The notes beneath the pieces are model-generated. The model was not told where the DNA came from. It saw only the letters and a program-made list of their open reading frames with translations, and did not search any database. Below are positions 1 to 64,000 of a DNA stretch of 64,000 bases, piece by piece (within the stretch, counting starts at the first letter, position 1; the number at the start of each line of letters is the position of its first letter). The stretch covers positions 2,483,087-2,547,086 of the forward strand of contig OX442314.1 in NCBI GenBank assembly GCA_949358305.1, in the 5' to 3' direction. Origin of the DNA: Strigamia acuminata. Taxonomy: Eukaryota > Arthropoda > Chilopoda > Geophilomorpha > Linotaeniidae. A program made the position numbers and the translations under genes.

Positions 1-620
1 TCCAGATCTCCAGAAACTAAAGATCTCCAGAAACTCCAAATCTCCAGATCTCCAGAAACTCCAGATCTCCAAAACCTCCAGAAACTCCAGATCTCCAGAG
101 ATCTCTGGAAAATCCAGATCTCAAGAAACTCCAGAAACTTTAGATCTCCAGAAACTCCAAAACCTCCAGATCTCCAGAAACTCCAGATCTCTAGAAAATC
201 CAGATCTCAAGAAACTCCAGAAACTTTAGATCTCCAGAAACTCCAATCGCCAGAAACTCCAGATCTCCAGAAAATCCAGATCTCCAGAAACTTCAGATCT
301 CAAGAAACTCCAGAAACTCCAATCTCCAGAAACTCCAGATCTCCAGAAACTCCAGATCTCCAGAAACTCCAGATCTCCAGAAACTCCAGATCTCCAGAAA
401 CTCCAGATCTCCAGAAACTTCAGATCTCAAGAAACTCCAATCTCCAGAAACTCCAGATCTCCAGAAACTCCAGATCTCCAGAAACTCCAGAAACTCCAGA
501 TCTCCAGAAACTCCAGAAACTCCAGATCTCCAGAAACTCCAGATCTCCAGATCTCCAGAAACTCCAGATCTCCAGAAACTCCAGATCTCCAGAAACTCCA
601 AATCCCCACAAACTGGAGAT
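1..620. repeat. Minisatellite built on a 10-17 bp CTCCAGATCTCCAGAAA-like unit
   Basis: The first 600 bases are almost entirely repeats of a 17-bp unit and truncated versions of it. On the minus strand the unit gives open frames of Ser-Gly-Val, Glu-Phe-Leu and Trp-Ser-Phe words. These are by-products of a stop-free repeat unit and not genes. The array ends near 605 and continues off the left edge. Confidence 0.9.
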
Positions 621-821
621 CTCTGCGGCTATTATACAAAGAAATAGAAATAACTGCAATAAAATTCAACCTTTACAAATTGGCATAATAACTTCTCAGA
701 ACCATGATGTAACAACATTATATAACAATGTTTGGAGATTTAAATTAGAGCATAAATTAACGGGGTCAATTAAATGTGTCATTTTCAAAAAATCTACCAT
801 TGTTTCTTTCTTTTTTTGTTT

Positions 822-2466
822 TTATTGAAAAATGCAGACACAATGAGGGAATCCATTTTGAATGCGAAGGTGAACGGCTGGCAAAGAATTAATTTTCTTT
901 CTTTTTTCTTTTCAAAATTAAAATTTAAAAAGAAAAAATCACTTTCTTATGCTAGAGTGAGGAAATAGGCCACCGGGAATTAAATTACTCACCCGAATAA
1001 ATGGGTTGAGTGCAGATATTCGTGCAGCCGTCGAAACAACATTTATCCGTTCCGTTACAGGTGGAATCCGAAACACATTGGTTGATGTCGGACGAAGAGC
1101 ACAATTCGGGATGGGCGTCGATTAAAGTGGGACAACGGCCCAAATGGATTTTAACATCGCCTAATGATTAAAATAAATGAAATTCAAATTATTTTTATTC
1201 CCAACAAAATGGGGTCGAGTCGACAGTCGGATTTTTTAAATTTTAATTCCCCTCGCCGCCGGTAGTCGTTTTGCAAGTAGCGGCATCGGTAGCTGATGCT
1301 ATCGTTGAATAACATTAAACCTTTGAATCGTATCTGATCCTGAGTCATCTCATCAAAAATCAAACGTTTTTTTTTCGTTATTTAATTCTATTTAATTTCC
1401 CCCCCACACCAGACGAACAAAACAGGTTCTATCCGCTAAATCTTTCGAAAGAATCCATTTTTTAACTAGTCGATTACGTCACAAACCGATCGGCCATTTT
1501 GAAACTACAAAGTTCACTCGACTCGGCCTTTTGCCTCTCGCACTCGCTTTTTACATATACAAACACATGTTCCGCTAGTTTGAACCTGACCACACACATC
1601 CTGGTCTTCCTAGCGAGTGAGGGTCACTCGGTAACATAATTTAAAAAATAAAAATAAAAATAAAAATTGCTAAAAACATCTCCTCAACGCGCATTTAATG
1701 TCCGACGATGTAAATGCCGCATAAAATGATTTTAACGCTATTAATGGCGCTCTAAACGATAAATAATAAATCAAACAATAAATTTAGTGGTCAAGTGATT
1801 AAAATTGTGACCTTGGCGCAATTCGGGGAAACGAAACGAAGCATTTTGATTTGAATTTTGCATTTTCACTTTCCACTCGGTTTCATTTCCGCCCGAACGA
1901 GATTGGATTGTTTGATTTCATGATTTCATCAAACAGGATTCGGCAAATGAAGCGAGAGCGCCTCTTGCTCAATTCCTACGTATTTAGTTCACGAGGTCAA
2001 GTGGGCCCATCGCATCATCACATCACCCAACCCCGCGATTCTGCGAACAATCTCCGGGTGAGCGGCTAAGTGCAGACCGACACCCCGGCCAATAAAAAAA
2101 GATCCTCCACACTCGCTTTCGTCTTTATTGTTAATTAATTTTTTAGTTGTTAATTAAATTAAGATTTTGATTGTGATTCTAATTGTCGCTGGGCCAAGGA
2201 ACCTTTTTCTATGGTGGGTGGAGTGGACTTGTTTCGACTCGAGTGCGCGGTCTCGCGGTTCCCACGAGAACGATTTTCTTCGCTCAAAACGACGTCTCGT
2301 TTTAATTAATTAAATGTTGCTCGTAGGACGATACAGCGAAAGCGAGTGTGTGGGGAAATTTAATCGATTGAATTATCGAATTACCCGCGTCGTCGGTCCG
2401 GACGACTTTGGACGTGAGGACGAGAAGGGAAAACCAAAGCAACGTCGTCGGATGCCGCGTCGCCAT
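822..2466 (-). CDS. Small secreted WAP (four-disulfide core) domain protein, 3 exons
   Basis: Coding exons on the minus strand are 2466-2385, 1160-993 and probably 877-822. Exon 1 starts at the ATG at 2466 and encodes a typical signal peptide: a basic N-terminus, then a hydrophobic LLWFSLLVLT core. It ends at a GT donor in phase 1, and exon 2 starts in the matching phase. Exon 2 encodes one eight-cysteine WAP module in the order C...C...C...C...CC...C...C, including KCCFDGC. WAP domains are known in secreted protease inhibitors, antimicrobial peptides and matrix proteins; which role applies here cannot be read from the sequence. The third exon (ending TAA, overlapped by AATAAA) matches the phase but has a weak acceptor, so the C-terminus is less certain. 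Predicted length is about 102 residues. Confidence 0.7.
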
Positions 2467-4338
2467 GGTGACCAACGGTCTTGTCGTATCTAAAATAAAA
2501 CATTAAAAAATATAGAAAACTTTCGAAGATCCGGGGTCATCTAAATTTATGACCGGGGAAAGGTATCGCGAGGGGGGTTTCCACTGTTCAAAAAACCTGT
2601 TATTTATTTTTTTAAATTTATTTTTTTAAATTTATTTTTTTAAATTTATTTTTTTAAATTTATTTTTTTAAATTTATTTTTTATTTTCCTCTCAATTCCG
2701 CCATGTTTGTTTATCTTTGAGTTGCGGGATTTCTTCGTTCTGCCGAAAGGGGGAAAAAAGAAACTTTTCTAACGTAAATAAATGTGAAAATGAGGAGTGG
2801 CGGGGACGAGCAAGGTCAAAATCCGGCAAATAAACGTTAAAAAAGTATTTTGTCTTTCAATATTTTCGTATAAAATAAAATAAGGACGAGGAAAAAGGAT
2901 GTAACAACTATGAAATGTGAATGACAAATTTTTGTACGTACATCCTGGTGGCGAAATGGGACGGTAGAGAAATTCCTCGGATGTAAATTGAATTGTTTGG
3001 AGACGTTTAACGAGCGGCCGAGTGTCGGAATTCGCTGCAATTAGAAGGAACGGGTTAAAGTTGGGAGTTTGTTACGCGAGTTGTGTCATCGGCGGTCGGC
3101 CATCGCTCACCTTTAAGCGGACGAGGAGTCGCGTGTGAGTCGGGGTTAGTTGTTTAGTCCGATAGAGCGAGGATGGTTCTTATATATGTTTGCCGGAGTT
3201 GCTGCAACCCGGGACACGATGCAAAAACAAAAAAATAAATTGTAGTCGTCACAAGTGACGTGAGTCAGAGCGGGTCAACCAACCGCGACGCGAGTTTACG
3301 TTTACCTGCCCTCAGGTGGTGAATGGGCGAAACTCCTGGCGGTGAGTGAAGGATTTTTGTTTGGATTTTCGGGGAATTTGGGTGTTAAATGGAAAGGAGG
3401 GAAGGGTTTGTTTTGGGGAGGTTTTTGAGTTTGGTTTGGATGAGAGTGATTGTTTGTGAAGTGTGGGGGAAATTTCAATGTAAATATAAATGAAATGTAA
3501 GTCACCGCTGGACGGCGCTACTTTCAGGTATCTTAGGGAAAAGATTTTGGATTTTGAAATCCGTGAAATTTCGGTAAATCTTAGAAATCTGTGAAATTTT
3601 ATGAAATCTCAGAAATTTGTGAAATTTTATGAAATCTTAGAAATTTGTGAAATTTTATGAAATTCCAGAAATCTCAGAAAACTCTTGAAATCCCGGAAAT
3701 CCAATATTCTTATCTAGGGAAATCCGTCTGAAATCTTAAAATTTTCCAATTCACAGCAAATTTTAAAAATATTTCAGGTTTTTTCGGGCTTCTTTCCAAT
3801 TTTTTTTATACTTTTTCCAATTTTTTCCAATTTATTCAAAATTTTTCTAATTCTTTCCATTTTTTTTCCAATTATTTCCACTTTTTTCCAATTTCTCTCC
3901 ACTTTTTTACAATTTTCTCAGACTATTTCCAATTTTTTCAGACTTTTCCCAATTTTTCAGACTTTTTCCAATTTTTCGGACTTTTTCCAATATTTTCAGA
4001 CTTTTTCCATTTTTTCCCCGATTTTCTTCGCGTTCTTTTCGAAGAATCAGATTTGCAAACATCCAAGATTCAGAAGATTCAGATTCAATTAATTGGCCCA
4101 TCTAACATTTTTAAATAAAATTTATACCCAAACAAAAGAGCAATTTTTCTTTTTAAATAACAATAAAAATGCAAACGATTCAATAATTTCTTTACTTCAA
4201 AAACAAATAATAATTCATTCATTCGCAACTCGCGACGATTACATTTCCGAACCGCAAACAAAAACAAAAACAAACACAAACAAAAGAGAAACGACATCAA
4301 AATAAACAACTAACGCCATCCAGCGCCAAATCCCCAAA
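2467..4338. other. Intergenic AT-rich region with simple tandem repeats
   Basis: I see no convincing gene. The region holds a (ATTTATTTTTTTAA)n array near 2598-2682, a roughly 30-bp GAAATCTTAGAAATTTGTGAAATTTTAT array at 3545-3720, and TTTTTCCAATTTTTTCAGAC-type repeats at 3780-4030. Short open frames here are low-complexity and have no recognisable domain. Confidence 0.6.
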
Positions 4339-7195
4339 TCACTGCGCCGACGACAAAACCGGAATCGGCTTCCACTCCAAACTCACAAAATTCGCTTTCT
4401 GCAGCGACACGCGACGGATATTCGTCTGGAACCGAAACGGAACGACCGAATGGTGTTCCCTGAAGAAAAACTTCAAATGAAACCCGAGTTGCCTCACGAA
4501 ATCCTCCACGTTGAGCGTCCTGCTCAGCGTGGCCTTCTCCTCCAACCGCGCACAAAACTCGAAGATTTCCGCCTGCAGGTGGCGATAAACGAGCGGCCAC
4601 GAGTCGAGATAGTCGTCCGAGCAGCTCCAGTGGCGACACACGGCCTCGCTCTTCCTCGTCTCGAGCTGGTCGAGCACGAACGGCCGCGCCTCGACGTCGC
4701 GCAGCGAGAGAAGAAGCGCCGGCTCGCGCACCGCCATGTTGCCGCAGCGGTCGAGCTCGTTCGCGTCGTACCAGGACTCGTGGTGGGTCATGAGCACCGA
4801 GTGGCAGTTGCTCGTGTTGAGCAGCCAGCGAAGGTTGGCGAGGGCGGAGATGGTGTTGAGGGATTCTTCGGCGTCTACGATGGCTATGCGGTCCATTTTG
4901 GTCGTGTCGGAGAGTTGGGATGCGAGGGATTCGACGGGGCCGGAGAGGAAGTGGAGACTGGCGATGCCGCGGGAGAGGGATTTGCAGAATGAGTAGATTG
5001 TTGTGTTGATGTATTGGGAGTACATCTCGAGGAGGTCGCTGGTTTGGCAGTTTCCGGTCGCCGCTTTCACCTGAAATTAACGTTTTTAGTTATTTTTTAG
5101 GTGTTAATATATATTTTTTTAATTTCAATTTCGTCTGGAAAATTCGAGGTTTTTCATTTTTTCGACATTTTTTTAACAAATTTTTCAACTTTTTCGACTT
5201 TTTTAAATGTATTTTTCAACTTTTTCGACTTTTTTAAATGAATTTTTCAACGTTTTCGACTTTTTTAAATGAATTTTTCAACGTTTTCGACTTTTTTAAA
5301 TGAATTTTTCAACTTTTTCGACTTTTTTAAATGAAATTTTCAACGTTTTCGACATTTTTTAGAAGAATTTTTCAACTTTTTCGACTTTTTTAAACGACTT
5401 TTTCAACTTTATCGACTTTTCTAACCGACTTTTTCAACTTTTTCGACTTTTTTAAATGAATTTTTCAACTTTTTCGACATTTTTAAATGAAGTTTTCAAC
5501 TTTTTCGAAATTTTTTAAACGAATTTTTAACTTTTTCGACTTTTTTAAACGACTTTTTCATCTTTATCGACCTTTCTAACCGATTTTTTCAATTTTTTCG
5601 ACTATTCTAACCGACTTTTTCAACTTTTTCAGTTTTTATTCGAAAAAAAATCAAATTGTTTCTATTTTTCAAAAATTTTTCAGAATTTTTCGATTGTCTA
5701 ACGACGTTTTTCGACTATTTTGAAAGCATTTTTCGAAAAATGCCGATTTCCTTCAATAATTTCCAAATTTTTCACACTTTATCAAACTCTATTCCAATTA
5801 TTCCAACTTTTTCAGACTTTGTTCGAATTTTTCAGACTTTTTTCGAATTTTTTCAGACATTATTCGAACTTTTTCAGACATTATTCGAACTTTTTCACAC
5901 TTTTTTCGAACTTTTTCACACTTTTTTCGAATTTTTTATCCTATTGAATATTTACTTGAACGTAATCCCACGCTGCGAATACGTTGTCGTTGCTGGGCAC
6001 CCCATACACAAGATCTTCCTCTTCATCCACAATCTCCGCCAACTGCAGCGCCACTCGCGACGATCCGAGCTCCGGATACGAGTCAACATTCTCCAATCGC
6101 TTGCACGGATTCAAACAAAACAACGTCGGGTTCGGTCTGCACGCAGCCGCCCGCTCGATGCTACGCACTGGAAGAAGCAGTCCATCTTCGTACCAAACCA
6201 ACCAACTCTGCTGGTAATTCAGAGGAATCGAGCACTGGCGTTGATGTACCGACGGACTCAGTGACCACGCGCCCAATCGTCGATGTCGCAAGCGCGCGAT
6301 GCTCTTCGCCGAGTCGTTGTTGTAACCAAACTGAAGCCAAGCGAGCCATACCTCGCAGCAGACGAGCCACTGCTCCCGATCCGCGCGTATCAATCCGCGC
6401 GTGCTTTTCATCAACTTCTCGTATCCCCCGGACGACGTGAGCGTGCAAATAGCCGAATTAAGGTACCGGTAACACTTTTCCGTCAACTGAGTCGAATACC
6501 AGATCTGAGTCATATACTGCGGCCACGGATTCGTGAAAGCCAAATAAAAGAAGAGCAAGTTCCGCGCCATAGAGTGCGCACGGTTCTCGTGCAAATAGAA
6601 AGTGACGCGGCCGCTGAAATCGGCGGGTAAATCGACCACGGTTTTCATCACGCTTCGCACGTCGCCGAACGAAACGAGCAGCAAATTAAGCTCCCGCGCT
6701 TCGATGCCCTCGTTGTGGCGCAACTGAAGGTAGTCGAGCGCCGGTGTGTGGCCGATGTAGCAAGGCACGGCCGGCAGTTTGTGTTTGGCCCATTTCGTGC
6801 GCTGTGTGGCATTCATTAGGATCGCTTGGCGCAGACTCAGGCATTGGCTGGAGTGCGTGGTGCTGTGCGCTTCGCAGCAGTCCTCGCTGCAGTACGTTAC
6901 GGAATAGCACTGTTGGCAGTCGACCGTCGGCGAGAAAAGCACTTTTCGGCACAAGGCGCACATTGTTTTTTGACCGAAATGGATGCATTCCAACTATTAA
7001 AGACGTTTAAAATCAAAATTTAGCGTTATTTAGTGTTAACGAGTCGTTTATTTGTATTTTTTTTACTTGTTTATGGCGGTGGAGATCGCGCAGCATGCAG
7101 TAGTCGCTGCAATATGGCGCCAGGTTGCATTCGGGACAGCGTAAGGTGCATTCGTAACGAAGGCAAAACCAGCAGCTGAATCGCGCTTCGACCAT
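4339..7195 (-). CDS. Protein with two tandem MYND-type zinc fingers, 3 exons (632 aa)
   Basis: Exons are 7195-7067, 6993-5956 and 5070-4339; all junctions are phase 0 with GT-AG borders. Exon 1 gives a first MYND-like zinc finger (CWFC, CPEC, YCSDYC, then HRHKQ), whose last cysteine comes from the first codons of exon 2. Exon 2 opens with a second, classical MYND finger (CALC, CQQC, YCSEDC, H-x3-H-x3-C). The rest resembles the DUF4470-like region often found behind MYND fingers in invertebrate proteins; I recognise it only from general character. MYND fingers usually mediate protein binding. The start ATG at 7195 lies just after TTTCGCAG, probably a 5'-UTR intron acceptor, so the in-frame ATG at 7270 is less likely. 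The intron 5071-5955 is filled by TTTTTCAACTTTTTCGAC-type repeats. Confidence 0.8.
5130..5940. repeat. Tandem repeats inside the MYND-gene intron
   Basis: Units of roughly 32 bp resembling TTTTTCAACTTTTTCGAC run through most of this intron. A related CTTTTTCAGACTTTATTCGAA array follows at 5780-5935. Plus-strand Phe-rich open frames here are products of the repeat. Confidence 0.8.
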
Positions 7196-7464
7196 TGTAA
7201 ACTGCGAAATAAGAATGGTTTGTGACTGGAAAAGACTGGAGGAGACGTGGGAAGACTCGATGTGGGTCACGTGGGTATTTAAATTAGGAAAAACGTGGAT
7301 TTGTGGCGGTTGATTTGGTTAGGGAAAGACCCGGATGCGAAATATAGAAAGGAATTTTTGAAAATATTTATTTTTTATTTTTTTAAAACCCGTCACACGA
7401 ATGTTCGAACCCTAAAGTGGAAATTACATTTTCCAACTATTTTTATTTGATTTTTGTTTTTTGT

Positions 7465-10400
7465 TTATTTTTTATTCGATCTGATGTTTTGACATTTGGG
7501 CACGTGACGCTCGGCGACGCCCTCGTTGAATTTTCGTCCGCAGTGTGGACATTGGATGTAGTCCGAAGTGTCCATCGGTGGGGGCGGAGGAAGATCGGAT
7601 GCTTTGCCGCCACACGCCACGTGCTGCTGCACCACTTTGGCCTGGCGGATCGTCTGCAGAAAATTCTCGTGTTTTTCGCGCCAACTCGACTTGGTCGGTG
7701 GCTGAAAACGAACGAAAAACGTGAAAATAACGGAAGAAAAAAAACAGAAATAAATGGTGAAAATAGTGAAAATAACGCAAAGAAAACGCAAAAAAGTGGG
7801 AATAACGCAAAACGCAAAAAAATTGTTAAAATAACGCGTAAATGCAAAAAATTGTTGAAATAACGCATAAAAACACGAAAATAGTTGAAATAACGCAAAA
7901 AAATACGAAAATAGTTGAAATAACGCAAAAAAGCCATCAAAATAGTAAAAATAACTCAAAAAAACAAATATTGTGAAAATAACGCAAAGAAAACACAAAA
8001 ATAGTGGAAATAACGCAAAAAGCAAAAAATTGTAAAAATTGCGCAAAACGAAAAAAATTGTTAAAATAGAGCAAAATATTGTTACAACAACGCATAAATG
8101 CGAAAAATTGTTGAAATAACGAAATTAGTTGAAATAACGCAAAAAAAGACGAAAATAGTAGAAAGAACGCCAAAAAAAACACGAAAATAGTTGAAATTAC
8201 GCAAAAAAAACACGAAAATAGTTGAAAAAACGAAAAAAATACACGAAAATAGTTGAAATAACGCAAAAAAAAACACGAAAATAGTAGAAATAACGCAAAA
8301 AACACGAAAATAGTTGAAATAACGCAAAAAAAAACACAGAAATAGTGAAAACAGTGTGGCGAAAGATAGAACAACATCCGGAGGAATGTCTGGTTATTTA
8401 GATCCGGTTGTATTCGTTGGTCGTGTGGTTTTGTTGTTGTGTTTGCTGTGATTATTGGTGTGTGGTATTGAGAAGTAAGACATGTGTTTGTTAGGCTTTC
8501 AGTGTCTTGCGGACAGCATTTAGATGCAGGATACTCCTAGTGTTGTTGGTGTTTTGTCTGATGAGAGTTGCGAGCCAAAGTTGTAGTGCATGAGTTTTAG
8601 GAACGTGTTGTTGTTGTGGTTGGATATGTCCAAGTTGAAGTCGTATTTCGTTCTTTCTGTTTCCCTCATTGGTGGGGCTGTAATCAGTTAAGTTGTGTAT
8701 AATGAAGCGACAACAGGCGGTTTTTGTGTGTGGAAAAAACACGAAAATAGTGAAAGTGATAAAAAAAACGCAAAAAAATTGTGAAAATAACGCAAAAAAA
8801 CATGAAAATAATAAAAACACGAAAAAAAAACGCTAAAAATGCTTTTAGAAATTAAAAATAACGAAAAACTACTTGAAAAACATGGAAAAAAACGCAAAAA
8901 TTGTGAAAATAACGCAAAAAAACATGAAAATAATAAAAACACGAAAAGAAAACGCTAAAAATGCTTTTAAAAATTAAAAATAACGAAAAACTACTTGAAA
9001 AACATGCAATAAGTATCGAAAAACAAAAAACGCGAAAAAAAATTGAAAAACGTGAAAAAAACGCAAAAAATATAAAAAAAAAACACAAAAAAGGGAAAAA
9101 AAACGTGGACAAAACGCGAAAACACTTTAAAAAACGTGAAAACATTAGAAACCGTAAAAAGAAACGCAAAAACGTGGATAAATAAAAAAAAAAATAAAAA
9201 AGAGGAAATAACGCAAGAAATATTTTCAAAACGTGATAAAAACACGAATTCAATCGAAAAATGTGCCGTAACTCTAGATAAATCAAATAAAAACATTCGA
9301 CGCGGTGATTACGACACCCACGAGTGAATAACTCACCGCCTTCGATACTGGTTTGGGCACTGGAGCCTGTGGGAATTTAAACATTTAAACTTCAATTCCG
9401 CTCGATCTCGTGAATCGCGTCACAAGCGAGGTCAACCGAAGAGCCAACATTTCATGTTTACCTTTTTTATCTCCTTCTCCTTCGTTTTGCACTTGACCGT
9501 CACGAAAGACTCCAGCTCCGTGCCCCGAGTCCTCATCTTGACCGGGTCGAAAATTTTTCTCTTTTTCGTCGTCGTTTTCGCGCAAACTTGCCCGTGCTTG
9601 TCGATCCGGTCGGGCGCAAAATGGCGGCCGCAAATGTCGCAGGCGGGAAAATCCGAATTGGCCGAACAAGGACGGGGCGTCGGCTTCTTACATGCAAGAA
9701 ATTTGTTGAAAATAATCGAAGATAATGTATTTTTTTTACGTTTACCTCTTTCAAAACCACTTTTTTCTTCGGCGATAATGGCGTCGGCGCACGCGAGGGA
9801 CTGGCCGGCGCGGATTTGTACGACGACGACGGAGGGAAATTTTCCGGTTCGCAGCCGGGGACGATGGTCGGTTTTAACGTCGGTTTCGCCGGTTTCACAG
9901 TGCCCGGGATCGGTTTTCTCAGCAAACGAGCTTTTTGTGCCTGAAAAATAAAAAATTTTCGTGAAAAAAAATTTAAATTTGTCGATTTTTCGTGAGAAAA
10001 AAACGTATTTTCCAAATTTTCAAAGAAAAAAAATTGATTTTTTTTAATTTTTCTTGTAGAAAAATCGAATTTGTCATAAAAAAAAATCAATTTTCGTGAA
10101 ATAAATCAATTTTTCATGAAATAAATTAATTTTTCATGAAATAAATCAATTTTTCATGAAATAAATCAATTTTTCATGAAATAAATCAATTTTTCATGAA
10201 AAAAATCAAATTTTCTCAATTTAACCAGAAAAAAAATTTAAATTTATTTTATTTTCGTGGAAAAAATAAATAAATTTTCTCAGTTCTCAAAAAAATATAA
10301 ATTTTCCTCAAATTTTATCAAAATTAACAAAAAAAATCGAATTTTGTCAAATTTTATCAAAATTAACAAAAAAAATCGAATTTTGTCAAATTTCTCAAAT

Positions 10401-11626
10401 CTTAAAAATGGCGCCCGCGATGCGGTTAGGGTCAAGTTGAACCGACAAAAAATGGCTAAACGGCAGATAAATTTCGCATCATTTTTGGTCCAGGTGTTTC
10501 AACCGGAAATGCGGATGAGTTAATAAACCATCTGCGAGTCAGTCGCGTGTCCAACGACTTTTTTCATCACTGAAATTTTTAATTATTTTTTGTTTATCGT
10601 ATTAAAATTTAATCGTCTAGACTCGCCATATTAGGAAACAACAAACAATTCCTTTTACGACCAGTCCAACTGGGTTAATTATTCATCCGGGAATTGCATC
10701 ACTTCTCCAAATCCTGTCACAACATTTTTTTTTCAACCTAATTCGCCGTACCATTAAAACGGCAAAATCATTTGATGTCGATCGGGCTCAAACTTGCGAG
10801 AAACAACGAATTGCAATCGGTTGCCATGGAAACACTCAAAAACAACATGGGCGCCGTTTCCGCTGGCAACGGGCCACAAATTCCTTTTTCATTCGACCGA
10901 GAACAATCGCATCGTCGCTCCGACAACTTTTATTTTTTTTAAAAAAAAAAAAATAAAAAATAATAAAAATTAAACTTTTGTTACTTTTTCTTCTTTAATT
11001 TTCTCCCGTTTCATCCTTTCGATCTCCGCTTGTTGTTCCTTGATCTTGTCGATCAAATCCTGCTCCCTTTTCCGCGCCTCCTGCTGCAGTTTCACCTTTT
11101 CGATATTCCTCGTCGGCGAGACCAAAATCTGCGACTTTGATCGCGTCATTCCGTTCGCCACCGACGATTTGACATTGCCGCGCTCCAGCGACGGCCGACG
11201 GCGCTCCGGCACGCTGTAGACGGGTTTACCGTTGACGGACTCGTAGCCGCTGCTGCCCGAGTTGGTGCGCTCTATCGGCACGAGCGGGAACGATTTGTCC
11301 CATCCGACCGGACTGCCCTTGATCGGACGTCCGATGCTGCGGTTCAGGTTGAGTCCGTTGCGCCCGTGACTCGCATTGAGCAGATACGAGTCGAGTGACG
11401 TCATGCTGCTGTCCAAACTCGCGTCGGGATTCACGCGACGTTCGTTGAAGAATCGACGAACGTTCCCGTTCCCGTTCGTGTTGTAGTCGGCGTTGGCGCT
11501 GTTGCTCTTGCGCACTTTTTCAAGCACTTTGGCTTGGTTGTCCTCGTAGAGTTTCGTCATTTTCTCCTCCTTTTCGGCCAGCATTTTGCGCTGCAGGTCC
11601 GCCTGCATTTGCTCGAGACGTGACAT
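7465..11626 (-). CDS. ZC2HC1: ZC2HC1-family C2HC zinc-finger protein, 5 exons (442 aa)
   Basis: Exons are 11626-10985, 9940-9746, 9686-9462, 9366-9337 and 7701-7465, all phase 0. The 214-residue first exon starts with a coiled-coil-like MSRLEQMQADLQRK segment. Exon 3 carries a C2HC finger (C295, C298, H310, C314) followed by KKRKIFDP. Exon 5 carries a second finger (C415, C418, H430, C434) preceded by SWREKHENFLQTIRQAK and a five-proline run, ending at TAA. This order matches the vertebrate ZC2HC1A/B/C family, including the KRK-x-FD and W-R-x-KHE-x-F blocks. The function of the family is poorly defined; association with cilia and testis is background knowledge and not read here. The exon 3 acceptor is a possible NAGNAG (AAGAAG), so one Lys may be optional. 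Intron 4 is expanded by repeats. Confidence 0.88.
7790..9240. repeat. AACGCAAAAAAACACGAAAATAGT-type repeat array in a ZC2HC1 intron, with a non-repeat island
   Basis: Most of this 1.6-kb intron is imperfect tandem copies of an A-rich unit containing AACGC and CACGAAAATAG. An island at about 8350-8745 is not repetitive; its minus strand has a short open frame (CCRFIIHNLTDYSP) that I cannot assign and that may be a transposon scrap. A 120-bp block around 8755-8880 is repeated at 8885-9005. Confidence 0.75.
10080..10400. repeat. Short tandem repeats in ZC2HC1 intron 1
   Basis: There are about six copies of the 20-bp unit ATAAATCAATTTTTCATGAA (10100-10210). They are followed by two copies of an approximately 40-bp unit with AAATTAACAAAAAAAATCG (10310-10395). 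Unique sequence at 10400-10960 shows no coding exon. Confidence 0.8.
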
Positions 11627-12172
11627 GTCCGATTAAATGTTGTTGTGCATGTTGTGAGAGAGTTGTGTGGCGTGAGTCAGCGCGGCGGAATTTGCCAACA
11701 ACAGAGGGAGGAAAACCGGTCCGTGGTTGCCACGCTCCACGGCCCCGCTCGTCTGGTGTCAATGTCGTGCGGCGACGCTGACCGATTCGTTGGATTCGGT
11801 CTGACAAAGCATAAAACTTGAAGTGAATAAATCGAAAACAAATAGTTCGGGTTTAAACCGATGGAAAGCACCTGTTTCGCCACTTTCCTCCCACGGTGAC
11901 CGCAATCGAAATAAGATCTCGGATCGATGAAATCGAAATTTTAAGAAAAATAAATAAATAAATTTTTATTTTTAAATAAAAAAACATAAAATAATTAATT
12001 TAATTTAATTTATTTGTTTATTAAATATTTATTTAATAAAATTTTATGAAATTAATTTAAAAGTTTTATTTACTGCGGGACTGCCGCGCCATGTTCGCAA
12101 ATGGCGGCCGGTTGAAGGAATTATGTACACACACGACGAACATCGTGAGATATTTCCACTACTCGTTATGAA
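11627..12172. promoter_or_regulatory. Divergent intergenic region between ZC2HC1 and MLH3
   Basis: The two genes start head to head with about 546 bp between initiator ATGs, so this interval must carry both promoters and 5' UTRs. The first half is GC-richer; the second (11940-12070) is an AT-only stretch. No TATA box or Inr can be named with confidence. Confidence 0.45.
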
Positions 12173-15100
12173 ATGAGCGTGAATTTTTTACCGGTGGAAG
12201 TACAGTCACGTTTGCGGTCAGGAATCGCCATAACTTGCCCTCGTCAGTGCGTGGAAGAGCTGGTGTTGAACGCTTTGGATGCGGGCGCCACTTGCATCGC
12301 GGTCAGAGTCAATCTAAACCTCATGAAAATACAAGTGATCGACAACGGAACTGGAATCGCGCACGACCAACTCGAATTAATCGGCGAAAGGTTGCATCGC
12401 AAGTCCAAAAAAATACTTAAATGAATTTAATATTTTATTTTTTAATTTTTTTTAAGGTACGCGACGAGCAAATGTCATTCGCTGAGCGACTTGGACAAGT
12501 TGGAGTGGTACGGGTACCGCGGCGAGGCGCTGGCCAGCATCCGGGACGTGTCGGGAGTGCTGGAGATCGTTTCCCGCTCGAAAGGCGACGAGAGGACCTT
12601 CTGCAAGATTTTCAACGGCGGCAAACGGCTGCGGACGAACGAATCCGTGACGCGGAGACCGAGCGCCGGCACGACGTGCACCGTGCACAGTTTCCTGCAC
12701 AATCTGCCCGTGCGACGCGAGAACGTGCGCGCGGCGCTCGACTTGGAGGACATCCGCACTCGCGTCGAGAGCATCGCGTTGATTCATCCGCGGGTCAAGT
12801 TCTCGCTGCGCAACGACGCGACGGGCGCCGTGTGCGTGCAGACCGAACGATGCGACAGCGTTTTGGAGAGATTTTCAAATTTGTTCGGCGAAATTCGCAC
12901 GAATCACCTGCAGTCGGTGCGGAAAAGGGTCAAGTGCGTGTCGGTCGAAGGATACGTGTCCACCGAAGGCGCGCACAACAAAAACTTGCAGTTTGTTTAC
13001 GTGAACAGGAGACTCGTTTTGACGACCAGACTGCACAAAATCGTCAATTCGTGTTTTTCAAGACATTTTTCGGCCAGAAATGCGGGCAAAACGGCGCGGA
13101 AATTACACGCGATTTACGTTCTGAACGTGTGGTGTCCGTTGGCCGACTACGACGTGTGTTTCGAGCCGAGTAAAACGCTCGTGGAGTTCGCCGACTGGGA
13201 TTTGGTGACGTTGTGCATCGAGCGAGCGCTAGACGACGTGTGGAGCGAGCCGGAGGAACTGCAACGAGTGGTCGCGGACGAAAAGTGCGACGGAAAAGCC
13301 GAAAAGCGGATCGAAATGCGCGAGCTGAGAAGCGCGCTGACGTCGGTGCCGGCGAAACGGAAGAGGCCGGAGTGCGTGACGCCTCCGAATTGCGTGACGC
13401 CTCCGAATTGCGGGGAAATGGCGCCCGTGCGTGTGCGCAAACTCAAACTGAAGGAACTGGCGGCGCACCTGGTGGTCACTTCGCTCGACGATTACGTGAG
13501 GAAAATGAGCGGGAAAAAACCGATCCGTCGCAAGAAAAGTTTGCAGAAGTTCGTGTACGAGCCGATAAAAGCGACGCCGTGTGCGGAGAAATTCGTGTCG
13601 GAGCCGAAACGAGTGGCGGCGACCGAGGAAGAAATGGCGGACGAGCCGAAACCGGTGTGGACGACCACGCCGCCGTCGACGATTCTGTCGGATTGCCGCG
13701 AACGCGTGAAACGGTTGCGAGACAAAATGGATCGAGCAAAGTCGAGGCAAATCGAGTCACCCGAAAGGGAATTGCAGCCGTCGCCGGTCATTGGTCGGTG
13801 CGACGTGTCGTGCGGAACGTCCGAGAGCAGTTTCTCTGCATTGTTGAAGGAATTCGCGGCGGAAAATGACCCGAACTGCTTCGCCCGGACGGAAAATAGC
13901 GAAGAGAGAGACGAAATCGCGTCCGAGGAGTCACGGAACGTTTACAACGTCCAGAACTGCATCGCTCGGACGGAAAATGGCGAAGAGAGCGACGAAATTG
14001 CGTCCGAGGAGTCACGGAACGTTTACAACGACCGGAATTACATTGCTCGGACGGAAAATGGCGAAGAGAGAGACGAAATCGCGTCCGAACAACAAGAAAA
14101 CGTTTACAACGACCCGAACTGGATCGCTCGGACGGACGGAGCGGCGAATAAAACTGTGTATGTTCACAAAATTACCGGGAATTCGACTTACTCGCCACCG
14201 GCGGCGCCGAACGTCGAAGAGGACGTTGCGGATCGTTGTTCGGAGTTCGCGTCCACGATTTATTTGGGCTCGGCGGCGACGGCGTTTAATTCGCGCGGAT
14301 CGAGCGTGCGCACTACGAAAACGCTGGATAAGTGGCGCGTACGAGAGTCGACGTTGCTGGCCGAACTGCTCGGCGACTTGGACGGCGTTGCACCGCCTTC
14401 GTCGTCGCCCATCGCCGTCTACAACGCGATCCAGCCGTACAAGTTCGCGCGGGAAATGCTCGATGACTGCCAAGTGATCCGACAAGTCGACCGCAAATTC
14501 ATCGCGTGCAAACTGAGCGGCGGGCTCGTCGTTTTGTTCGACCAACACGCCGTGCACGAACGCATCCGACTCGAGCAACTCCAAGCTGAGATTTTAGGCG
14601 AGGACGATTCGGTCAACGTGAAACGCGTTTCGCTCGAGCCGCCGATGGATTTGACGATGCGCGGGGAGGAAATTCGCATCGTCGGCGCGTTTCTGCCGGT
14701 TTTTGCTCAGTGGGGCTTCGAGCTGAGTATTGAGACGGAAGAAAACGTGAGGATACACACGATGCCGCTCGTGCTGGTGGAGCGGAGGTCGGTGCTGCGA
14801 GCTGTGATCGAGACGGTTTTTCAGGACGTGATTGACGAGTTGCGCAGTAGCGGCACGTGCGCCACCGTGCCCAGGTCGTTGGTGCGCATCTTGCACTCGC
14901 TGGCGTGCAAAAGCGCCGTGAAATTCGGCGATTTTTTGGAGAAGTCCGAGTGCGAGCGACTCATCTCGCTGTTGCGCAAGTGTCGGCTGCCGTTCCAGTG
15001 CGCGCACGGTCGGCCGGCCATCGCGCCGTTGTTTGAACTTAATTTGCTGAGTCAATTTGGCAAAATCAAAGTAATTTAGTAATCGATTTCATTGAAATTT

Positions 15101-15215
15101 AAATTTAAATCTAATTTTATATTTTTTAATTTTTAAATTTATTTCTCAGCTGAGAAAGAGACCGAGGCTTTGGAAACTGCAACTACACGACTACACGGCG
15201 AGGGAAGAATTTTAA
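12173..15215 (+). CDS. MLH3: DNA mismatch repair / meiotic endonuclease MLH3, 3 exons (965 aa)
   Basis: Exons are 12173-12390, 12457-15070 and 15150-15215. The N-terminal GHKL ATPase region has ELVLNALDAGA (residues 29-39) and DNGTG (57-61). After the first intron come YATSKCHSLSDLDKL and YGYRGEALASI, the conserved lid region. The C-terminal domain has the endonuclease motif DQHAVHERIRLE (about residues 768-779, DQHA-x2-E-x4-E), then ACKSAVKFGD and QCAHGRP, all diagnostic of MLH3. As part of MutL-gamma with MLH1, this protein nicks DNA in mismatch repair and crossover formation. The central linker carries three imperfect 29-residue repeats (13870-14130) and a duplicated CVTPPN. The first donor, GAAAG/GTTGCA, is weak but restores frame. 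The last exon (LRKRPRLWKLQLHDYT) replaces a TAG that would appear if intron 2 were retained. Confidence 0.93.
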
Positions 15216-15989
15216 TGATAAATTATAAATTGAATCGTAATAAAATGTGTAAATAAAGTGATAGTGGAATAGAAATGACTCGTTCTTACGTGAATGAAAT
15301 GAAATAATGACGTGTGTAGTCCAGACAAGGCAAAAATTGAGAAAAAAAGGCAAAATTTGAAGAAAAAAGGACAAAATTTGGAAAGAAAAAAGACAAATTT
15401 AAAACATTGTAAAAATATAATTTGAAAAACTTAGATAAATGTCGAGCAAAGCTAGAAAAATTGTGAAATCAAAAATACGTTTTGTGATAAAAGCATGTAG
15501 AAATTTGTAGAAATTTGTAGAAATTTGAAGAAATCGCTCGAGATGGTGGCGGTTAATTGCTGGTCTTCTTGGTGGCCTGTACTTTTAGCCCTGCAAAATT
15601 AAATTAAATTAATTACATTTAATTAATTTTTTTATACTGGTAACAGCTAACTTGCAAGCTGCATTCACCCATGGCGAGCGACTATTTCTCTTCCAGCCAT
15701 TGGGGCCGGGTGCAGGTGGCTGGCTTTTGTCGTTCTCCTCGACAGTGGCTTTTCTGGAGCGGCGACTTGGATCTCCAGTATCCAGTGTCTTATCTCCAGT
15801 ATTTCAGGACGGCAGCCATTAGAGTTGTTCTTGTAGTTTTTGACATGCCCAAATGGATGTTTCTTCTGCTTCTCACATATTTGAATAATATGGCATCAGT
15901 GATGAAGTCGTGGTTCAAAATATGATGAAATTCGCTGGAAAAATTTAAGATATCCTTCACGAGACAAGCTGGGAAAAAAAAATATTATA
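15216..15989 (+). other. MLH3 3' flank and unassigned intergenic sequence
   Basis: Candidate polyadenylation signals (AATAAA) lie at 15239 and 15254. Beyond about 15300 the sequence is A-rich with repeated GGCAAAATTTG and GTAGAAATTT words. No gene is seen. Confidence 0.5.
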
Positions 15990-15990
15990 T

Positions 15991-16251
15991 ACCGTATTTT
16001 ACCAAATAAGAGCCGCGGCTCTTATTCAAAACTGCCACTTTGAGCTGCGGCTTTAATTCGGGGGCAGCTCCAATTCGGAGGCGGCTCTTATTTTAAATAG
16101 TGGCCAATATCTTACTATTACATTCATTGAACGTATATAGCCGCGGCTACTACTCGAGGGCGGCTCTTATATCAAGTCGCCTATCTTGGCCGCGGCTACT
16201 ATTCGAGGGCGGCTACAATTCGAGAGCGACTCTTATTCGGTAAAATACAGT
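15991..16251. mobile_element. Non-autonomous TIR element (MITE), about 260 bp
   Basis: Terminal inverted repeats of about 23 bp pair ACCGTATTTTACCAAATAAG at the left with its near complement at 16228-16251. The interior is made of inverted GAGCCGCGGCTC and GGGCGGCTCTTAT words. TA flanks the ends, consistent with a Tc1/mariner-type MITE. A fragment of the same family lies at 38266-38335. Confidence 0.75.
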
Positions 16252-17088
16252 ACATGCAGTAATTGGTGCACAGCGTTGCCAGCGTCCAGGACTGCCAGCG
16301 TTTTAAGTTGTAGCCTTTCTAAAATTTTTTTTTTTGCCAGCGTTCTCCTTTTTAGCGTTGTAAATATTTAATTAAAAAGTGATTATATTCTATCCCATTG
16401 TAGCTTTTTATTTGCCAGTGTTGCTGGTGCCAGCATTTCTAGTGCCAGCGTTTTTTAAAATTATATTAATATTATTAATATTATATTTAAAAATTATATT
16501 AATAAAAGAACGCGGAATCAGAAGAAGCTGGCACACACATATATATATACAGGGTGGAAGAAAAGTCTGTTCCCCTCAAATATCTCCTTAGCAATTGCAT
16601 CTAGGCCAACTTTGATGAAGCGATCATATAGGAAGGTGGGTGAGAGCAATCCAATGATGTCATCAAATTTGACCTTGAAGGCCATTTTCAAGGTCATTCA
16701 CTTGCTAACTTCTAAATCAATCAGGTTAGAGCAAAATTTCCAATTACAAAGTTGTAGAGCACCATCAAAATTAGTACTATCCAACATATCTTAGTCATCT
16801 TAAGTTAAATATTTTCTTTTTAAAAAGCAGACAAATCAGAAAAAAAATCAGCAAAGTTAAATTTTTTATTTTTGTGATAAAATAATTATTGAGGCATAAA
16901 AAAAAGGCAGTGGTTTTTCTTGTTTACTTGCGTAATAATGCACATTTGAATACGTTTATTCAAGTAATTCATTATTTTTGTAGTAGAAATTAAGTTTTGT
17001 CACAATAGCTGGCTTTATTTTAGCTGATTTATTTTCATTTTAAAACGAAAACATTTAACTTAAGCTGACTTAGATAAATTGGATAGTA

Positions 17089-17274
17089 CAGTGTAGGCTG
17101 CGTAGCCCGGACATAGGACGGGACCCAGAAACTTGTCCGGTCTAGGGAATGTCCGGATGAGAGAGGAGATTTAATATTGCTGGGTATTGGGTGGGACCAA
17201 ATCAGGCCCTCCAAACTGTCCGGACCACACAGCTGTCCGGTCGGTGCTATGTCCGGGCTATGCAGCCTATTGTG
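17089..17274. mobile_element. CAGTGTAGGCTGC-ended MITE, first copy
   Basis: This 186-bp element has TIRs reading CAGTGTAGGCTGCGTAGCCC at the left and the complement of CTATGCAGCCTATTGTG at the right. Internal words such as TTTAATATTGCTGGGT recur in a second copy at 43251-43410. Confidence 0.7.
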
Positions 17275-17395
17275 TTCTTTGGATTGATGAATACTTGGAA
17301 GTTGGAATAATGTGTAAGTTGGTTAAAAAGCAGCCATGTTGTACAGTGGAATTAACATAAGTGATTTATTACAAGTTTTTACATAGGGGGCGCTG

Positions 17396-17453
17396 GTGAT
17401 TGTACCAGCGTCATAATTTAACAAGCAAATTAGCATGGAGTTCGGACACTCCA
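17396..17453. repeat. 58-bp direct repeat flanking the Gag-protease ORF, left copy
   Basis: This block is identical to 19446-19503. It lies about 120 bp beyond the ORF stop. The partner covers the start codon and first codons of the ORF. Confidence 0.9.
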
Positions 17454-17572
17454 GTATCCCCTTAATTGATAACCAATCGGGGGAGCAATTCACATAACTG
17501 AATATGAAATATTAAATTAACATGTAATTATCGAATAAAATGAAATGCATTGTTAAAGTTTAAACTGACTCA

Positions 17573-19504
17573 TTATTTCGATGGAAAACCATAAAATTTG
17601 GTTGGTTTCTTGGTGCGAACAGGCGGAGTACTGCGGACGGGATTCGGAGGCGGTCCAGGCTGTGACACAGGGGCAACAGGCGGCGGAGAAGGCAGCGGCG
17701 GTGTCGACAGTTTTGCAGGTGAGGTTGCAGTTACAGGTTGCAGTGTTGAAGTTACCGCTGGAGAAACTGGTTGAGCAAATGTTGGGGAAGCAATTGCACT
17801 CTGAGGGCTCACAAACGGACCAATGTGCCAATCATCCCCCTTAATTGGAAGTGGCGTTCCAATTGATAAATGTTTTTGCAATTGGTCAATGTGTTGTGAC
17901 CAAATGACGGCGGAAGTCTTGCGAAACGAACGAAATGAGACCAAGAATTGGTCCACGGAATCTGCCAAAGAGAGTTGAAATTTCGTTAATTTCTCCATTT
18001 CGTCGTGGAAAAAGTTGCAATGCTGCAACAATAACGTGTGGAGCGTGTCGAGCGCGTCAGTGCTTGCCAAGCAGTTCGTGGAAGCCAGCGCCGTCGCTGC
18101 AGCAGCAACAATCAAGTTTGGAGTAGATTCGTTCGGCGGGGAAGCTTCTACATCCAGTCTGGGGGCGGTGAATTCAGCGGTCGTGCTTTTTGAAGGTTGA
18201 GTGCGCTTTCGGGCGGCGCGTTTGCGTGCGGACTTTGAGGTGGTCATGGCGGTGGTCGAATTCACGACAGCACCCAACGAAATACCAGCAAGGGACAACA
18301 AACTGAAGGCGTCCAGCCAATTGCGACCCAACACTGGAACTGACCCAGTCGCAGCAACACAGAGCGGTAGGACGTATTTGCGGCGATCGTGCTGCACTGG
18401 CACGTGGCAAACTCCGTCCATCGGCAGGACGTGTCCGTCGTAAGTGGACATCTGCGAATTGAGCGGCTGCAACTGAAATCGAGAAAAATTTTGATTATAC
18501 ATCTCGCGATTGATGGTTGTCGCTTCAGCGCCCGTGTCGATCTGCATGAGCAGCAATGTGTCCGCTACTCGCATTTCCCGAACCAACGGTTTGGTCGGTT
18601 TGATGCTGATCGAATTCATCGCTTTTCCGGCCTGTCGAGGTGTCGTACGAATCGAATAGAAGGTGAGCTTCCGAGGCTCTGCAAATACAGCGTGGTGGGG
18701 AGCAGTTGCAGCGGTTGACATGCAGGCCGATTGTGTGTGCCCGACGAGGCCACAGCCCTGGCACTTGGCGCGACGATGTTCGCAATCGTCTCTGCGGTGG
18801 CCAGTCTGTCCGCACGATCTGCATTTCCCGTCGACATGACGTGGCTGGTGACCGGTGCCGTTGCACAATTTGCACTTGGTGTTGTCGTGCTGTTGTGGTG
18901 GCTGGTCTTGTTGTTGATCGGTGGTGCCCGTCGGGGAGCGTTTTCCACCCTCGTTTGAGTTCGCATGCGATCGAGAAGAGTTTCCCGACTTCTGCAGCTG
19001 GTGAACGGATTGTTGCGCATCTACAAAGCTGGACACGTCGGCTCCGGCGATTTCGGCGGAGGTAGCGGCCTCGAGAGCTATCGCAAAGGTGAGGTCCTTC
19101 TGCATATACAGCGTCTCTTGAACTTGCCGCATGTTCAAACCGATCACGAACTGGTTCCGCATCTCGTCGTCTTGTGCAGCATCGAAGTCGCAATATTTCG
19201 TGAGAGAATGTAGAGCGGCCGCAAAATCGCTTACGGACTCGCCTTGGTTGCGCTTCCGAGCTCGAAAACGGACGATTTCACCTTGCTTGACCGGTCTAGG
19301 CTTTTGGTTTTTGATCATCAAGTCCGTCAGCTGTTTAAACGTCAACTCTGTTGGTTTCTTTGGTCGAGCGAGATCCACGAACTTGGCGAATGTCGCCATC
19401 CCCACGCAAGCCAAAAGCGTATTGACTTTTTCTGCGTCTGCGTCTGTGATTGTACCAGCGTCATAATTTAACAAGCAAATTAGCATGGAGTTCGGACACT
19501 CCAC
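17573..19504 (-). CDS. Retrotransposon Gag-like polyprotein with zinc knuckles and aspartic protease domain (643 aa)
   Basis: One open frame runs from the ATG at 19504 to the stop at 17573. The N-terminal third looks like a Gag capsid region (RARKRNQGESVSDFAAAL, FVIGLNMRQVQETL). Two CCHC knuckles follow (CRSCGQTGHRRDDC and CQGCGLVGHTQSAC). After them come a retropepsin-like site, QIDTGAEATTI, and a later GRNWLD. The C-terminus is Pro/Ser-rich. No reverse transcriptase, RNase H or integrase follows, so this is a Gag-PR remnant, a non-autonomous element or a captured ORF. It lies between the arms of the long-TIR element. The first 19 codons plus upstream bases (19446-19503) are repeated exactly at 17396-17453. 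Confidence 0.8.
   Translation of the reverse strand: MECPNSMLICLLNYDAGTITDADAEKVNTLLACVGMATFAKFVDLARPKKPTELTFKQLTDLMIKNQKPRPVKQGEIVRFRARKRNQGESVSDFAAALHSLTKYCDFDAAQDDEMRNQFVIGLNMRQVQETLYMQKDLTFAIALEAATSAEIAGADVSSFVDAQQSVHQLQKSGNSSRSHANSNEGGKRSPTGTTDQQQDQPPQQHDNTKCKLCNGTGHQPRHVDGKCRSCGQTGHRRDDCEHRRAKCQGCGLVGHTQSACMSTAATAPHHAVFAEPRKLTFYSIRTTPRQAGKAMNSISIKPTKPLVREMRVADTLLLMQIDTGAEATTINREMYNQNFSRFQLQPLNSQMSTYDGHVLPMDGVCHVPVQHDRRKYVLPLCVAATGSVPVLGRNWLDAFSLLSLAGISLGAVVNSTTAMTTSKSARKRAARKRTQPSKSTTAEFTAPRLDVEASPPNESTPNLIVAAAATALASTNCLASTDALDTLHTLLLQHCNFFHDEMEKLTKFQLSLADSVDQFLVSFRSFRKTSAVIWSQHIDQLQKHLSIGTPLPIKGDDWHIGPFVSPQSAIASPTFAQPVSPAVTSTLQPVTATSPAKLSTPPLPSPPPVAPVSQPGPPPNPVRSTPPVRTKKPTKFYGFPSK
19446..19503. 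repeat. 58-bp direct repeat flanking the Gag-protease ORF, right copy
   Basis: Identical to 17396-17453. On the minus strand it encodes the N-terminal MECPNSMLICLLNYD segment of the Gag-like ORF. Confidence 0.9.
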
Positions 19505-19757
19505 AGCCTACCTACACTGTACTAATTTGATGGTGCTCTACAACTTTGTGATTGGAAATTTTGCTCTAACCTGATTGGTTTAGAAGTTAGCAAGTGATTG
19601 ATCTTGAAAATGGCCTTCAAGGTCAAATTCGATGACATCATTGGATTGCTCTTACCCAACTTCCTATACGATCGCTTCATCAAAGTTGGCCTAGATGCAA
19701 TTGCTCAGGATATATTTGGAGGGAACAGACTTTTCTTCCACCCTGTATACATATATA

Positions 19758-20512
19758 CAGGGTGAACAAAAAGTCTGGTTCCCTACTAAATATTTCTGAA
19801 AGTGCTGACAATGCATCTAATTCAATGATGGCAAAGTATTAAAGTTGGGTGGGGCAATCTTTTGGTGACCCGAAATTTGACCTTGGGATGTTCCTTCAAG
19901 GTCATTTGAAAATTATCTCGGAAACCGTTAGAGATAGACAAAAATTTCCAATCGTAAACTTGTAGAGCAACATTTGTTTAGTCCAAAAATGACTAATTCT
20001 CAAATCTTTTGTACTAAAAAATTTTAAGAAAAATGCAATTGAAAAAGTAGACACAAGTCAAAAAATAACATGACCAAAATTGAAAAAGTGCCAAAAACGT
20101 GCTGATTAGACGTAAAATGACCCAAAAAATCGATTCCCCTGGTTGGAATTTGCATATCTGGCACCGTTGCAGAGATATGGGTAGAAAACTAAATTTTTTA
20201 TGACTTTTTCTTTTCAAAACTACTTTTTCAATTGCGATTTTCTTACAATTTTTTAGAACAAAAGATTTGAGAATTAGTCATTTTTAGACTAAACAAATGT
20301 TGCTCTACAAGTTTACAATTGGAAATTTTTGTCTATCTCTAACGGTTTCCGAGATAATTTTCAAATGACCTTGAAGGAACATGCCAAGGTCAAATTTCGG
20401 GTCACCAAAAGATTGCCCCACCCAACTTTAATACTTTGCCATCATTGAATTAGATGCATTGTCAGCACTTTCAGAAATATTTAGTAGGGAACCAGACTTT
20501 TTGTTCACCCTG
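19758..20512. mobile_element. Fold-back (long inverted repeat) element, 755 bp
   Basis: The ends CAGGGTGAACAAAAAGTCTG and GTTCACCCTG are flanked by (TA)n. The two halves are nearly perfect inverted copies of each other over roughly 270 bp, with a loop of about 200 bp. The terminal sequence is related to the neighbouring element at 16550-19745, from which it is separated by only 12 bp of AT repeat. No coding capacity is seen. Confidence 0.85.
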
Positions 20513-20954
20513 TATATATATATATAATATATAATATAAATAATAATAATAGATATAATATTTTTTCAAACCTTTTGAATTTTTAGTCTTGAAAGAGTAA
20601 TTGGACATGACAGATGCCAATTCCAATTTAATTGGACGTGAGAGACTTAAGGTGAAGGTTTTAACTTTTCTTTTTTCAGATGTGTTGGTCCTAACTCATA
20701 GGCCGGCCTTCAGAAATACACAGAAGCATATTGTTAACAATACATGTTATCATGGCAACACTTTAATAGTATACTAGTAAAAACCAATAATGTAAACTCA
20801 TATTAATTGTTACATCCAAAATACATTACATATTAAATAGAAGATAAACCATCTAAAATGTAGCAAAGTCAATACAATGATGGAAAATCGATCAGGAAGA
20901 CATCTCAAATCCGCAACCGCTGGTACCATAATTTTTCAATTGTTTTTTGTTTCT

Positions 20955-22028
20955 TTTAGGGTCATTGACAACGTTCAACAAGCGACAGTGGATCATCTTC
21001 GACAGCGACGTGGACCCCGAGTGGGTGGAGAACCTGAACAGCGTGCTGGACGACAACAAACTGGTGACGCTGCCGAACGGCGAGCGACTCAGCCTCCCGC
21101 CCGACGTGCGCATTATGTTCGAAGTGCAAGGCTTGCTCTACCCAACCCTGGCCACCGTGAGCCGGTGCGGCATGCAGGGGCGGATCTACATAGGGGCTAA
21201 TGGGGCTTGAGCCCCGGGCCCCCGAAGTCTAGAGGGCCCCCAAAACGCAGGGCCATGTACTAAAAAAAAAAAAAAAAAAAAAAAGGTTGCTAAAAAACAA
21301 AAAAGATGAAAGGTCGCTATTAAAAATTTCGATAAAGGGGCCCCGAAAAAACCTCAAGCCCCGGGCCCCCGAAAAGCTAGATCCGCCCCTGGCGGCATGG
21401 TGTGGTTCAGCGAAGACGTGCTGTCCACCGAGATGATCTTCGACTTGCTCACCATCGACGAACAAATCGACATCGACGTCCGATCTATAAAGACTTGCGC
21501 GTACGGCGCCGCCACGTTCGCGGACATCTTCAACAAGATACAGAAGGCCGTGGACGAGCTCAGCCTGCATCAGTATTCGAACCTCCACGTCTGGGCGGGC
21601 AAACTGGACGAAGAGGTGGACAGGAAACTTGCGTCGCGCCTCCAAGCAAGAATCTAAGCGTGAACGCAGTGCTTGGAGGGCCGAGGCGGCGGCAGAGGCG
21701 ACTGCGGAGGCGGGCCGAGCACGGGAACCCGCAGATAGCGGCGCTGGTGCATGAAGTGCGCATCACGAACCAGATGATGTACTTGCACCCGAGCATCGAG
21801 GAGGCGCGCTACAATATAGTGCAGCAGCTGTTTGGATGGGAGGCGGTGGTTTTGGCGCTCGCGCGCATTCAGAGCACGCGCTACCAGGTCGAGCTTGATA
21901 AGTTGACGAGGGAGACGTACAAGAACTTGCTGAGCAAGCTGCCGGATGGGATTGAAGAGCGGATGGAGAGGATGAAGAGTTATGTAGACGAGTGGCTCAC
22001 GTATCATGCGTTGTGGGATTTGCTTTGA
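20955..22028 (+). pseudogene. Rearranged cytoplasmic dynein heavy-chain pseudogene
   Basis: Two blocks of dynein heavy-chain sequence are joined in the wrong order. Block 1 (20960-21460) is from the AAA+ motor: [31 protein letters not shown], then VWFSEDVLSTEMIFD. Block 2 (21480-22028) is from the N-terminal stem: KAVDEL, YSNLHVW, HEVRITNQMMYL, RIQSTRYQVEL, WLTYHALWDL. In the intact family the stem precedes the motor by well over a thousand residues. The copy starts just after a TTTCTTTTAG acceptor-like site. VIDNV and NKRQW sit in different frames, consistent with a small deletion; a frameshift and stop (RLQARI*) split block 2; and a hAT-like insert breaks SRCGM/VWF. It cannot encode a motor. 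Confidence 0.88.
21175..21391. mobile_element. hAT-type MITE inserted in the dynein pseudogene (217 bp)
   Basis: The termini CAGGGGCGGATC and GATCCGCCCCTG are inverted repeats. The element is flanked on both sides by a perfect 8-bp target duplication GCGGCATG (21167-21174 and 21392-21399), diagnostic of hAT transposition. Removing it restores the SRCGM-VWFSEDVL frame of the dynein block. Confidence 0.93.
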
Positions 22029-22124
22029 TCAGACAGCGCTTTTTCATTTTACAGTCCTGACTCACGCAATAGAAGATCAAAACGAAATAAGCATTTAAGT
22101 TTAATATTGTGACTGCAATATGGT

Positions 22125-22670
22125 CTTACCCGCCATGGTATTGGGATTTATTACAGCGAGAGGGATGCATACATCATGTAATAACAAGACAGGGACTCAG
22201 ATTGTTGGGTTTTGGCCTTTAATTGTTGTCTAGGGGTTGGGTCACCTATCTTACTGTGTGGCTGTGCTGTTAGGTACGCTACACCGGCGTTCGACCCGTC
22301 ACACACAGAACCTAAGTCCCATGGGTGACGTGGTCGGTCTCGTCAGACGAACATTCTGCCGTACTTACCCGTACGACCCATGAAGCCGCTCATGGAGGCT
22401 GCAGCAGGCACATCTTCCTGCTACTGAGCGTCACAATGGTGAATGGTGAGAGGAGCAAAGTCAGCAGTTGTCTCTGCTGGTGCTCGGACCGTGGCAGCTC
22501 ACCCTGACACGTCTTCATCCTCGGCTCTCTCAGCAACGTCTCTCTCATCACACCACTCAGCTCCCTCCTCCCCTGCTAGGCCGGTCCACTCCTCCATGAG
22601 GGGGACGGCTTGGGGCCACCAGGCGGTGTGTGGAGTGACGTAGGCCACTAGGGTGGCCAAACGGTCACAA
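22125..22670 (+). repeat. Dispersed repeat family, copy 1
   Basis: This roughly 540-bp block is related to 26745-27235 and, inverted, to 36590-36960. Shared landmarks in order are CCATGGTATTGGG-like, AGACAGGGACTC, TTTGGCCTTTAATTGTTG and a 3' part with GGCCAAACGGTCAC or GGCCAAGTGGTCAC. No open frame of note is seen. It resembles a degraded retroposon, but I cannot name the family. Confidence 0.6.
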
Positions 22671-24700
22671 TTTAATAAATAAATAAATTGTTTTTTTTTA
22701 TTTTAATGAGGAAGAAGTGCAAGCAGTTAGTGATGCGAATCTGATTTTGTTTAATAATTTTTGGTTTGGGTGAGAATGTAATTTGCATTCGCGGTGCAAT
22801 CAATGTGTTTGAAAAGTTTTCAGGATGATTTCTATCGCAAAAAGAAGCTACTTGGCCCATCAGCAACCTGCATGTTAGTTTGTTGGTGGCCCAAGTGGCT
22901 GCTTTTTGTAATTGAAAATCACTGCTAAAAAAATAATTAGATTTTCAAACAGAAAATAACTTATGTTGGAGATGCAATTGAAATGTGAATTACATTTGTA
23001 CGAATAATTCTTTTGTTTATTCGTGTTTTATTGTTTATTTTGATAGATAAAATTGAGTCTTTTAATTTCAACATTTTGCCAATTTCTGATTTTACGCATA
23101 TTATCATCAAGCACCGAGCAGGCATTAACAGCGGAAAGATTGTAAATTGTCCAATAGATGGCGCCGGTAGTTGACACAATTTTAAATTAATTTATTTGTT
23201 TCACGCTATCACGGTCACAAAAAGGTAATATTGTAATGAAAAGGATTTATTTGTGTTTTAAAATCACTTCATATATTATTAGAATTATGAGAATGAGTGA
23301 AAATCAGTAGTGTCGATGAGGGAAATACAAAATGGCTGCGCGCGCCACCCAACAGTTTGTGAGGTAAAAGTATTTTGTACAAGCAGTTGCGTGGGTAGTT
23401 GGGGAATTTGGGCTGCCGCCCATACAACTCCTTGTTTTCAATTAGGGCCCCGAAAAATAAAGGACTGATAGAAATCCGCTTCTGCAGAGTTCAGGCATAG
23501 ACATAGACGATAAAATAGCACAAACTTTAGACAAAAATGCAGCCTAATAATCCTTTGAAGAAATGTAACGTTTTTTTTTTATTTCCGGCAAAAATAGCGA
23601 ACAAATTCAAATTGACGTGGGTTATTCCATCGTTTATACGTTAAAAATCGCGTTATTTCTGCATTTTTAACAGAATCTAATCGAAAAATATCGTTTTATG
23701 TTTGTACAATACCCGGTCATCGGAGAAATTGTAAGAAAATTCGGAGCCCGTGATAAAAAAATTCATTCTACAGTATTGCTTTTCTTTTCTTTTTTTTAAT
23801 TTTAGTTTTAATTTTTTCGTAGTGCCATCGACAGTGGAGTTGGAAATTTGGGAGCTGAGTCGGCCACAGGTGACATTTCGCCAAAAGAGATGAAAAGAGG
23901 TGAATTAATTTTAACTTTTTATTATTGAATTGAATTGGTTTAATTTTTTTGTTGGTTTGAAAAATTGATTTAAAATTGACCACTGTAGAATTTTAATTTC
24001 TCATTTCTCGAAATTCAAAATTTTCTGACACTGACTCATGAGTTTCAGAGTCGTGCGAACGTGATTTATCCGGCTGGTATTGGCTATGGACAGTTCATGA
24101 GCAATTCCTGGTAAGGTATTGCTTTTTTTGCCTGTTTTGCAGCGCCACCTGCCTTTTTGCATAAATAAGACCAGAGATTTACATATCTGTTGGCCGCTCA
24201 TCATTGAATTACACCCGACTCTCCTGGGCGTTATTTGGAACCAGGTTATTAAATTTAAATCATTTAAATTAGATTTCAACTTGGGCAATCGGATGTCCCT
24301 CAACCGGTTTCCAGTCGATCGACTGATGTTCCAAATCCGGTCCGAAATCCTTCCCCACCTCCGTCCTATGGAACGTCGTCCGCAACGGTTGCGTTGATCG
24401 CCGAAAACGTAAGCACCGGCACTTGCACTTTATTATGTAAAGCAAGGTGCGTCATACCATTCATACAATTAATAACATTTTTTCCCACCAGGAAATGTAG
24501 CTAAATAACCACTTGCGCCACCGCCTCAATCCTCATCTTCTGCGAGATGACGTCAGTAACTCTCAAGCCGCCATTTTACATACAAAAAGTGAGAAAATTG
24601 TATTAGCCTTAAAAGTGCTTGTTTTGTTTCTGCCTGTGTTGAAAATTAAAAGTTTTACATAAGCAAAAATCAGCACAGTGACAAACTTGCTTTAATTTTA
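22671..24700. other. Intergenic sequence with possible but unproven exons
   Basis: No gene is recognised. A weak candidate exon lies on the plus strand at about 24272-24408: it begins after TTAAATTAG, reads through SPPPSYGTSSATVALIAEN and meets GTAAGC. Another acceptor/donor pair brackets about 23823-23868. Both are short and low-complexity and I would not build a gene from them. Confidence 0.3.
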
Positions 24701-24714
24701 AATTGACAAAATTG

Positions 24715-25265
24715 AAGTAATTTTAAAATGTCAAAATTGCATTAATTATAAAATGTCAAAATTGCATTAATTATAAATTGTCAAAATTGCATTAATTATA
24801 AATTGTCAAAATTGCATTAATTATAAATTGTCAAAATTGCATTAATTATAAATTGTCAAAATTGCATTAATTTTAAAAATGACAAAATTGAATTATTTTC
24901 AAAGTGAAGAAATGACATAATTTTAAAAATGACAAAATTGAATTATTTTCTAAGTGAAGAAATGACATAATTTTAAAAATGACAAAATTGAATTATTTTC
25001 TAAGTGAAGAAATGACATAATTTTAAAAATGACAAAATTGAATTATTTTCTAAGTGAAGAAATGACATAATTTTAAAAATGACAAAATTGAATTATTTTC
25101 TAAGTGAAGAAATGACATAATTTTAAAAATGACAAAATTGAATTATTTTCTAAGTGAAGAAATGACATAATTTTAAAAATGACAAAATTGAATTATTTTC
25201 TAAGTGAAGAAATGACATAATTTTAAAAATGACAAAATTGAATTATTTTCAATATGACAAAATGA
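24715..25265. repeat. Two adjacent satellites: 26-bp and 50-bp tandem repeats
   Basis: At 24728-24870 there are five to six copies of a 26-bp unit with TGTCAAAATTGCATTAATTA. At 24885-25250 about seven copies of a 50-bp unit run head to tail: GACAAAATTGAATTATTTTC followed by TAAGTGAAGAAATGACATAA and TTTTAAAAAT. The central copies are identical, so the array is recent or homogenised. There are no unique spacers. Confidence 0.95.
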
Positions 25266-25405
25266 CATAATTTTAAATTGCCAGAAATCTCACAACCGCT
25301 TGTTCTTTAAAAGGTTAAAAGTTTTACACCAATATATTATAATTTAATTAACAACAGCACGGATAATACGTTTTTACAGTAATCATGTCTGTGCTGATAT
25401 TTCAA

Positions 25406-28400
25406 TCAAATGAAGCGATCAATAACAGCGAATGTCGAGAGACCAGTGAGAATACCAATTACAGATCCAATATTTGAAAACAATTTTGCGACCGAAACTT
25501 TTCGCATTTCTTCAATTACTTCTCTAATGTTTTGTTGTATTATGTATGTAGTACGGCTACGGTGATTTAAAGGTGGAGGTGGTATTTCCCTTTTGTCTAT
25601 CACCGCTAGATTAAATATGGCTTCTTGGCATTGTTCTCGGCAGTTACAGTCTTTCTGAGGGTTTGTTTTCATTTGAGTTTCCAAGTAAATTTTTTGCATT
25701 GCTTTAGCTTTTTCTAGAGAAGTGCAAAGCGATGAATTGCTATTTTGCATAAATGGTAATCTGTGAATAATTGAAAAAATAAATAATATCTACTCAGATC
25801 TAGTGCTCTGTAGGAGACAACAATGAGGGGCGCTATACTGGGAGCAACATGTCTAACAGCAACATTGCTCTTTGACATGTTAAAGGAATGTCTAAGAGCA
25901 ACATTGCTTTTCGGCATGTTAAATAAATATCTAAGAATAACATTGTGTTGCTCTTAAACATGTTAAGTAAATTGCTATTAGGCATGAAAATGTAATGACC
26001 AAGAGCAACACCATACATTTTTTTTTTCAAAAACCAAAAATGTAACCTAACCTAACCTGACCTGACCTGACCTGACCTGACCTGACCTGACCTTACCTGA
26101 CCTAACCTACCCTAACCTAACCGATGAAACGCACCGAGCGGAATTTAAATTCGATGAAACGACTCCCGTTTTCCCACATTTCAAAAAATAATAAAAAATT
26201 AGCAATGTTGCTCTTAGACGTTATTAGGACTTCAACTGTTGTGCCACGTCATTTTTTTAATAATGTCTAAGAGCAATGTTGCTCTTAGACATTATTAGAC
26301 CAACTTGAATTGTTGCTCTTGGGCATGTTGCTCCCAGTATGCGGCAGCGTAAACCACATACGGAACGTATGCCAAACGTTACAAAACCTTCTGCAAAACG
26401 TTCACAAAGTCTCAGCAAAACTATCGTAACAAATTAGTAAAAATAGTGGTAATATCAGTTTCTTTTTTGAAGTTTAATTTTATTGGGAAAATTAGTTAAT
26501 TTGGGTTTAGTTAAAATAGTGGGACAAAAAAATTAATTTAGTGTGAAAGTCAGTAGGTTGAAGATTTAGTTTTTATTTAATGGAAATCCAAGGAAAAATA
26601 TTGGGCCAATAAATGGGACTTTATATATTGACCAATTAACTTATGCAAACACATTGGTTTTATAAACACCCGTGTTCCCGATTAGTTCGGAAAATTTTCC
26701 AAGTTCATCATCCTGGTTTGGCCTCCAATTAAAATGGACTTGGTCTTCGCCATGACACCTGAAGACTGGTTACCATGGTGTGGGACGACCCATCCTCATG
26801 TAATAATTAGACAGGGACTCCGGATTGTTTGGTTTTTGTCCTTTAATCAGTTGCTAGGGGTCGTAGTCTCCTATCTACCCACGTGTTGGCAGTGCAGCAA
26901 AGGCACTCTACACTATGAATGACATGGCCGGTCAAACATAACCATTCTGGCTGTATTGGATCCATCATCGCACTACTGAGTTTCGCAGTGATAAATGGGG
27001 AGGAGAGGAGAGTCAGCACAGAGCAAAACGACTCTTGCTGGCTTCAGGACTTCTCTTACACGTTTTTCTCGGTTGAGACCCACCGCTTTTCTCTCCACTC
27101 CCCACACCACTGCAGCTCTCTCCTTCCCTATACTGGGTCATACAGTACCACTTTTCTAATAGGGATGACCTTAGGGCCATTGGGCAGTGTATGGTAGTGA
27201 CGCAGATCACTCTTGGCTGGCCAAGTGGTCACATCTTTTTACAGTGTGCTTTAGAATAATGTGATTTGCTTAATTAGTTAGATCAGCGTTTCCCAAACGG
27301 TGAGGCGCGAGCTGATTTTTGGTGGGGCGCGACACATCGCTCACAAAAAATTTCTTTTTTAAAAATTTTAACAATCAAACTAACTTATAGACATGATGCC
27401 CTCCCCTTAGAATAGTGCACTTGTCTTGTCGTCTAGAAGAGTCAATTCTATCTAGACAATACACAACTGCCAAATTCAAATCCATTTCAGTTTGTGTGCT
27501 CAATTCTATTATGGATAAATGGCTGATAAATAAGCCTTCATGCTCATAAAATTATATGTAAAATTGTATAAATTGTATGCAATATTATATAAAAATTTCT
27601 TTTTTCTTTTAAGTAGTTCATTTTTGAAAAATTTAATGCACCGGTAGATGAAGTGGGGCGCGGAAGATTGCCTTGCTTAAAAATGGGGCGCGATGCTAAA
27701 AAGTTTGGGAACCCCTGAGTTAGATGATCATAAGTTATTACCTGCAAGAAACATTCAGTTTGGATGCATAACATTTCCGTTCACATTCTGAAACTTCCTT
27801 GTTGTCATCACATGGCCTTTTTGGAGTATTTATTCGAAGAATCTAGAAGGAACAAGTGTCTTACAAATAACAAACAATTTTAAATTACTAATTACTAATT
27901 ACTAAATTACTAATTTACCGTTTGACGGGTAATATCATTTTTAGTATTGAATCCGGAGTGTATGTAAACAATATGTTTTAGGAAGAAAAAATTGATCTTC
28001 TGGCAGAATGAAGTGCTAGAAAGCATGAATTGAAATATTTTATGTAATTAAAGTGTTCAAAATATCTCACTGGCTGCTTTCTGTCGTAGCCTATCCTAAC
28101 TTTGTTCAAACTGCTCCAAATGTAGATATAGTTCTTATACGGTATGAACTTCATTTCCCCTAGAAACAATTAGAAATAAAAATTATTGTCTGGCGTGTTT
28201 TATTATGGGAATTACTGCAATCGTGAATCAAAGTTAACATAAACACATATCATTCTGTTCAGTGCGGTTTGCTATCGAAGGCGCCACATAAAACTGTATA
28301 TAGCTACACTGTATTCTGGGATGACAACAGGTAACAAACATGCTTAGTTAGCAAGCAATGCATGACACGTGATTGCTGTCATCCAAGTGAACGTGATTAA

Positions 28401-31400
28401 CCGTCGCGCGATGGAGCGGCGCGGTATGAAAAGTCGGGATATAGGCAATGTGAAGTATAGCTTACCTGCAGTTAACACTTTGAAATAAATTGTTGTGCAC
28501 GAAAGCGTTTTTACACTTGAAATGAACATTTTTGTTCTCTTCGCATGGATTACGCTTTGTATTTCTTCGTATAATCTATTAAAAAGAAGCTTAGTATGAC
28601 AGTTTATATAATTATTTCAATTACCTTATATTCTCGAAGTGTTACAGTGATAAAATATCCATAGTTTAAAACCAGTAGTGTCAGAAAGTTATATTCCTCT
28701 TCGTGGTCGTTTAGTAATAGCTGAATATTATAATAATCCAAAATAATTATATCATCACCATCTTCATATACTTGTAAATGATTTATTTATATGCTAAAAC
28801 TACCGGGTGGCCCACATAAAACCGGAGAAAAACTATTGTCAGGCCAGGTGTCTTTTCACCAACCGATTATTTCCAAGGGATTTGGATTGGATGTGACAAT
28901 TACTTTGTAGAATGACGTGTGTAAATGAATTCCATTTCTAAAGTAGTACAGTACAATCTTTTATCAGAAGGTGAAATTCTGCCATTTTTACTCCATTCGG
29001 GTTGACACTTCCCAGTTACACCTTTTAACATCTATTAATTATTATTCACCATTTTAGGTGTTATAAATTTTTATGAAGCTTTTTTCATGTTTTTTCACCT
29101 TTTTCCACCTTTTTTCCACCTTAAGCTATTTCTAGCAGTTTAAATACATTGGCATAATGTGCTTTCGAAATATTAAATTTGTTTTTCGTTTTGGTCAATT
29201 GAAGTGTTGAATTACCGGATTATATTTTTCTTTCTTGTGCTACTGTATAATCAACTGCTTCAATAAATAGATTTTCTACATTCCATCAATATTGTGTACG
29301 GTATAAATCCAAGTGTTGAAACTGTCAATCCGAGCATTTTTTAAAATTATTCTAGTGGTCATGCTGTGACGGTTAAAAAACCGTATTATCCAATGTTCAC
29401 ACTAGACGGCGCTGTTTATCTAACGCGCGCAGTTTAAACTCGAGAAAATTACGAGTTATATTAAAGAATTAATATAACGTTGTGAATAAAATATATAGTA
29501 TTTTATTCAATCTAATTAAGTACTCCCTCTGTCCCAAATTATGGTATACATTTCTCTAAAAAATTCTTGATTATTGTTGGTTTTGTATATTTCTAAGATA
29601 TTTTAACTGAATATCCTTCAAAATTAAGTGTGTTTGCTAACCAATGGATTGCATTATGGGTAATTAGTTTTATCATTCCGTTATTGCTGAGTTGCATCTT
29701 CTCAAAATGCACTCAAAATTAAGTGACACCTGTTGTGCTTAAAGTAAAGTGAAAATGAATTTGAAAAATGGCTGTTTCCAAAGAAAAATGTCAAAATGGA
29801 ATAAATTTACTAATAATCAGCAAAATTGTATACAACAGCTCTAGCTGAAACAAAGAATAAGGCACCATTAATGAAATTTGCAAGCAAATTGAAATTACTC
29901 CACTAACTATTTCACGAATTCGACGAGAAGTTAAAAAACAATACAATGAAGGACATATTCCTGCCAAAAGATAAACATAACAATGTATTTTTGACATTGC
30001 AATGTTGTATGGAGTCAGGGATGATAGCAAAGAATGGCAACAATTACAAAATTCACAAATTCAGAGCAATTATTACAAGTTATTGTTATGGAGTATTATT
30101 TATTGTTATTGTTTACTCTTTATTTTTTATTGTTATTATTTACTCCATATTATTTGTTGTTTACTTAATTTATTTATAATTTAACTTATTTATATTAATT
30201 TTGCATTTTTATAATGATAAAAATCAAATAAAACTTGAAATGTATACCATAATTTGGGACAAAAATATTAGTAGAAATGTATACCATAATTTGGGACAGA
30301 GGGAGTATTATTTACTTGAGATATTGATTCTATCGAATCAATATCCTGTTTTACTTACCTGTCGAAGAGAACCAATCAAAGTCTTCTGGACACAGTCTCT
30401 ATTAGGTCGAGACTAAAGTGACCCACGAATCCATCGATTCGGGCATCTGATTGGCTATTGCCAATCCTACTGTTCTTCTGAACTATATAAGCTCTGGTTT
30501 TCACCAGAACTACCCCTTGGCCTGAATGAATATTGTTGTATTGCATTGTTGTTATCGTATGATCTCACTTTCTCTCACGACACATCGGGCCTCCTCAGCT
30601 CTCAATGGATATGTATTATTACTATCACGTTATTGCTTGTTGTAGGGCCCATCTGGGAAGGCTAACCTTGTAAACATGTTTATGTTAAATACATGAAATG
30701 GCTCCGTAGCGTTAGCTTGCTGTTCTAAGGGACAGTTAGATTTCGTACGGTGGCGTAGTATATCGCTCATACACGGGATTGACTAACCCGTTAAATAAAT
30801 GTCAAACTATATGATCGGTGATAGTCGCATCTATTTGCGCTAATACAACCCCAAGCGAAAATATTGAAATACTCGGATTTTGTCAGTATTCCATGTTCCC
30901 CAAATGGGCTAAAAACAAAAGTTTCAAAGTTAAACAAATATCCACAAAAATACTTTGAAAACATGTTTAATTGGCTTTATTTTAAGCAAAAAAAATTTAA
31001 AAAAGGTGAGATATTTATCCCACTATCCACAAAAACGTCTGTGACAAAACATTAGAATCACAAAAGTGTTGAGACAAAAAATTAGAATAATTGTGAGAAG
31101 AGACAGAAATCTTATCTATCCCACTCATTTAAAAAATGATAGCATTTAGTATTTGGTTGGTCTTCCTTTTGCATCAATCACAGCCCTCACTCGTCGCGGC
31201 ATCAAGTCCACCAACTTCTTACACTGCTCACTAGTAATAGAGGCCCACACCATGAGCGGGAGCCAGGTCATGTTGAAAAATAAATTTATCATCACTGAAC
31301 ATTGATTCTGATGAAGGCATCATGAAGTAGTTGAGTATCTATTGATACACAGCAGAGTTTATTGTACCTTTCACAAACGTTAACTCCCTCATTCCAGATG

Positions 31401-34400
31401 CAGCCATACAACCCCACACCATGACACAAGCAGGAAATTTTACACACTTCTTCAAACAGTTTTTATTGTACATTTCATGTTTTTCCCACCAAACTCGTGG
31501 ACCCTGGTCCCCATAATATAAGTTAAATTTTGATTCATCGCTGTAGAGAATCATTGCCCATTGGTCTGGGGTCCAATCTATCCTTGCCTTGCATCACTCA
31601 AGTCTTCTTTTCATCTACTTGCTGCTTAGAAGTGGTTTTCGTTTGGGAACACGAGGTGCCAATTGAAATTCATATAAACGACACAGTGTTGTACATTGGG
31701 AGACATTTATTCCATTTTTTCCCACTGTGCATGATGAATTTTAGATGACTTGAAACGGTTATTCATTACAATCGAATGAAGTTTGCGATCATCTTGTGGT
31801 GTTGTTTTACGTTTTCATCCACTATAGTGCCGCATGGTGTTTAGTCCTTGTCCAGAGGTAATCTGCTTTATTGTTTTGGAAACTGCAGATTGACTGCACC
31901 CTACAATTGTTGCAACTGATCGTTGTTTACGACCGGCTGCATTAAGTTAGACAATCTGCTCTCTTTCTCCATGGAGATGTCATTGTTGGCACCCATTTTA
32001 ATTTAGTCATAATGTGTACACATTGTTTGAGGTTATTTGCGGCAATTTGGTCACGTGGAATGATGTTTTGCTAATTTTTGCAAATTATTCTAATTTTTTG
32101 TCTCAACACTTTTGTGATTCTAATGTTTTGTCACAGACGTTTTTGTGGATAGTGGGATAAATATCTCACCTTTTTTAATTTTTTTTTGCTTAAAATAAAG
32201 CCAATTAAACATGTTTTCAAAGTATTTTTGTGGATATTTGTTTAACTTTGAAACTTTTGTTTCTAGCCCATTTGAGGAACATGGAATACTGACAAAATCC
32301 GAGTATTCTAATATTTTGGCTTGGGGTTGTACTTGATCATAGGTCAGATGCTCTGCCAGAGCACATACACGGGAAGTCGAACCCGTTAAACAAATATGGG
32401 CAACCTATCTCCTCAGGGTCCAATGCGGTGCATTTGTCCTTCCGTATGTTAAAGGTTGGTAAAAGGCCTATTCATAGGCAACACGCCGGGTTGGTAGCCC
32501 TTGAGCAATTGCATTCATACCTTGCGCAAAACCAATACTTGGGTATTGGTAATGCCGATCTGGTAGTCCCCCAGGAACTGTTTACCCAGTGGTTGGTACC
32601 ACTGAAAGCGACTTGTCGCACGCAAACAAATACCCGGCGCCTGATCACGAGATCTTGTCGTCGTAAGGCATGCTGGCGGATGGAGCCTCAACAACTCCCG
32701 CGATGGTCCCCTCGACTATCGTGACTGTCCCCGCCCAAAGAATAACAATATAACAATTCATTTGTTATATTACATTAATAATGTTTCGTTAACTAGATCT
32801 CGGAATATTCTAATGAACATTCCCGTCCAAATGCGAAGGACTCTTCGCATTAATAGATACTCGAGCTGCGGGACCGAATACGTCTCCGTAGCGCTAACTG
32901 TGACGATGCCGCAAAGTCAGCCGCACCCTTCGAGCATCGCCCGGATCCTCAACCAGTGTAGCCGCCGTTACACTTATCCAGAACCCCCAACCCAGTTGTA
33001 ATGTTAATAAACATGTAATATATCGCACGAAAACTGTAAGTTATTATATTTGATCACATATTTACGTTGCACAGACTTCCGTAGCTTATCTCGGTTAGGT
33101 TGTTACTAGGTTTAGTAATGTCTTGTTTAAACCGATTTATCTCTTATAATGGTTAATTATTCAGCCAAAAGTAGAATCGTTACAATGCTGCATTTCGTAG
33201 CATCATTGTGTGCTGTGATTGCAAAGTATCGTGTGTTTTGTGTGAAAGTGTTTTACCATACCTTTAGCTGCTGGTCACATACATTTGATGAAACATTTGC
33301 ATTTCTAAATAAAATTCTAAGGATAGGAGTAAAACGTCTTTGTTTTGCTGAAAAACAGTGAAAGGTCGGAATCAATTTTCAAATGCATCACCGAGAATGC
33401 AACTTTTGGAAACAAGAGTTTGAACAACATGTCTATTGTCTACTGTATACTCTGGCTTATCGTAAGTGGGTACCCAGTTCCTATTGGCCGAGCCTGTTTA
33501 CTCCTAACTGCAGCCTTTATATTACCACCAGGAAATGTAGTTTTGTTGTGTTTTACATTTGTGTCATTATTGTAATGGTTGAAATGATGTTAATTTGCTA
33601 ATATTTACTAATAAAATGTTTTAAGAAACCATAAAGCAATGTTTTCTGCTATTATTGTTTTAAAATACCTGTTTGTTCAGTTTGTTTATTTTATTGGTTG
33701 CTAAGTCAGGAAAGCAACCATTTTTTGAATTTTATGATTGATTGTTTTGTCTGGCAAGCACACAACATGTATTTTGGCCTATTTTCATGTATACTTACAT
33801 CGGCCAATAGGAACTGGGTACCCATTGGCCGAGCCATTTTAGGGATAAGCCAGAGTATAGTAATTAACTAAAATTAAGGCATTAACTAATTTTTTTTTCT
33901 TTCATGTTTTACATCAAGTACTGTGTTTAAACTCAAGAACTAAAAGAAATTAATTTTGTAAATTACTTGGTTTTAGTTGCATACAATTTCCAAATGGAAA
34001 TTTCACACGCTGCTTTGGTGTTAACTATAAAAAAAATACATTATTTTTGTGTTTGTTGTAGGAATATGTCTTATTATTTGTTACATTCAACGGATCGTTT
34101 ATTATTTCAAAGCTTGTCACAAGTGTTTTCCAGATGTCCTCCACTGACAAATTGTTATTGACCAAATGCCAGGGTAACATGTTGCTACAAGTTGTATTGG
34201 TGTTTTGAAGCAAGTGTAATCTGGCTCTTTCTACATTTTCATTTTGCACTTCACCGCAGAAGGTGATTAAAGGAAATTGGCTGTAGCGCCTTTGAACTAC
34301 TCTAACGATTGTTGTTACCGGTTCATCGAAGTAGTAGTTTGAACGAATGTAAACGCAATATAAAGTCAACCCTGCAACAACTAATACAAATATTAACTTG

Positions 34401-36463
34401 AGCTTTTTTGCGACCTTATTTACGTTGGTTTGGCCGTCACTTTTGATGATTTTGTTTTTGCACGTCTTATACAGACGATCAATCGCATTATCGGTTTTCT
34501 TTTGGTGAATGTGCGATGTAACGTAATACAAATACGAAATGACATCAGGTAATGAGACTAAGGAGAGACCAAGGAACAGGCCCAGGTTGCCTCCTAAATC
34601 GGACAGTAAGGCAATGACATCGTAAATGTACCGTTGTTCATATACGGTGACTTTCTTATTAGTAATTGCTAACGATACAGCCGTCGTATTTTCATCATTT
34701 GTTACGCTTGAATCAGTAACTGGGGTAAAAATTATTTGTCGACACGGACGTCGATAGTGGCAACCAATTGGTTCTGTGGTTAAAACCAAATCCCTGAAAG
34801 CAACATACAGCTTGCGTGCATTGTTTGTACATTTGCAAAGTGGTAAGTCTGTCTTCATGAATGGATATCTCGTGTAGAAGATGTTTAATTAGTTTTTTAA
34901 TTGTGTGATGTATGTGAAACGGTCTTACCTGCAGGTCATAAATTTATTAATTTTTTTCATTAAACAAGTTTGATAGCATTGTTTGTATTCGTCTTCACTA
35001 GCGCATGGATTTATCGGTGAATTAAGAAATACAAACTACAATTAAATACATTACAAGGTATCGCTAAGAAATTTTAAGTTCTTGCGTAAACATAATACTT
35101 TGTCATAAGTGTAATCTATTTTCAATCTTGAACCACCATATAGATTTGCTAGCTGCCACTCTGTTCTAATATCATGGGACATAAGAAAAATCTAAGAGCA
35201 AGGGAAAATAATAATAAAATAGCAATAGCAATTCTACTATATTTAAGTTACCACACGAAAAGAGCCGCATTCACTGATTTTTACGACTAGTAAAACAACC
35301 CAGTTGCGATTGCAGCACGCGCGAGCAGCAATTGAAAGACAAGATGTTAAAACTTAACTAGTTTAATGATGGAAATTTTGTTACGAAAAAACGCGTGCTA
35401 ACACACGTTCATACATAAAAAAAGATGGTGGTCAACCCCAAAAAACGGGGTCAACTTCCGGTCAACAAGGACCGGTCGCTGAATTTACATACCAGAGGGC
35501 TCTTGTAACAACCCTCGATAAGAACAATAATATAACACTTGTAATTAATTCAAACACTGTAAAACATATCGTTATTCAAATAAATTCAGAAAACAAATAA
35601 CTTGGACTAATTTTAAAACTAACATAAAACATGAAATTTAACACTTTAACAACAATATTAAATCGACAGATTTTACACTGATCAGGCTGTCTTTTGTTTC
35701 AAAATTCACTGTTAGTAACTTTTCAACAAATGATTCGCTAGTAGTTTCAGCTGTGTCAATGAATAACATTAGTGTAATTTAGTGATAAATGCTAGTTTGT
35801 AGTTACGAAATTGAAATGTTGAGCATATTCTGCGTATATTATTAGTTTTCGTCTGAACAACAGTGTTATTTGAATATCCCTAAGCAAATACGTTTTAAAA
35901 ATTGAGTTTTTACTAAACTTGTTTTTTCTTTTTTTCTTTTTTTTCTTTTTTTTCTTTATTAATTTTTTTACTTTCATTTGTATACTGACTATCTCATCAG
36001 TATTATTAGTTGCTTTCCAGAGTTCATCCATATCGTAACTTGTATTTTCAAAGTTCATCAGTGCATCAAACGTGGTTATGCATGGATCGGCTATTGATTT
36101 ATATTTATTTGATTTCAGAATTTCTGCCCGAAGCTGGAATAGTTTTTATGTATTGACACTACAGATCATTATGTCAGGTAAATTAACATTTTCCGATCTA
36201 CTGGTTATGTCAACAGCGGTAGGATAACTTAAGTAATGCATTATTCTGTCGTATGTCTGATAAGTATTCATGCACATGCAAAATGAGAATAAAAGCAGCC
36301 AAAAGATGTGATGTTTGTCTCGTTTCCTACTCTTTATAAAATCATCTAAACCAATTAAATTGCAGTTGGGTTTGTGGGCATCATCCTTCATTAATTTGAG
36401 AATTGTCAGACAGAGTTTTCTTTTCCCTCTTCTGTATCTCCACGTCAAATTATTATTCTCCAT
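25406..36463 (-). CDS. Two-module (concatenated) DEG/ENaC channel gene 1, with one in-frame stop
   Basis: Exons (minus): E1 36463-35972, E2 35879-35807, E3 35750-35677, E4 35191-35099, E5 35035-34929, E6 34868-34085, E7 34024-33967, then cassette A 28770-28625 and 28575-28466, then last exon 25760-25406. Phases match throughout, giving 764 codons. Module 1: TM1 (FWLLLFSFCMCM) near residues 52-68, Cys-rich ectodomain, TM2 ending LFLGLSLVSL. The same exon E6 goes on through a linker to TM1 of module 2 (LIFVLVVAGLTLYCVYI). Module 2 ends in SVAKLFSNIGSVIGILTGLS. DEG/ENaC proteins are trimeric Na+ channels normally with one TM1-TM2 unit per chain. E1 holds a TAA at 36148-36146 (codon 106), with the frame open on both sides and the exon nearly as long as in the paralogue. 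A spare cassette (28159-28071, 28015-27919, 27842-27742) has a +1 frameshift. Possible alternatives are a pseudogene, a null allele or a sequencing error. Confidence 0.75.
25829..26345. mobile_element. TIR element carrying a CCTGA/CCTAA telomere-like repeat
   Basis: The ends ATACTGGGAGCAACATG and the complement of CATGTTGCTCCCAGTAT are inverted repeats. Inside are inverted copies of TAAGAGCAACATTGCTCTTA-like words. At 26043-26122 a run of CCTAA and CCTGA units resembles the arthropod TTAGG telomere repeat. No transposase is seen. It lies in the last intron of DEG/ENaC gene 1. Confidence 0.65.
26745..27235 (+). repeat. Dispersed repeat family, copy 2
   Basis: Related to 22125-22670 (same orientation) and to 36590-36960 (inverted). 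It shares GACAGGGACTC, GTCCTTTAATCAGTTGCTAGG and GGCCAAGTGGTCAC landmarks. Non-coding. Confidence 0.6.
27284..27717. mobile_element. hAT-type MITE (434 bp) in a DEG/ENaC intron
   Basis: The termini CAGCGTTTCCCAAAC and GTTTGGGAACCCCTG are the typical hAT inverted ends. A perfect 8-bp duplication AGTTAGAT flanks it (27276-27283 and 27718-27725). Subterminal GGGGCGCG words repeat inside. No transposase remains. Confidence 0.9.
27742..28159 (-). pseudogene. Spare module-2 ectodomain cassette of DEG/ENaC gene 1 (frameshifted)
   Basis: Three exon-like blocks (28159-28071, 28015-27919, 27842-27742) match exons E8-E10 of gene 2 in order, phase and motifs: GEMKFIPYKNYIYIW, then HFILPEDQFF, then RINTPKRPCDD...CERKC. 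The middle block is 97 bp against 96 bp in gene 2, so its frame breaks after FFLPK, while its 3' part (GFNTKNDITRQT) is still readable in the shifted frame. The splice borders survive. It could be a dead duplicate of the cassette at 28770-28466 or a once-alternative exon set. Confidence 0.7.
29521..30307. mobile_element. Mariner-like element with decayed transposase, nested in the solo LTR
   Basis: The inverted ends read TACTCCCTCTGTCCCAAATT and its complement, with TA at the borders. The right terminus is duplicated as two adjacent GTATACCATAATTTGGGAC copies. Around 29850-29960 the plus strand still reads as a helix-turn-helix fragment (TINEICKQIEITPLTISRIR), as expected of a Tc1/mariner N-terminus, but with stop codons just before it. 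Confidence 0.75.
30846..32329. mobile_element. Tc1-like transposon with long TIRs and decayed transposase, nested in the solo LTR
   Basis: Inverted arms of about 250 bp start CAACCCCAAGCGAAAATATT and end in the complement, with TA flanks. Between them the minus strand (31554-31339) encodes a Tc1 transposase core fragment, ILYSDESKFNLYY followed by VMVWGCMAASG, matching the DES and VWG blocks of the DDE catalytic domain. The remaining transposase is broken by stops. Confidence 0.85.
33444..33862. mobile_element. Small TIR element with TATACTCTGGCTTAT ends
   Basis: The left end TGTATACTCTGGCTTATCG and right end GATAAGCCAGAGTATAG are inverted. Both carry an adjacent TTCCTATTGGCCGAGCC-like block. 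Similar ends bracket 55168-55785 and 59278-59897 in the other DEG/ENaC gene. Confidence 0.5.
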
Positions 36464-36589
36464 TAATTCGGTACCTTCCAAGCTCGTAGAGATAGTGAAT
36501 GAGTTTGATCTAACTATTTGTTTGCTTGAGCACACATGCAGAGGGACTGCCAAACTGAAAAAGAAAACAAAATTATTTTTTTAACATCT

Positions 36590-36960
36590 GCGATGCTCAG
36601 TGGTGAGATGTCAGATCCACCACAGCCTCAATGAGTGGTTGCATGGGCCACACGGGTGAGTACGGCAGAATAGTTATGTCCAACTGGCCACGTCACCCAT
36701 GGAGATCCCTCTCTTGTGCGACAGGTCGGTTGCTTGTGTGGCATGCCTTTGTGGCACTGCCAAAACATGTGTAGAAGGGAAACCAATCCCTAGACAAATG
36801 GATTAAAGGCCAACAAACCAACAATCTGGAGTCTTTGTCTATCTGATATTTACGTGAGTATGCGGCCCACCCCATGGTATCTAGTCCCCAGGTTATCCTG
36901 GGCAAGACCACAACCTGGGCGAAATGGGAAAAATCTATCACTGTACTTTTTTGGGTGCAA
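36590..36960 (-). repeat. Dispersed repeat family, copy 3 (inverted)
   Basis: The reverse complement of this block aligns with 22125-22670 and 26745-27235; for example, CCAACAATCTGGAGTCTTTG complements the GACTCCGGATTGTTTGG stretch. It lies just upstream of DEG/ENaC gene 1. Confidence 0.55.
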
Positions 36961-37850
36961 ATGAGCTGGTCTGAATGGAAAACACGAATGTCCAAATGTT
37001 TTTCAGTTCCAAATTCTTAAGAAATTGTGGGAAACTTTAAGTCTATACAGTACGTCAATTAACTATGGAATTAAATTTTAACAGCATTTGGGCCAAAAAT
37101 CTGTTTGATTTTTCTTCCCATTTATAGATAAAATTTTGATTTAGGCATAGAATAACTTATTAAAATGAATTTTTTTTACTTAACCAAAACTTTCTTGAAA
37201 AGAATGAAAAGAACCATTTAATTTGGTTTTTATTTTGGTGGTTTAATTTTTGGTTGTTGGTCAAAATCAAAATTTCTTAACTTTAAGCTGTTTTACTCAG
37301 CTTTAGAAAGCTTACCTGAACTTTGGTGTGCAAATGATGACTTGAGCTTAGGATAAGACAGCAGACGAGGAAAATAAAACGTTGTTTGTTTCTAACACCG
37401 TACAGCTGTCGTGTGAGATATCTTAGAACAACTTGGCCCAGCTGACTCTCAGTATCTACAACAGCTTGCTTTCAAATGCAAAGAGAAAAACAAGTTAGTA
37501 AATCATTCATTTTATGATGAAGATTATGCGTCATTAAAAAAGGCCTATGAATTATATTTCCGGTGTTTTTGAAATCAATCCTTGAGAGTTTTTAACGACA
37601 TAAAAGTAGTTCTGTATCTTCAATAGAGTTGACCCAAACACCAGGAGCAAGTGAGCAATATTTGTTAAAAATGAGAATGAAAAATGTTTAATACACCTTC
37701 CACACCTCTTGATTATAGAACTGTAAACAATTAGCTAATTGAACCCCGTCGCTTATTCGAACCCCGCAACTTTTTAAATTTTTTTAGATTGTTTCCAAGA
37801 AACGATAATTTTCTTGTTAAAATCGCTAATTTTTGCAAGAAAATTATCGT
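36961..37850. other. Intergenic sequence without recognised features
   Basis: AT-rich unique sequence. Only short inverted words such as AAAATTATCGTTTTTT near 37840 stand out. Confidence 0.5.
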
Positions 37851-38100
37851 TTTTTAAAATTGAATGGTTTACTTTTTGGCTCTGTGTTTGACGGAGTCCG
37901 AGAGAGCCGTTTGGTTGTTATTTGCAACTGGAAAGAAACATGGCGGCGCATCTCGTTCTTGTCGGTCGAATGGTTGCGCGTCATCAAGTTGCATCACGGC
38001 TGCAACATGACCTGCACGTGTCGGTCGTATTTGTGCTACGTGTGTCGCGAGCCCATCGCCGACTACACAAGCGTTTCCAGAACAGAAGGTGAGACTTGAT
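37850..38100 (+). pseudogene. RBR-type E3 ligase fragment (RNF216-like), copy 1
   Basis: An open stretch reads LHHGC-NMTCTCRSYLCYVCREPIADY. This matches the IBR/RING2 core of RNF216-type RBR ligases, where GCN-x-M-x-C-x-C, CY-x-C-R and DY-x-HF are typical. One Asn codon is missing relative to copy 2. The preceding SVFDGVRESR and NWKETW words are shared with copy 2 but are not recognisable as domain. Nothing else of the ligase is nearby, so it is a truncated pseudogene. Confidence 0.6.
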
Positions 38101-38980
38101 TCAAAGTGAAATAGTGAATCCAATTGCATTTCAACGCAGGTGTCCTATTGTCTGTATTGCGGTTGGTCATAACGGATTGCTGTAGAGCGATTTCAATAAG
38201 CATCAGCTATTGCGTTAAGGAAATTAACATGCTTCAAGCCTTCAAACTTCGTATTCCTTCAATTAAGAGCCGGCCTCGAATAAGAGCCGCGGCTGATGGA
38301 GCATGAATACCGTTTTATCGCGACAATACGGTATTTTTTTATTTAACGTAACGAATGTTTAATGTTCGCTACGTTCGTTATGTTGAATAGGGGAAAATTA
38401 TTCTTGTACAAGTATGAAAAACGTAAATTGTAGTTGCCGACGGTGCCAGTTTATTGTAGGGGCCGAGGTAAACCCATACCAGGCGTTTATTTATTTTTTG
38501 GTCTCGATTCCCTTTTGCATTCAATCTCAATTTTTTTTTGACATCCCCTTTTCACAAACAACATATTGGGTAAATACCAATATAAAAATGAAATAGTTAA
38601 AGAACAGAATTATTTTCATATATTTTTTTATTTTTTTGTTACTTTGGGTTAAAAATGACCCGGGTTGTATGGCAGAAGGATAGTGCTGGGCTTAAGCAAA
38701 GGGAAAAATGAATGGATAATTTATTACTCCGTAATTATTAATTAGAATTTAACCTTGCCTCGTCCCTCGTGTCAAATATAATTTAATTGCATTTCTCTTA
38801 TTGTTAGTCATGAAATCAATTGAATAGAAGTTTTTAAACTCCACATATGGCCATTAAATGTAATTACCATTCTCTCTATACATTTAAACTATCGCAATCC
38901 AGAGCAGTCACATCCTGCTAACAAGATCTTGTACAAGCCGCCAGTCAATTTGTTTCTCCCACTTGTTTCATCAATCGAAA

Positions 38981-39206
38981 ATGAAATATCTATCAATCAT
39001 CTTGTTTCTTGTAATTCTGTCGTACATGGGTGAGTTATATTTGTCACAAAAATAATTAATTTATTAGTGGGCATTGACATGTTTTTATCTGATTAGCAAT
39101 GACGGCTATTGCAGGCTGTAAAGATGACGCTGCTTGCAGAGATCGTTGCAAAAGCAGAGGCAAAGAGGGCGGTGTTTGTAACGGCCCTTTATGCAAGTGC
39201 GGATAG
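38981..39206 (+). CDS. Secreted CS-alpha/beta (defensin or scorpion-toxin-like fold) peptide, 2 exons (52 aa)
   Basis: Exon 1 (38981-39029) encodes a signal peptide core YLSIILFLVILSYM and ends in GTGAGT, phase 1. Exon 2 (39097-39206) completes the signal (MTAIA) and gives a 30-residue mature peptide ending at TAG. Its six cysteines are spaced C-x5-C-x3-C-x9-C-x4-C-x-C, the C-x3-C plus C-x-C signature of the CS-alpha/beta fold, with a GGVC before the fourth cysteine. The fold covers arthropod defensins and K+-channel-blocking peptides, and sequence alone does not decide between antimicrobial and channel activity. AATAAA-like signals follow near 39275-39330. The gene lies between two copies of an RBR ligase fragment. 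Confidence 0.85.
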
Positions 39207-39335
39207 CTCTGTAGCTATGTAGCTAGTAATGAGGAAAGGGCCAAAAGTGTGTAAACCTCGGGCTCCACCAAAAAAATAAAAATGTTAGCAATATTAAAAC
39301 AAACAAAGAAGAGAGTATTATTAAATAAAACAAAA

Positions 39336-39640
39336 TTGATTGGAAACTATGTGTTTTAAAATTGATTTGTTTACATGGTGGCTCTGTGTTTCACGGAGTC
39401 CGAGAAAGCCGTTTGATTTTAATTTGCATCTGGAAAGAAACATAGCGGCGCATCTCGTTCTTGTTGGTCGAATGGTTGTGTATCATCAAGAAGCATCACG
39501 GCTGCAACAACATGACATGCAATGCACGTGCCGGTCATACTTGCACTACGTGTGTCACGAGCCGATCGCCGACTACAAGCGTAACTCGCCTCTTCACCTT
39601 TCTTTACCCAGTAGTGCTCAGGACGACCCATAATTTCTGG
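39336..39640 (+). pseudogene. RBR-type E3 ligase fragment (RNF216-like), copy 2
   Basis: Homologous to 37850-38100 at DNA level (CTCTGTGTTTCACGGAGTCC, TGGAAAGAAACAT, CATCAAGAAGCATCACGGCT). HHGCNNMTC is followed by a frameshift, after which the CREPIADY region is out of frame. It is more decayed than copy 1 but retains the second Asn. Confidence 0.6.
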
Positions 39641-39675
39641 AAACCTATCAAGCAATTATTTTACTATCAGAATAA

Positions 39676-39838
39676 ATAATTAAATAAATAAATTTAAATT
39701 TAAATAAATTTAAATTTAAATAAATTTAAATTTAAATAAATTTAAATTTAAATAAATTTAAATTTAAATAAATTTAAATAAATTTAAATTTAAATAAATT
39801 TAAATTTAAATAAATTTAAATTTAAATAAATTTAAATT
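39676..39838. repeat. (AAATAAATTTAAATTT)n tandem repeat
   Basis: There are about nine copies of a 17-18 bp unit of A and T only. They end four bases before the start of the next GC-richer block. Confidence 0.9.
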
Positions 39839-39847
39839 TTACTTATG

Positions 39848-40092
39848 ATTTACTATTGCGCACGGCGCGGGCGGCCTCTCCGACTCCGTTCGCGGCCATA
39901 GCTGTTGTTCATGCGCCACTTGATTTGCGGGTCCGAGTTGCCCGTTGCTGAGCGGAAGAAATCCACCGCGCCAACGTTGGCCCCCGTCCTGTTCTTCGGC
40001 CGTACGACGAGACGAGCTGTGGTGCCTGTGCGGTGAGTGCATCCATCGCTAAAAGCACCACGAACGAAACAACAAACACCCCTCGATTCATG
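39848..40092 (-). CDS. Possible small secreted peptide gene, frame uncertain
   Basis: An ATG at 40092 opens MNRGVFVVSFVVLLAMDA, a good signal-peptide-like sequence. The block is GC-rich against its surroundings. Staying in that frame gives an Arg/Ser tail ending at 39909. A second frame gives RLVVRPKNRTG...SYGRERSRRGRPRR ending at 39847, which looks more like a basic mature peptide. Joining signal and basic peptide would need a frameshift or a small intron I cannot place, so it may be a pseudogene. Confidence 0.35.
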
Positions 40093-40129
40093 GAATCCAA
40101 TGTTGTACTGGAATCAATTGAGATCACTT

Positions 40130-40923
40130 ATTGGCTCGAATTAAGGAAAAAGAGAAAAATTCAACTGACAGGAATTTATAAAAATCCTGATAAATGCATC
40201 ATTTTCACTTTTATTTAAAAATACGAAAAAAAAATGATGAAACGTTATTTAAAGTGAGGAAATCGTATCAAAATGCAAATATCATTTGCCTGGAAAAAGC
40301 TAAAAATAAAAATGTAACACTTTTCAATATTTTGTACTCCGTATAAAACAAGTGAAAAAATACAAATTTATGATACTGTCAAGAGCCAGTTTTGCATTAC
40401 CCTACCACTATATATTTTTTAAATTTCATTTTAAACATTTTGCATATTATGTATCTTACTAAAATGTAATTGTGCTTCTGGAGTACTCGAAGAACACGTC
40501 AGCCATTGATGTGGGTTGAATTACAAGTGTCTTTTCAACATGCTAATTTTGCTGGGGGATCAGCGCCAATTCCAAACAGTGATTAAAATATAGGCAATGC
40601 AGTGAAGCTCAACACAGCATGGTAGAGTCCACTAAATGTCATTCAATCGAGCTACAGTGTTTGTCTTATTTTTTCTCAAAAATATTTTCCCGTAAAAACA
40701 GATTATTGTGTCTACACATGTTTAGACTAACCAAATGGTGGTCTACAACTTCATAATTCGAAACTAATGTCTATCTTTAGCCACTTAAAAGATAGAAACT
40801 CAAAGTCAATGAAACAATCATCATAGCCATTAAATTCGGCACGCTTGGTTTGCTACGATTTACATTGAAACGTCCAACTTTTAGAAATTTAAAAACATCA
40901 TGTATCATGGCACACCCCATCTA
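40130..40923. other. Intergenic; weak transposon remnant
   Basis: No gene is seen. At 40735-40800, CCAAATGGTGGTCTACAACT and ATGTCTATCTTTAGCC resemble the arms of the fold-back element at 19758-20512, so this is probably an old copy. Confidence 0.4.
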
Positions 40924-42177
40924 TTAATTGTGGGATTCGTAAGCCTGGCACAAACAACACGAGAACTTTTCGTCTTCAAACCAATTAGCTTCGTATTCGA
41001 TGGAACAATGCATCATCTTGACGAGGAGACATTGTGTTTGAAACCACACCGCTTCGTCGCTCGCTTCGTCGCTCGCTTCGTCGCTCGCTTCGTCGCTCGC
41101 TTCGTCTTTTAAATTAAGCAGCTCCAACTTCGGACAGTTTTCGACCAAAAATGCCGCGCTTTCCATTTGCAAGCGATCCAAACTCAGATGTGTCAGATTT
41201 GTCAAATTTGCACCGTTCATCCCATTGAACTGCGTTTCTGTATAATTGCACAATGCCAAGGTCTTCACACCTGGACACAAGTTTACACATCTCTCCAACA
41301 CCTTTCCATTATTATCATTTAGCATTAAATGCAAAACACTCGACTTGATCGTCTCGGCTTTCGTGTGAGTGCATCCAAAGTCGGGCACGCCGTCAACGGT
41401 CAAATACTCGAGACACGGCGCGGCGTTGAACACCGAATGGAAGCAAACATTGTCCACTTCATAAAGAATGAGTTGGGTCAAACTGTTCATTTGTGGTGGG
41501 TGCAAATGGGCGCGGTAGTTGTCGCATGGGAATATATGGCCGATGTGGGCCGTCATGAGCTTTAATTTTGCAAGTTTTGATAAAGACGTTAAAAAAAGCA
41601 AGCATGCTGGGTCGTGGTCTTTCATCATTTCCAGTGGTTTCACAATTTTCACATGGCACAAGTTCGGGAAAACAGACGGCACTTTGTGCACCAAATTGTT
41701 GTACTTCTTCTTATCTGTCAAGGTTATTGATATTCTTTTCAGCTGAGGGAACACCAGTTGTTGGTCTGACAGGGATTTAATGAGTTGGAGAGAGTCCAAT
41801 TTCCAGCTGCATCGTATGTATTCGAGACGAGATAGGTTTTTCAAGGCCTTTTCTACTCCTCTTGCGGTCACGTTGGTGTAACCGAGCTTCAGCCGCTCCA
41901 AATTGTTCGCTACGGATTGCGGCGAGCAGAGATGTTCTATTCCTTGATCCGTCACACGACGGGCAGAACGCACCCACAGTCTCTTCAAATGCGGGCAGTG
42001 TTTAGCGGCTAAGCGCAAAGTGTAGTCGTTGCCGATTTTCTCGCACTTTGTCAAGAGATTCAATTCTTGCAGGTGTGTAAATGATCTTAGGACAAACTCG
42101 ACGGTTTGAGGTGAACGGAATTTCTGGCAGATCGAACAATGCTCCAAACATGGATCAAGATGTAAGGCTTTTAGGCT
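40924..42177 (-). CDS. Leucine-rich-repeat protein, 3'-terminal exon (417 aa visible)
   Basis: The open frame begins right after a good acceptor (CCACTCTTTGACATAG) at 42177 and runs to the stop at 40924. It is thus the last exon of a larger gene and not a complete ORF; the first Met is internal. It consists of irregular leucine-rich repeats (FTHLQELNLL, CPHLKRLWV, LSRLEYIRC, LTNLTHLSLDRL, CPKLELLNL), as in F-box/LRR or ZYG11-like substrate receptors. No F-box is visible here. Near the C-terminus a 12-bp unit is repeated about five times to give (DEAS)n (41047-41106). The C-terminus has CCLCQAYESHN. A possible N-terminal exon is at 44944-44660. Confidence 0.7.
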   Translation of the reverse strand, partial: SLKALHLDPCLEHCSICQKFRSPQTVEFVLRSFTHLQELNLLTKCEKIGNDYTLRLAAKHCPHLKRLWVRSARRVTDQGIEHLCSPQSVANNLERLKLGYTNVTARGVEKALKNLSRLEYIRCSWKLDSLQLIKSLSDQQLVFPQLKRISITLTDKKKYNNLVHKVPSVFPNLCHVKIVKPLEMMKDHDPACLLFLTSLSKLAKLKLMTAHIGHIFPCDNYRAHLHPPQMNSLTQLILYEVDNVCFHSVFNAAPCLEYLTVDGVPDFGCTHTKAETIKSSVLHLMLNDNNGKVLERCVNLCPGVKTLALCNYTETQFNGMNGANLTNLTHLSLDRLQMESAAFLVENCPKLELLNLKDEASDEASDEASDEASDEAVWFQTQCLLVKMMHCSIEYEANWFEDEKFSCCLCQAYESHN

Positions 42178-42238
42178 CTATGTCAAAGAGTGGAAGAAAT
42201 TAATTAATTAAGTATTTAATTTAAAAAAAAACTAAATC

Positions 42239-42869
42239 CAGTGTTGTATCGAACTAGAACTAATAGTTCGCGTTCGCGAACTTAGTTCGTAGTTCGCGAA
42301 CTAAGAACGCGAACTAGTTCACCTTTTTTGAAGAACTTAAAAAACGAACGAAGTTCGTTTTTTTAACACGAACTAAGTTCTAGTTCGTTAATTAGTTCGT
42401 TCCTCCGACGTTATAGGTCACGGCCAATCATAGACGATTTTTATAGTATAAAACGAGTGTAATTTCATTGAATAAAACAACTTGTGATTTTCTTCCCTGA
42501 CTACTTGTTGCGTGCTTTATTGTTTTGGTGGATTTGGCGGATTTGCAACAATAGTTTTCGTAATTCACTTTCGTAATCGCTTTTTCCGAGATCTGTTATC
42601 GTAATATGGAATAAATTTAATAATTTAATAATTTTTTACAGTAAATAAATGTCTTCTTCCAGTATAAAATGGTGTAAATAAAAATTTGAATTCAGAAAAA
42701 AAAAGTTTGTAAAGTGAACTGAACTAGAACTGAACTAGAACTGAACTAGAACTTAGTTCACTTTGAGATTTTGGGGTGAACGGGAACTAGAACTAGTTCA
42801 CTGAATTGAAAACGGTGATGAACGCGAACTAGAACTAGTTCGCGATTTAGTGAACGAGATACAACACTG
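42239..42869. mobile_element. hAT-type MITE (631 bp) rich in AGTTCGCGAACT palindromes
   Basis: The ends CAGTGTTGTATC and GATACAACACTG are inverted. A perfect 8-bp duplication ACTAAATC flanks it (42231-42238 and 42870-42877). Multiple subterminal GAACTAGTTC and TTCGCGAACT words are typical transposase-binding-like repeats. A related block lies at 55250-55700 and 59365-59815. Confidence 0.92.
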
Positions 42870-42899
42870 ACTAAATCAAAATTTTAGACCGAAATTCTA

Positions 42900-43165
42900 C
42901 ACCGAAAACGAATTTTAAATAAAGAACTAGTATTTTTGACCAATATTCGACATTTTAGACCAAAATACGACATTTTAGGCCAAAATTCGACATTTTAGAC
43001 CAAATTTCGACATTTTAGACCAAATTTCGACATTTTAGACCAAATTTCGACATTTTAGACCAAATTTCGACATTTTAGACCAACATTCGACATTTAAAAG
43101 CAAAAATCGACGTTTAAAAGCAAAAATCGACATTTAAAAGCAAAAATCAACATTTTAAACCAAAG
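42900..43165. repeat. 20-bp tandem repeat ACATTTTAGACCAAATTTCG
   Basis: There are about nine copies with drift to ACATTTAAAAGCAAAAATCG in the last ones. Non-coding. Confidence 0.9.
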
Positions 43166-43250
43166 ATTGTAGTTTTTATCCAAAGTGTTGATATTTTAGA
43201 CTAGAATTTGCTACGTTACGAATCGTAAGTGTAGTAATGGATTGGTAATA

Positions 43251-43410
43251 CAGTGTAAGGTCTGTAGCCCGGACATAGAACGGGTACAAGAAAGTTGTCT
43301 GTACTAAGACGCTGTCCGCATGGGATGGAGAGGGTCATTTAATATTGCTGGGTGTAAAGCGGGTCCAAGATAGGATCTCCAAACCTGTCTGGGTTACAGA
43401 GCTTACACAG
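43251..43410. mobile_element. CAGTGTAGGCTGC-family MITE, second copy
   Basis: It shares the order CAGTGTAAGG, TAGCCCGGACATAGAACGGG, TTTAATATTGCTGGGT and a terminal CTTACACAG with 17089-17274. It is more diverged. Confidence 0.6.
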
Positions 43411-43920
43411 TATATGGTAATTTCGGCCAGATTTTTTTTTAATTTTCGGGGCCTTGAAAATTCGGCCGATTTCCCGGAGCACTCGTTGAATTGAATGCAT
43501 TTATTATCTTACGAAAGTTGTATCGGTATTAGATACAACGAAAACGATGTTGGTTAAGAATGTTACTTTTTTTCCAAATTCAAGCAAATTCAAGAATCTC
43601 AAATCCCCACTCAAGTGTAAATAATCGAAACACGCAAGTGTTTCATAACCCATTTCAATTGTAGAGTTTCGGGGTCATTGACACACGTTGCAGGGGGGGA
43701 GTCAGACTTGTGACGCTGGGGGGACCACCAGCGCACGTTGCAAGGGGAAATCGAACTCGTGATACTTGATGATCACCAGCGCGCGTTGCTTGAGGGGGGG
43801 TCACCGGACGCTGCCGCCCCGTGACCACCCAGGCAAGGTAATTATTGTGAGCAGCCAATCAAGGCTGTCGTGGAAAGGGGGAGAAACCCTGGTTGTGTAA
43901 AATAAAGAGACACTTGAGAT

Positions 43921-44347
43921 GGGGTGCCGTTCCAACGGCGAATCGCGTAAGGGCGAATCTGGCCATTCGGACGAATGGCGAATTTCGACTTTATTCTGTC
44001 CAAAAGCAGTCCCAATGACAAATTTCTCCCAATTCGCCATTGGGAACGTATTTGGACCTTTCTAATGGCGAATTTGTGGGGGCGCACATTTAGCATGACA
44101 ACAATTTACCACGACAAGTCAGCTCAATTAAATGTTTTTATACCAAAAAAACCAGTAAGGTTAGGTTTGCGGGGGGGTCAAGGGGGGGCGCAGCCCCTCC
44201 TTGTTAGCCCTTCTTAGGAATTAAACCTAAAATATACGTTTCCAATGGCGAATTTTCCTAGATTCGCCATTGGAAACGTCAAAATAGCTTTCCAATGGCG
44301 AATTTTGAAAATTCGCCCTTAGACGATTCGCCATTAGAACGGGTCCC
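43921..44347. mobile_element. TIR element with GGCGAAT ends and 8-bp target duplication (427 bp)
   Basis: GTTCCAACGGCGAATCG...AGGGCGAAT at the left is the inverse of ATTCGCCCTTAGACGATTCGCCATTAGAAC at the right. The 8 bp CTTGAGAT occur on both sides (43913-43920 and 44348-44355), pointing to a hAT-like or other 8-bp-TSD family. The word CAATGGCGAATTT recurs through the interior. Confidence 0.8.
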
Positions 44348-44659
44348 CTTGAGATATAGTTGTCAGAAAGCAAAGACGTGTTTCTTGTCCGCTATTTTCA
44401 TTTCAACACAACATTCAATGAAAGTTCACACAATCATGAGCAGCATTTGGAATAAATTTTCCCCTTCGTATTGTGTACGAAGTACGTGCGAAAGTTCCAC
44501 TTTCAAACTTGTGGCTGCAAGAATAGAAAAGAAAGATTGAATTAAAGCGTTGATTCCTCTTCTATTTCATGAATTACGAATAAAAACTTACGCAAACACA
44601 TCAAAACTTGGCTTAACTGTTGGAAAATGGTTTCCAAGTTTGCAGGTTTCATTCGGGAA

Positions 44660-44944
44660 TCATCCCACACTGACAAGTGAATTCATTAACAATATGCCAT
44701 TAACAAAATTGACTTTAACTATACTTATCGGGTCTGTTGGTTCCAAAGGTGGAGACGGAGATCGAATTTTAAGTACATTCCACGAAATATCTGCCATCGC
44801 TCTCAAACTCAGAGATTTTAAAGATGAAACTCTACTCATTTTTGTCAATCGCGGATCATCTCCGGCCGCCATTAGCAGAAGCTTGCTGGTCGACTGGCTG
44901 CGACCGGTCTTCGCCCGGTTCAAAAGCACACAACGACGCACCAC
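44660..44944 (-). CDS. Possible first exon of the LRR gene, divergent from RNF8-like
   Basis: The frame from the ATG at 44872 (or 44944) gives MAAGDDPRLTKMSRV followed by SLKSLSLRAMADISWNVLKI, which looks like the N-terminal segment of LRR/ZYG11-type proteins. The exact donor cannot be placed. It lies on the same strand as the LRR exon at 42177-40924, 2.5 kb away across two MITEs, and head to head with the RNF8-like gene. This is an inference only. Confidence 0.35.
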   Translation of the reverse strand: MVRRCVLLNRAKTGRSQSTSKLLLMAAGDDPRLTKMSRVSSLKSLSLRAMADISWNVLKIRSPSPPLEPTDPISIVKVNFVNGILLMNSLVSVG

Positions 44945-45132
44945 AGCGCGCGAAATTTCAAATTCAAATTCCCTATTTGTCCAAGCTCAAACCTAGAAGC
45001 AGTCACGCGGGATTACTCGGTTGTAATTGGTTGCACCTTGTGATTCTTCCATAAGCCACGGGATACGATATGACGTCATAAATGCGTATATGTGGTTTTA
45101 ATTTTAACACGATTAGTCAAATTGCCGATAAA

Positions 45133-46541
45133 ATGAATGCAGAACTTGAAAACGTACCGTGTTTAATTTCATACAAATTAAACACTCACTCACGTGTCTC
45201 CAAACCCACAGCGGACAGAATAATCGTTCTAAACAAGGATGCGGTAAAGAAATTGGTCGAATGTACGATTATTTAATCCAATTAAATGAAATTGTTTTTG
45301 AATCTCCAGTTTACCATTGGTCGCGCTAATTCCGCCGATTTCGTCATCAAAAATTCAATCGTATCTTCGAACCACGCTATTTTCACCAGACGTAAGGAAG
45401 TGTGGCAAGTGATGGACGATAACGTACGTAACAATCGCTAAAACCATGATTTTCTAATTTTCATTTTTTAAATAATTGATAGAGCACGAATGGAGTTTAC
45501 GTTAATGAGGTGAAATTAGAAGCGCGCAAAGCCAAGAGACTCAAACATGGCGACACGGTTTGTTTAGGAGAGGAAACAGCGAGCCGGGAATTGTTGTTCA
45601 CGTTCAAAAGTAACTGGAGCGGAGCGAGAGATAGAGGTCCATCTGGCGGCGATAAAATGAAGAAGGAAAACGAGAGATTGGAAAGAGTTGAAGCGCATGC
45701 AGCGTGAATTAAGCCAGCAGAAGAGGAAAGCAGAGGAAACGTTGAAACGAAGGCTGAAGAAGAAGGAAGAGGAATTCGAAAAGAAAATGGCAAAAATTTT
45801 ATTCTTTTTTATAATTTTTTTTTAAATAATTAACAAAAATTAATTGTGATTAATTTTTAGGCGAATGAGAAGGAGAAAGTTCGGGCTCTGCGGAGAAATG
45901 AAGGAGAAATACAATTTGAAAGATTTGTCGACAACATGAAGCGTCAGGTGGACGCTAATCGATCGCAGTTGAAGTTGGCGGAAGACGGCGATAAGATTCG
46001 GTTGGAACGGATGCTCGAAGTGAAGGAGCGACATCTGGCGATTGTGAGTAAGGAATTGGAGACCATGGCGGAGAAACACAAAAGTCAAAGCGAAATTGTG
46101 ACGAAACTCAGCTCGGTGCTCGAAAGCGAACTCGAGTGCTGCGTTTGTTCGGAAATGATAATCAAGGTGATTTTCATTTTTGCTTTTTAATATTTATTAA
46201 TTATTATATTTAATCTAATGTTTCAGGCTGTTGTGTTGAATTGTTCGCATTCGTTCTGCTCGTACTGCATCAACGAATGGAAGATAGAAAAGTTTGAATG
46301 TCCGGTTTGTCGAACAGAGATCACGAGCCAAACTCCGTCGCGAGTTTTAGATTCGATAATCGATTGCATGGTGGACACGTGGTCCAGCAAATTGAAAACT
46401 CGTCGTCGACGATTACTTGAGAGTAGAATGAGCAACCAACACCAGCAAAGTGTGCAAGAACGTCCTGGATCTCGTCATTCTGTGCACGAAGTTGCTGTTC
46501 TACGATTTTCTTTCGGGCAACAATGTTATGTCTTAGAATAA
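45133..46541 (+). CDS. RNF8: RNF8-like FHA-RING E3 ubiquitin ligase, 5 exons, with a +1 frameshift in exon 3
   Basis: Exons are 45133-45243, 45310-45423, 45483-45789, 45861-46166 and 46227-46541. Exons 1-3 encode an FHA domain (FTIGRANSADFVI, SSNHAIF, NSTNGVYVNEVKL). A coiled coil follows (MQRELSQQKRKAEETLKRR...). Exons 4-5 encode a C3HC4 RING split by an intron: CCVCSEMIIK, then LNCSHSFCSYCINEWK and CPVCR. FHA-coil-RING order and CSHSFCSYCINEW are typical of RNF8, which ubiquitinates chromatin at DNA breaks. Exon 3 is 307 bp: the frame from the FHA domain hits TGA at 45704 (VEAHAA*), while the coiled coil is in the +1 frame from about 45685. The exon 3/4 intron has no GT donor; the consistent join is ATG/GC...AG. 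So either a sequencing error or incipient decay. The C-terminus past LLESRM is not conserved. Confidence 0.82.
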
Positions 46542-46579
46542 TCTTCGTTTTCCGATTCTTCTGACTCATTTAAAGTGCT

Positions 46580-47160
46580 TGTTGAGTTTTGCCTTATTTA
46601 CATTTATTTTACACCATTTTCTACCACGGTTGATCTAAAAAACATGCGCAGTTATTGTAGAAGAACCTTATGCTCTGTTTTGGCATTTAAAGTGCATGTT
46701 GGGCTGGAATTTAAATGATTTTTATTTTTACCTGACGTGTTATTGTTGTCAGTTGTCACACGTCTGAGGATGTAATGTGAAGATGCGCAATTTCTTCTCG
46801 ACTTTCTTCGCTGTTTTATGTTTTGCAGCAGTTTTGTAAGTAAAGGTCTAGTAAATAAAGCAGTCCATCCATATATCATTTTACATTCGACTTTATTTGA
46901 ATTTATTCGAGGACAAAGTCGTTGTCGGAGTAGAAGACGAGTTAGCGTCGGTTCTGGGCGGAGGCCTGGGCGGATTCCTCGGCGCAGGTTGTACTGGTCG
47001 GATGATGGCGTTGGCATAAGCGTTGGCGGCGACCATCAGTTGGGCTTGGGCTTGAAGATTCTGCTGCAACAGTTCGGCTTAGACTTGCTGCTGCTGCATG
47101 AGACGATTTGGCCATGCTCATTGACCATGGGCATGAAGCCCTGCGCTTAATATACGTATA
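46580..47160 (-). pseudogene. Unassigned decayed coding fragment, Gln/Ala- and Pro-rich
   Basis: On the minus strand 47130-46900 reads in pieces as GFMPMVNEHGQIV, then in another frame LMQQQQV*AELLQQNLQAQA, VAANAYANAIIRPVQPAP and NPPRPPPRTDANSS. A stop and frame changes separate the pieces. It looks like a retrocopy fragment of a Gln-rich protein; I do not recognise the parent. Confidence 0.4.
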
Positions 47161-47639
47161 CAGCAAGTATCAGGTTTTGATTTGATTTGAAGAAATTTAA
47201 GCAAAATTTTGAGTTACAAACAAAAACAAAATGTCATTTGAAATAAAATTAGAAGGACAAAAAAAAACAGCTTTTAACACTATTTTTTACTAGATTTTGG
47301 AAGAAATAATAAATTGGAAATAAAATGAGAAAAATATACAGAAACGGCAGATTTTGTTTCGTGGATGAAACAAATTTAAACATGTTACAGTTTTCTGAAA
47401 TTTGAGTTGAACACAAAATGCAATTTCAAATACAGAACTTTCAACGCAAAAATAAATAAATAAATGCAGAAATAATAACACGTTTTCATGGTAAGCGTTA
47501 TTTTCTTTACCAGAGATATTTTCTACCGGGAATATTTTCGACATGGTTGAAAGAAATTCTGATAACAAATATTTATATAATAGTTATTTTTAAAAATTAA
47601 ATTGAAACGCATTAATGCACCAATTAAAACAGAAATTAA

Positions 47640-47850
47640 ATCGTTTTGAATTTAAGAATACAGGAATATGCACACAAATAGCACTTGAATTGTTTTCTCT
47701 CGTGTGGGTTAATAAAGGTTTATTCAAATCCTCACTTCGAGTCGAGGAGAAGGCACACTAAAGGCAATTTCATGGTTTTTCTCCCGTATGTATTTATAAA
47801 TAAATTTTCAAATTCCTATTTCGATTGCAAGATAAAACACAATTTTTCGT
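47640..47850 (-). pseudogene. Decayed C2H2 zinc-finger remnants
   Basis: The minus strand contains THTGEKP-like and HTREN linker remnants and single Cys/His positions in broken frames, spaced as in the intact array at 48024-48878. The plus-strand words TTTTCTCCCGTATG and GTGTGGGTTAATAAA are shared with the intact gene. These appear to be lost fingers from the 3' end or an older duplicate. Confidence 0.6.
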
Positions 47851-48023
47851 GTGACGCTCACCATAAAAAATTGGAAATAAAACGAGAAAAATATAGAAAC
47901 GCAGGTTTTGATGTCTGGATTCAACAAATTGAAGCAAAATTTTTGAGTTGAAAACAATAACAAAATGTCATTTGAAATAAAATTAGAATTACAGAATTAC
48001 GAACTTAATGAACAATGTGATTT

Positions 48024-48878
48024 TTACTTTGTATGCTTTGTCAAATGTTTTTTAAAAGTATCATTTCGACTACTAGAATAAGCACACAAATGGCACTTGA
48101 ATGGTTTTTCTCCAGTATGGGTTAACAAATGCATTTTTAAATTACTACTTGTAGTACAGGAATATGCACACAAATGGCACTTGAATGGTTTTTCTCCTGT
48201 GTGGGTTAATAAATGCTTTTTTAGACTTCCACTTTCTCTGCAGGAATAAACACACAAATGGCACTTGAATGGCTTTTCTCCGGTATGGGTCAATAAATGT
48301 CTTCTTAAAACCCCACTTCCAATACAGGAATAATCACACAAATGGCACTTGAATGGTTTTTCTCCTGAATGGGTTAATAGATGACTTTTTAAATTCCCAC
48401 TTTGATTGCAAGAATAATCACACAAATGACAATTGAATGGTTTTTCTCCACTATGGGTTAACATATGATTTTTTAGAGTTCCACTTTCACTGCTGCAATA
48501 ATCACATAAATGGCACTTGAAAGGTTTTTCTCCCGTATGGATTAATAAATGTTTTCTTAAATTACCACTTTGAATGCAGGAATAATCACATAAATGGCAC
48601 TTGAAAGGTTTTTCTCCCGTATGGATTAATAAATGTTTTCTTAAACTGCCACTTTGAATGCAGGAATAAACACACAAATGGCACTTGAAAGGTTTTTCTC
48701 CAGTATGAGTTCTCATATGGACAATCATGCATTGTTTAAGTCGAAAGGAAAGTGCACATGTTTGACATTTGTAAGGCTTTTCACCAGTGTGTTTGAGCAT
48801 GTGATGTTTCAAAAGATAACAATTTGAACACGAATAGTCGCACAAATTGCAACTGTATATTTGAAGTTTACTTTCCAT
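48024..48878 (-). CDS. C2H2 zinc-finger protein with ten tandem fingers (284 aa)
   Basis: A single uninterrupted frame from the ATG at 48878 to TAA at 48024 encodes ten C-x2-C-x12-H-x3-H fingers with TGEKPF or SGEKPF linkers and almost no other sequence. Fingers 3-10 share the CHLC-[DVA]-YSC core and differ mainly in the DNA-contacting helix (e.g. IQSGSLRKH, NQSGNLKSH, TTSSNLKMH). This points to internal finger duplication under changing specificity. It is probably a DNA-binding nuclear protein; no KRAB, ZAD or other effector domain is present. An upstream non-coding exon is possible (CAGTTTTTCGCAG at about 48894). Confidence 0.9.
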   Translation of the reverse strand: MESKLQIYSCNLCDYSCSNCYLLKHHMLKHTGEKPYKCQTCALSFRLKQCMIVHMRTHTGEKPFKCHLCVYSCIQSGSLRKHLLIHTGEKPFKCHLCDYSCIQSGNLRKHLLIHTGEKPFKCHLCDYCSSESGTLKNHMLTHSGEKPFNCHLCDYSCNQSGNLKSHLLTHSGEKPFKCHLCDYSCIGSGVLRRHLLTHTGEKPFKCHLCVYSCRESGSLKKHLLTHTGEKPFKCHLCAYSCTTSSNLKMHLLTHTGEKPFKCHLCAYSSSRNDTFKKHLTKHTK

Positions 48879-51800
48879 TTTTGACTTTCAGTTTTTCGCA
48901 GATGACTCCCGATGACGCCGAAGTAAACTTATTCTGAAATTTAAAAAAAATTATTTAATTCTTTAATTTGTTCCCCTGACCGCTCATCTACCCTAGCGCT
49001 ACTCTGCTGATCAATCTACTCGCTTTACAAACCTGTAACTGATTTTAACTTAAAAAATATACGTTGTGAGGTCACTAGAGATCTCTGATTACAAAGAATC
49101 GAGTCGAAATGAGCCCTGGTAGACAAGAATCGCAATCGAATGCAATTCGTCTGTTAGGCCTAACTTTTGTAGCCCGAGCACAATTGCACCATACGTTTAT
49201 AAACTAGAACATATAAAATTAAAACGCAATCAAAAGAAATCCACAGATTCGTATCTCCTTCTTCAACCATCTGTCTGTAAATCTTTCAAATTTTTCAAGT
49301 ATTTAGAAGCTTTGATACCTTTAAGACGTAATAGAAATGACGAACGAGAAAGTGAGATGTGAGGCGTGGTAAACAATGTCACAACAAACCCACACCCGAC
49401 GGCGCACACACAAACCCAATAAATAAGCACTCAGAGGATTAGTTGAGCGCATCTCAGCATTCTGGCTTTATTTTTTGCTCAGACCAGGGGTCCTGTCCAT
49501 TTATTGTTGAAGTACTTATAAAATGTCGAACCAAGAAAAGGAGACAAAACCTTGCCAGGCAGGGGTCAATTATAGTTTTTTAGATGAAATAAAATTGCAG
49601 GTCTCTTTCCACCTTATGTGAGAATGATTAGACAACCATTAGGTTTGGTTGTTGTAACCTTTTATTGTAAACTACTAGTCCAAGGTCCATGTTAGGAGAT
49701 GAAAAGTGCCCCTCGTGCTTTCCTGCAATGTCGCCAGTAAGTCTTCCATAGGATAATTAAAATATATTTAGTTTAAAAATAATAAAAGCAAGAATTGTTT
49801 TTTTTTATTATAATTTTCCTCTTTTTAATTTTTTTGTCAATTTTTTTTATAAACTATTTTCGTAGTTAAATAAAGAACTCTAATTTCTATTTGTTTGGTT
49901 ATGCGCCACTAGATGGCGCCATCGATTTTAATACAGACAGGATTTGTCAGAAGATTTATTTGTACAAGTTTTCGGTAAAAATACATTTAGTAGAAAAAAA
50001 TTAAGGGTTGATATTGTCAATTGTTCAACGCTGAACTGCCTAACCGCGGAAATAAAAGACAATAATTTGTATAAATTCTTTTGGAGCAATAGCGAAGCCG
50101 CGCGCGCATGTGACTTCACATTTTGCTCAGTGCATGACTGCCCGTAACGATTACATCACATCCGGTTAATGGCGCGGCGTTTGTTGCTTGGACATCATCT
50201 CCTTCTATCCATTACTAACAAACCTAAAATCGTATTGAAGAGCAGTGAAAAACAATGTTCTCTTAAGGTATGTGACATTCTGCTCTGAAATTCCATTTTT
50301 AATTAGAGATTACGAAATTTTATTCGCGATTGAATCGAACGATGTGTAGCGTTGAGCTGGTTGAATTTCATATTAATGATTTGGACATTTGGTTTTGTAA
50401 AACTGCTTTTTACTTATGACTAGTATTTACTATGCGCCAATTTTCATTTGTTATATCCGAATCTGTTATAAATTAGAAGTTCGACCCAATTTTAAATGTT
50501 AAAAAGTCGTCACAAATTCTAGTCTAGAACTTCTAACACGCAATTAATTGAGCATTCGCAACACGTTGAATTGTACGAATATTTAGCATCGCACGATGGT
50601 TGATTTTGTATCAATGATTTTGAAATTTGTTAAGACTGCATTCTAAGGTATAAATTAAGATTAATTAAATTGGCGATAATTGTGTACAATTAACTAATCC
50701 TTTAGTTCTCTGGTTCTTAATATTTGAAGCCGTCGGCACCCCCTTGACCACCCCTTACCCAAAGGAAAATAATGTTTAGATCTAATTTTTTACTGGTGTC
50801 ACTTAACCACTCATGTATTAAACATTTTTCTGAAGTGGTTAAAAATTCAAAAGTTCAAAATTGATAAAATTTTATAATTACAAAATTGCCTTAATTAATG
50901 AAACTCTCTATTTCAAAATGCGACAGAATATTTCCAAATGTGACAGAAAATTTCAAAATGTGACAGAAAATTTCAAACTGTGACAGAATATTTCAAAATG
51001 TGACAGAATACTTCAAATTGTGAGAGAATTTTTCCAAATTCTGAGAGAATATTTCAAAATGCGACAGAATATTTCAAACTGTGACAGAATATTTAACTGC
51101 ACTGCACATTTAACATGCAAAATTTTACGTTTAGACTGGTTTAAAAATATACTAAAAACAAGTTTAAATGACACTATGAGTCCGCCTTCTGTCCACAACG
51201 TTGCATTAATTATTCGAAATTTAAATTGCACATGGTAACTAACTGTTATCTTAATAAATTAATACGGAATACGTAATAAGTTGGTGATGAAGTTACGAGT
51301 GTTGTGAGATTTTAATTGTGCTTACAAGATAAAATATTTCTATGTTGAACAATATATCTGAGAATTTACCACTATCTATGTCATAAACATACAACCAATG
51401 TGGAGATTGCAAAACAGTCACCTTTTAGCTCTCCAATGACCAATCCCAAAGCATGTAACTCTCCGCATATGAAACTGATTAGTTTTATTTTGCCGGTGCT
51501 GCCATCTGTTATGAGTGTTTCAAACATGTTGCATTCAAATTTAATTCCACATGATGGTATGATTGACTTTGAATTGGTTGATTGATTGTTGCGATTAAGT
51601 CAGCTCTCATCTTATCTTGCAAGAAGATTCATGTTGACCTAATTGTCTAGACAATCACTCATCGTGCTATGGATAATTAAAACTTTATTTCGAGAGACTC
51701 TTTTTGAGAAAATATGTGACTTCAATTATTGTTCAGACTATGCTACTTTTTAAACGCTTGTTTTGCTACTTCACAGCTATTTATCAGCTCTGCCTTGTGT

Positions 51801-52345
51801 GAAAAGTGTATTTAAAAGTGGCTGTTGTGCAAGAAAGAAAAGAATTTGTTGTATTCTGGTGATGTTGAGATGTGTAGCAGCAGCTGAAAGATGCTGACAC
51901 TCTATCTACGTCTTAAACTGCAATGCTTTGTTTGGAGAAAGTGCATAGGGAGAAACAACGTGAGCACCCTGATTGGTTTCCGTAATTTTCAGGGGGTCAT
52001 GCGCAGTAAGAAGGAGGATAATAAAAGAGGGTCTGCAAGATTGCAATAAAGAGGACAAAAAACTTCACTGCAAAACACTGCACAAGTGGCGTAAGCACTA
52101 ACTGTAAATGCTTTAAATAGAAAGCGGGCGTTTTGTTGTCAGAATCTAAATTCCTCCATGACTTTTTCGTGTTTTTGATCAATTTAGACATTTATTTTAG
52201 TCGTTTTGTTCAATTTAGTTTGATTTAGACCTGCGTTGTAAAGGACATGTTGCATTCCATTAGAGCATTTACAGTACAAATTCAATGCATCCAGTTATAA
52301 GCTAAGCAGTGCTTTATTATTTTAAACCCGTGGAAATAAGGCCAA
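48879..52345. other. Intergenic region, mostly unassigned
   Basis: No gene is recognised. A tandem TTTCAAAATGTGACAGAATA repeat (20 bp, about seven copies) lies at 50920-51085. At 50140-50270 a GC-richer block ending AATGTTCTCTTAAG/GTATGT resembles a 5'-UTR exon with donor, but no downstream coding exon was found. Confidence 0.45.
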
Positions 52346-55300
52346 TCAAAATTGAAGAAGAGAAAAGAAGGAGAAACCAGTAAGAATACCAATAATAGAT
52401 CCTATCTGACAAAATAACTTTACAATGGTAATCTCTGGCTGTTCTTCAATTATTTCTCTGATGTTATTTTCAAAGCTATACGAAACAGATTTTGTGAAGA
52501 CTTTCCAGTCCTCTATGTTGCTGGTGATTGAAGGATTGAAGATGGTTTCTTGACAAGATGCTTTGCAGGAACATTCTTCCTTGGGGTATGTCGTCATCAG
52601 AGTTTTCAAATATGTCTCGTAAGTTGTTTTAGCCGTCTCTTGAGATAGGCAAATGGGGAATTTACTTTTATCCATGGATGGAAGTCTAGTAATACAACAA
52701 TATTTAATGGAAATATACAGTGTGCCATGACACATGATTTTTTCCAGTTATTAAAAATTGTGCATACATTTGAACTGTTTGGGTGCACGAGGGTAGCAAG
52801 GTAGATCAAATGTGACAAATTAAATTTATTGGTAAAAATGACAATTTGTGACGATTCTACTTTTAGGCTAAATTATTAGCCATTTTAATAGATAAATCAG
52901 TTTAAACAAGACGTTGCTAAACCTAGCAACAACCTAACCGAGGCAAGCTACGGAATTCCTTGCAGCATGAATCATTAATCGAATAGAAATAACTTACGGT
53001 TTTGTATGACATAAAACATGTTTATTAACATTATAAATGGGTTCGGGGTTCTGGGCACTTGTAAACGGGCGGCATCAACTGGTTGAGGATCCGGGCGAAG
53101 CCAGAGGGATACGGCTGACTTTACGGCATCGTCACAATGAACGCTACGGAGACGTATTCAATCCCGTGGCACGAACAGCTATTTAATGTGAAGAGTCCTT
53201 CACATTTGATGGGAATATTCTTTAGAATATTCCAGGATCTAATTAATACAAAGTTATTAGCGGAATATAACAATTTATTGTTTTATTATTATTATTGGGG
53301 CGGGGACAGTCACGATGGTTGAGAGAACCATCGCGGGAGTTGTTGAGACTCCATCCGCCAGCATGCCTTACGACGACAAGATCTCGTGATCAGGCGCCGA
53401 GTATTTGTTTGTGCACGACAAGTCGCTTTCAGTGGTACCAACCACTGGGTAAACATTTCCTGGGATTACCAGAGCGGCATTACCAATACCCGAGTATTTG
53501 TTTAATGTAATATTTTCACGGCTATTACTCACGAACTACCAACCTGGCGTGTTTACCTGTAAATAGTGTTTTAACCGACCTCTAAAATACGGAAGGACCT
53601 CCTGTACGAGAGCGAACCCTGAGAATATGGCTGTCCATATTTGTTTCGTCTTCGGGTTCGACTTCCCGCATACATGCTCTGGCAGAGCGTCTAGCCTACG
53701 ACCAAAGAATCGCATCGACAGATGCGACCGTTACCGATCATAAGATGGCACAGGTTAATCATCCTGTGCTTGGATGCTTGGATGCTTGGATGCTTGGATG
53801 ATTTACTATGTCACCGTACAGATCTCGCTGTTCCTTGGAACAGCAAGCTAAAGCTACAAGGCTATTTCATCTATTTAACATGTCTATTATCGGAGTCAGC
53901 CTTCCCGAAAGGGCCCTACAACAACAATAACAAAATAGTATTAATACTAATTGTGAAAAGCTGAGGAGGCCCGATGTGTCGATAGTGAAAGAGAGATCAA
54001 ACGATAACCAATACAACTACAGACAATATAAACATATTCAGTATCAAGCCAAGAGGGTTTTCTGGTGAGAAACCAGAACAGTGATATTGGCGATAGCCAA
54101 TCAGATGTCCGAATCGATGGATTCGTGGGTCACTTTAGTCCCGACCTAGTAGAAGACTTGGTCTGGACCTAGCAGAAGACTTGGTCCGGACCTAGCAGAA
54201 GACTGGGTCCAAGAGAGTCCGATTGGTTCTCCCCTTTAAGGTAAGTAAAACGGGTTATTGAGTCGGTAGAATCAATATCTCAACTAAATAATATTTAATT
54301 ATGCTGAATAAAATATCTTATATTTTATTCCCGTCAACAAAACAATGATTTATCATAATTCTAAACTTTCTCGAGTTTAAACTGCGGGCGTTATTTAAAC
54401 AGCGCCATCTAGTGTGAACATTAGTTATTACGGTGTTTATAACCGTCACAAATTGCTTATGTTATGATCATTTTTTTCAATGATTTGAAAGCTTTAAACA
54501 TAAATAATTTTTTTTTAGTTTAAAAATTTTTCAGAAACTTTAATAAATTGTGCTTCTCCAACATTTTTGTTGTTTTTGTTGTTTATAAACACCAATAATC
54601 ACAGAAACGGAATCTTTGAATACACCGGCTGTTACCAATAAATTTGCTCCACTTGATTGTTAGAAATATACCGTATACTCAAACAATGTGTGTAGTGTAT
54701 GATTTGTAAATTGCAATATGGGATGCACGGTAATTAGTGGATGAATTACAAGTTACCTGCAATTGAAAGGTTGTTGCTCAAGTTTCTTTTCAAAGCAGTC
54801 TTCTTCACATCTTAAAACTTCATCATTTGGTCTGCAAGGACTTCTCGGGGTATTTAATCGAACAAGCTGGAAAGATTAATCAACTAAGTGGCAATTTGAA
54901 CAGATTGAACAAATTGGGGCCCCAAATCAAAGAAAAATTTGATTTTGTCAAAACTGTCGATAATTTCTCAAAAGTGACAACAATTTATCAAATTTGATAA
55001 ATCCGTCAATTTACGGTCGGCGCATTCAATAGCACTCGTTAAACATTTTTTCTATTTATATTTTTTTAATCAAGAGATTTAAATGACAACTGATGCAGAT
55101 TAAATTGGGTGCCATTTTTGAAATCTAATCACTCTATTTAAAATATTGCAATGGCTTTTCGAATGTGCTTATACTCTGGCTTAGGTTGGCCTTTCGCCCA
55201 TTGGTCGAGCCACACACAAAAATAGACCAAAACACCAGAAATGCAATTCATGTTCACTACAAATTTTTTCAAAGTGAACCAAGTTCTAGATCGCGAACTT

Positions 55301-58300
55301 GAACCAATAGTTCAGTTTACTTTTCAAAATTTGTTTTTAAATTGAAATTACAACACTCAGCCCTGATTGGCTGTCACATAAAACGTCTAGTGGACGTATC
55401 ATCAACATTTTCAAAATGTTGATGATATTTCCACTAGAAATGTCATTTTGTAAATTTCGAATTTGAATTTGAAATTAAAAAATTATCGAAAAAATTCAAT
55501 TGAATTGAAATTGTCAAATTGAGTGACTAATACCAACAGCCTCTAGGAACTTCCCTGCAACACAATCACTGATTTATTTATATTTTAAGAACTTAACAAA
55601 GTGAACGCAAACTTCGTTCACTTATAAAAGTGAACTAGTTCGCGATCTTAGTTCGCGAACGCGAACTAATAGTTTGCGTTCGATACAACACTGGTTGTAG
55701 TACAGTTTACAGTTAGAAGTAGTGAGACTCGGCCAATGGCAGAAAAGGCAACCTTATAGTGAGCCAGAGTATAGTGGAGTTATCATTTTTTGAATTCACC
55801 GTTTGAGGGTTAAAGTTGACAAAAGCACTTAATTTGCTGGGTACATCAAAAAGATATTTCGGATGAAAAAATTGATTTGTTGGCAAAATGAAGTGCTGGA
55901 ATACATAAAGTCAAATTAGTAACTACTGCAATTAACAGTGCGAAGGATGAACTTCTATCTCACTTCTCGTTTAAGAGGACAGTAGGGACTGGGCTGATCG
56001 ACAATCAATAGAAAGGTTCTTTTTCGAACAAATGGCCGGTCACCTGTGTACAAATATTTTAGTGAGAATTAAAAGAGACTTTTTTTTTTTTTACCTTTAT
56101 TGAATGCAGTACACATTCCATACACTGTTTGTTTTAATGAGAAGTTGGCAAAATAAAATGCAATATCCTCTGCTGTTGCCCCATACTATAAGTTTGTTAA
56201 ATTTTTACACTTTTGAATTGATAACTGTTATTAAAAATTGTGCATACATTTGAACTGTTTGGGTGCACGAGGGTAGCAAGGTAGATCAAATGTGACAAAT
56301 TAAATTTATTGGTAAAAATGACAATTTGTGACGATTCTACTTTTAGGCTAAATTATTAGCCATTTTAATAGATAAATCAGTTTAAACAAGACGTTGCTAA
56401 ACCTAGCAACAACCTAACCGAGGCAAGCTACGGAATTCCTTGCAGCATGAATCATTAATCGAATAGAAATAACTTACGGTTTTGTATGACATAAAACATG
56501 TTTATTAACATTATAAATGGGTTCGGGGTTCTGGGCACTTGTAAACGGGCGGCATCAACTGGTTGAGGATCCGGGCGAAGCCAGAGGGATACGGCTGACT
56601 TTACGGCATCGTCACAATGAACGCTACGGAGACGTATTCAATCCCGTGGCACGAACAGCTATTTAATGTGAAGAGTCCTTCACATTTGATGGGAATATTC
56701 TTTAGAATATTCCAGGATCTAATTAATACAAAGTTATTAGCGGAATATAACAATTTATTGTTTTATTATTATTATTGGGGCGGGGACAGTCACGATGGTT
56801 GAGAGAACCATCGCGGGAGTTGTTGAGACTCCATCCGCCAGCATGCCTTACGACGACAAGATCTCGTGATCAGGCGCCGAGTATTTGTTTGTGCACGACA
56901 AGTCGCTTTCAGTGGTACCAACCACTGGGTAAACATTTCCTGGGATTACCAGAGCGGCATTACCAATACCCGAGTATTTGTTTAATGTAATATTTTCACG
57001 GCTATTACTCACGAACTACCAACCTGGCGTGTTTACCTGTAAATAGTGTTTTAACCGACCTCTAAAATACGGAAGGACCTCCTGTACGAGAGCGAACCCT
57101 GAGAATATGGCTGTCCATATTTGTTTCGTCTTCGGGTTCGACTTCCCGCATACATGCTCTGGCAGAGCGTCTAGCCTACGACCAAGGAATCGCATCGACA
57201 GATGCGACCGTTACCGATCATAAGATGGCACAGGTTAATCATCCTGTGCTTGGATGCTTGGATGCTTGGATGCTTGGATGATTTACTATGTCACCGTACA
57301 GATCTCGCTGTTCCTTGGAACAGCAAGCTAAAGCTACAAGGCTATTTCATCTATTTAACATGTCTATTATCGGAGTCAGCCTTCCCGAAAGGGCCCTACA
57401 ACAACAATAACAAAATAGTATTAATACTAATTGTGAAAAGCTGAGGAGGCCCGATGTGTCGATAGTGAAAGAGAGATCAAACGATAACCAATACAACTAC
57501 AGACAATATAAACATATTCAGTATCAAGCCAAGAGGGTTTTCTGGTGAGAAACCAGAACAGTGATATTGGCGATAGCCAATCAGATGTCCGAATCGATGG
57601 ATTCGTGGGTCACTTTAGTCCCGACCTAGTAGAAGACTTGGTCTGGACCTAGCAGAAGACTTGGTCCGGACCTAGCAGAAGACTGGGTCCAAGAGAGTCC
57701 GATTGGTTCTCCCCTTTAAGGTAAGTAAAACGGGTTATTGAGTCGGTAGAATCAATATCTCAACTAAATAATATTTAATTATGCTGAATAAAATATCTTA
57801 TATTTTATTCCCGTCAACAAAACAATGATTTATCATAATTCTAAACTTTCTCGAGTTTAAACTGCGGGCGTTATTTAACACTAGAACGGCCAGACCGGTC
57901 ATTTTGACCGGTACAGCTGTTTAAACAGCTGCAGCAATAAACCCAATGGGTTTACGGTGCTGCTAATTTGTGACTTTAGCTGATTTATGATGCTTTATAT
58001 CATAAATCATCAAAAGTTGAATTTTTCTTAAGAAATAATAAAAAAAAAAGTGAATTGACCTAGAACGGCCGAAACCGGTTAAAATGACCGGTTGAAATCA
58101 CCTGAACAATACGTGCACCAAACTGCACTAAACGTGCACCAAACGTGCACCAAACGTGCACAATATGTGCATACAACGTTTTGGCATCAAACTGATTCAG
58201 TAACACGCGAAACATGCGAAGAAAATACCAAAACAAAAATTGATGGTTTTTATAAAATCTGATAAAATTAAAAACGGAAATTTAATTTTATCAGGTTTTA

Positions 58301-61300
58301 TAATAACCATCAATTTTTGTTTTGGTATTTTCTTCGCATATTTTGCGTGTTATTGAATCAATTTGATGCCAAAACGTTGTTTACACGTATTGTGCACGTA
58401 TTGTAAAAGTATTTTGCATATTTGGTGCACGTACTGTTCACGTTATTGCAACCGGTCATTTTAACCGGTTTCGGCCGTTCTAGGTAGGCCGAAATTCCGG
58501 CCGTTCTAGTGTTAAACAGCGCCATCTAGTGTGAACATTAGTTATTACGGTGTTTATAACCGTCACAAATTGCTTATGTTATGATCATTTTTTTCAATGA
58601 TTTGAAAGCTTTAAACATAAATAATTTTTTTTTAGTTTAAAAATTTTTCAGAAACTTTAATAAATTGTGCTTCTCCAACATTTTTGTTGTTTTTGTTGTT
58701 TATAAACACCAATAATCACAGAAACGGAATCTTTGAATACACCGGCTGTTACCAATAAATTTGCTCCACTTGATTGTTAGAAATATACCGTATACTCAAA
58801 CAATGTGTGTAGTGTATGATTTGTAAATTGCAATATGGGATGCACGGTAATTAGTGGATGAATTACAAGTTACCTGCAATTGAAAGGTTGTTGCTCAAGT
58901 TTCTTTTCAAAGCAGTCTTCTTCACATCTTAAAACTTCATCATTTGGTCTGCAAGGACTTCTCGGGGTATTTAATCGAACAAGCTGGAAAGATTAATCAA
59001 CTAAGTGGCAATTTGAACAGATTGAACAAATTGGGGCCCCAAATCAAAGAAAAATTTGATTTTGTCAAAACTGTCGATAATTTCTCAAAAGTGACAACAA
59101 TTTATCAAATTTGATAAATCCGTCAATTTACGGTCGGCGCATTCAATAGCACTCGTTAAACATTTTTTCTATTTATATTTTTTTAATCAAGAGATTTAAA
59201 TGACAACTGATGCAGATTAAATTGGGTGCCATTTTTGAAATCTAATCACTCTATTTAAAATATTGCAATGGCTTTTCGAATGTGCTTATACTCTGGCTTA
59301 GGTTGGCCTTTCGCCCATTGGTCGAGCCACACACAAAAATAGACCAAAACACCAGAAATGCAATTCATGTTCACTACAAATTTTTTCAAAGTGAACCAAG
59401 TTCTAGATCGCGAACTTGAACCAATAGTTCAGTTTACTTTTCAAAATTTGTTTTTAAATTGAAATTACAACACTCAGCCCTGATTGGCTGTCACATAAAA
59501 CGTCTAGTGGACGTATCATCAACATTTTCAAAATGTTGATGATATTTCCACTAGAAATGTCATTTTGTAAATTTCGAATTTGAATTTGAAATTAAAAAAT
59601 TATCGAAAAAATTCAATTGAATTGAAATTGTCAAATTGAGTGACTAATACCAACAGCCTCTAGGAACTTCCCTGCAACACAATCACTGATTTATTTATAT
59701 TTTAAGAACTTAACAAAGTGAACGCAAACTTCGTTCACTTATAAAAGTGAACTAGTTCGCGATCTTAGTTCGCGAACGCGAACTAATAGTTTGCGTTCGA
59801 TACAACACTGGTTGTAGTACAGTTTACAGTTAGAAGTAGTGAGACTCGGCCAATGGCAGAAAAGGCAACCTTATAGTGAGCCAGAGTATAGTGGAGTTAT
59901 CATTTTTTGAATTCACCGTTTGAGGGTTAAAGTTGACAAAAGCACTTAATTTGCTGGGTACATCAAAAAGATATTTCGGATGAAAAAATTGATTTGTTGG
60001 CAAAATGAAGTGCTGGAATACATAAAGTCAAATTAGTAACTACTGCAATTAACAGTGCGAAGGATGAACTTCTATCTCACTTCTCGTTTAAGAGGACAGT
60101 AGGGACTGGGCTGATCGACAATCAATAGAAAGGTTCCTTTTCGAACAAATGGCCGGTCACCTGTGTACAAATATTTTAGTGAGAATTAAAAGAGACTTTT
60201 TTTTTTTTTTACCTTTATTGAATGCAGTACACATTCCATACACTGTTTGTTTTAATGAGAAGTTGGCAAAATAAAATGCAATATCCTCTGCTGTTGCCCC
60301 ATACTATAAGTTTGTTAAATTTTTACACTTTTGAATTGATAATTTAATATTCTGATTTTTTTTTACCTTGATTGCAGATCTTCGGTCTTTGTCGTATAAA
60401 TCAAGACGAGACGAGACATTCCATAATTGCAGTGTTTGATTTGCGAATTCAGATAGTGGATGGAGTAAATCCAACAGTTGTAAATGATCACAATCAGTTG
60501 TGTTGAGTTTTTGGGCTAAGTCCTTTTTAGCAGCTGATATGATTGTACTATCTGTACATGCAATGATGAGTGGAAAATGAATTTTTTCATCTCTAATGAG
60601 TTTAACAGTTTTCAAGAGTTGAAATTGAAAATATGAATCAATCAAATGGTAAATGTAGTAGACAGATATCAAGCCAAAGAATAGTGAAGTTGTGATTTTG
60701 ATCACTTTTTGAACAAAAGTTGGTTTTCGGTTATTCTGTATCTTTTCAAGTGACATTTCAATTTTATCTGTCAACTTGGAATTTGCTGTTGTTGGTTTGT
60801 TGGTGCATGTTTTGCATGAGTGAATGAATATTTCGACCAAAGTCAAGCAAGACATGCCGAAATAGAGGCCGATGTTTCCTCCAATGTCGCATAGCAAATT
60901 GATGATGTCATAAGAAAAGCGTTCGACTAATGTTCGAACGAAAGTATTGACAACATAAATTTCTATTTTATTTCCATCATCAGGTGTTCTGTCGAATGTT
61001 TGGCTGAACCTTGTCTCATCACATACATTACCACATCCACACTGTGATGCTGTATCCTTATTTCTGATAACTCTTAGTATTTGTTTGCACTGAATCAAAG
61101 TGTCTTTGTCATTGCATTCCGGTAGATATTTCGCTTCATAAAATGGATATCTAATGTGACAACTTTTATTAAAGTTGACTTCTAATTTTTATTAATAACA
61201 GTTAAAGGTTCATTTTTCCCGCCATTATTTTTTTCCCGGGAAACGGGAAATTTTAATTCAATTTCCCGGGAATTCCCGGGAAATTCCGGGAATTCAACAA

Positions 61301-63779
61301 AATTAGGTATTTTTGCATTGAAAACAACAAAAAAAACCACTAGTCATTAAAACGAGTGTAAACACACTTTAAATGTGTTCACACTCGTTTTAATTGCAGC
61401 TAAGAATTGCTTTTCCTTTTCAAAACTGCAATCTTTCATATTTTGTGGTCCAAAATTGCAGTTAAACACATTTTGTTGTTCAAAATTGCAGTTAGACACA
61501 TTTTGTTGTTCAAAATTGCTATTAAACACATGATCTGGTTGTCAAAAATTTCAGTTAAACACATCTTCTTGTTTAAACTTGCTGTTAAAGAAGTTTAGTT
61601 GTTCAAAATTGCTGTTAAACAATGCGATGAGAAAGCGAAACGAATATGACGGGGACCGGAATGCGAAGCAAATACGACGGGAATGCCAAACGAATAAGAA
61701 TTGCGACGGGAATGTGAAGCAAAGGCGACGGGAATGCGAAGCTAATGGGATGGGAATACGACGGGAATGCCAAAAGAATGCGAATTTTGACGGGAATGCG
61801 AAGCAAATGCGAATTGCGACAGGAATGTGAAGTGAATGCAACGGGGATGCGATGGGAATGCGATGGGAATGCGACGGGAATGCGAAGAGAACACGACGGG
61901 ATTGCGAAACAAATGCAAATTGCGACGGGAATGCAAAACGAATGCGAATTGCGACGAAAATGCGAACCGAAGGAGACGGGAATGGGATGGAAATGCAAAG
62001 CAAATGCGACAGGAATGCAACGTGTAAGCGACGTGAATGGAAGTTGCATTCACGCCGCTTACACGTTGCATTATGCAACATGTATGCGACGCAAATTCAC
62101 CGAAAATAGGACTGTCAGACTGCCGGGAAAACCCGGGAAATTAAAATAAAATTCCCGGGAATCGGGAATTGAAAAATTGCGAAAATTCCCGGGAATTCCC
62201 GCCCGGGAATTCCCGGGAATGAACCTTTAATAACAGTCAGATAAAAAAAAATATTTTTGAAATGTGTTGATTTGTGATTTATGCACGGAAAGGAATATTT
62301 TTTCATTGATTTCTGTTATTGAGTCGAATTAAAAGACTTACTTGCATTTCATTTGTTTGACGAGACATGGGCGTACGCAATCATGTAAATAATTATTACA
62401 TGGATTTTTCTTAGTGTTGAAATAGTGATACTAAAATACAAGTTTCATATTCTTGTATTATTATAGGGCTTTCTCTAAATTACGTAGCGTCTTAGGGCGG
62501 TTCTGTTTATTATCTTATTTTCTAAGGAGGGAGGGAATTTGTTACAGAGATTTGATATTAAGTGTTGATGTTAATTCTAGTCAACCAAAACACAGCATTA
62601 CGTAAATTACTGACAGCCCTTATTACTCATTAGGAAATAATTGGCAGTTGTGCTTAAATAAAACTGATAGATTGAAGAAATGCTTCTGATTAATGGCTAG
62701 AAAATAATTCACTTTTCTGTTTGAATTAATTATTAATTTAATCCTTACTTCTTGCACTCTAATTCCAACTATATTTTTGCCATTTTTCATTTCTAAGGCA
62801 TTTTTCTCTTCCGCGTATAAATGATAAACGACTGCTGATGGATCTATTAACACCTTGAAATTGAATGTAATGGTTTCAAGAATGAGTATTAAACTTTATT
62901 ACGAAATATTTCACAATTTTGACAGCTCATTTTGTAAATATGTGGTGTCTAACTTTGTGGTGTGAGAAATGCAAAATAAATTGTGAGAATTGTCGATGAA
63001 ATTACATACTCACCTGAAGATATTTACAATGCTTGGGAAAATTAAGATTTATGACCATCTTATGAGCAGCATTCCCATATGGGAACGAAATTGCTAAGGA
63101 AAAAAGGAACTTGTAAAAATAAAGAATACAGGAATTATTGTTGACTTACGACTGGAAACTTGTGCAGTGGTCTCATCCACAGTCTCATAATTTGCAATTG
63201 TAAGGTTAATGCGCGTTTTAGGCTGCAAATATATTTTTTTCCAAATTCGATCAAACTTTTCTCGTTTGGTATAGAGAAAAAATGAAAAAGATTTACTGTT
63301 TTGAAGTAGGCATCAGTTATATAACTAAGTGAAGTAGAATATTGTAGAATATCACTGACATTAAAGTCTGAAAATGGTGGGTGCATTCGACCATAACTAC
63401 ATTGATCTTTGTCGGCAGATTTTTTTGTGTTGTTGAAAATGAAATTGTTAAATTCTTGGTTAGTAAATGGATATAAATACAAATAGGGAGAGGAACCATG
63501 CGTTGTATCAATCATGTGTGCATCAACTGCTGTGGGTTCGTCCATGAAATACAATACCCGATCTACTGTTTGATACACACAAGCTGCCAAATTGATAATT
63601 AGTAACACACAAAGTAAAATCTTGATATTTCGTTTCTTCTCCGAGATATTTGTCAAACATTTGATGAATGCCGGAGTACTCTGTTGCTTCGACATAGTAG
63701 TGCGAACAAGTTGAAGCAGTTTTCGTCTTCTCATTTGTTGGATTTGGCCCACTGGTCGATTTGATTCCTCTCTCTCCAT
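52346..63779 (-). CDS. Two-module (concatenated) DEG/ENaC channel gene 2, 11 exons, 776 aa, intact frame
   Basis: Exons (minus): 63779-63297, 63222-63150, 63093-63014, 62853-62749, 62430-62342, 61150-60367, then 60303-60213, 60160-60081, 60012-59917, 58983-58874, and last 52685-52346. All borders are GT-AG, phases agree, and the sum is 2331 bp. Module 1: TM1 about residues 51-69 (ILLCVLLIINLAACV), PTAVD after it, Cys-rich ectodomain, CGCGNVC, TM2 about 359-386 with GMS. A 40-residue linker leads to TM1 of module 2 (about 427-447). Its ectodomain has VYGMCTAFN, SPYCPL and NTPRSPC...CEEDC. The chain ends inside or right after TM2 (ILTGFSFFSLLQF). GMS and GFS are the G-x-S filter signature of the family. 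Exons 7-10 exist twice (also 56185-56095, 56043-55964, 55895-55800, 54866-54757) through a 3.48-kb duplication. Ligand and ion selectivity are unknown. Confidence 0.85.
52847..54450 (-). mobile_element. Solo LTR, 1604 bp (left duplicate)
   Basis: The ends TGTGACG and CGTCACA are flanked by the 4-bp duplication AATT (52843-52846 and 54451-54454). It matches the solo LTR at 29365-33184 in the opposite orientation. The short plus-strand open frames inside (53137-53510, 53722-53964) have no recognisable product. No internal retroelement domain is present. Confidence 0.8.
55168..55785. mobile_element. TIR element with TATACTCTGGCTTA ends enclosing a GTTCGCGAAC-rich block
   Basis: CTTATACTCTGGCTTAGGTTGG and the complement of GAGCCAGAGTATAGTGG are inverted ends, as at 33444-33862. 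The interior 55250-55700 contains the TTCGCGAACT and GATACAACACTGG words of the hAT MITE at 42239-42869, so one element is probably inserted in the other. Duplicated at 59278-59897. Confidence 0.5.
56327..58567 (-). mobile_element. Solo LTR (right duplicate), interrupted by a piggyBac-like MITE
   Basis: The same LTR as 52847-54450, carried along by the segmental duplication and later split by the insertion at 57879-58511. Confidence 0.8.
57879..58511. mobile_element. piggyBac-like non-autonomous element, 633 bp, TTAA target site
   Basis: The ends CACTAGAACGGCC and GGCCGTTCTAGTG are inverted. TTAA flanks both sides (57875-57878 and 58512-58515), and the left duplicate retains the empty TTAA. 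Most of the element is a large hairpin (58200-58260 versus 58290-58355). ACCGGTCATTTTGACCGGT-like palindromes lie near both ends. Confidence 0.93.
61206..62226. mobile_element. TTAA-flanked CCCGGGAATTCCCGGG-rich element, 1021 bp, with internal tandem repeats
   Basis: TTAA/AGGTTCAT at the left and ATGAACCT/TTAA at the right are inverted, suggesting a piggyBac-like non-autonomous element. Both subterminal regions are arrays of CCCGGGAATTCCCGGG palindromes. Internally there is a 30-bp array with TGTTCAAAATTGCAGTTAAA (61436-61625) and a 12-18 bp array of GGGAATGCGACGGGAATGCG type (61630-62035). It occupies the intron between exons 5 and 6 of DEG/ENaC gene 2. Confidence 0.7.
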
Positions 63780-64000
63780 TGTTCCTTTTAAGTGCAGTTA
63801 TCGATGTGGTACGAAGCTGTTGAGATTAATATTTAACTTATTACTTTAATTTATTGTCAGCTGACATGTATAAATTCCTTCCATGTGTAGTAACATTTTT
63901 TTTATTTAATCAAGTGTGATCAGTTTCAAGTCAACCAGACCAACAAACACTCAAATGACCTACTTCGGTCAGTTCAGAAAGTTTGGAATAATCCAAATTT
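63780..64000 (-). promoter_or_regulatory. 5' flank of DEG/ENaC gene 2
   Basis: The last 220 bases lie upstream of the start ATG and should contain its 5' UTR and perhaps promoter. No TATA box or splice acceptor stands out with confidence. Confidence 0.3.

Follow-up and report, generated by a model that had tools for sequence, protein, structure and literature searches.

The window, i.e., the whole 64,000-nt stretch of Strigamia acuminata DNA analyzed here, contains a gene (gene A) in which two DEG/ENaC channel modules lie in a single open reading frame. Its sequence suggests an architecture that we regard as highly probable at the gene level, with two DEG/ENaC modules sharing one frame across a linker of about 40 residues within a large family. 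Translation of the two modules as one chain is very likely, and gene A as a whole is likely to be a real protein-coding gene of a large two-module DEG/ENaC family derived from fused tandem genes.

On the minus strand (63779-52346), gene A comprises 11 exons. All its introns are GT-AG, and with the conserved acceptor of exon 6 the exons add up to 2331 nt and 776 amino acids, as in the preliminary description. The TM1-TM2-TM1-TM2 order proposed there was borne out by hydropathy peaks. Exon 1 (63297-63779) carries the start codon, the cytosolic N-terminus, TM1 of module 1 (63620-63564) and the start of ectodomain 1; 18 nt ahead of the start codon there is an in-frame stop. The module 1 ectodomain is continued by exon 2 (63150-63222, phase 0 to 1), exon 3 (63014-63093, phase 1 to 0), exon 4 (62749-62853, phase 0 to 0) and exon 5 (62342-62430, phase 0 to 2). 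Exon 6 (60367-61150, phase 2 to 0) runs from the end of ectodomain 1 through TM2 of module 1 (60906-60832), the linker (60831-60718) and TM1 of module 2 (60717-60634) into the start of ectodomain 2. Module 2 then extends over exon 7 (60213-60303, phase 0 to 1), exon 8 (60081-60160, phase 1 to 0), exon 9 (59917-60012, phase 0 to 0) and exon 10 (58874-58983, phase 0 to 2). Exon 11 (52346-52685, phase 2 to stop) completes ectodomain 2 and adds TM2 of module 2 (52432-52349), and the chain terminates where this helix terminates. On the same strand, an AATAAA poly(A)-type signal (52313-52318) is located 28 nt past the stop codon. A longer model of 780 aa (2343 nt), with the exon 6 AG placed 12 nt upstream, was dropped because this AG was not found in paralogues A3 and A4. 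In both, the next AG, 12 nt on, was taken as exon 6 acceptor, and the same AG in gene A gives the 776-aa product. The PF00858, structure and protein-database searches with gene A described below were run with sequences of the 780-aa model. At 61280-62210, in the intron preceding exon 6, short tandem repeats with 11-, 22-, and 29-nt spacings lie between CCCGGGAA-rich stretches.

Within the 784 nt of exon 6, one open frame leads from TM2 of module 1 over 38 linker residues to TM1 of module 2. The probability of 265 open codons by chance is about 1.4e-7, given that stops occur elsewhere in the window at 0.058 per codon. The presence of a linker had been recognized before and is upheld, while its limits were corrected from residues 386-427 to 384-421. 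Within it we found neither an in-frame stop nor an AATAAA or ATTAAA signal, either of which the preliminary description had set against a joint chain; the AATAAA at 60972 in exon 6 is coding sequence ahead of TM2, outside the linker. The exon-end phases are 0,1,0,0,2 in each half of gene A, a shared pattern expected of fused tandem duplicates in which the upstream last exon and the downstream first exon have become one. AlphaFold modeling of exon 6 with a two-row alignment gave a pLDDT of 34.5, too low for the model to be used.

Comparison with the PF00858 profile supported the identity of both modules. When scanned separately, the halves of gene A scored 50.2 and 65.8 bits against a gathering cut-off of 23.6, and the whole chain scored 108.4 bits in two separate stretches. 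In gene A, module 1 is divergent and matches the profile over residues 262-390 only. The halves of paralogue B2, the only other family member scanned in this way, reached 108.7 bits for module 1 (profile positions 4-449, almost the full profile) and 75.3 bits for module 2. The best solved-structure match was BRTNaC1 (E 4.1e-13 for module 2 and 1e-7 for module 1), and the PDPNaC1 structure also matched module 1 of gene A (E 5.6e-7). By hydropathy, each module of gene A has a large Cys-rich ectodomain flanked by two TM helices; modules 1 and 2 contain 16 and 13 Cys residues, respectively, and four N-glycosylation sequons each. The G-x-S selectivity-filter motif of DEG/ENaC TM2 is present as GMS in module 1 and GFS in module 2, and module 1 retains it in 54 of 57 loci fetched from the genome (GLC, GMC, and GLA in the others). 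A His-Gly motif precedes TM1 in DEG/ENaC proteins but is not known to occur in every member; it was absent from residues 1-53 of gene A and from all 57 linkers. In place of the one TM1-TM2 unit per chain that characterizes DEG/ENaCs, gene A and four rebuilt paralogues carry two units in a frame. A protein database search returned no match for the whole chain (E up to 0.001) or for module 2 (E up to 1); as ordinary DEG/ENaCs also remained without a match in this search, the absence says little. No Rfam match was obtained within the window at gathering scores.

Searches of the assembly that includes the window (157 contigs, 237.5 Mb in total) placed gene A in a large family. With exon 6 of gene A as a query we obtained at least 144 matches, all spanning TM2 and TM1 and 139 of them free of stop codons. 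The corresponding exon of a second, B-type gene of the window gave 141 matches listed, of which 6 overlap the gene A list and 17 are partial; among the matches listed, 118 are new spanning loci (112 open). Another 112 rows came from a third query of greater divergence; 58 of them were left out because they lie in B-type clusters already counted. Among the 54 entered, 7 overlap the B-type list, 5 are partial and 42 are new and spanning (40 open); none overlaps the list obtained with gene A exon 6. The union amounts to at least 304 loci that match across the TM2-linker-TM1 exon, 291 of them without a stop. Since only the best candidates were scored, 304 is a lower bound, and it refers to places rather than distinct genes, some possibly being haplotype or very recent copies; identical scores were seen in several rows, e.g., C1:5396613 and C32:58126. 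The loci are spread over 13 or more contigs, most of them on C1, C6, and C8, and their identity to the query is mostly 42–65%. The double-module gene of the preliminary description is thus retained as one frame with two DEG/ENaC modules, but not as a lone fusion, as it is one of at least 304 loci. The exons of the gene's two ends were found in the vicinity as well: at least 95 of the 144 exon 6 loci have an upstream exon 1 match, at least 109 a downstream exon 11 match, and at least 72 both (same strand, 12 kb), compared with 1 and 2 partners in the opposite-strand control. These partners were taken from 150 listed rows for each exon, so that a missing partner does not equal a missing exon.

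We fetched 57 loci, two of them from the window. The fused exon was open in all 57, with 56 distinct sequences and three pairs at least 98% identical. Counted as the residues between TM2 and TM1, the linker had a length of 37–45 in every case, and its letters varied strongly; in gene A and its near paralogues the flanking TM helices vary less. Lys and Arg outnumber Asp and Glu in all 57 linkers. An in-frame Met is present in 39 of them, including that of gene A, and missing from 18.

Four paralogues were rebuilt over their whole length: A2 and A3 (contig C1), A4 (C6), and B2 (C8), with 776, 772, 780, and 800 residues, respectively. All four have 11 exons with GT-AG borders, the intron phases of gene A and no stop; one of them is about 25% identical to gene A in the fused exon. 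We then calculated dN/dS by the Nei-Gojobori method for each module and the linker, and the module values across four genes ranged from 0.45 to 0.98. For gene A vs. A4 they were 0.49 (0.37–0.66) in module 1 and 0.60 (0.45–0.82) in module 2; the corresponding values were 0.45 and 0.52 for A3 vs. A4 and 0.52 and 0.70 for A2 vs. A4. Values for module 1 and module 2, respectively, were 0.94 (0.48–2.11) and 0.54 (0.29–1.03) for gene A vs. A2, 0.86 and 0.70 for gene A vs. A3, and 0.98 and 0.77 for A2 vs. A3. The modules are thus constrained in comparison with A4, whereas the closest copies are indistinguishable from neutrality, which indicates that the family evolves fast. The linker (0.81, 0.28–2.52, for gene A vs. 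A4; 2.44, 0.35–4.29, for gene A vs. A2) is too short for a verdict. Judged by its sequences, the family appears to be large, clustered, and fast-evolving, like a gene family of the sensory-receptor type.

A tree of 31 TM2 exons, built on a short alignment of 120 columns, placed module 2 of the A-type genes and of B2 in a single clade (97/94), in line with a fusion that happened once, ahead of the A/B split. The module 1 rows were not recovered as one clade, and a single clade for them was not rejected (AU p 0.107). A tree uniting nine A-type module 1 and module 2 rows against the rest was rejected with p 0.019 for a group chosen after seeing the tree. Two rows have long branches, module 2 of B2 among them. 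A single origin of the fusion is likely on this phylogenetic evidence. Most likely, two neighboring tandem DEG/ENaC genes would have fused, with the final exon of the upstream gene continuing into the initial exon of its downstream neighbor, and the resulting gene would then have multiplied in the manner of a chemoreceptor family.

Within gene A we detected a 3.48-kb tandem duplication of exons 7-10 that the preliminary description had missed. The distal copy occupies 56227-60342 and the proximal one 52747-56224, with exons 7′-10′ at 56185-56095, 56043-55964, 55895-55800, and 54866-54757. The copies are near-identical; apart from a 633-bp element, 3 differences separate them over 3.48 kb, namely two substitutions and one base of a T run. 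Their sole coding difference is a G to R change in exon 8′, and the splice sites are intact in each copy. With either copy gene A encodes 776 aa; use of both leads to a stop after residue 680 and of neither to a stop after residue 543. The duplication may be recent and real, or may represent two haplotypes arranged in tandem as an assembly artefact; if real, it could disturb the splicing of gene A. It leaves the fused exon 6 untouched. The 633-bp element (57879-58511), present in the distal copy only, has terminal inverted repeats between TTAA sites and resembles a piggyBac-type MITE.

The second two-module gene of the window, the B-type gene (28467-36463, minus strand), is represented by pieces resembling exons 1-10 of B2, and its TM2-linker-TM1 exon is open and 24% identical to exon 6 of gene A. 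It contains an in-frame TAA in exon 1, its exon 8 was recognized by seven residues alone, and comparison with B2 revealed no exon 11 for it. The sequence suggests that this gene is probably disabled, while its relative B2 is intact. Two other apparent lesions were rejected: the TAG at the end of its exon 6 proved intronic by comparison with B2, and a frame break in exon 9 concerned pieces that are not the gene's own. These pieces (25406-28015, minus strand) are A-type and resemble exon 9 (28015-27977), exon 10 (27842-27744), and exon 11 (25762-25406). Elsewhere in the window, three non-coding stretches (52790-54500, 56270-57880, and about 32290-33000) share translated segments and probably belong to a transposon family. 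A long open frame at 48024-48887 encodes C2H2 zinc-finger repeats, as judged from its translation.

As a control we inspected the eight best-scoring PF00858 loci of the genome. The frame ended 7–20 codons past the TM2 match in all eight; only the TM2 side was inspected, and these exons could be last exons of two-module genes. A cluster at C4:7.358-7.377 Mb contains eight consecutive TM2 matches in open frames of 129–198 residues; a fused exon is lacking there, in agreement with single-module genes. This region of C4 (7.36-7.38 Mb) and C11:5.27 Mb hold clusters of apparently single-module genes, and contigs C3, C4, C9, C10, and C11 hold many more DEG/ENaC exon matches with short frames, apparently from clustered single-module genes. 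Judging from these matches, the DEG/ENaC superfamily seems to be very large in this genome.

Several readings compete with a single, intact double chain. The locus might give rise to two separate single-module proteins by way of an internal promoter or poly(A) site, or of translation that starts within the linker, in which case the open frame would be incidental. The in-frame Met in the linker of gene A and in 39 of the 57 linkers overall would allow for this, and apparently single-module gene clusters do exist in the genome. Yet in the 18 linkers without Met a separate module 2 could not start at a linker AUG, the linker of gene A has no poly(A) signal, and an incidental frame is not expected to be open in 291 of 304 loci or to keep a constant 37–45 aa. 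We thus consider separate proteins quite improbable. Somewhat better placed, and still unlikely, is a double chain that a cytosolic protease cleaves in the linker after synthesis, so that the two subunits would be delivered in a fixed 1:1 ratio to a trimer of the ordinary kind. The excess of Lys and Arg over Asp and Glu in all linkers agrees with such cleavage, as does the greater variation of linker letters compared with the adjoining TM helices in gene A and its near paralogues; the length held at 37–45 residues despite the changing letters argues against it. Misassembly, or decaying fused copies out of use, is hardly credible as an explanation of the fused frame. It could draw on the two copies of exons 7-10, near-identical and one TTAA-flanked insertion apart as haplotypes in tandem would be, on the window's B-type gene with its TAA in exon 1 and no exon 11 of its own, and on the identical scores of several rows together with the three pairs at least 98% identical among 57 exons. 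Against this stand the recurrence of the structure at no fewer than 304 places, which are spread over 13 or more contigs and for the most part 42–65% identical to the query rather than copies, the four fully open paralogues, and dN/dS values below 1 in both modules vs. A4.

If the intact double chain is made, its assembly has to be considered. Both ends of a DEG/ENaC module are cytosolic and the pore is a trimer. A cytosolic linker can therefore join two modules. Two modules leave a trimer incomplete, so that the simplest way to close it would be to add one single-module subunit to one double chain. We tentatively propose a stimulus-gated cation channel in which the double chain would provide two pore modules and a single-module subunit the third, with the pairing of modules 1 and 2 fixed and the identity of the receptor varying. 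The single-module partner is guesswork, and the genome offers many apparently single-module genes. Alternatively, double chains might assemble together, either as a set of three with two linked trimeric pores or as a pair that provides three pore modules and leaves one out. The retention of TM1, TM2, and G-x-S (GMS, GFS) in both modules of gene A is in line with this, and we give it a chance not far short of even; self-assembly of double chains is about as plausible as the 2+1 arrangement with a single-module subunit. It is conceivable, and rather doubtful, that about 300 variable double subunits combine with a shared single-module subunit, which would transfer the logic of odorant receptors and their co-receptor to DEG/ENaC channels. 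In all these schemes the membrane topology, assembly, and gating of the two-module chain are inferred.

The closest solved relatives of the gene A modules are the centipede channels BRTNaC1 and PDPNaC1, which are single-module chains, with 431 and 421 residues, respectively, in their structure entries, in contrast to the two-module gene A. PDPNaC1 is described as a homotrimer from antennal neurons of Scolopendra (PMC12714832). The TM2 stretch of BRTNaC1 has its best match in the window's genome at 43% identity, and that of PDPNaC1 at 34–41%. The 43% match to this centipede heat channel lies around C6:3525124-3525468, with a second match (42%) 2 kb away. Duplication and fusion have put several pore modules in one chain also in two-pore-domain K+ channels, two-pore channels, and Nav/Cav channels. 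There the number of modules per chain (2 or 4) divides the fourfold symmetry of the pore, whereas in a two-module DEG/ENaC chain 2 does not divide the trimer.

Large DEG/ENaC families are known in spider mites and flies, and to our knowledge insect pickpocket and spider mite ENaC proteins are single-module subunits. Both groups have members shown or suggested to act as chemoreceptors, a likeness to the role proposed for the two-module family, and two-module members are not mentioned in the passages compared (PMC7738191). A sensory role of the two-module family is inferred from its size, clustering, and fast change together with such suggested chemoreceptors in insects and mites. Among the literature matches listed, from a search of freely accessible papers, there was neither a natural two-module DEG/ENaC nor such a family, and protein-architecture database entries with two ASC domains may exist. 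The modules themselves are DEG/ENaC, while for the two-module chain and its scale no description was found in the literature searched.

As two modules cannot fill a trimer evenly, the family must solve its assembly in some other way, be it a 2+1 partner, linked pores, a silent module or cleavage. With some three hundred loci, the family provides a natural setting in which to examine what fixes the stoichiometry of trimeric channels. The two-module DEG/ENaC set also points to a large receptor-like family.
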